Assembly: GCF_937138205.1 (NCBI RefSeq) | Contig: NZ_CAKZOT010000117.1 | Coordinates: 1 to 43,321 of the forward strand | Origin: an uncultured Rhodospira sp. | GTDB taxonomy: Bacteria > Pseudomonadota > Alphaproteobacteria > Rhodospirillales > Rhodospirillaceae | Length of the DNA: 43,321 bases | Reading direction: 5' to 3' | Position numbers and translations under genes: made by a program | In this document: positions 1 to 43,321 of the stretch, in pieces | Layout of the letters: each line of letters begins with the position of its first letter | Numbering within the stretch: position 1 is the first letter of the stretch | Notes under the pieces: generated by a model | Told to the model about the DNA's origin: nothing | The model's database searches: none | The model's input: the letters and a program-made list of their open reading frames with translations, nothing else

Positions 1-116
1 GTTTTTCGCGCGTCAGATATGCTTGCCAATTTCCATTCCGCAGGATTTTCTGAGGACCCAGGTTTTTCGCGCGTCAGATATGCTTGCCAATTTCCATTCC
101 GCAGGATTTTCTGAGG
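1..116. repeat. Left copy of 116-bp terminal direct repeat (two tandem 55-bp units)
   Basis: Bases 1-116 are identical to 43206-43321. Inside the repeat are two identical 55-bp units (1-55 and 62-116) separated by the 6 bases ACCCAG. The terminal identity can mean a circular or permuted genome with an assembly overlap, or a true short terminal repeat. The tandem units may also be collapsed by assembly, so the real copy number is uncertain. If the genome is circular, the array lies just upstream of the leftward terminase gene. Confidence 0.9.
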
Positions 117-224
117 TGGTTTCTTGTTGCGGGGGTCCTCTGGACCATACACCGGGGGTCCCTACAGTTCCGGCATACCCCTCCACAAACAATTCTATAT
201 AGAGTAGCTTCGCTACAAGTATTG

Positions 225-249
225 AGTAGGGCAGCGTTGCTGCCCTACT
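225..249. other. Perfect 11-bp hairpin
   Basis: AGTAGGGCAGC at 225-235 pairs with GCTGCCCTACT at 239-249 around the loop GTT. No T tract follows on either strand, so it is not a classical terminator. The stem sequence resembles that of the terminator at 2756-2778 (ATAGGGCAG/CTGCCCTAT), which suggests duplicated elements. Confidence 0.6.
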
Positions 250-345
250 GGCCCCGCGCGCGGGCCTACCATGCCCGGACCAGGGCGGACCATGGTGAAC
301 GCGGGTGACGCGCGCAACACGGGGAGGGGGAGGCCATCGCCCCAA

Positions 346-361
346 TGTTTCACGTGAAACA
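346..361. promoter_or_regulatory. parS site 1 (ParB-binding centromere sequence)
   Basis: The 16-bp palindrome TGTTTCACGTGAAACA exactly equals the consensus parS bound by chromosomal ParB/Spo0J proteins across bacteria. A single perfect chance match in 43 kb is expected about 1e-5 times (43,000/4^16), and this window has three perfect copies and one 15/16 copy. No ParA or ParB gene is present, so the host's ParB is the likely binder (inference). Confidence 0.93.
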
Positions 362-411
362 ACGGTGACGTGGGCAGACCCGGAGACCGTGGGCATGGTC
401 GAGCGCGCCCA

Positions 412-427
412 TGTTTCACGTGAAACA
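412..427. promoter_or_regulatory. parS site 2 (ParB-binding centromere sequence)
   Basis: Second perfect TGTTTCACGTGAAACA, 66 bp start-to-start from site 1. Two close parS copies in a gene-free stretch look like a small centromere on which ParB could load and spread. Confidence 0.93.
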
Positions 428-652
428 CCCGATCACGGCGGGTCGGGTGACACTTTCGCACGCGGGCAAACGTCGAAAACGGGACTTGATCGTTAAACCA
501 AGCACCGAGACATAGACCCACCCAACCAGCATATGAACGCTTTCGGGTGAGCGTCCAAGAGAAAGGTCAACACCCCTGCCCTAAATGATGGGGGAGTGCG
601 CGGGGCCGGCCCACGGAAATGCGAAGGGCTCGTAAATAGTATGTAGCCAAAG

Positions 653-680
653 CAAAAGGGGAAGGCCGAAGCCTTCCCCT
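653..680 (-). terminator. Rho-independent terminator of the leftward early operon
   Basis: On the minus strand AGGGGAAGGC pairs with GCCTTCCCCT around a TTCG tetraloop, and the 3' arm runs into TTTT. It lies 25 bp past the stop of the last operon gene (705) and is directly followed on the plus strand by a parS site. Confidence 0.8.
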
Positions 681-684
681 CTGG

Positions 685-700
685 TGTTTCACGTGAAACA
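685..700. promoter_or_regulatory. parS site 3 (ParB-binding centromere sequence)
   Basis: Third perfect TGTTTCACGTGAAACA. It sits in the 24-bp gap between the leftward terminator stem and the stop codon of the 705-905 gene, so the site is kept outside both coding sequence and hairpin. Confidence 0.93.
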
Positions 701-704
701 GGGT

Positions 705-905
705 CTAGTCGTCATGTTCCGGAGAATAGACCGGATCGGGCTCAAACTCGGGATACAGGGCCTTGATATCCTCAGGGCTCGCCACCTCTGTGCACCTGAA
801 TTCCCTCCGACGCACGGCGAGGCGGTGCGCTTCGAACCTCTTGCCCCGCAAGGCGCGCTTGCGTGCGTCGGGCTTTCCACGGCTGTTCCGGATCGTGCGG
901 CCCAT
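705..905 (-). CDS. Small hypothetical protein, last gene of leftward early operon
   Basis: A 66-residue protein of unknown function. The N-terminal third is strongly basic (many Arg/Lys, residues 3-34) and the C-terminal third is acidic and proline-containing (SPEDIKALYPEFEPDPVY). That charge split is common in small phage proteins that bind nucleic acid or a host protein, but no family is recognised. The ATG at 905 has a strong GGAGGG 7-9 bases upstream. The gene begins 3 bp after the stop of the 909-1148 gene, so the two are probably translationally coupled. A terminator and a parS follow its stop. Confidence 0.7.
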   Translation of the reverse strand: MGRTIRNSRGKPDARKRALRGKRFEAHRLAVRRREFRCTEVASPEDIKALYPEFEPDPVYSPEHDD

Positions 906-908
906 GGC

Positions 909-1148
909 TCAACCCTCCTCGCGCGCAAATGGGCCATCATACAGAACCTCAAGCGGCCCGCCCTCGCCCTTCCAGGGTGTCCGCAAGACGCGCACAAAGT
1001 CGCGCCCGTCTTCCGACACATAGGGCTCTACGCGAACCGCGCCCGACCAAGACGCCAGGGTAACGTGGGCGCTCGACCCTTGCACGCGGCGCGTGACGTC
1101 CTGCGAATTGCTCTTCCCGCCGTTCATGGTCATATAGAAACGCGACAT
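909..1148 (-). CDS. Small hypothetical protein
   Basis: A 79-residue protein that I cannot assign to a family. Alternating hydrophobic and polar residues (SSAHVTLASWSGAVRVEPYV, then DFVRVLRTPW and PLEVLYDGPF) suggest a small beta-rich fold. There is no signal peptide or membrane segment. The ATG at 1148 follows GAGGAG with good spacing. It is the fourth of five leftward genes, 24 bp after the 1173-1454 gene. Being in an early-type operon of small proteins suggests a host-takeover or regulatory role, but nothing in the sequence shows which. Confidence 0.7.
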   Translation of the reverse strand: MSRFYMTMNGGKSNSQDVTRRVQGSSAHVTLASWSGAVRVEPYVSEDGRDFVRVLRTPWKGEGGPLEVLYDGPFAREEG

Positions 1149-1172
1149 GATAAAAACTCCTCTGGTGTTGTG

Positions 1173-1454
1173 TTAGACGCTGCGCGGGGCAATCCGCGAG
1201 ACCATTTCCGACAGGGCACCGCGTCGTTCGGTGAAACCATAGTGCCCAATGACGCAAATCCGGCCGCGCTTAAACACGCGTTCCGCCGCGTCCGGGTCGG
1301 CCTTCGGGCAAGGCTTCGGGGAAAGGCAGTACGTCACAAAATCTGGACGCGGCCCCATGCGCTCGACGGTCACGAATTCATCGCCCCGCTCGGGATCGGA
1401 GACATAACCGCAAACTTCATACGCAAACGGAAGGTCCAGTTTCAAGGTGAGCAT
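1173..1454 (-). CDS. Small hypothetical protein with duplicated promoter/leader
   Basis: A 93-residue unknown protein. It contains four cysteines (CGYV near residue 15, YCLSPKPC near 42-49, and ICVIG near 67). They are not in a clear zinc-ribbon spacing. No membrane segment or signal is seen. The ATG at 1454 is preceded by GAGGAG and by a 57-bp promoter/leader block that is identical to the one in front of the 1833-2450 gene. This gene may therefore be transcribed from its own promoter inside the operon and share regulation with that gene. Confidence 0.7.
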   Translation of the reverse strand: MLTLKLDLPFAYEVCGYVSDPERGDEFVTVERMGPRPDFVTYCLSPKPCPKADPDAAERVFKRGRICVIGHYGFTERRGALSEMVSRIAPRSV

Positions 1455-1462
1455 GGCTTTAG

Positions 1463-1542
1463 CTCCTCGGGGTTCGGTCGGACCTGAATGGCCCCGACCT
1501 TCAAAAATGATCCTATACCGTCTTTCCCGGGCTCGCAAGCCC
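1463..1542 (-). promoter_or_regulatory. Promoter and structured leader, copy B
   Basis: Reading leftward: a perfect palindrome GGGCTTGCGAGCCC (1529-1542) surrounds a -35-like TTGCGA, followed 17 bp later by TAGGAT (1510-1515). After it comes a leader with the hairpin GGTCGG/CCGACC (1476-1499) and CCCCGAGGAG, the ribosome binding site. Bases 1463-1519 are identical to 2459-2515. The palindrome overlaps the last codons of the 1513-1770 gene. Confidence 0.55.
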
Positions 1543-1770
1543 ATCTTTCACCATCTGGGCATAGCGCGCGCCGACGGTCGCCAGTTCGGCCCAAACGCGA
1601 GTGTCGCGGCGCACGGCGCGTGATCTCCCATTGACGTCCCGCCCTTCCGCGTCCAAAAGGCCCCCCTCCGCGTCAAACCATGCGGAATATCGCATCACGG
1701 TTCCATGCGGGTTAATTCGGTGAAGAACGAAGCCCTTCCGCCCTTCGTCGAACAAGTGCAAGGTAGGCAT
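1513..1770 (-). CDS. Small hypothetical protein, leader carries a parS
   Basis: An 85-residue unknown protein. Its N-terminal half is rich in aromatic and hydrophobic residues (MPTLHLFDEGRKGFVLHRI and RYSAWFDAEGGLL); the C-terminal half is helical (AELATVGARYAQMVKDG). The ATG at 1770 follows AGGGAG. Its 5' leader has the same layout as those of its neighbours (a GG...CC hairpin, then the ribosome binding site and TTAGTGC). However, the place where the others have a promoter holds a near-perfect parS (1816-1831). ParB binding there could affect expression of this gene. Confidence 0.7.
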   Translation of the reverse strand: MPTLHLFDEGRKGFVLHRINPHGTVMRYSAWFDAEGGLLDAEGRDVNGRSRAVRRDTRVWAELATVGARYAQMVKDGLASPGKTV

Positions 1771-1815
1771 AGCACTAACTCCCTGGGGTCCGGTGGGGCC
1801 GAATGGCCCCACCCA
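1771..1815 (-). promoter_or_regulatory. Structured leader, third family member
   Basis: GGTGGGGCC and GGCCCCACC (1792-1813) form a 9-bp stem. Aligned with the other two leaders, the stem GGTCGG/CCGACC is replaced by GGTGGG/CCCACC, a compensatory change on both arms. This supports a conserved RNA hairpin just upstream of the ribosome binding site AGGGAG. Confidence 0.5.
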
Positions 1816-1831
1816 TGTTTCACGTGAAACG
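1816..1831. promoter_or_regulatory. parS site 4 (15 of 16 bases)
   Basis: TGTTTCACGTGAAACG matches the parS consensus at 15 of 16 positions, keeping the whole central 14-bp palindrome. It lies between the stop of the 1833-2450 gene and the leader hairpin of the 1513-1770 gene, about 1.1 kb from site 3. Confidence 0.88.
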
Positions 1832-1832
1832 A

Positions 1833-2450
1833 TCACTCGCCAAGCGCGTCCTCGTACGCTTCACGGCTGGTTTCGAAGGGGCCGATAGGCTCCCCGTCGG
1901 GCAGGCAACCGGGGAATTCGGCTTGCCAGTACCACCCTTCGGGCATCACGTCTTCGGTGCCAGGGAAGAGGAACAACGCGCCTTCCGTATGCCAGAAGAC
2001 CCTGAACGACCCATAAAACTGGTGTTGCTCGTCACCCCGGAAATTGTGATACCCGTTCATGTCGTTCGCCGTCGGTTCCGGAAATTCCCCGGCATCCATA
2101 GCCGATTGAAACTCAGAGGCCAGTTCATGGGCGAACCACTCGACCGCGAACCAAACGAGACTGCCCGCCGTAATGTCTTCCATGTTGCTCAACGCACCCT
2201 CGCCCGTGGCGTCGCGATACTCGCGGAGGGACTGTTCGATCGCATCCCACCAGGGGTCAATCTTGGCGCGGATATCGCTGTTATAGATAAGACCGGAAGG
2301 CGCGGCGCCATCGGCGCACGAACACGTCTCAAGGATCAACGCGGCGTCCCGTGCCGTCTCGGGTTCGCTATCCCGGACCCACTCGGCCAAGACTGCCACG
2401 ATCGGGTTTTCGCTGCCCTCTTTCTGGGAAAACCAAGTCTGAAACCGCAT
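1833..2450 (-). CDS. Hypothetical protein, first gene of leftward operon
   Basis: A 205-residue unknown protein, the largest and first of the five-gene leftward operon. It is acidic and rich in Trp and Phe. The last third (WYWQAEFPGCLPDGEPIGPF then a helix SREAYEDALGE) resembles the short conserved tail of small phage proteins of unknown function that carry a FPGCLPD-type motif. No enzyme motif is visible. The ATG at 2450 follows GAGGAG and a strong promoter-like leader. It may be among the first leftward genes expressed. Confidence 0.75.
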   Translation of the reverse strand: MRFQTWFSQKEGSENPIVAVLAEWVRDSEPETARDAALILETCSCADGAAPSGLIYNSDIRAKIDPWWDAIEQSLREYRDATGEGALSNMEDITAGSLVWFAVEWFAHELASEFQSAMDAGEFPEPTANDMNGYHNFRGDEQHQFYGSFRVFWHTEGALFLFPGTEDVMPEGWYWQAEFPGCLPDGEPIGPFETSREAYEDALGE

Positions 2451-2458
2451 GGCACTAA

Positions 2459-2538
2459 CTCCTCGGGGTTCGGTCGGACCTGAATGGCCCCGACCTTCAA
2501 AAATGATCCTATACCCGGTTTTTCGGGATTGCAATCCC
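2459..2538 (-). promoter_or_regulatory. Promoter and structured leader, copy A
   Basis: Reading leftward: the perfect palindrome GGGATTGCAATCCC (2525-2538) is centred on a -35-like TTGCAA, with TAGGAT 17 bp downstream (2506-2511). The leader forms GGTCGG/CCGACC (2472-2495) before CCCCGAGGAG. Compared with copy B, the palindrome changes from AT to CT on one arm and from AT to AG on the other, so the symmetry is kept. That suggests an operator or an RNA stem under selection. Confidence 0.55.
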
Positions 2539-2667
2539 CAAAATTCGCGTTCATGCTGATTTCAGGCTTACCTGGGCGCGTGACATTTTGGACATAGGCA
2601 CCGTTGCCAAGATGTCACCGCGTCCACCAAGAGCGAAAGGACGTCACCCGAACGCCCCGCGAACAGG

Positions 2668-2733
2668 AAGGGCGCACAATGCAAGCGGCTGTCTCCCGTG
2701 CGGAGACCGGCCCGGCATTGTGCGCCCTTTTTC
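2668..2733 (+). terminator. Rightward terminator-like structure, possible end of a small RNA
   Basis: AAGGGCGCACAATGC (2668-2682) pairs perfectly over 15 bp with GCATTGTGCGCCCTT (2715-2729), followed by TTTTT on the plus strand. The 32-base loop holds an inner 6-bp stem GTCTCC/GGAGAC (2691-2707). No rightward gene precedes it, so it may end a small non-coding RNA starting near 2580-2640. No clear promoter was found, and it is too short for a tRNA. Confidence 0.65.
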
Positions 2734-2751
2734 GTTCTGGGGCCGCGCGGG

Positions 2752-2778
2752 AAAAATAGGGCAGGACCTCTGCCCTAT
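2752..2778 (-). terminator. Leftward terminator after the replication module
   Basis: On the minus strand ATAGGGCAG pairs with CTGCCCTAT around AGGTC, followed by TTTTCCC. It lies 56 bp past the stop of the 2834-3310 gene and closes the leftward replication module. It faces the plus-strand terminator at 2668-2733. Confidence 0.75.
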
Positions 2779-2833
2779 CTCAGGCGGACCCCTAGATGCT
2801 TTCGCTGATATCGCCATGCTCGATTTTTCGGGC

Positions 2834-3310
2834 CTACCACATGTCCTCGATAGCGTCTCTGGCCTCCCTCTCCGCCTCAACCTCACGGATGGCCCGTTCG
2901 TCCCCCTCGGTCGTCAGGTGCTGTTCCTGCACGGGCTTTCCGAACCTGTTGATCCCTTCCTTGATGACGAACTTGCGCTTGACGTAGTTGTTCATGCGCG
3001 GGGGCTCGCGGTCACCACCAGCATCCCCCAAGGGGTGATCCTCCTCCACGTCCTTGCCGGCCTTCGCCAGCATCTTCTCCGCCAGGAACAACTCGGCCAG
3101 GGCCTTCGACCCGGTGGCCATGGCTGTGATGTCGCTCATGGGCCGGAGCCCCATGGTCGCCTCCACCATGACCCGCTCCAGCCCCCGCCTTATGGACCGC
3201 ACCGATCGGAACCGGAACCGACTGGCCTCCTCTATCCGATGATCCTCGCCCACGGAACTCAGATCGCGCGCCCGATCATGCTTGCTTGCAGCTTTCAAAC
3301 TCCCGGCCAT
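2834..3310 (-). CDS. Hypothetical protein next to the iteron origin
   Basis: A 158-residue, charged, mostly helical protein of unknown function. The N-terminal 50 residues are Arg-rich (RFRFRSVRSIRRGLERV), the middle is a helix with Ala/Leu/Lys (KALAELFLAEKMLAKAGKDVEE), and the C-terminus is a probable coiled coil (AIREVEAEREARDAIEDMW). The ATG at 3310 follows GGGAGG. Because it sits immediately downstream of the iteron array, it could be an origin-binding or copy-control protein. If the genome is circular, it also lies upstream of the terminase, so a small terminase is another option. Both are guesses from position. Confidence 0.65.
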   Translation of the reverse strand: MAGSLKAASKHDRARDLSSVGEDHRIEEASRFRFRSVRSIRRGLERVMVEATMGLRPMSDITAMATGSKALAELFLAEKMLAKAGKDVEEDHPLGDAGGDREPPRMNNYVKRKFVIKEGINRFGKPVQEQHLTTEGDERAIREVEAEREARDAIEDMW

Positions 3311-3381
3311 GTGTGCCTCCCTTCATGTATGCACTAACACACCAACACCATACCACTGGGCAACTCTACGGGGAACCCCCA

Positions 3382-3441
3382 TTTCTGCCGGTACACCCCC
3401 CTCCCCCCTAAAGGGGAGAGGGGGTGTACACCGTGCAGAAA
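3382..3441. other. Long inverted repeat (cruciform) beside the iterons
   Basis: TTTCTGC (3382-3388) and GCAGAAA (3435-3441) enclose GTACACCCCCCTCCCC (3391-3406) and its near-complement ending GGGGGTGTAC (3413-3429). The hairpin is about 60 nt with a 6-base apex. No T tract follows on either strand. Its place 70 bp from the iterons fits a nicking or single-strand initiation site, or an RNA stabiliser. The choice between these is inference. Confidence 0.7.
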
Positions 3442-3509
3442 CGCTAACAATATCAATGGCCCAAGGCCCATGAACCCGAAAAACACATGATACATCAAGG
3501 ACTTAGCAC

Positions 3510-3708
3510 TGTGGGCAGACTGTGGGCAATGTGGGCAGTGCCTGCCCACAGTGGCAAAAAGTCCAATGATTTCAATGTGTGGGCAGATTGTGGGCAGAGG
3601 TGTGGGCAGAGGTGTGGGCAGTGGGTCCGCTAGGTGCCCACACGGGCAAAAAGTCCAATGATTTCAACGTGTGGGCAGATTGTGGGCAGATTGTGGGCAG
3701 TGTGGGCA
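3510..3708. repeat. Iteron array, candidate replication origin
   Basis: Thirteen copies of TGTGGGCAG or one-mismatch variants. Direct copies start at 3510, 3521, 3530, 3578, 3589, 3601, 3613, 3670, 3681, 3692 and 3701; inverted copies lie at 3542-3550 and about 3634-3642. Most direct spacings are 11-12 bp, one helical turn. The array is built from a larger duplicated block: 3553-3597 and 3645-3689 differ at one base and include the A-rich GGCAAAAAGTCCAATGATTT. This is the layout of plasmid Rep-binding iterons. A fourteenth copy is at 6226-6234. Confidence 0.88.
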
Positions 3709-3810
3709 CTCCCCGGTCCATTAGGACATTCTCATGTTCCTCACTACATGGAAGTCCTACATACTCAAATTACAAGGATTTTCAGCCCCCGATCCTATAG
3801 AGGACAGTTG
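3709..3810. other. AT-richer spacer between iterons and the replication gene
   Basis: About 100 bp with noticeably more A/T than the rest of the genome, lying between the iteron array and the stop codon of the prim-pol/helicase gene. It could be the DNA-unwinding element of the origin. No hairpin or gene is seen here. Confidence 0.4.
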
Positions 3811-5877
3811 TCATTCAAGGGTTTTCGGCGGCGATCGGACGGCGCCCTCCCGCTCCCTCAAGGGAACACGCGGGATCACTCCGGTTGCTGTTGCCGCCGG
3901 GGGCGGCGTCACGGGCTTGGAGAACAGGGCAGCACGGCGCCGCTGACCCGGGCGTTCCATGGGCTTCATCTCCGCGTAGGGCCGCAGCACGTCCCGCCAC
4001 GCCGTGTCCCGGAGGAATTCCAGGATCGGGCTGTGGTTCTCCCCCAGGGTCTCCGACACCATCTTGGCGAGGGAGTACGGGGTCATGGTTGCTTCTGGAT
4101 CACGCTCGAATTTCTGCTCCAGCACGCCGATGGCCGCCTGCCCCCAGCGCTCTTGCCGGTCGCTCATCTTGCGGGTGGCCTCCCGGGCCACAGTGGCCTC
4201 GTGGGCGGCGGCCAGGGTGTCCAGGTCCTTCTGGGGCGCGGGGGCGCCCTCGGCCCTCTGGGGCCTCTGGAGGACGAGAGACGGGCCGGCCTTGACGGTC
4301 TGAAGGACCATCGGGATTTCCCATTCGTCGACGTCTTTCATCTTGGTGTTCTTGAGGATGCACTTCTGGTCTCCGTCCTTCCGCGCGAGGAACATGGCGT
4401 CCATGGCGCCGGGGAAGACGGTGGAGCCGCGCATGTCTTCCTTGCCTTTGGGGGAGTGGTGGACAAGCACGACGGTGCACTCCAGGAGGGACTGCAACTG
4501 GTGGAGCCGGGACATGAACAGCGTGGCGTCGGCTGTCGAGTTCTCGTCCAGGCCGGCCATGCATCCCGCCAAGGTGTCGAGAATGACGAGCGTGGGCTTG
4601 ATCGCGTGCAGTTCTTCTGCGAACTGGCGCAGGGCGGTATCGTCGGAGAACGCGGGCAAGTCCCGGATCGGATAGAACGTGTCCCGCAGGTCCGCCAGCG
4701 GGGTGTCGGTGTGCTGGCGCCATGCCTGGAGACGCCGCCGGAGGCCCAGGCGGCCCTCGGACGTCGCGTAGACCACGCGGCCCTGTGTCGTGTCGTGACC
4801 GTGCCAGGGCGTTCCGGTGGCGACGGACAGGGCCATGCCGAGCACGGCGAAGGTCTTGTAGGACCCGGGCTGTCCGTAGATCATCGCCGTGGACTGGGCC
4901 GGCAGGGTGCGAGAAATGAGCATCGGGGGCTCCTCCTCGCTCTCCAGGGCGTCCAGGGAGATGGGCTTGAACCGGGACGACGGGTCCAGTCCGGAGCGCT
5001 GGGCAAGGCGGGCCATCTCGTCCAGGGCCTCAGTGTCCAGGGCCTTCTCTCCGGCGGCGCGGCGAGCGTACCTGTGGACGTTGTCCGCGATCCTCTGGAG
5101 TTCGTCCGGGTGCCACGGGGGCTCGCAGGCGTCATTCCAGCCGGACAGGTCCAGCGCGTCGACGATCTCGTGCGGGGACAGGCCCATGTCCCGGAGGACA
5201 GCCGACGTGCGGAACGTGAAGTCATTCCCGCCCTGCCCCTCCCGCGCGATCCGGCCCTTCTCCACTTCCTGCCGAAGGTAGGTGAGCGCCTTCTTGAACG
5301 ATGACAGGGTGTCCCATTCGACCTTCGCCTCTTCATCCCGGGTCCGCTCGGTCGGTGCCCCGATACGATCGGCCAGCCATTTGGGGAGATGTTCGATCGG
5401 GGCGTCCTGTGCAGCGGCATAGACCCCGGCGGACTGCCCCTCGCGAGCGTCCAGGCGGGAGCCCGGGGCCAGCACATAGCCCCCATCCGAGCGCACGTCC
5501 ACGCCGGGAACCATGGCGGCCCGGTTGCGGGTCTTGCCCCGAAAGTAGACGTGCTGGCCTCCGGATGGTGTCGAGACCGTGAACGACGTCGGGGTCAGTT
5601 CCCCGGCCTCAAGCTGGAGCGCAAAGAACTCGTCCGGGCCGTCATGCCCCCGCTTGGTGTCCAGGTCGATCACCGTCAACGGGGGGTCGGCCGCGCCAAC
5701 GGCCAACCCCACGTTCGCGTCCGGAGTGAGGCACCACAGGTCCTTGATGGCCTCCGGGTCAGTCGTGGCGTCGTGGACACCATGCGACCCCTGACATGGC
5801 ACCTTGCTCCCGGCTTGCAGAGGGAACACAGGGACGCCACGTTCTGCCCATGACAGGGCAACGTCAAGTAGGTTCAT
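3811..5877 (-). CDS. Primase-polymerase / RepA-type helicase replication protein
   Basis: A 688-residue fusion. Residues 1-190 match the bifunctional primase/polymerase (prim-pol, AEP) fold: GVPVFPL near 15-20, the metal-binding pair D71/D73 in VIDLDTKRGHDG, and PSGGQHVYF further on. Residues 325-540 form a RecA/RepA-type ATPase with Walker A GQPGSYKT (K341) and Walker B LVILDTLAG (D434), then VVLVHHSPKG. The C-terminus is Pro/Arg-rich. Such proteins prime and unwind DNA at plasmid and phage origins. The start at 5877 follows GAGGGGGAA, 11 bp after the HTH gene with which it forms an operon. Iterons lie directly downstream. The iteron-binding domain is not obvious within it. Confidence 0.88.
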   Translation of the reverse strand: MNLLDVALSWAERGVPVFPLQAGSKVPCQGSHGVHDATTDPEAIKDLWCLTPDANVGLAVGAADPPLTVIDLDTKRGHDGPDEFFALQLEAGELTPTSFTVSTPSGGQHVYFRGKTRNRAAMVPGVDVRSDGGYVLAPGSRLDAREGQSAGVYAAAQDAPIEHLPKWLADRIGAPTERTRDEEAKVEWDTLSSFKKALTYLRQEVEKGRIAREGQGGNDFTFRTSAVLRDMGLSPHEIVDALDLSGWNDACEPPWHPDELQRIADNVHRYARRAAGEKALDTEALDEMARLAQRSGLDPSSRFKPISLDALESEEEPPMLISRTLPAQSTAMIYGQPGSYKTFAVLGMALSVATGTPWHGHDTTQGRVVYATSEGRLGLRRRLQAWRQHTDTPLADLRDTFYPIRDLPAFSDDTALRQFAEELHAIKPTLVILDTLAGCMAGLDENSTADATLFMSRLHQLQSLLECTVVLVHHSPKGKEDMRGSTVFPGAMDAMFLARKDGDQKCILKNTKMKDVDEWEIPMVLQTVKAGPSLVLQRPQRAEGAPAPQKDLDTLAAAHEATVAREATRKMSDRQERWGQAAIGVLEQKFERDPEATMTPYSLAKMVSETLGENHSPILEFLRDTAWRDVLRPYAEMKPMERPGQRRRAALFSKPVTPPPAATATGVIPRVPLREREGAVRSPPKTLE

Positions 5878-5888
5878 CCGTTCCCCCT

Positions 5889-6239
5889 CTATCGGGAGTT
5901 TTCCCGCTTCTCTCGCTCCGCCGCCAGGGTCGCCGCGACCTTGACCGGGTCCGCGCGGACCACTTCACCCACCACCGTGGCCTGCTGCCGGGGCCGGCCC
6001 GTGCGGGTCTTGGGTCCCTCTTGGCGCTCGGTCATCTCCGCCGCGAACTTCTCGATCGTGGCATAGGTCCAGAGCTTTCGGGGGATGGCGAACCCCTCCT
6101 GAAAGCAATCGGGGGAGGGGAACTTGCCGAAGCGACCCCAACGGACGATCGTGTGGGGGGAAACCCCCAGGAAGCGCGCCGCGCTGAACTTGTCGTGGTA
6201 GCCATCCGGGGGATTTATGGGATTTTGTGGGCAGTACAT
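5889..6239 (-). CDS. AlpA/MerR-type helix-turn-helix DNA-binding protein
   Basis: A 116-residue protein whose residues 15-60 look like an excisionase/AlpA-type winged HTH (DKFSAARFLGVSPHTIVRWG, then a FGKFPSPDCF...IPRKLWTYATIEKF wing). The C-terminal half is basic with a GRPRQQ patch. It may repress its own divergent promoter, act as replication initiator partner, or bind the iterons. The ATG at 6239 is preceded by CGGAGG. Codons 3-5 contain an inverted copy of the iteron (6226-6234). It is divergent from the long rightward operon, the usual place for a phage switch regulator. Confidence 0.78.
   Translation of the reverse strand: MYCPQNPINPPDGYHDKFSAARFLGVSPHTIVRWGRFGKFPSPDCFQEGFAIPRKLWTYATIEKFAAEMTERQEGPKTRTGRPRQQATVVGEVVRADPVKVAATLAAEREKRENSR
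6226..6234 (+). repeat. Isolated iteron copy at the start of the HTH gene
   Basis: TGTGGGCAG, identical to the origin iterons 2.5 kb away. Its position, overlapping the first codons of the replication operon and next to the divergent promoter, suggests that the iteron-binding protein also regulates its own synthesis, as plasmid Rep proteins often do. A single 9-mer could occur by chance (about 0.3 expected on both strands at even composition). Confidence 0.5.
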
Positions 6240-6258
6240 TCGGGCCTCCGATTTTTCG

Positions 6259-6288
6259 TTGACAGGGTATGCGTATGTACGCTACATA
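6259..6288 (+). promoter_or_regulatory. Rightward early promoter with palindromic operator
   Basis: TTGACA at 6259-6264 is followed by GCTACATA at 6281-6288, close to the Caulobacter housekeeping promoter pattern (TTGAC, short spacer, GCTANAWC). The -10 side is covered by the perfect interrupted palindrome TATGTA-CGC-TACATA (6274-6288), overlapping GCGTA-TG-TACGC (6271-6282). It drives the rightward block starting at 6326. The palindrome is a likely repressor site, perhaps for the divergent HTH protein (inference). Confidence 0.65.
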
Positions 6289-6325
6289 GATCGGGTCACA
6301 ACGTCAAGGACCTTGGAGGCCCACC

Positions 6326-6544
6326 ATGCAAACCACCGCTCCCGCCATGGCGTACTGGCGCCCGGCGGACACCACTCCCGGCTCGATCCGACGCGCACTG
6401 GTGCCGGCGAGCGTCTTCCCGGCCCCCTTGATCGTCGCCATTGCGATCCTGTTCCTGGTGGCATGGATCGGCGGAGAGACGGACGTCTTGGCGCCGGACT
6501 GGACCGGGTGCGCCCGGATCGAATGCGACGGTGGGTGGTCATGA
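6326..6544 (+). CDS. Small membrane protein, first rightward gene
   Basis: A 72-residue protein with one clear hydrophobic helix (ASVFPAPLIVAIAILFLVAW, residues about 28-47), a polar N-terminus of about 27 residues and a short polar tail with two Cys. It is probably inner-membrane. The ATG at 6326 follows GGAGG and is the first gene after the divergent promoter, so it is likely expressed at once after DNA entry. Its stop overlaps the next possible start as ATGA. Function unknown; superinfection exclusion is a common role for such genes but is not shown here. Confidence 0.65.
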   Translation: MQTTAPAMAYWRPADTTPGSIRRALVPASVFPAPLIVAIAILFLVAWIGGETDVLAPDWTGCARIECDGGWS

Positions 6545-6783
6545 GCCGGCCCCTCACCGTGCGCTTCGACCCCGCCCTTGTCAAGATCAGGGTGGCCGCC
6601 AGTATCCAGCGGGCGATCCGCCAAGGATGGGCCGTTTTCTTTGAATACCCAAGAGGAGCAGAACGTGAAGGCGAAGTACGTCAAGTATTGGAAACAACTG
6701 GAGCCGGGCGGCGAGGTGCGGGTGCCAATGAAAGACGAGACACAGGTCCTTCGCGCTCGGTCCTCCCTCAACGCCTACATTAA
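6541..6783 (+). CDS. Doubtful small protein overlapping the next gene
   Basis: An 80-residue frame whose ATG overlaps the previous stop (ATGA). Its first 40 residues look natural (PLTVRFDPALVKIRVAASIQ, RAIRQGWAVFFEY). The rest overlaps the 6665-6862 gene by 119 bases and looks like out-of-frame translation (Arg/Gly-rich). Either it is a short real gene with an overlapping tail, or the reading frame is broken by a frameshift near 6640-6665. Function unknown. Confidence 0.35.
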   Translation: MSRPLTVRFDPALVKIRVAASIQRAIRQGWAVFFEYPRGAEREGEVRQVLETTGAGRRGAGANERRDTGPSRSVLPQRLH

Positions 6784-6862
6784 GGACCACGGGTGGACTG
6801 TCCGCACACGACAGTCCGTCGACGTCGGTGGTCTTGTTCTGTTGGTTCACCGTTACACGTAG
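6665..6862 (+). CDS. Small hypothetical protein, GTG start
   Basis: A 65-residue unknown protein starting at GTG 6665, which has a strong AAGAGGAG 8 bases upstream; no ATG in this frame is as well placed. The composition is natural (KYVKYWKQLEPGGEVRVPM, then SSLNAYIKDHGWTVRTRQ) and suggests an alpha/beta fold, possibly single-stranded nucleic acid binding. It ends 9 bp before the next gene. Confidence 0.6.
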   Translation: MKAKYVKYWKQLEPGGEVRVPMKDETQVLRARSSLNAYIKDHGWTVRTRQSVDVGGLVLLVHRYT

Positions 6863-6871
6863 GAGACCACA

Positions 6872-7258
6872 ATGAGCCGAACCAATATCGCCATCACCCC
6901 AGAGCAACTACGGGCGCTTGAGGCCCGTATCACCGCCAGCATGAAGCAGGATGGGCTGGACCGCGCCTCGCGGCGCCGGGTCATTATGCGAGCGAGAAAG
7001 GACAGTGATGTTGCCGTATCGCGGCCTGTGAAGGTCAACGCGCCTGCCCCATCTCCTCGACCGCGCGGGATCGTGATGCCCGCAGCGGTGCGCGCGGCGG
7101 TCCAGGACCCTCGGCGCCCGACAGGCCCCCGGGACGTGGTCAAGGTCAACGGCACGACCGTGGACTTCCGCTATACGGACGGATCGGTCGAGCGTGTGAC
7201 CCGGCGCAAGGACGGCACCCTCCGCCGCAAGGTGTCCGGCCGCTGTGCATTTGTCTGA
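6872..7258 (+). CDS. Basic hypothetical protein
   Basis: A 128-residue, strongly basic protein. It has a helical N-terminus (TPEQLRALEARITASMKQDG), a Pro/Arg/Ala-rich linker (about 50-92) and a beta-like C-terminus (VVKVNGTTVDFRYTDGSVER) ending in a basic patch. The charge suggests DNA or RNA binding, but no family is recognised. The ATG at 6872 follows AGGAGA. It is separated from the next gene by a candidate promoter, so it may end an early transcription unit. Confidence 0.65.
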   Translation: MSRTNIAITPEQLRALEARITASMKQDGLDRASRRRVIMRARKDSDVAVSRPVKVNAPAPSPRPRGIVMPAAVRAAVQDPRRPTGPRDVVKVNGTTVDFRYTDGSVERVTRRKDGTLRRKVSGRCAFV

Positions 7259-7262
7259 TCGG

Positions 7263-7291
7263 TTGCCCTGGGCGCTGATCCGGCGTAGACT
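7263..7291 (+). promoter_or_regulatory. Candidate promoter for the protease gene
   Basis: TTGCCC (7263-7268), a 17-bp spacer and TAGACT (7286-7291). The -10 with its flank GCGTAGACT is the same as that of the candidate terminase promoter at 43081-43110. A private promoter and a trailing hairpin at 8285-8310 give the protease gene a moron-like setting. Confidence 0.45.
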
Positions 7292-7322
7292 TCTATCGTT
7301 CTAAACCATACAGGAGGATGCC

Positions 7323-8276
7323 ATGACGATTTTCGGTAATGATGACCGTGTCTATGTCGACAACGGGCTTGACAACGCGCCTTACGTCTACATCAAGGCG
7401 CACTACGAATACGCCACCCTCACCGGGAGCGGTGCCCTTATCGACGGGGACAGCGTATTGACGGCGGGCCACGTAATTGACGATGAGCCGAGCCTCGGGG
7501 ACCTTCTGTCGGTCGAAGTCCTTCCAGGATACTCCGGATACGACGAAACGCCCCGCTGGGGGTCCTATACTGTAGGCACCGAGGACGTGCATACGCACTA
7601 TACCGCGAGTACGCCGTACTACGGTATTGATGATTTCGGCATCATCAACTTGGGGGTCAACTTGCGCGGCATGATCGACCCGCTTAATTTGGCCATCTCG
7701 GCCGACAGTTATGACCAGAACGACGTTTTCACGTCCAAAGGCTATCCCGGGGATCGCGGCTTCAAGTTGATGGAGACGGAGGGGACCGCCGATCTTGTGC
7801 TCGGCTGGCGCCTCGGCTTCTACGACGATTTGGACGCGATGAACGGGCAGTCGGGAAGCCCGGTCGAGATTAACGGCGATGTCGTGGGGATTTTCGTGAG
7901 CCACTCGCCCACGGATAATACCGCGCACCGCATTACCACCAACACTTACAATACGTTGATGTCGTGGTCTGCCGGGGAGCAGTCCGCGTCCAATCCTAGC
8001 GATAGTGGAGGCGTGTGGGGAGACTATTACTACGCGATCTATGAGGACGTGCGTGACGCCGGCGTCGACCCGGCCATGCATTACGACACCTGGGGCTGGC
8101 GAGAAGCTCGCGATCCTAACCCCTGGTTTAATACCAGCGTGTACCTCGCGCATAACGCGGACGTCGCTGCGGCCGATATCAACCCGTGGGAGCATTTCCT
8201 GACCTACGGCCAGTATGAAGGCCGCAGCGGGCTTCCCTGGTGGGATGCCGCTGAGTACGACGCGGTCTTGGGGTAA
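7323..8276 (+). CDS. Trypsin-like serine protease with tandem C-terminal repeats
   Basis: A 317-residue protein. Residues 20-215 form a trypsin/chymotrypsin (S1/S1B) fold with the full triad: His50 in VLTAGH, Asp104 in DDFGIINL and Ser177 in NGQSGSP. Residues about 236-310 are two tandem repeats of about 38 residues with the pattern DV..A...P..H...(W/Y)G..E.R, seen in alphaproteobacterial secreted or surface proteins. There is no N-terminal signal peptide, so it acts in the cytoplasm, in the virion, or after lysis or another secretion route. The start at 7323 has a near-perfect AGGAGGA. No phage protein target is evident; cleavage of a host protein is a guess. Confidence 0.85.
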   Translation: MTIFGNDDRVYVDNGLDNAPYVYIKAHYEYATLTGSGALIDGDSVLTAGHVIDDEPSLGDLLSVEVLPGYSGYDETPRWGSYTVGTEDVHTHYTASTPYYGIDDFGIINLGVNLRGMIDPLNLAISADSYDQNDVFTSKGYPGDRGFKLMETEGTADLVLGWRLGFYDDLDAMNGQSGSPVEINGDVVGIFVSHSPTDNTAHRITTNTYNTLMSWSAGEQSASNPSDSGGVWGDYYYAIYEDVRDAGVDPAMHYDTWGWREARDPNPWFNTSVYLAHNADVAAADINPWEHFLTYGQYEGRSGLPWWDAAEYDAVLG

Positions 8277-8284
8277 GCTAACCC

Positions 8285-8310
8285 GGCGCCCCGGCCTCGG
8301 CTGGGGCGCC
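8285..8310 (+). other. GC-rich hairpin after the protease gene
   Basis: GGCGCCCC (8285-8292) pairs perfectly with GGGGCGCC (8303-8310). No T tract follows, so it is either a weak terminator or an mRNA 3'-end stabiliser. It separates the protease from the HNH gene. Confidence 0.55.
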
Positions 8311-8328
8311 GCCCACCCGGAGGACCCC

Positions 8329-8664
8329 ATGCGAACAATCCGCGCGCTCGCCCTTCCGCCAGAATGGGAACCGGACTTTGACGCCCTCCCCATCTGGCGG
8401 GACCCCGACACCGGGTGTTGGATTTGGGGCGGGTGGAACGATGGAAAGGGATATGGGAAACTTTCCATCGCAGGAACGACGTGGTACGCTCATCGGGCCA
8501 TGTACGCCCGGTTCCGGGGGCCGATACCCCTGGGCCATGTCCTGGACCACGTCGTGTGCAAGAACCCTCGGTGCGTGAACCCCTGGCACCTTGAACCGGT
8601 GACCGTCCGGGTGAATACCCACAGAGGACGCGCCGTTCTCTACACGAAAGGAACGAGACCATGA
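8329..8664 (+). CDS. HNH endonuclease
   Basis: A 111-residue HNH nuclease. It shows the WIWGGWNDGKGYG beta-strand, the YAHRAMYARFRGPIP helix, and the catalytic core LDHVVCKNPRCVNPWHLEPV: DH for the first His, the N in VNP, and the last His, with CxxxxC as a likely zinc pair. Small phage HNH proteins act as homing endonucleases or help packaging and recombination. It lies in the early block rather than beside TerL, which favours a homing or free-standing role. The ATG at 8329 follows GGAGGA; its stop overlaps the next start (ATGA). Confidence 0.88.
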   Translation: MRTIRALALPPEWEPDFDALPIWRDPDTGCWIWGGWNDGKGYGKLSIAGTTWYAHRAMYARFRGPIPLGHVLDHVVCKNPRCVNPWHLEPVTVRVNTHRGRAVLYTKGTRP

Positions 8665-9296
8665 ACCATGAGATCGTCAGAAACTCCGACGGGGTGAAAA
8701 TCTTCACTGAGCAGATCATGCAGAACCTCATCGCCGTTACACCCGGTGACGAACGCGCCGCCATGCTCCGGATCGCGAACAACTTGCGCGGCCTTTACAT
8801 GATGGGCGGGGAGATCAAGGACGTCCGGGACGCCATTATTCGGTGCATCTATCCGGAAAAAGGGGACCCCTTGGCGGGTCCGTGCGACGCTCGCCCGCAA
8901 ACGCTGGCGCGGCACGCGGCCAACAAGAAGGCCATGTTCGCCGCCATGTACGGGACGGGGCGGGACCGGTCGGTGGACGCGCGGGCGGAAGCCTACGCCA
9001 AGGCCACCTCGGTCCCGCCGACGGCTGTGGTGTTCGCCACGGGCGAGGAGATCGCCGCCGCGCTCGACCGGGTCCGCCCGAGCGCGGTAGCGCCCTATCT
9101 CTACCTGGGGGAGAACCTGGACGGGCAACCCCGGGTCCTCCTGTGGACCCCGTCGCACAACGCCCGCCCCGTGGTTGCTCTGCCGCCGACCCTCATGGAT
9201 GCCTGCCGCGCGGAAGAGATGGATGAACCCGGGTATCTGCACCGGGCGTTCCCCTTCCTGTCCAACTGGATCAAGACTGAAACGGAGGCCGAGTAA
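8661..9296 (+). CDS. Hypothetical protein
   Basis: A 211-residue protein of unknown function. The first 70 residues are helical (EQIMQNLIAVTPGDERAAML, then KDVRDAIIRCIYPE); the rest is alpha/beta (RPSAVAPYLYLGENLDGQP, RPVVALPPTLMDACRAEEMD). No catalytic or metal motif was found. It is translationally coupled to the HNH gene (ATGA overlap) and directly abuts the next gene, in the same rightward operon. Confidence 0.75.
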   Translation: MNHEIVRNSDGVKIFTEQIMQNLIAVTPGDERAAMLRIANNLRGLYMMGGEIKDVRDAIIRCIYPEKGDPLAGPCDARPQTLARHAANKKAMFAAMYGTGRDRSVDARAEAYAKATSVPPTAVVFATGEEIAAALDRVRPSAVAPYLYLGENLDGQPRVLLWTPSHNARPVVALPPTLMDACRAEEMDEPGYLHRAFPFLSNWIKTETEAE

Positions 9297-9665
9297 ATGG
9301 TGAGCGTCATCGCATTCTGTGCGGTTGCCGGCATCCTGCACCGCAATCGAAATGGGAAGAACGACGTGCTTCTGCACGTCTCCTGTTTCGGGTTCAACCA
9401 CGATCAATTGGTCGACATGGCTCGCATGAAGCTGTTCGAGACAACCGTGGAGTTCCTGCACAAGGTCAACGGCGCGGAGTGTTTGCGGGCGGAGCCGTCG
9501 GAGTTCGACCCGCCGCTGTCACCCTCGAACGCCCTTGAGCGCGCGGAGCAACTCATGACCAAGTTCGGGCTCAAGGGGGAGCACCACCGCGCGTTCGAGC
9601 ATGTCCAGCGGGTCAACATCCTTGCCCCGTGGGAAGACGACGGCGCGCCGCTCGACACCGCGTAA
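9297..9665 (+). CDS. Hypothetical protein
   Basis: A 122-residue protein of unknown function. The start (MVSVIAFCAVAGILHRNRNG) is a short hydrophobic stretch, too short and interrupted for a sure membrane helix, followed by a mixed alpha/beta domain with several His and Cys. The ATG comes directly after the previous stop (TAAATG), with GGAGG inside the end of the previous gene, so the two are coupled. Confidence 0.7.
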   Translation: MVSVIAFCAVAGILHRNRNGKNDVLLHVSCFGFNHDQLVDMARMKLFETTVEFLHKVNGAECLRAEPSEFDPPLSPSNALERAEQLMTKFGLKGEHHRAFEHVQRVNILAPWEDDGAPLDTA

Positions 9666-9676
9666 GGGAGGAAACC

Positions 9677-9865
9677 ATGGCTGTGATCTATCAAGTCTTC
9701 GACGCGGTCGATCCCCCCGCAACGGACAGCTACTGGCCCACCGAGCAGGCCGCCCTGCTGGCCGCTGGCAGTATGGTGGACCCCCGGATCGCCAAGCACC
9801 AAGTCGGGCCGAACAAGCACGACCTGATCCGGGCGCTTCGGCTTATTCCCCGGCGGACAGAGTGA
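9677..9865 (+). CDS. Small hypothetical protein
   Basis: A 62-residue unknown protein. It looks like a single compact domain: beta-strand MAVIYQVFDAVDPP, helix TEQAALLAAGSMVDP, then a basic helix LIRALRLIPRR. The ATG at 9677 has GGGAGG with ideal spacing. It lies in a series of small rightward genes before the helicase. Confidence 0.65.
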   Translation: MAVIYQVFDAVDPPATDSYWPTEQAALLAAGSMVDPRIAKHQVGPNKHDLIRALRLIPRRTE

Positions 9866-9907
9866 CCGTTTGGGGCCTTACCTCAACCAACATAGGAGAA
9901 GAGCATC

Positions 9908-10195
9908 ATGAACAACGGAAAGTCAAATCGTGTGACAGGCCCCCGCATGAACGCCGTCGTGGATTTGGAAGACCACATTCGCACGAACCTTCGCGTGGCG
10001 GAGCTTGAGGCGCGCTGTTCGGCGCTGGAGAACCACATTGCGAACCAGAACATCCGGGAGCTTCAGGAGAAGCTGAAGGAAGTTCGGGAGGAGAACGAAC
10101 GGCGCGAGAACCCACAGCCGCAGGACGTCCCTCGCGGCGAGGCGGACCCGGACGACATGGACCCGGATGACGCGGACGGCCCCGTGTACGGCTGA
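9908..10195 (+). CDS. Small coiled-coil protein with acidic tail
   Basis: A 95-residue unknown protein. Residues 18-68 form a long coiled coil (LEDHIRTNLRVAELEARCSA, then ALENHIANQNIRELQEKLKE) and the last 20 residues are very acidic (DPDDMDPDDAD). Such a design suits a dimeric adaptor or DNA mimic, but this is only a guess. The ATG at 9908 follows AGGAGA. Confidence 0.65.
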   Translation: MNNGKSNRVTGPRMNAVVDLEDHIRTNLRVAELEARCSALENHIANQNIRELQEKLKEVREENERRENPQPQDVPRGEADPDDMDPDDADGPVYG

Positions 10196-10213
10196 TCCTT
10201 TCGGCGTTGGGAC

Positions 10214-10233
10214 GGGGAGGGGCACCCCTCCCC
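10214..10233 (+). other. GC-only hairpin in front of the helicase genes
   Basis: GGGGAGGGG (10214-10222) pairs with CCCCTCCCC (10225-10233). The spacer is only CA, so the real loop takes up the innermost pair. There is no T tract. It may act as an RNA processing or stability element before the 10254 gene, whose ribosome binding site (GGGGGA) follows closely and could be partly masked. Confidence 0.5.
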
Positions 10234-10253
10234 CTTCTCAGGGGGATGGACAT

Positions 10254-10421
10254 ATGGCGAAGAAGAAACCGAAGTCGTTCGAATGTCCGGAAGGGGTTGA
10301 CCCTAAACTGTGGAAGCGGGCGCTTGCTGCCGCGAAGGAAGGGGACGCCATTCTCGATGAACTTCGATTGACACAGGACTACCCCCGCGTCGTCCTGAAA
10401 ATCACCGGGAAAGAAGAATGA
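10254..10421 (+). CDS. Small basic hypothetical protein
   Basis: A 55-residue protein starting MAKKKPKSFECPEGVDPKLW, then a helix (KRALAAAKEGDAILDELRL) and a short strand. Unknown function. Its stop overlaps the helicase start (ATGA), so it may be made in step with the helicase and perhaps work with it (inference from coupling). Confidence 0.6.
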   Translation: MAKKKPKSFECPEGVDPKLWKRALAAAKEGDAILDELRLTQDYPRVVLKITGKEE

Positions 10422-12040
10422 GGCTAGATTTCAACCCAAAAACAGAGACATTCGTCCTATTCGTTTCTGCGGATGACGCGGCAGGGATCAAGCTGGCGGG
10501 AGACGTTGGCCTCGGGAAATCACTTCCGGCCTGCACGGCCAGTCGTCTGGTGTACGCGACGAAAGTCCCCTACGCGGCGCTCCCCTTCTGGCAGTGGGCC
10601 ACGGACGCGGCGCGGGACGAGTTGTTCTTTCTCCGGATGGCCTATGACGCGTCGTGGGCACAGGAGGGGACGCGGCAATTCCCGGTCCCGACCGACCTGG
10701 AGTATTTCCCGTTCCAGTCCTGCGGGATCGACTACGCCCTGGGCCGACAGCACACCATCATCGGGGATCAGCCCGGCCTGGGGAAGACCATTCAGGCGAT
10801 CGGGGTCGCCAACGAGCTTCGCATGAAGCGCATCCTGGTGCTCTGCCCTGCGAGCGTCCGCATTCAGTGGTACAAGAAGGTCATGGAGTGGTCGACCCTG
10901 CGACGGCGCCGAACGGTCCCGCTGGCCTACGCGATCCTGCGGGGGCGCGACGGCGTGCCGCCGGACGCCAACTGGACCATCCTCTCTTACGACTTGTGCC
11001 GGACGGACACGATCCACGAGCAACTGAGGGCCATGGGCCATTTCGACATGCTCGTTCTGGACGAAGGGCACTATCTGAAATCCCCGGAGACACAGCGGAC
11101 GCGGTCGGTGTTCGGCGGCGGGGAGGACGACCCGTTCCACGGCGGGCTCGCGGCGCACGCGGAGAAGGTGGTGGCGCTGACCGGGACCCCGCTCCCGAAC
11201 CGGCCCCGGGAGTGCTACACCCTGGTGCGCGGAATGAACTGGGACGCGATCGACAGGACAAGCCTTGACCGGTTCCAGCACCGGTATAACCCGTCCATGC
11301 GCATTCCGGACGGCGGGGGCCTGATTGAGAAAGTCGGGCGCCTCCCTGAACTCCAGGCCCGGCTCCGCTGCAACCTCATGGTTCGGCGCCGGAAGAAGGA
11401 CGTGCTCCACCAGCTTCCCGACGTGACCTATGAAGTCATCCGCGTCGACGAAACCAAGAAGATCAAAGAGGTGACGAAGGCCGAGAACATGCTCGGCCTG
11501 GACAAGAACGCCGTCGCGGCCGGCGGGCGCATGGACTTCGACGGGGAGGTGTCGACCGTCCGCCGGCTCATGGGCGAGGCCATCGCGCCCTTCGCGGCGG
11601 AGCAGGCCGAAATGCTCCTCGGTGGTGGTCTGGAGAAGCTGTTGATCTTCGCGTGGCACCGATCGGTGATCGGCTTCCTGCGGGAAAAACTGGAGCACTG
11701 GGGGGTCGTCACGATCGACGGGTCCCTGTCCAGCGCGGGGAAACACACCCGCGTGCAGCGGTTTCGCGAGGAACCGGACGTCCAGGTGTGTATCGGACAG
11801 ATCATCTCGTCCGGGACCGGAGTAGATGGCCTTCAGGACGTATGCGCCCACGCGCTTTTTGCGGAGCACGATTGGGTGCACGGAAACAACGAGCAGGCGG
11901 TTGACCGCCTCTGGCGCATCGGGCAGAATGCGGGCGTTTTGGCCCAGTTTCTTGTTGCGCCGAAATCCATATCGGAGTACATACTAAGTTCGGCGATTGA
12001 GAAGGCCGGAAACACGGACGCCGCACTCGACAAACGATAG
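10418..12040 (+). CDS. SNF2-type (superfamily 2) DNA helicase/translocase
   Basis: A 540-residue SNF2/SMARCAL1-like helicase, an ATP-driven DNA translocase. Motif I is GDQPGLGKT (K123), motif II is DEGH (D215-H218), and motif III is LTGTPLPNRP. The C-terminal lobe has LLIFAWHRSVIGFLREKL, GVDGLQ and the motif VI arginine region QAVDRLWRIGQ. Phages carry such helicases in replication/recombination clusters, where they remodel forks or displace proteins. It is followed by exonuclease, SSB, polymerase and resolvase genes in the same orientation. The start is ATG at 10418, coupled to the small gene before it. Confidence 0.88.
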   Translation: MRLDFNPKTETFVLFVSADDAAGIKLAGDVGLGKSLPACTASRLVYATKVPYAALPFWQWATDAARDELFFLRMAYDASWAQEGTRQFPVPTDLEYFPFQSCGIDYALGRQHTIIGDQPGLGKTIQAIGVANELRMKRILVLCPASVRIQWYKKVMEWSTLRRRRTVPLAYAILRGRDGVPPDANWTILSYDLCRTDTIHEQLRAMGHFDMLVLDEGHYLKSPETQRTRSVFGGGEDDPFHGGLAAHAEKVVALTGTPLPNRPRECYTLVRGMNWDAIDRTSLDRFQHRYNPSMRIPDGGGLIEKVGRLPELQARLRCNLMVRRRKKDVLHQLPDVTYEVIRVDETKKIKEVTKAENMLGLDKNAVAAGGRMDFDGEVSTVRRLMGEAIAPFAAEQAEMLLGGGLEKLLIFAWHRSVIGFLREKLEHWGVVTIDGSLSSAGKHTRVQRFREEPDVQVCIGQIISSGTGVDGLQDVCAHALFAEHDWVHGNNEQAVDRLWRIGQNAGVLAQFLVAPKSISEYILSSAIEKAGNTDAALDKR

Positions 12041-12050
12041 GAGACACGCT

Positions 12051-12914
12051 ATGAGCGAACTATTCGGTATGCACATGGACAGCTATCCGGCAATGGGGCG
12101 GATGGACGAGCCCCGAGACTGGTACGTCGCGGCGGATGCCCCCGTTGCTGCGACCAAGATTTTCGATTGCAATCTGGACACCATGCGGGCCTCGCCCCCG
12201 AAGGACCCACTGAAGAAGTCCCACAAGGCGGCGCTCATCGCCGTGTCCGAGCAGAACCCCGACATCCCGCTCACGATCATCACCGCGCGCGGCGGCATCC
12301 GCACTCCCATCATCGTGGACGAGCTTTGGCTTCTGGAGGACGCCGACGGGGTGTCGGTCCCCCTCCAGGGGGAGAACGTCCCCAGCTATGTCGCGGAAGC
12401 CATGGCCGACGCGGCGCCGGCCCCCGAGAAGGCCGAGACCGCGCCCGAAGCCGAAGGCGAGAAGCCCAAGCGTGGCGGGCGCCAGCGCCTTTCCGAGGAG
12501 GAGAAGGCTCGCCGGGCGGCCGAGAAGGAAGCCCAGAAGGCGGAGAAGGCCAAGGCCCGCGAGGAAGAGAAGGCCCGCAAGGCTGCCGAGAAGGAAGCCG
12601 AGAAGGCGGAGCAGGAGGCCCGGGCGGCCGAGACCGAGACCGAGACGGCGCACGAGCGCAAGGTGGACCGGGCCATCGGGGGCAACTCCGGCCCGATCCT
12701 CATGTCCTACCTGGGGCGGATTGAAGCCCTCAACGAGGAGGTCAAGGAAGTCCAGCAACAGGTCAAAGAGGTGTACGCGGAGGCCAAAGGGGGCGGATGG
12801 GACCCGAAGACGATCCGCAAGCTCGTGGCGCTGCGCAAACAGGACGCCGACGCCCAACGGGAAGAACTCGATATGTTCGCCCTGTATCTGAAGGCCATCG
12901 GCATCGAGTGGTGA
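12051..12914 (+). CDS. Protein with C-terminal GapR/DUF2312 DNA-binding domain
   Basis: A 287-residue protein in three parts. Residues 1-120 are an unknown alpha/beta domain. Residues 125-215 are a very charged Ala/Glu/Lys helix made of EEKARKAAEKEAEKAE-like repeats. Residues 222-287 strongly resemble GapR (IEALNEEVKEVQQQVKEVYA, then EAKGGGWDPKTIRKLVALRK, ending in LYLKAIG). GapR is an alphaproteobacterial nucleoid protein that clamps overtwisted DNA and supports replication with topoisomerases. This form with a long N-terminal extension is unusual. It lies between the helicase and exonuclease genes, so action at phage forks is plausible. The start at 12051 has TAGGAGA. Confidence 0.82.
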   Translation: MSELFGMHMDSYPAMGRMDEPRDWYVAADAPVAATKIFDCNLDTMRASPPKDPLKKSHKAALIAVSEQNPDIPLTIITARGGIRTPIIVDELWLLEDADGVSVPLQGENVPSYVAEAMADAAPAPEKAETAPEAEGEKPKRGGRQRLSEEEKARRAAEKEAQKAEKAKAREEEKARKAAEKEAEKAEQEARAAETETETAHERKVDRAIGGNSGPILMSYLGRIEALNEEVKEVQQQVKEVYAEAKGGGWDPKTIRKLVALRKQDADAQREELDMFALYLKAIGIEW

Positions 12915-12951
12915 CCCGCCCGCCCCGACATCATTCCAGGGAGAACAGACC

Positions 12952-13710
12952 ATGAGCGAGAGCTACCAGACCAACATCACCGCGCGCTTCACGCGGCGCC
13001 GCAACCCGGCCCAATACGAGCACGCGGACGCGGAGATCATCATCAACGGGGGCGTCAAGGATGGGGAGACCGAAGAGCAGGCCGCGCGCCGCCTCATGTC
13101 GGTCGCCAAGGGCACCGTCTTGGAGGCCCTGACCGGCCGGGCGCCCACGGCATCCACGGCACCGCCTGCCGAGGAGAAGACCACTCCCGAGGCGCCGGCC
13201 GAAGACCCCCGGGCGCTCGCCATGAGCAAGCGCGGCCTGGGCACGGTTGCGGAGTGCGCGGACGCCCTGAAGCAATGCGGGGGTGATCCGAAACGGGCGG
13301 CCGAGTTTCTTCGACAGTCCGGAGGCGATGGCGGCTCGGCTGCTGACGTGGGAGCCAATACCATGGCTCCTGAGCAGGGCGGGAACACCGTGGCCACGGC
13401 TCCCGAACCTGAACAGGAAGTGATCCCGCCGGAGCGGCCAGACATCCCCGGGCGCGCCCCGGGCGGCGGGACCGTCGTGGACGCGGAGGCCAGCGGCGAG
13501 GTGACCGAGCCCCGAGACGGGACGACGATCACCGGTGAGGAGCTTCGCCAGATCGCGTCCCAGGTTGCGGCGGGGCTGGGGCAGGCCGCCGGCCCGCTCT
13601 TCGTCAACAAGGTGATGAAGGATGAGTTCGGTGTCACCCGAATGGGGGCCATCCCGGAAGACAAACGCCCGGCGTTCGTCCGTGCACTGAAATCTGGCCC
13701 CAAGTCCTGA
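12952..13710 (+). CDS. Hypothetical replication-cluster protein
   Basis: A 252-residue protein of unknown function. The N-terminal 60 residues are a small domain (ITARFTRRRNPAQYEHADAE, then GETEEQAARRLMSVAKGTVL). The middle is long and low-complexity, Pro/Ala/Gly/Glu-rich and probably disordered (62-195). The C-terminal 55 residues are helical (TGEELRQIASQVAAGLGQAA, then RMGAIPEDKRPAFVRALKS). The layout of two small domains joined by a flexible linker fits an adaptor between replication proteins. The start at 12952 has AGGGAGA. Confidence 0.7.
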   Translation: MSESYQTNITARFTRRRNPAQYEHADAEIIINGGVKDGETEEQAARRLMSVAKGTVLEALTGRAPTASTAPPAEEKTTPEAPAEDPRALAMSKRGLGTVAECADALKQCGGDPKRAAEFLRQSGGDGGSAADVGANTMAPEQGGNTVATAPEPEQEVIPPERPDIPGRAPGGGTVVDAEASGEVTEPRDGTTITGEELRQIASQVAAGLGQAAGPLFVNKVMKDEFGVTRMGAIPEDKRPAFVRALKSGPKS

Positions 13711-13754
13711 CATGGGTGGGGGCCTCGGCCCCCACACCTTGAGCGGAGAACCCC

Positions 13755-14954
13755 ATGAATACTTCAGGTTCGCACAACATCCACTCTCATATCGGAGCGT
13801 CGGCCTCCGAGCGCTTTCTGGAGTGCCCCGGGAGCGTGCAGTTGGCGGCGCACTGCGAAAACGAGAGCAAGGACTACACGCGCCTGGGAACTGCCGCTCA
13901 TGACGTGGCGGCGTGGTGCTTGGAAACCGGGTCCGATCCCATGTTCTTCCCGGGTGGGAAGGTCCTCCATGCGGGCGAGGAGTTCCCGGTCGACGAGGAC
14001 ATGGCGGCGGCCGTCGGGGAGTACATGGACTACGTGCTCTCCAGGATGGAGCTATACCACGACCTGGAGGGCGAGTTCCCGACCCTCTTCGTGGAGCAGG
14101 GGTTCGATCTGGACCACGTATGGGCCGGCATGTACGGCACGTCGGACTGTGTGCTGTGGTTCCCGAAATGGGGGCTCCTGGAGGTGATCGACTACAAGCA
14201 CGGGGAGGGCATACCGGTGCAGGTCGTCCAGAACCCTCAGCTTCAGTACTACGCCTGCGGGGCTATTCACCGCCTGGGGGCCGCCACCGCGAGCAGCGAA
14301 GTCGAGCAGGTCAAGCTGACGATCTGTCAGCCCCGTTGCGCCCACCCGTCCGGGTACACCCGAAGCTGGGATACGACCGTCGAAGACCTTATGGAATTCC
14401 TGACGAACGTCCTGGTGCCGGGCATCAAGGAAGCGCTCACCCCGGGCGCTCCGCTGAAAGATGGCCCCCATTGCCGCTTCTGCCCCGCGCGGCTCGTGTG
14501 CCCGATGCTGACCGAGAGGTTCGAGACCTTCAAGCACGCGGCCGACATGGACGCGGACCCCACGGTTGTGTCGGACCTGCAACTCGGGGAGATGTACGAG
14601 GCCACTGAGACCGTCAGGATTTTCATGAAGGCGGTCGAAGGGGAGACGTACAAGCGTTTGACCCGGGGGCTGGATATTCCGGGGGCCAAGCTCGTGAACC
14701 AGAAGGCTCAACGAGCGTGGAAGGAAGGCGCCGTAGGCGCCGCCAAGGCGGCCGGGCTGGAGTGCTATCAGGCGCCAGCGTTCAACAGTCCTGCCCAGAT
14801 GGAGAAGGTCCCCGGCGGGCGGGAGTTTGCGAGGAAGTGGGCGTACAAGCCCGAAGCGGGCTTGACTGTTGCGCGCGCCCATGATATCCGTGACAAGGTG
14901 TCCGCGCGCCGTGCGGTGGAGGTTTTCGCCAACGTCCCAGCAAGCGACACTTGA
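13755..14954 (+). CDS. Cas4/RecB-like PD-(D/E)XK exonuclease (DUF2800)
   Basis: A 399-residue nuclease of the DUF2800 type. Features in order: a Cys in the N-terminal FLECPGS, helix GTAAHDVAAWC, GTSDCVLWF, the catalytic core LEVIDYKHGEG (D146, K148), the QLQYYACGA motif, and a C-terminal cysteine cluster HCRFCPARLVCPM. Together with the N-terminal Cys, this cluster can hold an Fe-S group as in Cas4 and AddB. It likely resects DNA ends for recombination. Phages often pair it with the DUF2815 SSB-like protein, which follows here. Confidence 0.85.
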   Translation: MNTSGSHNIHSHIGASASERFLECPGSVQLAAHCENESKDYTRLGTAAHDVAAWCLETGSDPMFFPGGKVLHAGEEFPVDEDMAAAVGEYMDYVLSRMELYHDLEGEFPTLFVEQGFDLDHVWAGMYGTSDCVLWFPKWGLLEVIDYKHGEGIPVQVVQNPQLQYYACGAIHRLGAATASSEVEQVKLTICQPRCAHPSGYTRSWDTTVEDLMEFLTNVLVPGIKEALTPGAPLKDGPHCRFCPARLVCPMLTERFETFKHAADMDADPTVVSDLQLGEMYEATETVRIFMKAVEGETYKRLTRGLDIPGAKLVNQKAQRAWKEGAVGAAKAAGLECYQAPAFNSPAQMEKVPGGREFARKWAYKPEAGLTVARAHDIRDKVSARRAVEVFANVPASDT

Positions 14955-14987
14955 CAAACCCTTACGACACTTTACGACACTTTACGA
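14951..14987 (+). promoter_or_regulatory. 10-bp tandem repeats upstream of the SSB-like gene
   Basis: TTGACA (14951-14956) overlaps the end of the exonuclease gene. It is followed by two and a half copies of the 10-bp unit TACGACACTT (14963-14987) and then AAGGAGA. The regular repeat could be a protein-binding site, for example for autoregulation by the SSB-like protein. No strong -10 hexamer is seen, so promoter activity is uncertain. Confidence 0.4.
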
Positions 14988-15001
14988 AAAGGAGACGACC
15001 C

Positions 15002-15658
15002 ATGGCTGCTGATCTCGACACTTTCCTCGTCATCGGTGAAGTCCGCTTTGCTCACCCGCATTTCTTCGAGCCCCGCCCAGTCGTGATTGACGGCAAGGCG
15101 AGCGGAGACCCCAACTATGAAGTCCAGGCCATGTTCGCGAAGGACAATCCGGAAGCCATGGCTTCCCTGGACGGGTGCAAGAAGACCGCGATCGCGGTGG
15201 CGGCCGCCCGGTGGCCCGGGCGCAACGTCATTGAAGAGGCCAAGGGCGGGGAGTTCATGTTCCCGTTCAAGGACGGCGATCGCGAGGCCGATCGCTTCGA
15301 TCGGCGGAACCCGCAGAAGGCCGGGCAGCGCGACTACATGCGGGGCAACATCATTCTGGCGTGCCGTTCCAAGTTCGCCCCGGAAGTTGTCGGCCCGGAC
15401 AAGAAGCCGATCATGAACGAGCGTGACATCTACGGCGGGTGTTACGGCTACATCCAGGTGAACGTCAAGGCGTACAACGGCGTCGGCCAGAACCCGGACG
15501 GCGTCAAGTGCTACCTGCAAATGGTGCTGAAGTCCCGCAACGGTGACAAGCTGGGCAACGCCCGCTCTGCCGCCGACGTGTTCGGCGGGATCAAGGACGC
15601 GGACTTGGGCGAGGATGCGACGGCGGGCATGGACATGTCCACCGACATCCCGTTCTAA
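15002..15658 (+). CDS. Single-stranded DNA-binding-like protein (DUF2815)
   Basis: A 218-residue protein of the DUF2815 type, structurally OB-fold SSB proteins in phages such as Enc34. It shows the GEVRFAHPHFFEPRP start, YEVQAMFAKDNPEAM, and QRDYMRGNIILACRSKFAP. The end, DMSTDIPF, is acidic and mimics the DDIPF tip by which bacterial SSBs recruit partners. It would coat single strands made by the exonuclease and helicase. The ATG at 15002 follows AAGGAGA. Confidence 0.85.
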   Translation: MAADLDTFLVIGEVRFAHPHFFEPRPVVIDGKASGDPNYEVQAMFAKDNPEAMASLDGCKKTAIAVAAARWPGRNVIEEAKGGEFMFPFKDGDREADRFDRRNPQKAGQRDYMRGNIILACRSKFAPEVVGPDKKPIMNERDIYGGCYGYIQVNVKAYNGVGQNPDGVKCYLQMVLKSRNGDKLGNARSAADVFGGIKDADLGEDATAGMDMSTDIPF

Positions 15659-15670
15659 GCCCCACCAGTC

Positions 15671-15759
15671 CTCACGCCGGAAGTTCGGGGGTTCGGCCGG
15701 CGTGAGACGGGGGTGGTTTGGCGCCCGCTATGTGTGAAGCCCGGCGCCACTCCACCCCC
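15671..15759 (+). other. Two strong adjacent intergenic hairpins
   Basis: Stem 1: CTCACGCCGG (15671-15680) with CCGGCGTGAG (15697-15706), 10 bp perfect. Stem 2: GGGGGTGG (15709-15716) with CCACCCCC (15752-15759), enclosing GGCGCC (15720-15725) and GGCGCC (15743-15748). Neither is followed by a T tract. The 126-bp gap after the SSB-like gene is filled by this structure, which suggests a processed or stabilised 3' end, or a small RNA. Confidence 0.65.
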
Positions 15760-15784
15760 GAGCCCCCGACGATAGGAGGACACC

Positions 15785-16000
15785 ATGCGATACATCGTTG
15801 CCAAGAACCGCAGAACCGTGGAGAACTTCGTCCGCTCACAGGGGTTGGACGCGGGGGAGTTCGTCTATGTCTCTGGCCCCGCGAAGCTCGTGGGCGCAAA
15901 CGGGCGCACGTCCCGGATCGACATCCTAAGCGACGCCCCCATGCGGGAAGACTACGCGGCGATCTTGGCTGAGGCCCGCCGACGCGGTTTCGACATCTAG
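15785..16000 (+). CDS. Small hypothetical protein
   Basis: A 71-residue unknown protein with a clean alpha/beta pattern: MRYIVAKNRRTVENFVRSQG, FVYVSGPAKLVGANGRTSRI, then DYAAILAEARRRGFDI. It could be a small nucleotide- or nucleic-acid-binding fold. The ATG at 15785 follows AGGAGG, and the next gene starts 12 bp after its stop. It lies between SSB-like and polymerase genes. Confidence 0.7.
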   Translation: MRYIVAKNRRTVENFVRSQGLDAGEFVYVSGPAKLVGANGRTSRIDILSDAPMREDYAAILAEARRRGFDI

Positions 16001-16012
16001 GAGAGCAACATC

Positions 16013-16216
16013 ATGACCCCCGAAATGAAGAACGCCACGGTGCACTGGCGTTGCCCTCACTGTGGCGCCGGACAGGTGACCACGGTCGAGAGCGCCATCT
16101 ACAAACACTCATCCCGGAAGTGCGGTAACTGCGGCGGGTGGTCCTCGATAGGCGTGTGGGACGTCCTCCGAGCGCTTATGGAAATGGAAGACGACCGGTA
16201 CGCGGCAGGGGCGTAG
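16013..16216 (+). CDS. Small zinc-ribbon protein
   Basis: A 67-residue protein with two CxxC knuckles, CPHC (near residue 14) and CGNC (near 37), the classical zinc ribbon. The C-terminus is an acidic helix (WDVLRALMEMEDDRYAAG). Zinc ribbons of this size commonly bind nucleic acid or RNA polymerase. It ends 5 bp before the DNA polymerase start and is probably coupled to it. Confidence 0.75.
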   Translation: MTPEMKNATVHWRCPHCGAGQVTTVESAIYKHSSRKCGNCGGWSSIGVWDVLRALMEMEDDRYAAGA

Positions 16217-16221
16217 AGGCA

Positions 16222-18294
16222 ATGGCCCCGAACTCCCCACGGATCATCGGTTTGGACTTCGAGACCCGAAGCGCGTGCGACCTGAAGAAGCACGGCGCCC
16301 GGGTGTACGCGGAGCATCCTTCGACGCGCATCCTGTGCGTGGCCTACAGCTTCGACCGTGGCGAGCCCAACGTGTGGTTCGGCGACGCGGCGCCGGAGTT
16401 CGGGTTCGAGCAATCTGACCCCCCGGAGCTACTTCTGGAATACATCGCGCAGGGTGTCCCGGTCGAAATCTTCAACGCGGACTTCGAGCCCTCCATATGG
16501 GAATGCATCTGCGTCCCGCGCTTCGGATGGCCCCCTGTGCAGATCAAGCAATGGCGGGACGTCCAGGCGTACGCGCTGCACAAGGCGCTTCCGGCGCGCC
16601 TGGAGAAGGTCGCACAGATCGTGCAGGCCCCGCACCAGAAGGACGACGAAGGCCACCGGGTCATGCTGAAGATCAGCAAGCCGGCGCCCCGGCGCAAGGG
16701 AGACGCCCCCGACTTGGTGCGGTGGAACAATGATCCGGACCTGTTCATCAAGACCACGGATTACTGCCGGCAGGACGTCCGAACTGAGGATTGCCTGGGG
16801 GACGCGCTCGGCCCTCTGCCGGCGCCGGAACAGGCCCTGTTCGAACTGGACCGGACGATCAACACCCGTGGCGTCCAGATCGACACGGACACCGTGCGCG
16901 GTGCCGGTATGGTCCTGGAGACCGTCCGGGGGCGGATCATGGACGAGTTCAGGGGCTTGACCAGTTTGGAAATCACACAAGTCCAGGCGCTGAAGGAATA
17001 TCTTGAGGATTTCGGCGTGTTCACAGAAAGCCTCGACAAGGATTTCTTGACCGCCACGATCCCGAACTTGGAACCGGGCTCCGAAGTCCGGCGCATTCTG
17101 GAGCTTCGGCGGCGCTTCGCGAAAGCGTCCGGGGCCAAGGTGGCGTCCATGGACCGTTGGACCTGCCGCGACGGGCGGATCAGGAACGTGGCCCAGTATC
17201 ACGGGGCCACCACCGGCCGCTGGGCCGGCCGAGGCCCGCAGTTCCAGAACCTGCCCCGGCCGTTCGGGGAGGACCTGTTCGGCGTGGAGTATGAGGACTA
17301 CACCGAAGCGGACTTCGACGTCCTGTGCGCGACGCTGGCGCGGGGCCGCGCGGCTGAGGTGGAGGCCATGTACGGGGACCCCTTGGTGGCCGTCTCGAAC
17401 GCGCTCCGCTCCATGATCGTGGCGGCCCCCGGTCACGTGTTCATCGGCGGGGACTATTCGGGCATCGAAATGTGCGTCACGGCAGCGGTTGCCGGCGAGG
17501 AATGGAAGCTGGAGGCCATCCGTAAGTCCCACCGTGGGGAAGGTCAGGACATGTACTGTGTCGCGGCGGAGGCCGTGTTCGGGTATCCAGTCCTGGGGAA
17601 GAAGACGCACCCGAAAGAGCGTCAGGTCGGTAAGGTCTGCGAGTTGGCGTTCGGGTACCAGGGCGCCGTGGGCGCCTGGAGGAACTTCGACAAGACGGAC
17701 CACCACACGGACGACGACGTGCAGGTGTACAAGACGGCGTGGCGCGGGAAGCACAAGGGGCTCGCGGGTGACCCGGAGACCGGAGACATTGGCCTCTGGA
17801 AAGGGCTCGAACTCGCCGCGATCGAGTGCGTGTCGACCGGTCAGGTTGTGGACTACAACTGTGTCCAGTTTGAGATGAAGGGGCCTTGGTTGACCTGCCG
17901 TCTGCCGTCCGGCCGCCGGCTGTGGTACTGGGGGCCAAAGCTCCGGTGGTACCCGGCCCCCTGGGACCCCGAGCAACAGATCATGCAGCTTTCCGTTGAA
18001 CAGTGGCGGGACGGCCGCTGGCAGCGGGTCAAGATGTACGGCGGGCGGTGGACAGAGAACATCGTGCAAGCGATCTCCCGGGACCTTCTGGCGCGTGCAA
18101 TGTTCTTGCTCGAACGCGCAGGATATCCTATCGTGTTGACAGTGCATGATGAAGCCCTGTCCGAAATACGGGGCGTACCTGCGGACGCTCTGACCGTATT
18201 CCGGCAATGTATGGAGGACATAGCACCATGGGCGCGTGCATTGAATATCCCGATCCTGGTGGAACCCTGGACCGGCCGCCGGTTCAAAAAGTGA
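16222..18294 (+). CDS. Family A (Pol I-type) DNA polymerase with 3'-5' exonuclease
   Basis: A 690-residue replicative polymerase. Residues 5-200 form the DEDD proofreading domain, beginning IIGLDFETRS (D12, E14). The polymerase part has motif A GGDYSGIE (D411), motif B KERQVGKVCELAFGYQGAVG (from K465) and motif C VLTVHDEAL (H642, D643, E644), all intact. There is no 5'-3' exonuclease domain, as usual for phage replicases. The GAGG in front of ATG 16222 is close, and its stop overlaps the resolvase start (TGATG). Priming could come from the prim-pol protein encoded on the other strand. Confidence 0.95.
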   Translation: MAPNSPRIIGLDFETRSACDLKKHGARVYAEHPSTRILCVAYSFDRGEPNVWFGDAAPEFGFEQSDPPELLLEYIAQGVPVEIFNADFEPSIWECICVPRFGWPPVQIKQWRDVQAYALHKALPARLEKVAQIVQAPHQKDDEGHRVMLKISKPAPRRKGDAPDLVRWNNDPDLFIKTTDYCRQDVRTEDCLGDALGPLPAPEQALFELDRTINTRGVQIDTDTVRGAGMVLETVRGRIMDEFRGLTSLEITQVQALKEYLEDFGVFTESLDKDFLTATIPNLEPGSEVRRILELRRRFAKASGAKVASMDRWTCRDGRIRNVAQYHGATTGRWAGRGPQFQNLPRPFGEDLFGVEYEDYTEADFDVLCATLARGRAAEVEAMYGDPLVAVSNALRSMIVAAPGHVFIGGDYSGIEMCVTAAVAGEEWKLEAIRKSHRGEGQDMYCVAAEAVFGYPVLGKKTHPKERQVGKVCELAFGYQGAVGAWRNFDKTDHHTDDDVQVYKTAWRGKHKGLAGDPETGDIGLWKGLELAAIECVSTGQVVDYNCVQFEMKGPWLTCRLPSGRRLWYWGPKLRWYPAPWDPEQQIMQLSVEQWRDGRWQRVKMYGGRWTENIVQAISRDLLARAMFLLERAGYPIVLTVHDEALSEIRGVPADALTVFRQCMEDIAPWARALNIPILVEPWTGRRFKK

Positions 18295-18830
18295 TGATAC
18301 CGGCCTCGCCGCTGGACGGGGCTATCCTCGCGCTTGATCTTGCGGAGAACGCCGGGTGGGCGCTGTGGGTGCCCGCCGATCACCCCATGATCTTCGCGCA
18401 CGGGACCGAGCACTTCGCGGGTCACTCGTTCGCGCGGCGCTTTTCGAAGTGTCACAGCTTCGTCTCGGGGATGGTGGCCCGGCACAAGATTTGCACGGTC
18501 CTGATCGAGAAACCGTTCCACCGAGGGGAGGCGGCTACCCGCGCCGGGTGGGGGTTCGCGGGGGTTGCCGAGGCCGCCGCGAGTGCGGCGGGGGCCGCCC
18601 GGTCCCTCTTGATCAACGTCCAAACCCCGAAGCGGGTGCTGACGGGGCGCGGCCACGCCTCGAAAGAGGAGATGATCGCCACGATCACCGCGCTCGGCTT
18701 TACCCCCGGGACCGACCACGAGGCCGACGCCATCGGCCTGCTGCTCGCCTACATGGAGGACCCCACATGCGCAAAAGCGACTTCAGGAGCCATCAAACGC
18801 TCACCCCGGAAAGGGCGCGCGAAGAAGTAG
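18294..18830 (+). CDS. RuvC-like Holliday junction resolvase
   Basis: A 178-residue RNase H-fold nuclease. It carries the first acidic motif ILALDLAENAGWALW (D15), the second in VLIEKPF (Glu), and the C-terminal pair in DHEADAIGLLLAYM. Such resolvases cut branched recombination or replication intermediates before packaging. The start ATG overlaps the polymerase stop (TGATG), and the end overlaps the A1-like gene by 64 bp. Confidence 0.85.
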   Translation: MIPASPLDGAILALDLAENAGWALWVPADHPMIFAHGTEHFAGHSFARRFSKCHSFVSGMVARHKICTVLIEKPFHRGEAATRAGWGFAGVAEAAASAAGAARSLLINVQTPKRVLTGRGHASKEEMIATITALGFTPGTDHEADAIGLLLAYMEDPTCAKATSGAIKRSPRKGRAKK

Positions 18831-20443
18831 AGACGCACGGCTCCATCCGGGCCGCTGCCCGCGCCTGGGGGTGCCCGTATGACACCATGCGAAAGCGCTT
18901 CCACGCGGCGGACCTGGAGCCCGAGGTGGAGCCCGAACTTCCGTTCGATCCCCCGGTCCTGGATGGCCGCGTGAAGGCCATCGCCACCCGGGAGGCCCCG
19001 CTGCCGGCGCCGGGGGAGGTGCGGCGCTATATCTTGACCTGTGCGCAGAACAACACCCTGGTCCATGAGGCGCTGTGGAAGAACCTCAGGGAGATGGCCC
19101 GCGTGTACGACGCCGCGATCATGGTGAGCCGGTTCACCTACGACGTGTCGTCCTACGGGAAGGGATCGGTGAAGCCCGGCAAAGAGAAGGCATCGGACGA
19201 ACTCTGGTATGACCCTGCGGTGGCGCCGTTCGTCGCGGACGAGCGTGTGCAGCTTGCCCCGGGGCTGGTGTGGTGTGGGGAGATGAACATCCTGCCCACG
19301 GCTGTCCGGCCTCTGTCCGGGCTGGAGAGCTACACCGGGCGCCAGTCGGCCATCGTCCCCCACGCGAAGCTCGCCATGGACAGCGTCGCCAGCGGCAAGC
19401 ACGAGGCCACGAAATTCAACTACACGACGGGAACCGCAACCCTGCGGAACTACATCGCGAAGAAGGCCGGCCTCAAGGCGGAGTTCCATCACTCCTACGG
19501 CGCGCTCCTGGTGGAGGTGGACAGCGAAGGTTCATGGTGGGTCCGCCAGCTTTGTGCGGACAGCGACGGCACGATCCACGACCTGGACGTCCGGGTCCAA
19601 GACGGCCGCCTGACGACCGGGCACAGCGTGGAGGCCGTCACCTGGGGAGACGTCCACACCGCGCTCCTGGACCACGTCGCGGCCGAACTCGCCTGGGGGC
19701 CGGGTGGGCTCGCGCAAGCCCTGTCCCCCAAGTTCCAGTTCTTCCATGATCTGGTGGACTTCCGGGCGCGGAACCACCACGACAGCAAGAACCCCCACGC
19801 CCGTTTCCAGCGGTACGTGGAGGCCGCCGACGTTGTGCAGGACGAGATCAAGCGCGCGGCCTCAGTGCTCAACATGGCGCGGGAGGCGGTCCTGTCGACG
19901 GGCGGCAAGCTCGTGGTCGTGGACAGCAACCACGACAACGCCCTGGAGCGGTGGTTGCGGGAGGCGGACTATCGTCTCGACCCGCCGAACGCCATCTTCT
20001 TCTTGGAGGCTCAGCTTGCGCGCTACCGGGCCATCCTGCACAGGTGGCACCGCTTCCACGTGCTCGAATGGGCCATGCAAGAACCCCTCCGGGTGATGAC
20101 GGGTAGCTCCCGGCCGGATTGGCTCCGGTTCCTCCGACAGGACGAGAGCTTTGTGATATGCCACGACCTGAACGGGGGGATCGAATGCGGGATGCACGGG
20201 CACCTTGGGCCGAATGGCCTCCGGGGCGCTCCGACCGCGTTCGCTCGGATGGGGCGGAAGTCCAACACCGGCCACACGCACGCGGCGGGGATCGTTGATG
20301 GGTGCTGGACCGCCGGCCTGTTGGGGAAGCTGGACATGGACTATAACCGTGGGCCGTCAAACTGGTCCCACAGTCATATCGTGACGCATAGCAATGGAAA
20401 GCGTCAGATCGTGACCTTCTGGAAAGGGAAGTACCGGGCATGA
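18767..20443 (+). CDS. T5 A1-like metallophosphoesterase-type protein
   Basis: A 558-residue protein. Residues 23-45 are a helix-turn-helix (GSIRAAARAWGCPYDTMRKR). The rest resembles the phage T5 A1 family: NILPTAVRPLSGLESYTGRQ, TTGTATLRNYI, the metal-binding VVDSNHDNAL (N388-D390) and GHTH (H503-H505), and a C-terminal WSHSH...NGKRQ. T5 A1 is needed for host DNA breakdown and for completing DNA entry (family knowledge). The start at 18767 has GGAGGA. Here it is embedded in the replication operon, which suggests a role in nucleotide recycling from host DNA or in replication rather than two-step entry (inference). Confidence 0.8.
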   Translation: MRKSDFRSHQTLTPERAREEVETHGSIRAAARAWGCPYDTMRKRFHAADLEPEVEPELPFDPPVLDGRVKAIATREAPLPAPGEVRRYILTCAQNNTLVHEALWKNLREMARVYDAAIMVSRFTYDVSSYGKGSVKPGKEKASDELWYDPAVAPFVADERVQLAPGLVWCGEMNILPTAVRPLSGLESYTGRQSAIVPHAKLAMDSVASGKHEATKFNYTTGTATLRNYIAKKAGLKAEFHHSYGALLVEVDSEGSWWVRQLCADSDGTIHDLDVRVQDGRLTTGHSVEAVTWGDVHTALLDHVAAELAWGPGGLAQALSPKFQFFHDLVDFRARNHHDSKNPHARFQRYVEAADVVQDEIKRAASVLNMAREAVLSTGGKLVVVDSNHDNALERWLREADYRLDPPNAIFFLEAQLARYRAILHRWHRFHVLEWAMQEPLRVMTGSSRPDWLRFLRQDESFVICHDLNGGIECGMHGHLGPNGLRGAPTAFARMGRKSNTGHTHAAGIVDGCWTAGLLGKLDMDYNRGPSNWSHSHIVTHSNGKRQIVTFWKGKYRA

Positions 20444-20745
20444 GTTCAATTCTTCTTGTCGGGCTTATGACGTTTATCAACGTTGCCGCCCGCGCATTTC
20501 AACAACTGAACGTCATGCACAGCAAGTACGCATGGCTCTTTCCGGCGTCTCTTGCGATGGCCGTCTGTGAGGTGGTGAAGCTGGGGGTCATCGTCATTGA
20601 GGTGTCGGCAGAGAACTGGTGGACACTCGCGGGAGTTATCTGTATCATGGGCGCGGCAGGCGCTGCCGGCTCTTCGGTATCCATGGTGATCCACCAGAAG
20701 CTCCGGGGGCACCCGGCCATTGACAACTCACTATCGAAAGGATGA
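20440..20745 (+). CDS. Small integral membrane protein
   Basis: A 101-residue protein with three predicted hydrophobic segments (SSILLVGLMTFINVAARAF, AWLFPASLAMAVCEVVKLGV and TLAGVICIMGAAGAAGSSV) and a short basic tail. The start overlaps the A1-like stop (ATGA). Function unknown; it could be a second holin-type or a host-membrane effector. It lies about 1.2 kb before the lysis genes. Confidence 0.7.
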   Translation: MSSILLVGLMTFINVAARAFQQLNVMHSKYAWLFPASLAMAVCEVVKLGVIVIEVSAENWWTLAGVICIMGAAGAAGSSVSMVIHQKLRGHPAIDNSLSKG

Positions 20746-20749
20746 ACCC

Positions 20750-21073
20750 ATGACCGAGGATGAATTCCGGAACGGTACCACCGACACCCAAGACGTGGAC
20801 AAGGTGCTGGACCAACTGTTCGCCCTGGTGCGGAAGGAACTGGACGGAGCCCTAGAGACGTACGGGAATTCCGGGGGAGGACACCCCGGGTTCGCTTCTG
20901 CGCACGAAGGCTATGCCGTCATCGCGGAAGAGCTTGACGAACTGTGGGACCTTGTGAAGGGCCATGGGACCGGCTATTCCAAGGACGCCCTGAAGGAAGC
21001 GATGCAAGTGGCGGCCATGGGCGTTCGGTATATGTTGATGGTGTACTTCATGAACACCGCGCCGCCGCGATGA
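20750..21073 (+). CDS. MazG-like all-alpha protein (possible NTP pyrophosphohydrolase)
   Basis: A 107-residue helical protein with EGYAVIAEELDELWDLVKG (EE..E type) and a second helix KEAMQVAAMGVRYMLMVYF. This is the two-helix acidic pattern of MazG/iMazG nucleotide pyrophosphohydrolases, although the second acidic motif is weak (Glu then Gln instead of the usual E..D). It may hydrolyse (d)NTPs or be an inactive relative. The next genes encode a zinc ribbon and a dATP/dGTP diphosphohydrolase-type protein, which supports a nucleotide-pool role. Confidence 0.55.
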   Translation: MTEDEFRNGTTDTQDVDKVLDQLFALVRKELDGALETYGNSGGGHPGFASAHEGYAVIAEELDELWDLVKGHGTGYSKDALKEAMQVAAMGVRYMLMVYFMNTAPPR

Positions 21074-21258
21074 AGTGTTGCTTTTGCGGTGGCAAGCGAC
21101 CGCTTGACGGGGTGTGCCCGTCTTGCGGTCGTACCGGCCAGCTTGGGACCCGGGACGACAAGTCCTGGACCGAGTGCCCCGTATGCGGCGCCGAGAACTT
21201 CGGCCCCGGATACTGTGTCCAATGTGAAGTGGAGAAAACACGCCATGGCTGCTCATGA
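21070..21258 (+). CDS. Small double zinc-ribbon protein
   Basis: A 62-residue protein with four Cys pairs: CCFC, CPSC, CPVC and CVQC, giving two zinc knuckle pairs. Function unknown; such mini-proteins may bind nucleic acid. Its ATG overlaps the MazG-like stop (ATGA), and its end overlaps the next gene by 14 bp. Confidence 0.7.
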   Translation: MKCCFCGGKRPLDGVCPSCGRTGQLGTRDDKSWTECPVCGAENFGPGYCVQCEVEKTRHGCS

Positions 21259-21931
21259 CATTCAAGTCGTTGCCCGCCGCGATGAGGTGGTCCCTTGCTG
21301 TTACGGGAATTTCGAGGATGGATACCTCGCTGCTGCGGCAGACTGCGACCGATGCGAATTCATAAACGCCTGCCGTCAAGCTTCGACCCCTCCGCCGTGC
21401 CATGGCCCCCAGGAGAAGGCGAGCAGTGCCACGATCCTGGGGTGCAAGAAGTGCAAGTTTCAGCGCGGCTGCAACACTCCCCTGAACCGCCCCGACGGCA
21501 AGGACACGAACCCCAAGGACGCCGTGGGGGCCAAGAAGGCCCCGCTCTCCTGTGTGCCGGCCCCGGTGCTCATGGAGGTTGGCCTCGCGATGTTGGAGGG
21601 GGCGCGGAAGTATGGCCGCCACAACTACCGTGTCGCGGCCGTCCGCTCGTCCGTCTACTACGACGCGCTCATGCGCCACATCATGGCGTGGTGGGAGGGC
21701 CAGGATGTGGACCCCGACAGCGGGCTCCCACACCTCACCAAAGCCATGGCCTGTTTGGTCGTCTTGCGTGACGCGGAGCGCTGTGGTAAGATGGTGGACG
21801 ATCGCCCGCCAAGTGTACACGGTGACGAGTGGGTGCAACGGCTTAATGTCTTGGCGGCGGGCATTATCGACCGTGTACCGGACCCCAAGGCCGCTTTCAC
21901 AAGGGAGGACCCGAATGGCCGTGTATCCTGA
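21245..21931 (+). CDS. dATP/dGTP diphosphohydrolase-type protein (DUF5664, MazZ-like)
   Basis: A 228-residue protein. Residues 1-80 carry two Cys groups (CDRCEFINAC and CKKCKFQRGC), a probable metal-binding insert. Residues 83-200 match the DUF5664 domain: KDTNPKDAVGAKKAPLSCVP, MLEGARKYGRHNYR and MRHIMAWWEGQD. Relatives (MazZ) remove dATP and dGTP or make dGMP for phages with 2-aminoadenine genomes. However, no PurZ-like gene is in this window, so base replacement is not supported. The start at 21245 follows GGAG; the end overlaps the endolysin start by 17 bp. Confidence 0.78.
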   Translation: MAAHDIQVVARRDEVVPCCYGNFEDGYLAAAADCDRCEFINACRQASTPPPCHGPQEKASSATILGCKKCKFQRGCNTPLNRPDGKDTNPKDAVGAKKAPLSCVPAPVLMEVGLAMLEGARKYGRHNYRVAAVRSSVYYDALMRHIMAWWEGQDVDPDSGLPHLTKAMACLVVLRDAERCGKMVDDRPPSVHGDEWVQRLNVLAAGIIDRVPDPKAAFTREDPNGRVS

Positions 21932-22490
21932 CGCATTCCTCGCTGCTATGGACGCCATGTTCCCGCACGAAGGCGGGTTCGTGGACCACCCGGAGGACCC
22001 CGGCGGCGCCACGAACCTGGGCATCACGATCGGCACGCTCAAAGAAGCCGTGGCCCGAGGGATCGTACCGGGGCCGGCGACCAAGTCCCGGCTCCAGCGC
22101 CTGACCAAACGGGAGGCCACGAAAATCTACTACGTCATGTATTGGCGGGCAGTCAAAGCGGACAGCCTTCCGGCTGGCGTGGACTATATGGTCTTCGACT
22201 GTCAGGTCAATCAGGGGCGCGGCGGCTTGTTTTTGCAGAAGGCAATCAACGAGTGGTTCAGCCCCAAGATCGAAGAGGACGGCGTGATCGGGCAAGAGAC
22301 GCTGTACGCGTTGAACGTCCTGATCACGAAGGGACGTGTGACGGAAGCGGACTTCGTGCGGGACGTCGCCATGCATCGTCTTATGCACTATTCCGTGCTC
22401 AAGCTCACGTTCCGCCGTGGGTGGTTCCGCCGGGCACTCGACGTGTTCCGGACGGCAACCATCCAAGCAACCATGGACCTACTCTGGTAA
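21915..22490 (+). CDS. Endolysin, GH108-type N-acetylmuramidase
   Basis: A 191-residue lysozyme of the GH108 (ZliS-like) family. It has the catalytic-Glu motif HEGGFVDHPEDPGGATNLGI (E19), the IYYVMYW helix, the VDYMVFDCQVNQGRGG segment, and a C-terminal peptidoglycan-binding-like half (GVIGQETLYALN). It cleaves cell-wall glycan at the end of infection. There is no signal peptide, so export needs a holin. The ATG at 21915 has GGGAGG. Confidence 0.92.
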   Translation: MAVYPDAFLAAMDAMFPHEGGFVDHPEDPGGATNLGITIGTLKEAVARGIVPGPATKSRLQRLTKREATKIYYVMYWRAVKADSLPAGVDYMVFDCQVNQGRGGLFLQKAINEWFSPKIEEDGVIGQETLYALNVLITKGRVTEADFVRDVAMHRLMHYSVLKLTFRRGWFRRALDVFRTATIQATMDLLW

Positions 22491-22505
22491 GAAGGGAGAC
22501 CGACA

Positions 22506-22763
22506 ATGGATGGATTTGACTTTGGCGAACTGCTGGACATGCTGATCCCCGCCCTGGTGGGCGTTGCCGGCATTGCGATCGGCCACCTGTGGGGTCGCCT
22601 GAAGGAAATCGTGAAGCAGACCGACGCCCAGTGGGACGACGAACTGGTCCGCGCGGTGGAGGACGGCATCGGCATGGGCCGCGACGAAGCGAAGGCCAAG
22701 ATCAAGGAGGTTGCCGCCACCAAGGGCGCGGTGACCGCCGAAGACGTCGACGCCGTGGTCTAG
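22506..22763 (+). CDS. Candidate holin or small membrane protein
   Basis: An 85-residue protein with one membrane helix (MLIPALVGVAGIAIGHLWG, residues about 12-30) and a long charged helical tail (RLKEIVKQTDAQWDDELVRA). A single-span holin or pinholin, or a lysis-associated phage-holin-like protein, is likely from its place directly after the endolysin and before the spanins. There is no direct proof. Confidence 0.6.
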   Translation: MDGFDFGELLDMLIPALVGVAGIAIGHLWGRLKEIVKQTDAQWDDELVRAVEDGIGMGRDEAKAKIKEVAATKGAVTAEDVDAVV

Positions 22764-22766
22764 CCC

Positions 22767-22997
22767 ATGGCCGGGTTCTTCACCGGCCTGCTCAGGATGG
22801 TGTTCCAGGGCCTCCTATCGGGGGTCCTGGACTACCTCAAGCAACGCCGCACCGAGCAGACCCTGGTAGATCAGGGCGCTCTTGAGCAATCGAACCGCCA
22901 GCACCAGGAGGCCGCCAATGCGAAACGCCGTGCCGCTTCTGTTCCTGGGCTTTCTCGGGGCCAGCTTGCTGTCCGCCTGCGAACTGGCAAGTTCTAG
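22767..22997 (+). CDS. Candidate inner-membrane spanin subunit (Rz-like)
   Basis: A 76-residue protein with an N-terminal hydrophobic segment (FFTGLLRMVFQGLLSGVLDY) and a charged helical region (RRTEQTLVDQGALEQSNRQH). Its last 80 bases overlap, in another frame, the start of a lipoprotein gene. This is the classical embedded Rz/Rz1 layout. It is short for an Rz, so the call rests mainly on architecture. It starts 3 bp after the previous stop without a strong ribosome site of its own. Confidence 0.55.
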   Translation: MAGFFTGLLRMVFQGLLSGVLDYLKQRRTEQTLVDQGALEQSNRQHQEAANAKRRAASVPGLSRGQLAVRLRTGKF

Positions 22998-23202
22998 CTA
23001 CATCGCACCGGCCGTGGTCGTGGCGCCCGAGTTGGAAGCGTACAGCCCTGAGTTCCAGGGCCGCATGGCGGACGAACTCGACACCATGGCCGAGGCGTGC
23101 GACCCCCTCGACCCGAACCCGACGTGTTCGGCCGTCGCTCGGGCTATCCTAGACTATGGGGAATTGAGAGCGCGGGTTCGGGCGATGGAAGGGGGCCACT
23201 AG
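22918..23202 (+). CDS. Candidate outer-membrane spanin lipoprotein (Rz1-like)
   Basis: A 94-residue protein with a lipoprotein signal peptide MRNAVPLLFLGFLGASLLSA followed by the lipidated Cys21 (lipobox LLSAC). The mature part has two further Cys (CDPLDPNPTC) and a helical end. It overlaps the preceding gene in a different frame, as o-spanins do. It would help disrupt the outer membrane, which implies a Gram-negative host. Confidence 0.7.
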   Translation: MRNAVPLLFLGFLGASLLSACELASSSYIAPAVVVAPELEAYSPEFQGRMADELDTMAEACDPLDPNPTCSAVARAILDYGELRARVRAMEGGH

Positions 23203-23213
23203 GCCCCCTTTTT
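23190..23213 (+). terminator. Terminator of the rightward operon
   Basis: AGGGGGCC and GGCCCCCT form an 8-bp stem around ACTA, followed by TTTTT. It overlaps the last codons of the spanin gene and ends at the stop codon of the convergent leftward gene, separating the two long transcripts. Confidence 0.85.
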
Positions 23214-23471
23214 CTACACGAACAACCGCATGATCTTGTCGAACGTCGCGGTGAACACCGCCGTGACCACGGCCGCGAGAACCGCCATGACCCCGGCGGC
23301 CCATGCTTGGGCGCGCTCCAGGCCACGAATGCGGTTAGCATGATCGTTGAGCCGAACCCGCTCGACTTCAGTCTGGACCGTGACGCTCTCGCGAAGCGCA
23401 TCCAGGGTTCCCTCCATCCGACCCAAGCAACGCATGATTTCTTCAGTGCTGCAATACTGGTGTTCGCTCAC
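23214..23471 (-). CDS. Coiled-coil membrane protein, XhlA/holin-accessory-like
   Basis: An 85-residue protein. The N-terminal 55 residues are a coiled coil (EIMRCLGRMEGTLDALRESV, then VQTEVERVRLNDHANRIRGL) followed by a C-terminal membrane helix (AAGVMAVLAAVVTAVFTATF). This is the design of haemolysin XhlA-like lysis accessory proteins. It starts with GTG at 23471 after AGGAGG. It is the last gene of the leftward late block, meeting the rightward lysis genes head-on, so lysis functions are split between both strands. Confidence 0.65.
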   Translation of the reverse strand: MSEHQYCSTEEIMRCLGRMEGTLDALRESVTVQTEVERVRLNDHANRIRGLERAQAWAAGVMAVLAAVVTAVFTATFDKIMRLFV

Positions 23472-23484
23472 TCTGGCCTCCTGT

Positions 23485-25263
23485 TTACTCGATGATTTCC
23501 ATGGCGAACCATGTGTACTCAGTATCGTTGACGTTCAGATTTCCACCGCTGTCCTGGTACGTGGTGAATTCGAACGCGGTTCCCGCCGTCACGGTTAGGA
23601 CAGCGGTGGAAATCATGAACTCACTCTCCCCCGCCGGGTGACGGTGGCGCGAGCACCCATAAACCCCTCCGCCAGTGGGCGCAATCTCTGCGAAACGGGT
23701 GGCCCCTCCTGCGCTATACGCGAAGTGAATGCAGCCGATCAGGCGGACCCTAGTCACTCCAGAGGGAACGACCAGAGTGTTGTTTCCATTGTTGAAAATG
23801 CTATCCGTGTCATATACGGCCACTTCCCAAGTGAGGCGCGTGCCCGTGGCGTTTGGTACACTCTGGGCCGCGTTCTTTCGGACGAGCGCCCCCCGGAACG
23901 CCGCGCCGGTCACGCCGTCCACGTAGGTCTTGGTCGCGAGATCACTCCCCACGACAGGCCCCGCCGCGTTCGTCACACGCGCGCCCCCAGCGTTCAGCGT
24001 GGCCGTCACGAACCCGCCCGTAATGGATACGCTGTTGGACGCTTGCGTGGCCATAGACCCCAGGCCCAGGTTCGATCGGGCGCCGCTGGCGTCGGATGCG
24101 CCCGTGCCACCATGGATGATGGCCAGATCGGCGCCGAACCAGTCAGAACTGTTGATCGTGGACTTCGTCGCCATGGTTCCCAGGCCCAGGGCCGTCCGGG
24201 CGCCACCCGCGCTCGTTGCCCCTGTACCCCCGTTGGTGACCGCCAGGGCCGCGCCCGTCCAATCGGAGTTGTTGATCGTGGACTTCGTCGCGAGCGCCCC
24301 GAGGCCCAAGTTCGATCGGGCGCCGCTGGCGTCAGACGCCCCCGTGCCGCCGTGAAGAATGGACAAATCGGTACCAGACCAATCGGAATTGTTGATCGTG
24401 TCCTTATCAGCCAAGTCCCCCAGGCCGAGGGACGTCTTGAGCCCGCCCAGGCTGGACGCGCCCGTGCCGCCGTCCGCGATGGGCAGTGGGCTCACGAGAT
24501 TGTACAGGTCCACACCAGCGATCGTCCCCCCTGCGATCGTCACGTCCAGCGCACTCTGGAGCGCCATGGTTCCCAGGCCGAGGGCAGCTTGCGCACCAGC
24601 GGGCGTGTCCGCCCCCGTGCCGCCGTTGGCAATCGACAGGACCGTGCCGGACCAATCGGCGTCGTTGATCGTGTCCTTCTCAGCCAAGTCCCCCAGGCCC
24701 AGATAGGTGCGCGCGCTCGTGGCGTCCGTCAGGGCCAGGAGGTCAACAGCCCAGGGGTTCGTCGCCGCCGCGCCGACGTCCGCCAGGGTGACGTTCTCAA
24801 GGCCATCCTCTGCCGCATTCCACCGCATGATCTTGCCGTCCTCCGGGGGCGGCAGGGACAGAGGGCCGTCGGCGAACGTCGGGGGGAGTTGGAGCACGGC
24901 GCCGAACTTGCCCAGGGCCTCCTGGACCAGACACACGAGCCGATCCAGGTTCTCCTCCACGGCGTTCGCCGGCAGGGCGTCGTTCGTTTGATAGTCCGTC
25001 CCCTGTGTCCGGGAGGTTTGCCGCTCGATCACGAGCGTCGTCCCCGCCGGCGGGGGTACGACCATGGAGACGGTCCCCTCATTCCCGTCGCCCCCGGACA
25101 CCGAATAGTGGGTCGAGAGGACCTGAAGAGTGGCCACCCCGGCGGCGGAGTATAGCGTCACGACAAGCTCGTCCGCGTCGAAGAACTGGAACGACGTGGA
25201 GAAATCGGTTGTAACGCCATTTCCGGATTTACGGTCGATGTATGAAGTCGAGGAGATAGTCAT
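23485..25263 (-). CDS. Tail fiber 2 with lambda-Stf-like repeats
   Basis: A 592-residue fiber. Residues 1-115 are a virion-anchoring domain homologous to that of fiber 1 (LVIERQ...TQGTDYQTND...EENLDRL). Residues about 185-430 hold five repeats of the type GGTGA...LGLG.(M/L)A..STINNSDW, as in lambda-type side fibers. The C-terminal 130 residues look like a C1q/TNF-like knob ending DTEYTWFAMEIIE. The chosen start is ATG 25263 (MTISSTS), which fits the anchor domain, although the ribosome site is weak. It begins 5 bp after the fiber 1 stop. Confidence 0.82.
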   Translation of the reverse strand: MTISSTSYIDRKSGNGVTTDFSTSFQFFDADELVVTLYSAAGVATLQVLSTHYSVSGGDGNEGTVSMVVPPPAGTTLVIERQTSRTQGTDYQTNDALPANAVEENLDRLVCLVQEALGKFGAVLQLPPTFADGPLSLPPPEDGKIMRWNAAEDGLENVTLADVGAAATNPWAVDLLALTDATSARTYLGLGDLAEKDTINDADWSGTVLSIANGGTGADTPAGAQAALGLGTMALQSALDVTIAGGTIAGVDLYNLVSPLPIADGGTGASSLGGLKTSLGLGDLADKDTINNSDWSGTDLSILHGGTGASDASGARSNLGLGALATKSTINNSDWTGAALAVTNGGTGATSAGGARTALGLGTMATKSTINSSDWFGADLAIIHGGTGASDASGARSNLGLGSMATQASNSVSITGGFVTATLNAGGARVTNAAGPVVGSDLATKTYVDGVTGAAFRGALVRKNAAQSVPNATGTRLTWEVAVYDTDSIFNNGNNTLVVPSGVTRVRLIGCIHFAYSAGGATRFAEIAPTGGGVYGCSRHRHPAGESEFMISTAVLTVTAGTAFEFTTYQDSGGNLNVNDTEYTWFAMEIIE

Positions 25264-25268
25264 GTGTC

Positions 25269-26549
25269 TTACACTCCAATCGCAAACCAACGAACATCAT
25301 CCGCGCGAAGACCCCCGATGTTCTTGATCTGCGCATACGTGGTAAACAGATTGACGAGCCTTAGGTCGATACCGGCGCCATCGTCCTGAGCATTGAACCA
25401 GCACCCGAAGACTGTGCTGAACGCCTCTGAGAAGTTAGCGTTCTGTGTAGATCCCGCGTTGATTTGCGAGATGTACCCCCACTGGATTTTGAACCCGGTC
25501 GGAAGGGTTTGCCGCCCTAGCGTGCCGGAAATGGCTAGCGGCGCGTTGCTGTTGGACCAAATCGCGCCGCCGTTCACCGTGACCGTGGCCCCGTGGATAT
25601 CCGTATTTCGCGCGACGTCCCCAAGTTGGGTGACGTTGTCCCCCCGGACGACAGCCATGATCCTGGACACACCGCCAGTATCTTGCGCCTGATACGGGAC
25701 GTTGTTCGGGATCGTGATCCGTGACAACAACGTGAGCGCCGATCCCCTCAGGATCGTCGGTTGCGCGTCTGTGCCTACATAGGTAATGTTGTCACCACCA
25801 CGGTAGATCAGCGGGCGCGGAGTACCGCCCGTCTCGCGCCCCCACAGGGCGTCGTTGTTCGGGAGCGTGATCGCCTGATCTTCCGCGAGCGGGGTAAAGC
25901 CAAGGCGCGCGGGGATGTCCGCGTACCACGAGCCTTCCTCGCCGTCGAGCGTGTCCGCATTCCCGCCGCCAATCCCGAGGTACGATTGCGCAGCGGCTTC
26001 GTTCTCGGTCTCCAGAAAGCCGGCCATGTAGTCGGACACCACCGCGTCGCCCAGGTCCAGGGCGTTCAGGTCCTTGTTTTCCAGCGCGTCTCCTGCCGCA
26101 TTCCAGCCCAGGAGCTTTCCCGCGTCCGGGATCAGGTTGAGCGAGACGGTGTCCGTGACGGACGGGGACAGCGTGAACGCCCGATCGGTCACGTCCTTGA
26201 CCTGTTGCACCTGCATCGTGAGGCGGTCCAGCCCCTGCTCGGCCACCTCCGCCGGGAACGGATCGTTCGTGACGTAGTCAATCCCTTGCGTGTAGGGGAC
26301 CTGCCGTTCGATCACCAAGCGCTCGCCCACCGCAGGGATAAACGACAGGGTCCGTACAGCCCCGGTCCCCCCGCCGCCTCCATAGACTTCGTAGTCCACG
26401 CCAAGCGTCTTGAGTGTCGACACGCCGCTCGCGTCCACCAGAGACACCGATAGGTCCGTGTCATCCAGGAACACGAATGGAACAGAAGCGGTGTCCGAGG
26501 CACCGTCACCGAGCTTGACACTCCGGCTCTCTGTGGTGGCGATCGTCAT
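25269..26549 (-). CDS. Tail fiber 1 with gp53-like C-terminus
   Basis: A 426-residue fiber. The N-terminal 110 residues share the pattern of the T7 gp17-type attachment domain (SVPFVFLDDTDLSVSLVDAS, LVIERQVPYTQGIDYVTNDP). The middle is a beta-helical shaft. The C-terminus (FKIQWGYISQINAGSTQNAN ... VRWFAIGV) resembles phage tail-fiber gp53-like C-terminal domains that bind the cell surface. The ATG at 26549 has GGAGG. Confidence 0.82.
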   Translation of the reverse strand: MTIATTESRSVKLGDGASDTASVPFVFLDDTDLSVSLVDASGVSTLKTLGVDYEVYGGGGGTGAVRTLSFIPAVGERLVIERQVPYTQGIDYVTNDPFPAEVAEQGLDRLTMQVQQVKDVTDRAFTLSPSVTDTVSLNLIPDAGKLLGWNAAGDALENKDLNALDLGDAVVSDYMAGFLETENEAAAQSYLGIGGGNADTLDGEEGSWYADIPARLGFTPLAEDQAITLPNNDALWGRETGGTPRPLIYRGGDNITYVGTDAQPTILRGSALTLLSRITIPNNVPYQAQDTGGVSRIMAVVRGDNVTQLGDVARNTDIHGATVTVNGGAIWSNSNAPLAISGTLGRQTLPTGFKIQWGYISQINAGSTQNANFSEAFSTVFGCWFNAQDDGAGIDLRLVNLFTTYAQIKNIGGLRADDVRWFAIGV

Positions 26550-26615
26550 GGGCGTCCTCCAGGGTTCGCGGGTGACCCCACGATACCCCAAAGGCGCGCG
26601 CCATGTCAATGGACC

Positions 26616-29573
26616 CTACCGTCGTTCCGGAAGACCCATACCCTCCGAAAGCCCGGCCTCAAGCCGGTCAAACAAGTAATCGGTGTAGAACAGATTTTGC
26701 CCCGGGATCATGCGGCGGAGCCGGTGAAGGTCCGATTGCGTGAACGTCTCGCCGGACAACAGCGAGCGCGTCGTCAACCCCAGGTCCTGGGCCGTGTTGA
26801 ACGTAGGGCCAAGGGCTTGGCCCACAAGGTTCCGCGCCGCGAACCGGGATGGCGCCTCGCCGCCGGTGATCAGCGTGGCCGGGGAATGCCCGCTGGCCTT
26901 CGCCATTAGCTGGTCCGCTTCCATGTAAAGGGACAGCACTCCTGACCTATCCACGCTGTCGACGATCCACTGGCCGGTCGAGCGTTCCTTGATCCGATCG
27001 TGGTTCCCCGACGAAATGTCCCGGAACGCGGTGGCCATGGCCCCAAGCCCCACCATGAGCATGATCCCGGACAGCGCCTGGACGTCGCGGGCCTGGAGGC
27101 CGGAGATCAGGAGCCGTTGCGTGGACGCCATGGCGAACCGCTTGAACTGGAACACCGTCTTTCCCCATTCCGTCGACGTCCAGATCGGCGCGTCCCCCGC
27201 GCCGGGGGTGATGATCGTGTTGTCCACGTCCCGCAAGAGCGCGTCGCGGAACGCCTCCACCGCATGAGGGTCCGTCCACGCCTGAGTGTTGGCGAACACG
27301 AGCCCACCGGGGGCATCTTCCCAATGCTCCGCCTGGGACGCGATGCGCCGGGCCGTGGCCCAGTCGATCCCGGATCGCGCCAGCTTGCGCGTCTCCCGGT
27401 CGGTGAGCGCCTTCCCGTCGTTCAGCTTCCGGACGGTCTCCAGAATGCGGGAGGACACCAGGGACGACGTGACGCCCTTGAGCGCGGTGTTCCAGTGGTT
27501 CAGAAGAGTGAACCGCCCAAACTGCTGCGACACATAGTCCGCCCCGCGCTCCAGATAGCTCTCATGCGTATACCGCTCGCCCAGGTCCAGCCGGTTCCGG
27601 ATCGTCGTGGCAAGCTGATCGTCCAGGGCGGTGCCGGCCATGCGGGCTTCCTTCACCCCCATCCGCAGGCCCTTGAACCCCGCCGCCATGTCGGCGAACA
27701 CAGGGGACATGGTCCGGATCAACCCCTCCTCCTGGACCACGCGGCCGACGTCGGGCAAGCTCGACAGCAAGACCGATCCCAGGAGCCGCGTGAAGTTCAG
27801 GTTCCGCAGGACGTTGCCCGCGCGCGTGAGCCCGCGATACCGGGGGTCCAGCGGCCCGTCCAGCGTCCCCCGAATGCGGTTCGTCAGGTGCGCCGCCAAG
27901 CTGGCCTCACGCTCCGCCTCGTTCAGGATGCGCGTGCGCTCCGCCTCGGTGGGCGCGTTGTCCGCTCGGATCGCCGCGTCGGTCATGATGGCTTCGCGGA
28001 AGTCCTCATTCGGGTCAGGCTTCCCGAACCGCTTCGCGAACTCGACGTCGGCCGCCATAGTGCGCACGTACTTGGCCGTCACGGGCATAACCCCCGACAC
28101 CAAGAAGTCCTCAATGTCTTCGTCCGGGATCAAGAACGTGCGTTCCTTGAGCGGACCTCGGCCCTTGGGCACCCGAATGAAGGGGATGCGCGCGCCGGGG
28201 CTCCCCATGATCGCGTCAATGATCTTGTTCGCGATCTCTGTGTATTCCGCCCCGCTCTCCAGTTCGTCCGCCGGGATCGTGTTGCGCAGATACTGCTCGA
28301 CCTTCTGGCGGAAGACGGGCCGCTTGGCCTTGATCTTGTCGACGTCGTACACGCGCGTGAAGTAGGATTGCGCGGTCTCCACCGGCAGGTCCTCCGGCAG
28401 GAGCCCTAGACGCTGGGCTTCCTTCGCCAGCGGGTCGAACACGGCCGCGCGCATGTCCTTGGCCAGGGCCGCCACCTCCGGGATCGGGTCCGCGTCGGAA
28501 CGGCGCATGGCCTTGCCCACGGCCTCCTGGAACCCCATGAGGGACGTGAACTGACGCTGGTTCGCCGGAACCCGCTTCCGATACGCTCGCCAGCCTTCGT
28601 TGACCCGCCGGGAAGCCGTGGCCACCACCGCGTCGTAAGACCGAATGCGGAGTTCAACGGGCGCGCGGGAGGCCACCCCTCGGAAGTTCCCTTGCGTGAA
28701 CATGCCGGTGTCCACCAGATCGTTCACGACCTGCCGCGACGCCGCGTTCGGGCTCCCCCCGAGTTCGACGGACGGGGCCGCGAGCCCCATGCGCCGGAGG
28801 GACCGCGCCGCCTCGCTCGCGCCCCAGGAGGACGCCAGCTTGGTGTCGATCGGGGCCGGCGCGGCCGACGCGGCGCCCACGGTCCCCTCCGGGAACTGGA
28901 CCCGGGTCAATTCTGTGATCTCGCCCACCGCGCCACGATACGCCTCGTCCGCCGAGCGGGTCCGCCCGTCCAGCCCCTGGACCTTGCGAGACATGGCCGC
29001 TCCGGCGCCCGCCAGCCCCATGCCGATGGCGCCGCCAAGCATGATGGCCGTCAAGCTCTCCTCGGGCGTGCGGGTCTCCTGAGTGGCCTGAAGCGCAGCT
29101 TCTGACACAGCGTTCTCCGCCGCCGCGACGCCACCGGCGCGCGCCAGCTTACTCGCCAACGTGCCGCCCTTCATCACCGCGCCGCCGATCGGGAGGTAGG
29201 TGGTGGGGTCCAGCCCCACGGCCAGGGTGGACGCGAAGAACGAGTTCAGCGGCCCGTCTGCCAGGAGCCGCCGGGCTTCGTGCTCACGATCGAGCCGCGC
29301 GCGGGTCCGCTCCATGTCCTCCAGGGACCCGTCGTCCGCGAAATACTGGGGGTAGTACTCTTCCCCCGGCTGGAGGTGGTCCAGTGGGTCGAACCCGGGC
29401 ACGCGCTCCGGCGCCGGCCCCTCGTTGATCCGGTTCACCAGCGACGCCACCACGTTGTCCATGTCGAACGCGGCGCCCACCTGCTCCATCATCGTGACCG
29501 GTTCCCGCGCGGTGTCAAGCTGATACGGCGAGCCTGCCGGACGGGCCTTCACGGGGTCCACATTGAAGGGCAT
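26616..29573 (-). CDS. Large internal virion protein (T7 gp16-like)
   Basis: A 985-residue protein, likely the largest ejection protein that forms part of the channel for DNA entry. Hydrophobic stretches occur near residues 150-195 (SLTAIMLGGAIGMGLAGAGA). Long helical regions follow, with a C-terminal hydrophobic GIMLMVGLGAMATAF. No transglycosylase motif was found, unlike T7 gp16. The ATG at 29573 overlaps the previous stop (TGATG) after GGAGA; a GTG one codon earlier is less likely. Assignment rests on size and order between the gp15-like protein and the fibers. Confidence 0.72.
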   Translation of the reverse strand: MPFNVDPVKARPAGSPYQLDTAREPVTMMEQVGAAFDMDNVVASLVNRINEGPAPERVPGFDPLDHLQPGEEYYPQYFADDGSLEDMERTRARLDREHEARRLLADGPLNSFFASTLAVGLDPTTYLPIGGAVMKGGTLASKLARAGGVAAAENAVSEAALQATQETRTPEESLTAIMLGGAIGMGLAGAGAAMSRKVQGLDGRTRSADEAYRGAVGEITELTRVQFPEGTVGAASAAPAPIDTKLASSWGASEAARSLRRMGLAAPSVELGGSPNAASRQVVNDLVDTGMFTQGNFRGVASRAPVELRIRSYDAVVATASRRVNEGWRAYRKRVPANQRQFTSLMGFQEAVGKAMRRSDADPIPEVAALAKDMRAAVFDPLAKEAQRLGLLPEDLPVETAQSYFTRVYDVDKIKAKRPVFRQKVEQYLRNTIPADELESGAEYTEIANKIIDAIMGSPGARIPFIRVPKGRGPLKERTFLIPDEDIEDFLVSGVMPVTAKYVRTMAADVEFAKRFGKPDPNEDFREAIMTDAAIRADNAPTEAERTRILNEAEREASLAAHLTNRIRGTLDGPLDPRYRGLTRAGNVLRNLNFTRLLGSVLLSSLPDVGRVVQEEGLIRTMSPVFADMAAGFKGLRMGVKEARMAGTALDDQLATTIRNRLDLGERYTHESYLERGADYVSQQFGRFTLLNHWNTALKGVTSSLVSSRILETVRKLNDGKALTDRETRKLARSGIDWATARRIASQAEHWEDAPGGLVFANTQAWTDPHAVEAFRDALLRDVDNTIITPGAGDAPIWTSTEWGKTVFQFKRFAMASTQRLLISGLQARDVQALSGIMLMVGLGAMATAFRDISSGNHDRIKERSTGQWIVDSVDRSGVLSLYMEADQLMAKASGHSPATLITGGEAPSRFAARNLVGQALGPTFNTAQDLGLTTRSLLSGETFTQSDLHRLRRMIPGQNLFYTDYLFDRLEAGLSEGMGLPERR

Positions 29574-32056
29574 CACTCTTCTCCCTGAAGCCTATCGTAT
29601 ACGCCCTGTAGCCCGGGCGAGCCCCCGCCGAACGTCCGGCGGGCGTCTTCATTACGGCGCCGTGGCGCCTCCGCGCGCGTCCTCAACTCGTTCATGATCC
29701 GCTGGTGCTCCGGGTTGGCGCGCAGTTCCGCCTGGGACGGCGCCGTGTAGCGGAATTGCTTGATGGAACCGTTCTCGTCCCGGACGTACATGGGCACGAG
29801 AATACCGAGACTGTTGCGGACACGGACCTGATATGACGGGCGCCCGCCCGCGTCAACCTCCCTTTGGGTCCGCCCGTCCGGCTCCAAGCTGTATCGCGTC
29901 GTGTCCGAAGAAAGCTCCTCCCCATCCGGGCCAACGATATCAGCGGGGGCAACACCCATGGCCTCCAGCGCACCGTCAATCTCGCTGTTGACAATGAGGG
30001 ATTTCTGCTCTGTCGTCAGGTACAGGTTCGATGCCCCGGGGAAATGCCGCTCCGGCGGGTTCGGAGACAGGCGGCGCCGGCCGTCCGTGCCCACGAACGT
30101 CTCCCCGTACCGCTCGCGGATGGTACGGGCGGCCATGTTCTTCGATACGTCCATGTCCCCCGTGAGTTCGTACCCCCGCGACACAGCATCCTCGTATTCC
30201 CGGCGCACTGATCCAGGAATGTCAGCTTCGCCCAGCCCACCTCCGATGAACTGGGACGACGGGAACAGCAAGCGCACCTCGTCATCGGTGTCCAGTTCCT
30301 TGAGCGGGCTGTCCGCGCTCCGCAGCACCTCCCGCCGCTGTTCGATCGTCCGCTGATCCGGCGCCGTTCGCAGGACGAGCGACGCGGCCTGATCGTAAGG
30401 CACCCCCATGAGTTCGACATAGGACGACACCGCCTTGACGCGGTCCCCCGCGCCAGTGCTGGCGCCTTGCGTGAACGTCCGAATGCGGTCGTGGATTTGG
30501 GCCGCCTGGGCCACCAGGGCCGGGTCGTCCACGCGCTCCGCGTTGGTGACGACCCGCTGGATCGGGGTCGGGACGAACCCGGAGCGCATGGAAAACTCCG
30601 CTACCGCGTCCACGATCCGGTCGGTGTCGTCCGGGTCGGTGACAAGCTGGTCCTTCAGCGCGCCCCACGCCAAGTCGGCCTCGCGTTGGCTGTCCGATCC
30701 GGTCCCGCTGTTGTAATTCTGCAACGCCAGGACCGTGTCCTCAGTCTCCGACGCCAGCGCGCGGCGGCGGGCGTTGATCTGTTTGACGAACGACACTCGC
30801 TCGTCCTGCCGATCCGCCCCAAGCTGGCCCTGCTCCTGCATGGCGTCCACGGTCTTCCGCAGCGCGTCCAGTTCCGGGAGGGACCCCGCGTCGGAGATGG
30901 CGGTCTCCAGATCGGCCAGTTCCACCTCCTGCCGGCCCTCCGCGATCGCAGAACGCCGCTGCCCCACCAGCTTCGTCAGCGCGACGCGGGTGGACTGCCG
31001 CCCCTCGAATAGACCTTGGCTGTCGGCCTCCTGGAGCCGGGTGCCCAGGGCGTCCAACTCGTCCGGACTGTCGGCCTCCAGAATGTCAAGCTGTAGGTCC
31101 GCCAAGACGCGGGCCTCGCCCACGCTCTGGTTTTGCTCCCGCTGCCGGCGGATGGCCTGGAACATGGATACCCGGGCGCCCTCCCGCCCCGAGAACATGC
31201 CGGCGCGGTGCGCCTGCTCCACGCGGCTCTCGATGGCGTCCAGGGCCTCTTGGCTGTTCGCGTCCATCAAGTCGATCTGGATATCGGCAAGGGTCGACGC
31301 CGTGGCCCGCAGGTACTCCTGCCGCTGGCGGGCCTCCACCGATCGAATGTGCCGCTTGATCTTCAGGATGCCATCCGGCCCCAGCACCTCGGCATTCTGC
31401 TCAACGATACGCGTGGCGGCGCGCAAGTCGCCGTTCTCCGCATACCCGACCGCCTCCGCGTTGATCGCTTGCTCCGCGAAGTCCATCGCCAGTTCCCGCT
31501 GGACTTCCGGACTGATCGACGCGTTGTATCGCTCGGCCGCCGCACGGTGCTCCGCCAGATAGACATCCGCACCGGCAGGGTCCTGCATAATCTGGGCGAG
31601 CGTGCCGTTCACGGCCTGCTCACGCTGCCGCAAGCTCTCCCGCTCCAGCGCCTTGCGCCGGTTCTCCGCCGCGTCGGCCATGAGGCCGGCGGAACGCGCT
31701 TTCAGGACAGAGGACAGCCGCTCTTGCTCCATGGCCGTCTCAATCCCGGCCGAAGAAACGGCCTCTTGACTGACTTCCGACAGGATCGTGTTGGCCTGTG
31801 TCTCGTAATTCGAGGCCAAGGGGTCGAGTTCCGCCAGCGACGTCTCGGCCTTCTGGCGGAACTCGGCCTCGGCCGTCAGAGACCGCAGCTTGTCCTTCTG
31901 AACCGTTTGCTGGTGCATCTGCATCGCCACGGACTTCAGATTGGACGCGATGGCATCGAATGAGATCGGGTTCGGCTGGGGCACCGTGGGGTTCACGAGC
32001 GTCGAGCGCGCCCGGCCGGCCCCCAACCCCGATCCCGTAGGAGTTACACGTGGCAT
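29573..32056 (-). CDS. Internal virion protein (T7 gp15-like) with three 62-residue repeats
   Basis: An 827-residue, mostly helical protein, a probable ejection protein. Residues 256-440 are three tandem repeats of exactly 62 residues, each beginning LAD at 256, 318 and 380 (for example LADIQIDLMDANSQEALDAI and LADLQLDILEADSPDELDAL). The C-terminal quarter is mixed alpha/beta (SYQVRVRNSLGILVPMYVRD). It starts 3 bp after the stop of the gp14-like gene. In T7, gp15 joins gp16 to span the periplasm during DNA ejection. Confidence 0.75.
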   Translation of the reverse strand: MPRVTPTGSGLGAGRARSTLVNPTVPQPNPISFDAIASNLKSVAMQMHQQTVQKDKLRSLTAEAEFRQKAETSLAELDPLASNYETQANTILSEVSQEAVSSAGIETAMEQERLSSVLKARSAGLMADAAENRRKALERESLRQREQAVNGTLAQIMQDPAGADVYLAEHRAAAERYNASISPEVQRELAMDFAEQAINAEAVGYAENGDLRAATRIVEQNAEVLGPDGILKIKRHIRSVEARQRQEYLRATASTLADIQIDLMDANSQEALDAIESRVEQAHRAGMFSGREGARVSMFQAIRRQREQNQSVGEARVLADLQLDILEADSPDELDALGTRLQEADSQGLFEGRQSTRVALTKLVGQRRSAIAEGRQEVELADLETAISDAGSLPELDALRKTVDAMQEQGQLGADRQDERVSFVKQINARRRALASETEDTVLALQNYNSGTGSDSQREADLAWGALKDQLVTDPDDTDRIVDAVAEFSMRSGFVPTPIQRVVTNAERVDDPALVAQAAQIHDRIRTFTQGASTGAGDRVKAVSSYVELMGVPYDQAASLVLRTAPDQRTIEQRREVLRSADSPLKELDTDDEVRLLFPSSQFIGGGLGEADIPGSVRREYEDAVSRGYELTGDMDVSKNMAARTIRERYGETFVGTDGRRRLSPNPPERHFPGASNLYLTTEQKSLIVNSEIDGALEAMGVAPADIVGPDGEELSSDTTRYSLEPDGRTQREVDAGGRPSYQVRVRNSLGILVPMYVRDENGSIKQFRYTAPSQAELRANPEHQRIMNELRTRAEAPRRRNEDARRTFGGGSPGLQGVYDRLQGEE

Positions 32057-32059
32057 GGC

Positions 32060-32539
32060 TTAACCTCCCGTGGTGGCACGCCCCTTATAGAGGGAGTACC
32101 CTTGATATGCGGTCCCGGCCGCGTTCGAAATGCCGGAGACGATCCCGGAGACGAGCGCCGCGTCGCCCGCCGCGCTCGTGTTCTTCGCCCTCGCCCGGAG
32201 ACTGGTGCTCGCCGTGTGGGTGTCGTCCTTGACCCGGCTCTCTTGCGCCGCGTAGTACGCTTCCTGGGACTTCTGGAGCGACAGGGGTGTGCCGGACGAC
32301 AGGTCCCCGCCCGACGCCGCGAGCGCGGCCCGCGTGCGGGCCAGTTTTTGCCGGCGTTCCTTCTCCAGGTCCCGGAGTTCCCGCTGCCCCGCCTTGACTT
32401 CCTGCTGGGCCTGGGCCTTCAGGTAATCGGCTTGCTGGTTCGCCTGGGCCTGCGCCTGAAACCCGGACGCGATCCCGCCCACAAGCTGGAGCCCCGCCGA
32501 AACAGCGAGAACCGTGATAGGGTCGTGGAAGCGGATCAT
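32060..32539 (-). CDS. Internal virion protein (T7 gp14-like)
   Basis: A 159-residue protein with an N-terminal hydrophobic helix (PITVLAVSAGLQLVGGIASG), a long coiled coil (QAQANQQADYLKAQAQQEVK) and a C-terminal Ala/Gly hydrophobic stretch (ALVSGIVSGISNAAGTAYQG). In T7, gp14 forms the outer-membrane pore. The ATG at 32539 overlaps the previous stop (ATGA), so the longer form starting 15 bases upstream is rejected. Confidence 0.72.
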   Translation of the reverse strand: MIRFHDPITVLAVSAGLQLVGGIASGFQAQAQANQQADYLKAQAQQEVKAGQRELRDLEKERRQKLARTRAALAASGGDLSSGTPLSLQKSQEAYYAAQESRVKDDTHTASTSLRARAKNTSAAGDAALVSGIVSGISNAAGTAYQGYSLYKGRATTGG

Positions 32540-32970
32540 GCCCTGAACCTCCATGTCTCGTAATGCGGGTCCGGCCCGCCCGCCGGGTGGACCCCGTGCC
32601 CATCCGGCTCAAACCCCAGTTTGCCGGCCCAGCGACTGGCCTCCAGGTGTGTGCGGTCAATGTGGGCCACCACGTCCCCGCGCTCTGCCGCGTGTTGCTC
32701 CAGGACCGTGCGGACCTTCCGCGTGATCGGGAGCATGAACCGACGAAGATCAGGCGCCAGAATAGCCCAAGCGGAGCCGTTGTACAAGATACCGCAGGCG
32801 GCCACCGGGACCCCATATGCGGTCCACGCCGTCCAGGAGTACCGCCCGACAAGCAAACGCTCCAACCTCGCGTGGCCTATCTCCTGGAACATCTCGTACA
32901 CGGCTGTGTGCCTGGGCTGAACTTCCAGCAGATCAAGATCAGATAGTTCGAAGGGGGCGAAAGTAATCAT
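32536..32970 (-). CDS. GNAT-like internal virion protein (DUF2833, T7 gp13-like)
   Basis: A 144-residue protein that looks like a degenerate acetyltransferase fold: DLDLLEVQPRHTAVYEMFQE, AWTAYGVPVAACGILYNGSA, then the GNAT-like EASRWAGKLGFEPDGHG. It resembles the DUF2833 proteins found where T7 has gp13, which is needed for virion assembly. The start at 32970 overlaps the tail tubular protein B stop (ATGA). Enzyme activity is uncertain. Confidence 0.75.
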   Translation of the reverse strand: MITFAPFELSDLDLLEVQPRHTAVYEMFQEIGHARLERLLVGRYSWTAWTAYGVPVAACGILYNGSAWAILAPDLRRFMLPITRKVRTVLEQHAAERGDVVAHIDRTHLEASRWAGKLGFEPDGHGVHPAGGPDPHYETWRFRA

Positions 32971-35261
32971 CGTTCGGTACTCTCCGCTCGGGGCATAATG
33001 CACAGAACTGTGCAAGGAAGGGGTTGGTCATTCAAGAAGTAAACAGTGGGCTCGTTTGTCCACCCGCCCTCAAGCGACACTTCCTTATCCCCTGTCCACA
33101 AGGGCGGGGGGCTGTCCATCCGATCCGATCCGTCCCGGAAGAGAACTTCCGAGAACTTCGTCGGCCGGGGGCCTAGGCCGATCTTGAGGCCAAGCGTGTT
33201 GTGGAGCCGCATGACGATGCGCGAGATGCGCGCCTTTTGCCCCTGATCCGTCCCCAGGCGCCCGCCGCCGATGAAGCGTTGTGTCTCCCCGTAGAACATG
33301 AACGGGAGCCCGACGTGCACGAGGGACGCGCTCCGGGCCAACGAGATAGACCCGTCCTCAACCACACGATCCGGGTGCACCGCGCCATCCGCGAGGATGG
33401 ACACCGTGCTGCCCTCCAGATGGTCCAGGCCGGACAGTTCCGACACCTCTTTGCGAACCGTCCCGCCAATGACATATTTGTCGTATCCTGACGTATCGAC
33501 CCCGGAAAGCTCGAACGTGTTGGTCGTCGCCGTCGCCACAGTGAACGTCCGGCGGTTCACCTGTGTCATCCCCACCACGTCTCGGATACGGACCTTGTCC
33601 CCGTTCGACAGGCCGTGCCCGTTGGAGGTAACGACGCCCGGATTGGCCCTCGTGATGTTGGTGATGGGGAGTGGGCTGTCCAACGTCAGGCCGCTGTCGA
33701 CGAAGAACGCACTTTCCAGCGCCGACAGGCGCTCGTTGTCCGTCGACGCCACGTTGACGTCCGGCTGATACGTCCGTTCCATGAACTCGACATATTGCCG
33801 TGTCTCGTTCTCAATCGTCCGGAACACGATCAACCACAGTTGGTCGGACGTCCCGGTCGGATTGGGGATCACAGCCGCCGACGCGACCCCCGCCGGGCGG
33901 GTCAAGAATTCCCCGCCGATCGTGTGCCTGTGCGCGCCCATGACCTTCTGATCCCGCTCAATCGTCCACCCCACGAGCCCCCCATCGTTCATCACGCACC
34001 AGACCACACTGTCCGGGTCCTGTTGGTACGCCATTTGCCGCACGCCCGCCGACAGAATATGCTCCGCCAGGATCGACACGTCCGCCGCCACGTAGTCGTC
34101 CGCGTCCAGGGTGTACCGAAGCTCGCGGAGCTTGCGGCCATTGCGCTGCACGAAGATCGTTTGCGTGTCCAGGTCGATCGGCCGGATGTAGTCGGACCCT
34201 CGGTTCGTTTTCGGTCTCGCCACGACGTTTAGCGGGGTCAGGTAGTCGTCCGCCCCGGGGGTGATGAAGAACTCATCCCCAGTCGTCCCGACCGTCAGGC
34301 GGTCGGACGCGGACGACATCCACCGAATGACGTTGACGCGGCCGGACACGAGCCGGCGTGAGATGGACTTGTCCTCATTCTCCGCGTCCTCCGCGTCAGG
34401 GTCCCGACGTTCGAAATTGTTGAAGTCGTCCGACACGCTCATGACGATACGATCCGGCTGAGAGGGGGACCCCCCGTACACCAGCCGGCCCTCATGAAAC
34501 GTCACCGCGTAGGCACCTTCCGTGTTGGCGAACATGCCGAGCGCCCAATCGGGCGTGGCCGACACAGCGCCAGTTCCGTCCCCCGCGACATCCACACTCG
34601 TGCTGCTATTGACGCCCGTGATCAGCGCCCACTGATAATTCGCCCCGTTCTCGACCCAGACCACACGACCTAGGTCGCCGGCGGTGAAGAGCGGCCCGGA
34701 GGATGTCACCGTGTCCGACGCCCCTCCCCCAGGGGCGTTGTACGTCAACGAAAACGTCGCGTCCAAGTTCTGGGGTTGAAGCGGCGCGCGGTTCTTCCGC
34801 CAAGACACCTTCGCCAGGGAGAACGACGTGGGGGACGTCCGGGTCAAGACATACGGATGATGGCTCGGGTGGACGACCCACAGCACGTCCGCGTTCTGGG
34901 CGAACTGGAGGTCGAACACCTCCTCGTGCGAAAAGGGCGTCGACACCTCAACGGGGCTCCCGCCGTCCTCCAGACGACCCTCGTTCGCGTAAAACCGAAC
35001 GTATTCGTGCCCCCACTCCAGCACATATGCCTGAGTTGTCGAGAACTGGAACGGCATGAGCCGGGTGTTATGGGTCGGGGTTTTCACACTCGCGACGAAG
35101 CGCGTTCCCGATCGGCGGATGAACCCGCCGTGGGGCATCACAACACCGTTGTTGCTCTGGCGCAAAGATTGGAAATACTGGTCCAGATCATCGCGCCCCT
35201 CCAGACGCGGAGAAATCTCGCCAGCGACGAAGTTGTTTTTGATTGGGTTGAAGCGTGCCAT
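32967..35261 (-). CDS. Tail tubular protein B-like (T7 gp12-like) nozzle protein
   Basis: A 764-residue, beta-rich protein beginning FNPIKNNFVAGEISPRLEGR and containing GFIRRSGTRFVASV, a typical start for podovirus tail-tube nozzle proteins. Further parts include YSFTYNAPGG-like strands, ITNITRANPGVVTSNGHGLS and AYQQDPDSVVWCVMNDGGLV. It extends the short tail below the adaptor. It starts 3 bp past the stop of the tail tubular A gene, with which it is always paired in this phage type. Confidence 0.85.
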   Translation of the reverse strand: MARFNPIKNNFVAGEISPRLEGRDDLDQYFQSLRQSNNGVVMPHGGFIRRSGTRFVASVKTPTHNTRLMPFQFSTTQAYVLEWGHEYVRFYANEGRLEDGGSPVEVSTPFSHEEVFDLQFAQNADVLWVVHPSHHPYVLTRTSPTSFSLAKVSWRKNRAPLQPQNLDATFSLTYNAPGGGASDTVTSSGPLFTAGDLGRVVWVENGANYQWALITGVNSSTSVDVAGDGTGAVSATPDWALGMFANTEGAYAVTFHEGRLVYGGSPSQPDRIVMSVSDDFNNFERRDPDAEDAENEDKSISRRLVSGRVNVIRWMSSASDRLTVGTTGDEFFITPGADDYLTPLNVVARPKTNRGSDYIRPIDLDTQTIFVQRNGRKLRELRYTLDADDYVAADVSILAEHILSAGVRQMAYQQDPDSVVWCVMNDGGLVGWTIERDQKVMGAHRHTIGGEFLTRPAGVASAAVIPNPTGTSDQLWLIVFRTIENETRQYVEFMERTYQPDVNVASTDNERLSALESAFFVDSGLTLDSPLPITNITRANPGVVTSNGHGLSNGDKVRIRDVVGMTQVNRRTFTVATATTNTFELSGVDTSGYDKYVIGGTVRKEVSELSGLDHLEGSTVSILADGAVHPDRVVEDGSISLARSASLVHVGLPFMFYGETQRFIGGGRLGTDQGQKARISRIVMRLHNTLGLKIGLGPRPTKFSEVLFRDGSDRMDSPPPLWTGDKEVSLEGGWTNEPTVYFLNDQPLPCTVLCIMPRAESTER

Positions 35262-35264
35262 GCC

Positions 35265-35894
35265 TTAAGCTCCCAAAACAGGCCCAAGCCCCGGCCCATT
35301 TTGGGTGCGCCGGCTGTCGAGCCATTCGCTTGATTGAATGATCTCCGGCTGACCTTCGATCGCGTCCGCGAACCGGGCCTCCCGAATGGACTGATAGAAC
35401 GACTGCCGCGCCTGCTCCGCAATCTGGGGGCCACCGCTCAGGGCGTACCCCAGTTCCCAGGCCAGGAACCAGGACAAGCTCTCGGTAAACATGGGGTCAA
35501 ACTGGTTCGGGTCGATCACGTCCTCCAGGTAGAAAATCCGAAGCGTGTCTTCGTCCGCCAGAATGTACCGCCCCTCAACCTTGAACGGGGTCCGGGTCGA
35601 CGTGTAGTTGTTCTGGGGTTCGTTCTCGTCATACAGGCCGATGACCTTGATGGCGTTGTACGGGAGCAAGAATTTGTGGTTGAACCCGAAAGACGGCGCG
35701 CTCGCTTCGGGGGCGAGCGAAGTCCGGCGGATCGCGAAGTTCCACCGATAGGACCGCAGAAGCTGCCGGCGCTTGATCGGGTACTGCCGCTTGGCGAACC
35801 GGGCTTGCTTTCGGTCTTCGTCCATGGAGACGATCGTGTCCTCCCCGATCTTGACGAAGGCGCTGTTGCAGATTTCGACTTCAGAAGTGGCCAT
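35265..35894 (-). CDS. Tail tubular protein A-like (T7 gp11-like) adaptor
   Basis: A 209-residue protein with the family signature: EICNSAFVKIGEDTIVSMDE, YPIKRRQLLRSYRWNFAIRR, YILADEDTLRIFYLEDVIDP, and a helical end (LSWFLAWELGYALSGGPQIA). It connects the portal to the tail nozzle. The ATG at 35894 is preceded by a short gap holding a strong hairpin (35916-35935). Confidence 0.85.
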   Translation of the reverse strand: MATSEVEICNSAFVKIGEDTIVSMDEDRKQARFAKRQYPIKRRQLLRSYRWNFAIRRTSLAPEASAPSFGFNHKFLLPYNAIKVIGLYDENEPQNNYTSTRTPFKVEGRYILADEDTLRIFYLEDVIDPNQFDPMFTESLSWFLAWELGYALSGGPQIAEQARQSFYQSIREARFADAIEGQPEIIQSSEWLDSRRTQNGPGLGPVLGA

Positions 35895-35915
35895 AGTCCG
35901 AACTCCGATAGGGAC

Positions 35916-35935
35916 GTGGGGGCTTCCGCCCCCAC
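35916..35935 (-). other. Intergenic hairpin between head and tail genes
   Basis: On the minus strand GTGGGGGC pairs with GCCCCCAC around GGAA (a GNRA-type loop). There is no T run. It probably acts as an attenuator or mRNA-end stabiliser between the 35940-36179 gene and the tail adaptor gene. Confidence 0.6.
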
Positions 35936-35939
35936 CCCA

Positions 35940-36179
35940 TTACTCGACGCGGGAGCCCGACGTCGGAAGACCGGACGGCGCGTCAATCAAGCTGAACTGA
36001 TACTTGAGGTGCCGGGCGATAGCATCCAGTGCCTCAAGTACATCGTAAGGATAGGCCAGCGTATCGTCAATAACGACGTTCACCACGTTACTGCCGGCCA
36101 GTTCTTCGGTAGTGTTCAGCGCCGTCACGGTGTACGTGTTCCGCTTCAACGGCGCCGCCCCAAAGACCTTGGTAGCCAT
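35940..36179 (-). CDS. Small head-region protein
   Basis: A 79-residue unknown protein with a beta-rich N-terminus (FGAAPLKRNTYTVTALNTTE) and a helix (DVLEALDAIARHLKYQFSLI). It lies between the decoration-like protein and the tail adaptor. A head-completion or head-decoration role is possible, but only by position. Confidence 0.65.
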   Translation of the reverse strand: MATKVFGAAPLKRNTYTVTALNTTEELAGSNVVNVVIDDTLAYPYDVLEALDAIARHLKYQFSLIDAPSGLPTSGSRVE

Positions 36180-36191
36180 TCGTCCCTCCCG

Positions 36192-36629
36192 TTAGTCGGT
36201 CGCGTACAGGGCCACGACTTCGATATCCTTGTCGTCCGCCGGGTTCGCGCCCGCCAGAGTGGCCGTGAGAACCGTGTCGGCCGTCAGGACGGACATATCC
36301 TCGGACGCCTTCACCGAGTTCGTCGCCGCCGCAACCGAGTAGGCCGTGACGAACCGATCCGCCGTCGTGCCATCACCGAGCGACAGGGTAACGCTAGACC
36401 CCATCGCGCCGGTGTTGATGATGAACCCGAGCGGGCGCGCGCCGGCCGGAAGTTCGAAGAACTGGACAGTGTCGTCCTCGGCCAGGGTCTGCTCGCCGCC
36501 CTCCAGCTTGCCATAGCACAGGCGCACGCGCCCATGAATGTCGGACGGGGCAAGGAACGTCTCGGGCGCCGGGACCGTTGCGTCCGGGGCCGTGACGTAG
36601 GTGTACTCTACACTCTTGTGATTGGGCAT
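36192..36629 (-). CDS. Putative head decoration-like protein
   Basis: A 145-residue beta-rich protein (VTLSLGDGTTADRFVTAYSV and DDTVQFFELPAGARPLGFII) with no enzyme motif. Its place directly after the capsid gene and its composition resemble small capsid-associated proteins of BPP-1-like podoviruses. The ATG at 36629 follows GGAGGAA. Its exact role is unknown. Confidence 0.6.
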   Translation of the reverse strand: MPNHKSVEYTYVTAPDATVPAPETFLAPSDIHGRVRLCYGKLEGGEQTLAEDDTVQFFELPAGARPLGFIINTGAMGSSVTLSLGDGTTADRFVTAYSVAAATNSVKASEDMSVLTADTVLTATLAGANPADDKDIEVVALYATD

Positions 36630-36669
36630 TGGTCTGTTCCTCCAAGTAGATCGTCAGGGACCGGAAGGT

Positions 36670-36687
36670 AGGGGGCCGAAGCCCCCT
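36670..36687 (-). other. TTCG-capped hairpin after the capsid gene
   Basis: On the minus strand AGGGGGC pairs with GCCCCCT around TTCG, 5 bp past the capsid stop. It lacks a T tract. The same capped stem appears before the capsid gene and at the end of the early operon. It likely protects the capsid mRNA 3' end or gives partial termination. Confidence 0.65.
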
Positions 36688-36691
36688 CCCG

Positions 36692-37579
36692 TTAGCTGTG
36701 GTCCACCTGAATTTCGACGACGCGCTCCTCCTCAAGGCGAACAGCGGCGGCAGACATCCACGAGTAAAGCTGCCACATGTACCGCTTGTCCGGCCGCAGG
36801 TCGGCGCGGGTGGCCGGTTCCGCCGCGATGCCGAGAACAGCCGCGCCCGGCGTCCAGGCGATGCACTTGCTAATGCCAGTGGACACCAGCGGCAGGCGGT
36901 TCGTCCGGATGAACTCGAAGCCCATGAACGACGTGATCTTGCCCGCCTGGAGCGCCATCACGGTCGTGTAGTCGGCATTCGTCAGCTTGTCCTCATTCAG
37001 GAGATCGGTGATAGCCTTCGGATTGACCGCGAGGTAACGGGTGATCCCGTCCTCCACCTCGTCAATCTCCATCTTTTCACGGGCCTCCAGGAGCTTGGCC
37101 AGGGTGAACCCGACGCCGCCGTGGACGATCTCCTGCCCGGACGGAAGCGCCACACTGGAACCCCCGCGCTGGCCTGCCACCGCCGTGCCCACCAGGGCCT
37201 CCAGGATGATGGTGTCCAGCGTTCGGCCGATGACGCCCGCGTGACGGCGCACGTAGGCCCCCTTCGGGTCCGCCAGCATCTTCACCTGATCGACCTTATC
37301 CAGGTACGTCGCCTCGTCATAGGTGAGCGGGTACAACCACCGACGGGAATGCGGGATTTCGCGCGCTTCGGTGTCGCTGTGCCGGGACGTGATACGGTTC
37401 ATCGTGGACGTGCTGTCCGAGTTGACCGACCCGACCCGATCGCGCGAGGCACCCTCGCCCGTAACCTCCATTTCGTCCACCGTACCCCGGAACTTGGAGT
37501 AGCCCTGTTCGAGCAGGAGGACAAGGTTCGCGTTGAACTGGTCCACGTAGGACTGTTCGATTGTCGAGATAACCGCCAT
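36692..37579 (-). CDS. Major capsid protein
   Basis: A 295-residue protein of the phage capsid family typical for BPP-1/BcepC6B-like podoviruses. The start is AVISTIEQSYVDQFNANLVL, with a characteristic region REIPHSRRWLYPLTYDEATY and AYVRRHAGVIGRTLDTIILE, and the end is WQLYSWMSAAAVRLEEERVV. It has an N-terminal helix and a long beta-rich core with no visible protease-cleaved delta domain. The ATG at 37579 has GGAGGAAA. It is flanked by hairpins on both sides, which fits separate, high expression. Confidence 0.85.
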   Translation of the reverse strand: MAVISTIEQSYVDQFNANLVLLLEQGYSKFRGTVDEMEVTGEGASRDRVGSVNSDSTSTMNRITSRHSDTEAREIPHSRRWLYPLTYDEATYLDKVDQVKMLADPKGAYVRRHAGVIGRTLDTIILEALVGTAVAGQRGGSSVALPSGQEIVHGGVGFTLAKLLEAREKMEIDEVEDGITRYLAVNPKAITDLLNEDKLTNADYTTVMALQAGKITSFMGFEFIRTNRLPLVSTGISKCIAWTPGAAVLGIAAEPATRADLRPDKRYMWQLYSWMSAAAVRLEEERVVEIQVDHS

Positions 37580-37743
37580 TGGTTTTTCCTCCGGATTGCG
37601 TGGTTCCTAATCACGCCTATCCTCCGGATCGGGTGTCCCGGATCGGGTATCCCTCTCGGGGCCGAAAGGTGGGGCCGTCCATAGGGTTCGCGTGCTGTCA
37701 ATCTACAGGGGGCCGAAGCCCCCTGTCAACCATAAATCTGACC
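37580..37743 (-). promoter_or_regulatory. Regulatory gap between scaffold and capsid genes
   Basis: The 164-bp gap holds a TTCG-capped stem (ACAGGGGGC/GCCCCCTGT, 37705-37726) and, just after it on the minus strand, TTGACA followed by TATGGA 12 bp on. The GGAGGA and CAATCCGGAGGA motifs are repeated before the capsid start. It may combine a partial terminator with a capsid promoter; the -10 is not convincing. Confidence 0.45.
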
Positions 37744-38658
37744 CTAATTGCGCCCCGCGCGGGCTTCCGCCTTGCGGGCCTCCGCGAACAGGACCTGTGC
37801 CTTCTCCGCGCGGGCGCGTGCCTCGCGCGGGGAGATGCCGGGCTCGTGCGCGGAGCGGTTCGCCTCCTCGGCCTTGGCGCGGATCGCGGCCGGGGTCTGG
37901 TTGCCCGGCGTCCCGAAATCCGGCGTCCCCGTGGCCCGGAGCGCGTCGCGCATCCCGTCCTCACGAAGAAGCCCACCGATCTTCAGGAGCCCGCGCGCCA
38001 GCGCCGGGTGGGTCCCGAGGCCAGCCTCATTGATCGCGTCGCGGAATTCCTTGCCGCCGAGCGCTTCCACCGCCGAGTTCAGGGTCTGGACGTTCTGATC
38101 GAACGCGTCGCCCCACTCGCGCTGTAGCACCTCCAGGTTCTGCGCGTGTTGCGTGTCGGCCTGGAACTGCTGGGCCTCGGCTTCCTTGGACGCGACGCCC
38201 GCGTACCACTGGAACAGTTCGTTGGCTTGCTTCGGCAGGATGCCCAGATCAAACGCCGTCTTGGTGAACGCCTGGGCCAGTTCGGTATCCGCAGGCACGC
38301 CCTCCGGGGGCTCCAGCTTGTACCCGTCCTGGTCCTTGGGCAGCCCCAGCTTGGTCAGGGCCTCGCGGAGGCCCGTGCCATCGTCGTCCTGCCCCGGGAC
38401 CTGGAACGTGCGGGAGGCGTCCCGCGCACCGCCAATGAGCTTCTGGGCATTCTGGTACCCGCGCGCCAGTTCCTCCACGCTCGCGTACTTGGACGCTGTG
38501 CCGTGCAGGTCCTCCGGCAGGCCCGCGTACCACGGCGCATCCTGCTGGCCGCCGGCCTGCTGCTGCCCACCATCCTGCTGGCCGCCGGTGTCCTGGGGGT
38601 TCTCGGTTCCGCCGGTTTCGTCGAAGAACCGGATGGAGGGGTATCGGGTGTCAGTCAT
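37744..38658 (-). CDS. Scaffolding protein
   Basis: A 304-residue protein with an acidic, Gln/Gly-rich N-terminus (GGQQDGGQQQAGGQQDA), a long helical middle (EELARGYQNAQKLIGG, LAQAFTKTAFDLGILPKQAN) and a charged C-terminal helix (REARARAEKAQVLFAEARKA). This is the usual make-up of podovirus scaffolds that guide capsid assembly and then leave. It lies between portal and capsid genes. The ATG at 38658 has AGGAGGA and overlaps the previous gene by 8 bp. Confidence 0.82.
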   Translation of the reverse strand: MTDTRYPSIRFFDETGGTENPQDTGGQQDGGQQQAGGQQDAPWYAGLPEDLHGTASKYASVEELARGYQNAQKLIGGARDASRTFQVPGQDDDGTGLREALTKLGLPKDQDGYKLEPPEGVPADTELAQAFTKTAFDLGILPKQANELFQWYAGVASKEAEAQQFQADTQHAQNLEVLQREWGDAFDQNVQTLNSAVEALGGKEFRDAINEAGLGTHPALARGLLKIGGLLREDGMRDALRATGTPDFGTPGNQTPAAIRAKAEEANRSAHEPGISPREARARAEKAQVLFAEARKAEARAGRN

Positions 38659-38902
38659 GGATTGCGTCCTCCTGGGCTTTCAGTTCGTCAAGATCGGCCT
38701 CAATCATCCGGCCGATGTGAATGAGCGCGGCCCGGCCGCCCTCGTTGAAAATCATCCGGTTCGGGTCCCCATTATCGGGGAACGTGGACCGGTGGGTAAA
38801 CCCGAACCGCCGCGCTAGGTCCGCGAGCACGAGTTGCCCGTCTTGCCCGTGGAACACGGACTGATACGCCGCCGCAATGCGGCTTTGGCTACACGTCGTC
38901 AT
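38651..38902 (-). CDS. Bbp19-like structural protein
   Basis: An 83-residue protein resembling the small Bbp19 protein of Bordetella phage BPP-1 and relatives: YQSVFHGQDGQLVLADLARR, then FTHRSTFPDNGDPNRMIFNE, then RAALIHIGRMIEADL. Its role in the virion is not known to me in detail. The start overlaps the portal stop by one base (TAATG). Confidence 0.75.
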   Translation of the reverse strand: MTTCSQSRIAAAYQSVFHGQDGQLVLADLARRFGFTHRSTFPDNGDPNRMIFNEGGRAALIHIGRMIEADLDELKAQEDAIHD

Positions 38903-40569
38903 TACCGCCCTCCCGGTTTCGGTTGCGCCGCCTGGACCTTGGCGCCGGCCTCCACGGCCTGGATCAAGGTCTGGAACTGCTCGGCCTGTTGCTGCTGCTC
39001 CATCCGGGCCTTCCGAAGCTCCCTGATCTTCTGCGGGCTCCGCATGATGGACATCGGCGCGCCGGACGCCCCGTGGACCACCTTCGCCACCTCATCCGGG
39101 TCGAACGCGTCGAAGACCCCCGGGTCGATCTGTGCCCACGGAAGCAAGCCCTCAATGATCCGCAGGACCCCCAGGCCCTCCATCTGCAACTGGGACCCGG
39201 TCAGCGGCGAGACGTACTCGGCCACCAACGGCACCCCGTCCAGCACGGGCGGCGGGGGCGGGAACCTGCCCCCACGGTTCATGAGGCCGAAGATACGGGC
39301 CAGGAGGCGGGAGAACAGTTCGTTCTGGAGCCGCACCAGCATGGGCGTCAGCGCCCGGTTCCGCTCGTCCACTTCCTGAAGGACCTGTGTCGCGGTTTTC
39401 ACCGGACTGTCCGGGGTCTGAAACAGGTGGACGAAGAAGCCGGACTTGATGGCCTCCTGCTCATTCCGCAGAATGGCCTCTCCTACTTCAATACGAGACG
39501 CCCCCGGCGGGATCATGGGGTCGATCCGGGCATCGCCCTCGGTGAACGTGATGGCGCCAGGGAACAGCCGGACGGGGCTCACGAGCGATCCGTCCGTGAT
39601 CCGCAGCGGCGGGTCCACCAGCTTCTCGGCCCCGCGCAACAGGGTTTCCTTGACCCGATTGGCCATCCGAACGTTCGGCATGACGTTCATCGCGGGGCCA
39701 CGGCCCATTCGCTCACCGGTCACCACGCTCCAGCGCGGGACCTGATACGGGAACTCGTTGAACCCCGACACGGACAGTACCCGCTTGGGCGTCTCGGTGC
39801 ACCACACGGACGCGAACGGCCGGTTCGCCAAGTCCTTGTGGTCGCCCATCTCTTTGCCCAGGTCGTACTTGCTGCCCACGGGGAACACCGCGTGAACGAA
39901 CTTGAACTTCCGGGTCGGGTCCCGGCATTCCATGATCGTCCGGCCCAGGTCCTGATCCGGGAAGAACGCCTTCGCCTGCACCGCGTTCAGTTCGAGGGTC
40001 CGGAACACTGCGTTGACCTGCCCGTCCGCGTCCGTGTCCCACACCACTTCCTTGAGGTGGAACGCTCGAATGCGGATATGCCCCTCGTCCGACACGTCCT
40101 CATAGAGACACCCGGAGCCGAACGCCCCCAGGTCCAGATAGAGGGTGTGCAGATGGGAATACAGGTCCACCCGGGTCGACGCCATCTCAGTCCAGATCAG
40201 CTTGGCGACGTCCTCCAACCACTTCCGCACACTGGCGTCCTGGTCCATATACGGGTCGGCCCCGGCAGACGGGGCGATCCGGAGCTTGAACCACAGGTTC
40301 GCGGGGTTGTTCATGAGAGAATGGATCGAACTCGCGAAGATGTAGAGCGCCCATGTCGCGGTGCTGTCCAGCACCATACGGTTCCGCTCCACACCCTCGG
40401 TCACCTCTTCGCGGAAGATGGCCCGGTTCGGCAGAACGTGCCGCGCGATGTCCTGGACGTAACTCTCCCATGTGCCCCGGTCGGTGCGTAGGTCGTTCTC
40501 GCGCCGACAGATCGCAACCGCGAGGGGATCGGCCGTCGTTTCCGGATCGTTCCCTGTGGTGGACGCCAT
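38902..40569 (-). CDS. Portal (head-to-tail connector) protein
   Basis: A 555-residue portal of the podovirus head-tail connector family. Typical parts: CRRENDLRTDRGTWESYVQD, HVLPNRAIF, TWALYIFASSIHSLMNNPAN, the AFGSGCLYEDV segment and the GPAMNVMPNVRMANRVKETL region. The C-terminus is a Gln-rich helix. It forms the 12-mer gate for DNA packaging and ejection. The ATG at 40569 has GGGAGG. Confidence 0.92.
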   Translation of the reverse strand: MASTTGNDPETTADPLAVAICRRENDLRTDRGTWESYVQDIARHVLPNRAIFREEVTEGVERNRMVLDSTATWALYIFASSIHSLMNNPANLWFKLRIAPSAGADPYMDQDASVRKWLEDVAKLIWTEMASTRVDLYSHLHTLYLDLGAFGSGCLYEDVSDEGHIRIRAFHLKEVVWDTDADGQVNAVFRTLELNAVQAKAFFPDQDLGRTIMECRDPTRKFKFVHAVFPVGSKYDLGKEMGDHKDLANRPFASVWCTETPKRVLSVSGFNEFPYQVPRWSVVTGERMGRGPAMNVMPNVRMANRVKETLLRGAEKLVDPPLRITDGSLVSPVRLFPGAITFTEGDARIDPMIPPGASRIEVGEAILRNEQEAIKSGFFVHLFQTPDSPVKTATQVLQEVDERNRALTPMLVRLQNELFSRLLARIFGLMNRGGRFPPPPPVLDGVPLVAEYVSPLTGSQLQMEGLGVLRIIEGLLPWAQIDPGVFDAFDPDEVAKVVHGASGAPMSIMRSPQKIRELRKARMEQQQQAEQFQTLIQAVEAGAKVQAAQPKPGGR

Positions 40570-40572
40570 GGA

Positions 40573-40827
40573 TTAACCTCCCAACAGGGACCGACGTGCG
40601 GTGTTCACGCCACCAAGCCCCCCGGACGGATTTTGCGTCAGCAGCGTGGACCTCCGGCCCTGACGGGCGGCGGCCGACGCACGGGCACGTCGCGCCGCCT
40701 CTTCGCGCGCGTCGGCCTCGTTTTCCGTGTCTTGCTCCGGCGTGGTGATTTGGCGGATGATCTTGGTTCCGCCTCCGCCCCCAAACATGGAGCCCACGGC
40801 CTTGATGGGGTTGTGAAACTCATGCAT
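40573..40827 (-). CDS. Small head-region protein
   Basis: An 84-residue protein with a glycine patch (MFGGGGGTKIIRQI) and an Arg/Ala-rich helix (ADAREEAARRARASAAARQG). Its end, QNPSGGLGGVNTARRSLLGG, is typical of small proteins found next to portals in these phages. Unknown function. The ATG at 40827 has GGAGG and overlaps the previous stop by 8 bp. Confidence 0.65.
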   Translation of the reverse strand: MHEFHNPIKAVGSMFGGGGGTKIIRQITTPEQDTENEADAREEAARRARASAAARQGRRSTLLTQNPSGGLGGVNTARRSLLGG

Positions 40828-41047
40828 CGAACTGGCCTCCTACCTGCCGTTTTTCCTTGCGTGCATTGTGCAGCGCCCAGAAGCGAGCTTGAGCCCGATC
40901 GTCTCGCTTGTCAAGAGGCAAGAAGCCGGGGCTCATCGGATCGTCCGCCGGGTCTGGGCGCCCGTTCGCCGCCACCGTACCCGGCCGCAAGTACGTGATC
41001 TTGCCCGCGTTCTTGAGCGGCCGTACGGGCTTGAGATCGCCACTCAT
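40820..41047 (-). CDS. Small hypothetical protein in packaging region
   Basis: A 75-residue, Pro/Asp/Arg-rich protein (DLKPVRPLKNAGKITYLRPG, then DKRDDRAQARFWALHNARKE), probably partly disordered. The start at 41047 overlaps the previous stop (ATGA), which fixes it; the longer in-frame extension is not used. Function unknown. Confidence 0.6.
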   Translation of the reverse strand: MSGDLKPVRPLKNAGKITYLRPGTVAANGRPDPADDPMSPGFLPLDKRDDRAQARFWALHNARKEKRQVGGQFDA

Positions 41048-41550
41048 CGGATCACCCCCTCCAAGAGCGCCCACACGGTCCTCCGGTAGGTCTTGTTCTC
41101 CTGGAGCCCCATCTTCGCCAGCCGGAGCACGTCCGGCCTCATGTTGATCAGGAGACGGTGCGCCCACTGGCCCCGGGTGAGAAGGTCCCAAAAGACAAGG
41201 TCCCGGTACCCCACAAGCTCCGTGTAAACCGCAGCGGCCTCCGCCCGTTGAGGCTGGGACCCCGTGGCCACCGTGACCGACAGGTCCCGGAAAAACTTGC
41301 AGTGAAACCAATGGCCAAGCTCATGAACCATCACGCCTAATGGAGTAACCCTCTCCTCCGGGAGGAAGATCGTGACGCCCTCGCGGCCGTCTTCCTCCAT
41401 GGTGTACAGCCCGCAAAACGGCCGATCGCGCTTCGGGTCCACGACGATGCTGTCCCGCCCCACGTCGTGCCAGACGTCAAGGGCCTCCTCGTCCAACGCG
41501 CCGAAAAGCCGGCAGCCAAGGTCATACATAAGCTCCTCGGTATTTTCCAT
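41044..41550 (-). CDS. HExxH metalloprotease-like protein
   Basis: A 168-residue protein with a zinc protease core VMVHELGHWFHCKFF (H76, E77, H80) after a small beta domain (CGLYTMEEDGREGVTIFLPE). A later Glu, in AEAAAVYTE, could be the third ligand. It sits directly after TerL and before the portal, unusual for a metalloprotease, so it may process a virion protein or be structural with a relict site. The ATG at 41550 has GAGGA. Confidence 0.7.
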   Translation of the reverse strand: MENTEELMYDLGCRLFGALDEEALDVWHDVGRDSIVVDPKRDRPFCGLYTMEEDGREGVTIFLPEERVTPLGVMVHELGHWFHCKFFRDLSVTVATGSQPQRAEAAAVYTELVGYRDLVFWDLLTRGQWAHRLLINMRPDVLRLAKMGLQENKTYRRTVWALLEGVIR

Positions 41551-41561
41551 GGGGGTCCTCC

Positions 41562-43046
41562 TCAGTAAACGCCAGCGGCGGCCTGCTCGAATGTCGCGCC
41601 AGAGAATAGGGACTTGCTCACCCCCATCGCTCCTGTGCGCATAGCATCCGCTCCGTGAGAGGCCCAGTCGTGAACGGGGTTCTGTTTCATAATCTGTAGC
41701 CTCTCATCAAAGTCTCGCCGATACAGGGCCAGCCTGTCAAGCCCCTCCGCGCACCGGACGCTGTCGAACTCCGACCGGGGCAAGATCGCGTGGACGGCCG
41801 CGAGCCCGTCGGGCAGCGGATGCTTGGGCACCGTCGTCACGCGAATGCCCAGGGTCTCCAGCACCGACCGCCGGGTCTTGCCGGTCCCAAGCTCCCCGTT
41901 CTCCACGTCATGGGGGAAGTACATCTTCCCATAGCGATACCCCTTGTCCGCCAGAACGCTCGCGTAGTGCTCGAACCCGGCCCCGGTCGCCTCGTAGTAG
42001 TCGATAAACCGGAGGCCATCGCCCTGGACCTGGAAGAACCAGATCGCCGTGGCGTCGTCCCACCCCAGGTCCCACGCGGTGTGCACCGGGACGAACTTGA
42101 GCCAATGGACCCGCTTGATCCGGCCCTGCGCCCGCGCCTCCTCGATATCCTGGGCGAAGATGGCCCCCTCCACGGCCGCGTCGAACGAGCACTCCATCTC
42201 TTGATCGTACTTCGCCTGTGTCATGCCGGGCTTGCGCCGGTGCTTCCGCAGTTCCTTCGCGTTCAAGACCCCGGTCTCCGACGCCTTCAGGAGCGAAGCG
42301 AAATACTCCTGGTCTTCATCGTGGATTTCCTCCTGGAACCCCGTATCCGGGTTCACCATCCGCACCGGCTCCCCATTGGACCAAGTCATGGCGTGCTGGA
42401 ACATGGTGTACGCGTGGTTCCGGCCGAAGGGCGTGAAGATGAAATCCGCCCACTGGTTCGGCAGCCCCGCGTCATCCAGCCCCCGCCGGTTCTCGTCCAG
42501 GAGCATGGGAGAGACCTGCTCGGACCAGACCGACGGCGGGATTTGCGCGAATTCGTCGAACACGACCCCGTCCAGGTACAGGCCGCGAATTCGCTGTTTG
42601 GGGCTGTCCACCCCGTACAGCCGAATGCGGCTTGTTGTCCCGGCCCATGTGGGCAAGTAGACCGCCAGTTCCGACCGATCGACCCAATCCCGCTCCTTCA
42701 CCCCAAGGTGCTCATAGACTTTACAGGCGTAGTCATAGAGGTACGCCCACGCAATGTCCTTCGCCTGGGCATAAGTGGGGGCCATGTAAGCGAAGCGCCC
42801 GCGCTCGAACGGGCAATGGATCGCGCGGAACATGAGCTTGCGGATTTTCATGACCGTCTTGCCAAAACGACGGTGCATCACCTCGTAATTGTACCTTCGC
42901 TCGTTCTGTTCGAGCCAATCCTGTAGCGGGCGGGGCGTGTACCCGATCACCGCGTCAATATCCTCCGGCGGGGAGGGGACCGCCTCGCGGTCGGCCTCCT
43001 CGTCTTCCTTGAGATATTGGTCGATCTTGCTCAATAGGCCGGCCAC
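41562..43046 (-). CDS. terL: Terminase large subunit
   Basis: A 494-residue packaging motor and nuclease. Walker A is MHRRFGKTVM (K63), Walker B is GVVFDEFAQI (D164, E165), and the nuclease acidic residues are in AWDLGWDDATA (D326) and HDWASHGADAMR (D467). It pumps DNA into the head and cuts it. It starts at GTG 43046 with GGAGGA upstream. No small terminase is recognised beside it. It is the first gene of the leftward late operon. Confidence 0.92.
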   Translation of the reverse strand: MAGLLSKIDQYLKEDEEADREAVPSPPEDIDAVIGYTPRPLQDWLEQNERRYNYEVMHRRFGKTVMKIRKLMFRAIHCPFERGRFAYMAPTYAQAKDIAWAYLYDYACKVYEHLGVKERDWVDRSELAVYLPTWAGTTSRIRLYGVDSPKQRIRGLYLDGVVFDEFAQIPPSVWSEQVSPMLLDENRRGLDDAGLPNQWADFIFTPFGRNHAYTMFQHAMTWSNGEPVRMVNPDTGFQEEIHDEDQEYFASLLKASETGVLNAKELRKHRRKPGMTQAKYDQEMECSFDAAVEGAIFAQDIEEARAQGRIKRVHWLKFVPVHTAWDLGWDDATAIWFFQVQGDGLRFIDYYEATGAGFEHYASVLADKGYRYGKMYFPHDVENGELGTGKTRRSVLETLGIRVTTVPKHPLPDGLAAVHAILPRSEFDSVRCAEGLDRLALYRRDFDERLQIMKQNPVHDWASHGADAMRTGAMGVSKSLFSGATFEQAAAGVY

Positions 43047-43080
43047 GGGGGTCCTCCACGGTCACAGGGACGTCCAGGGC

Positions 43081-43110
43081 AGTCTACGCGGGGTCGGAGA
43101 CAGATGTCAA
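43081..43110 (-). promoter_or_regulatory. Candidate late promoter upstream of terL
   Basis: On the minus strand TTGACA (43105-43110), an 18-bp spacer and TAGACT (43081-43086), 35 bp before the terL start. The -10 equals that of the protease promoter candidate. Confidence 0.5.
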
Positions 43111-43114
43111 TTCC

Positions 43115-43205
43115 GTTTTTCGGCAGAATTTCACGGTCACAGGATTTTTTGGCCCACGGTTCAGGGGCCAATTTCAGTTTTCGGCAGAATTTTCGGAATA
43201 CGTCA
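43115..43205. repeat. Degenerate repeats related to the terminal 55-bp units
   Basis: TTTTCGGCAGAATT occurs at 43117-43130 and 43178-43191, a period of 61 bp, the same as the 61-bp period of the perfect terminal units. The perfect units share their GTTTTTCG start with the first degenerate copy. The array upstream of terL therefore has at least four repeats of decreasing similarity. It may be the packaging (pac) or a regulatory site. Confidence 0.6.
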
Positions 43206-43321
43206 GTTTTTCGCGCGTCAGATATGCTTGCCAATTTCCATTCCGCAGGATTTTCTGAGGACCCAGGTTTTTCGCGCGTCAGATATGCTTGCCAATTTCC
43301 ATTCCGCAGGATTTTCTGAGG
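43206..43321. repeat. Right copy of 116-bp terminal direct repeat
   Basis: Identical to bases 1-116, including both 55-bp units. See the left copy for interpretation. Confidence 0.9.

Follow-up and report, generated by a model that had tools for sequence, protein, structure and literature searches.

In bacterial chromosome segregation, ParB dimers load at parS sites in a CTP-dependent manner and slide outward, ParA moves the resulting complex, and SMC is recruited. Two mobile elements that touch on this machinery are the closest described systems. The entrapment of phi29 DNA in spores depends on Spo0J (Meijer et al. 2005, as cited in PMC9437464); by our own count, phi29 holds four parS sites at 15/16, and B103 holds one perfect site plus one at 15/16. 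According to PMC10954446, SGI1 carries parS mimics that exploit the ParABS system of its IncC helper plasmid for its own stability, and it destabilises this helper plasmid via the partition system. Judging by titles and abstract openings, no survey of parS sites in phages without parB came up in full-text searches of open-licence PMC papers.

Here, we analysed a stretch of 43,321 bases (the window), which is the entire 43.3-kb contig C117 of a 4.0-Mb bacterial genome in 118 contigs. The window carries four copies of the 16-bp palindrome of chromosomal-type parS, TGTTTCACGTGAAACA, of which three are perfect and one matches at 15/16 (Table 1). When up to three mismatches were allowed, the scan of the window returned these four sites only, while dinucleotide shuffles gave a mean of 0.08 sites and 0 of 100 shuffles reached four. 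The coordinates and mismatch counts of the earlier note were therefore correct, as was its statement that the sites are absent elsewhere in the window. CACGTG, the core hexamer of the motif, occurs less often in the window than expected (7 copies against 16.4), and four of the seven copies lie inside the parS sites. The sites had also been described as lying between genes or at gene edges, which agrees with our results: sites 1-3 fall in 1-704, taken as non-coding because its four scanned ORFs (13-396, 213-521, 305-496, and 84-308) are without a Pfam or PHROGs family match, and site 4 falls in a 62-bp gap, for which the bounding gene starts were read by eye. Terminator-like matches in window 1-6400 numbered three, which is not above the shuffles (mean 5.6). 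A repeated leader (1451-1542, 1767-1800, and 2447-2538) precedes three small leftward genes, with two of the copies being 88% identical over 92 nt; it is possibly a shared ribosome-binding or regulatory element.

Table 1. Coordinates of the parS sites, repeats, and selected genes in the window
Feature	Position	Strand	Remarks
Terminal direct repeat, 61-bp unit x1.9	1..116	.	Identical to 43206-43321
parS site 1	346..361	.	Perfect 16/16
parS site 2	412..427	.	Perfect 16/16
parS site 3	685..700	.	Perfect 16/16; hairpin 657-680 on one side, stop of 705-905(-) on the other
parS site 4	1816..1831	.	15/16; within the 62-bp gap between 1833-2450(-) and 1513-1770(-)
Protein without known function	2834..3310	-	Homologue in the relative G425, 35% over 108 residues
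Iteron-like direct repeats around TGTGGGCAG, period 11-12 bp	3510..3713	+	Putative origin
Primase-polymerase / AAA_25 (RepA-type) helicase	3811..5877	-	Pfam Prim-Pol 3.1e-31, AAA_25 3.4e-37
MerR/excisionase-like HTH protein	5889..6239	-	Weak matches
Protein with C-terminal GapR-like DNA-binding domain	11997..12914	+	PF10073 1.3e-20
Major capsid protein	36692..37579	-	phrog_3437 1e-71; anchor of phage identity
Terminase large subunit	41562..43046	-	About 0.5 kb to parS site 1 by coordinates if the ends are joined
Second copy of the 116-bp terminal repeat	43206..43321	.	Identical to 1..116

The window encodes a podovirus whose proteins show T7-type features. Phage structural and packaging genes, as a phage-plasmid would have, are present, namely terL, the head-tail adaptor (portal), the major capsid protein, and the tail and internal virion proteins, and they are accompanied by a DNA polymerase, an exonuclease, a Gp2.5-like SSB, a helicase, and an A1-like DNA transfer protein. 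Since the two ends of the contig are identical over 116 bp, the molecule is circular or terminally redundant. An entire contig with such a terminal repeat in a bacterial assembly is what an extrachromosomal closed replicon would give, as could carried virion DNA or a binning effect. With respect to a replication initiator and origin, the iteron-like repeats adjoin the primase-polymerase/helicase gene, and neither a classical Rep nor an integrase was recognised among the scanned window proteins; the same scan recognised no repressor beyond the weakly matching MerR/excisionase-like protein. Both the iteron-like repeats and the terminal repeat would fit a plasmid. The GapR-like domain occupies residues 235-302 of 305, with a long N-terminal part ahead of it. 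It is worth mentioning that the gene at 21089-21931 has endolysin / RNA polymerase inhibitor as its best PHROGs family (3.7e-66), and that its second PHROGs family and Pfam (1.3e-28, 141-239) point to a dATP/dGTP (di/pyro)phosphohydrolase domain.

The phage had been said to encode neither ParA nor ParB, and all three of our approaches bear this out. The ParB_N profile matched C104 and C44 among the contigs of the genome and gave no match on C117, tblastn with the host ParA and ParB against the window returned nothing, and the scanned window proteins, which did not take in every small ORF, gave no ParA or ParB match. Partition genes of its own, which are common in phage-plasmids and not obligatory, were thus not found on C117 by the profile search or tblastn. 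A canonical rsmG-parA-parB locus is present in this genome on C104, and four perfect copies of TGTTTCACGTGAAACA are located on C101 between mnmG and the gene of a zinc-binding dehydrogenase (quinone-oxidoreductase-like); the vicinity of mnmG is the usual place of chromosomal parS. The phage sites therefore have the same sequence as host parS by origin-type genes (C101, C104), and the exact 15-mer occurs in this genome only on C117 and, four times, on C101. The host ParB contains ParB_N, HTH_ParB, and ParB_C domains; its best match among solved structures is ParB 6t1f, with the segment GKSRSHVANT identical in both. Given the exact identity of the 16-mer, the phage sites agree to the letter with those expected for the ParB in this assembly, and we consider it highly probable that host ParB would bind them and load there.

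Among host-family genomes, 65 of 73 (own included) carry TGTTTCACGTGAAACA, mostly in two to four copies each. One of these genomes (G094, L244-L258) has 17 perfect parS sites on 15 contigs, 14 of which hold a single site; two to four sites are usual in its relatives. The host genome encodes another ParB_N protein on C44 (L012), which has about 670 residues and a weak RepB-like similarity. At the level of sequence, the phage carries parS for the ParB of another replicon in the cell, and residence in the same cell rests on the assembly. The link between phage and host rests only on co-assembly, in a genome that may be a MAG, and on a 16-mer that is common to very many bacteria.

A pick-up of the host parS region by the phage is unlikely, as the comparison of flanks does not support it. 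When 40 nt of flanking sequence were compared among the eight sites of phage and host, identity was 15-45% whichever orientation was used, and such largely unrelated flanks argue against the capture of one chromosome piece. The contrary point is the best local match, between the phage site at 346 and the host site at 3675, in which 25 of 27 nt agree with the core included.

The window is also marked by the absence of several short palindromes. GANTC, the methylation site of CcrM, does not occur in 1-43321 against about 202-204 expected, and the hexamers CCGCGG (51 expected), GGGCCC (40), GGATCC (24), and CTCGAG (16) are all missing, which looks like restriction avoidance. The absence of GANTC and of CCGCGG-type hexamers points to strong selection of the restriction type and to a good deal of lytic spread. 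Among the relatives, GANTC is similarly rare in G031 (3 against 218 expected), G043 (1 against 154), and G425 (3 seen), and it reaches 43-63% of expectation in G001, G002, G007, and G010. The host encodes a CcrM-like methyltransferase with 78% identity to a typed fragment. The full CtrA site, TTAA-N7-TTAA, is found nowhere in the window.

The earlier note had proposed a search of related phages for conserved parS and had named absence from them as an outcome that would speak against its proposal; absence is what we observed. We fetched 83 virus records by a related A1, TerL, or portal protein (50 + 33 records, many of them fragments; 80 by the A1 protein and 3 by TerL or portal), and the parS core was found in none of them with up to one mismatch allowed. 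The closest relative in TerL (50%), G425 (IMGVR_UViG_3300045911_000040, 42,139 bp), is syntenic with the window and has matches to 20 of the 45 window proteins, of which two fall on a single place; it has neither parS nor a cluster of any other long palindrome. Because none of the 83 relatives carries parS, the cluster looks lineage-specific, either gained by the lineage of this phage or lost by its relatives, and the sites do not look like a conserved module of this phage group.

Searches beyond these relatives gave few matches. The A1 protein was not found in 72 further host-family genomes, some of them incomplete, and the TerL search in 317 genomes of the order matched 21, own included, with the best other being 41% identical (up to 44% over short stretches). 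A single-sequence search for primase-polymerase relatives in IMG/VR returned no stretch, and megablast of window 1-20000 against phage records returned nothing. An A1 relative is present in a Rhodospirillaceae MAG; together with the CcrM-like methyltransferase, the GapR domain of the phage, and the ParB match, this suggests that the host is alphaproteobacterial. Two of the related phages have dispersed near-palindromes of another kind: G043 (L271-L273) has 19 within three mismatches of GGTATCACGTGATACC, and G031 (L268-L270) has 12, several of which are closer to GGTATTACGTAATACC. Their arrangement is reminiscent of stoperators.

We found the exact 16-mer in at least 120 stretches of IMG/VR, compared to 11 and 5 for two matched palindromes, which have the same half-site dinucleotides as parS and one copy per stretch. 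Two or more perfect copies are present in 17 of 120 among the listed stretches, and the complete count of viral contigs with two parS sites 30-60 nt apart is 29, several of which are near-copies of each other. ParB_N was detected in 5 of 100 parS-bearing whole viral records (4 of 50, three over the cut-off, and 1 of 50); since short fragments are frequent among the records, the absence of ParB_N is no proof. It is missing from 28 of the 29 tandem-parS contigs. The sole carrier among them (L346) encodes, some 1.9 kb from the cluster, a protein that is 45% identical to host ParB across 164 residues, and is either a self-contained parBS or a chromosomal piece. Across the fetched viral loci (the 120 listed plus the 29, two shared), host ParA, MnmG, and RsmG found no relative and host ParB two only, which argues against most of the loci being misfiled contigs of chromosomal origin. 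One of the viral parS loci (L101) carries head, upper-collar connector, and packaging families, apparently of the phi29 kind. The enrichment in IMG/VR does not prove a function phage by phage.

Two features of these viral contigs were considered and set aside. Intergenic placement was rejected as evidence: 68 of 146 viral parS sites are inside ORFs against a coding background of 0.87, and placement does not discriminate because the first control palindrome is also mostly outside ORFs (1 of 11 inside). Proximity to the terminase is a lead only and too weak, as Terminase_6N was matched in 15 of 50 parS-bearing records (10 over the cut-off) and parS lies within 5 kb of it in 7 of these 15, compared to 3.9 expected under uniform placement. 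In a ParB-less phage family of 12 loci (L108, L135, L144, L345, L355, L356, L358, L359, L363-L365, and L369), the parS cores were identical in 126 of 144 comparisons against 9% (399/4380) of random 14-mers; the contigs had been chosen for parS, alignments of >92% identity were left out, the rows are non-independent, and repeated sites align with each other, so that selection on parS within the family is only suggestive. Among the other viral contigs, one of 116 kb (L178) has 12 parS-like sites within one mismatch, and another (L207) has five GTTTCACGTGAAAC cores, four of which are CGTTTCACGTGAAACG; both records are without ParB_N.

In our best single reading, the four palindromes would be loading sites of the host chromosomal ParB. 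ParB clamps would load at the cluster, within 0.3-1.8 kb of the joined contig ends, and slide over the adjacent phage DNA, with spreading that would take in terL, the origin region, and the small genes read leftward. The phage genome would be treated like a chromosome origin by host ParA, perhaps together with SMC, and the most likely benefit would be that a phage genome kept outside the chromosome, be it plasmid-like or in a carrier state, is faithfully positioned and partitioned with no parAB of its own. We regard partition of a plasmid-like phage by host ParABS as evenly poised between right and wrong. It is supported by the four sites against 0.08 expected, the host-identical 16-mer, the unrelated flanks, the viral enrichment, and the SGI1 precedent, and it is weakened by the lack of a recognised integrase or classical Rep among the scanned proteins, the 0 of 83 relatives with parS, and the absence of GANTC and the hexamers; the plasmid state is its weak step. 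The earlier note had proposed that host machinery may be borrowed for a plasmid-like prophage; the exact host parS, the host ParAB, and a phage with neither gene recognised stand, while the plasmid prophage state is putative.

A use closer to that of phi29 seems rather unlikely to us. Host ParB and SMC would then position, compact, or silence the phage DNA from the parS cluster at a certain stage of the cell cycle, as in lytic deferral or a carrier state, without stable plasmid partition. Even the virulent phi29 has its four sites at 15/16 and B103 its perfect site and one at 15/16, and the Spo0J-dependent spore entrapment cited in PMC9437464 is an effect of this sort. In the window, the sites lie between leftward early genes and, over the joined ends, terL, and the GapR domain and the absence of GANTC appear as if tuned to alphaproteobacterial chromosome biology; however, this host is not known to sporulate or arrest, and no match to the full CtrA site is present. 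It is improbable that the sites serve as decoys, in which case replicating phage copies would absorb host ParB and disturb chromosome segregation or division during infection. SGI1 does upset its helper plasmid via the partition system (PMC10954446), and the four sites per phage genome equal the number found on host C101, so that replication could make phage sites outnumber those of the host, but titration requires no special place and a cluster within 1.5 kb by the putative origin looks centromere-like.

That another protein, such as a phage regulator or palindrome-binding factor, binds the palindrome and its identity with parS is coincidental we consider very improbable. Related phages have dispersed CACGTG-centred palindromes of their own (the 19 sites of G043 near GGTATCACGTGATACC), so the lineage does use such motifs; the motif of the window, however, is undispersed and letter-perfect host parS, and the two matched palindromes are at least 11 and at least 24 times rarer in viral contigs. 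A non-functional relic, either a scrap of the host oriC region acquired by recombination or an assembly artefact, is hardly credible. The identical 16-mer on C101 and the 25 of 27 nt shared by the 346 and host 3675 pair, core included, would fit it, but beyond this pair the sites of phage and host share no longer stretch of homology, the four copies are embedded separately, the contig is bounded by a terminal repeat of its own, and none of the scanned proteins was recognised as that of a host gene.

Partition by host ParABS can also be placed in a wider proposal: that parS mimicry is a widespread viral strategy, occurring in many unrelated lineages, most without ParB, in which clusters let host ParB and SMC grip the DNA, and that the cluster described here is the outsourced centromere of an extrachromosomal phage replicon in an alphaproteobacterial-type host. 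We hold this combined proposal tentatively, with doubt slightly prevailing. To our knowledge, chromosomal parS is near-universal in bacteria, and parS could therefore, in principle, give a phage access to chromosome segregation in most bacteria for 16 bp per site. If true, phages would have a way to stay extrachromosomal that requires neither integrase nor parAB, and host ParB would matter in phage biology beyond phi29. The enrichment in IMG/VR (at least 120 against 11 and 5) makes the idea testable with existing ParB proteins.

Compared to the described systems, phi29 is similar to this phage in having several near-consensus chromosomal parS sites and an annotation without parB, and host ParB acts on its DNA (as cited in PMC9437464). 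It differs in being virulent and protein-primed, in having a sporulating Firmicute as its host, and in carrying its four 15/16 sites over the right half of its genome, whereas three of the four sites here are perfect, all lie in 1.5 kb by the iteron-like origin, and the host is presumably alphaproteobacterial. SGI1 resembles our proposal in that an element with parS mimics is stabilised by the ParABS of another replicon (PMC10954446); however, SGI1 is integrative and mobilizable and draws on the system of a plasmid, whereas the phage would use the chromosomal one. The extrachromosomal genomes of mycobacteriophage RedRock and of P1 are partitioned as well (PMC7157519), but by phage-encoded partition proteins, of which none was found in this phage. 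Phages of Alphaproteobacteria with CtrA sites likewise have, within a large intergenic region, sites to which a cell-cycle protein of the host binds (PMC9437464), although the host protein is another one and the window has no full CtrA site. Mimicry of parS is thus already known from phi29 and SGI1, and what is new here is that a phage from this lineage of bacteria has host parS sites that are perfect and clustered by an iteron-like origin.
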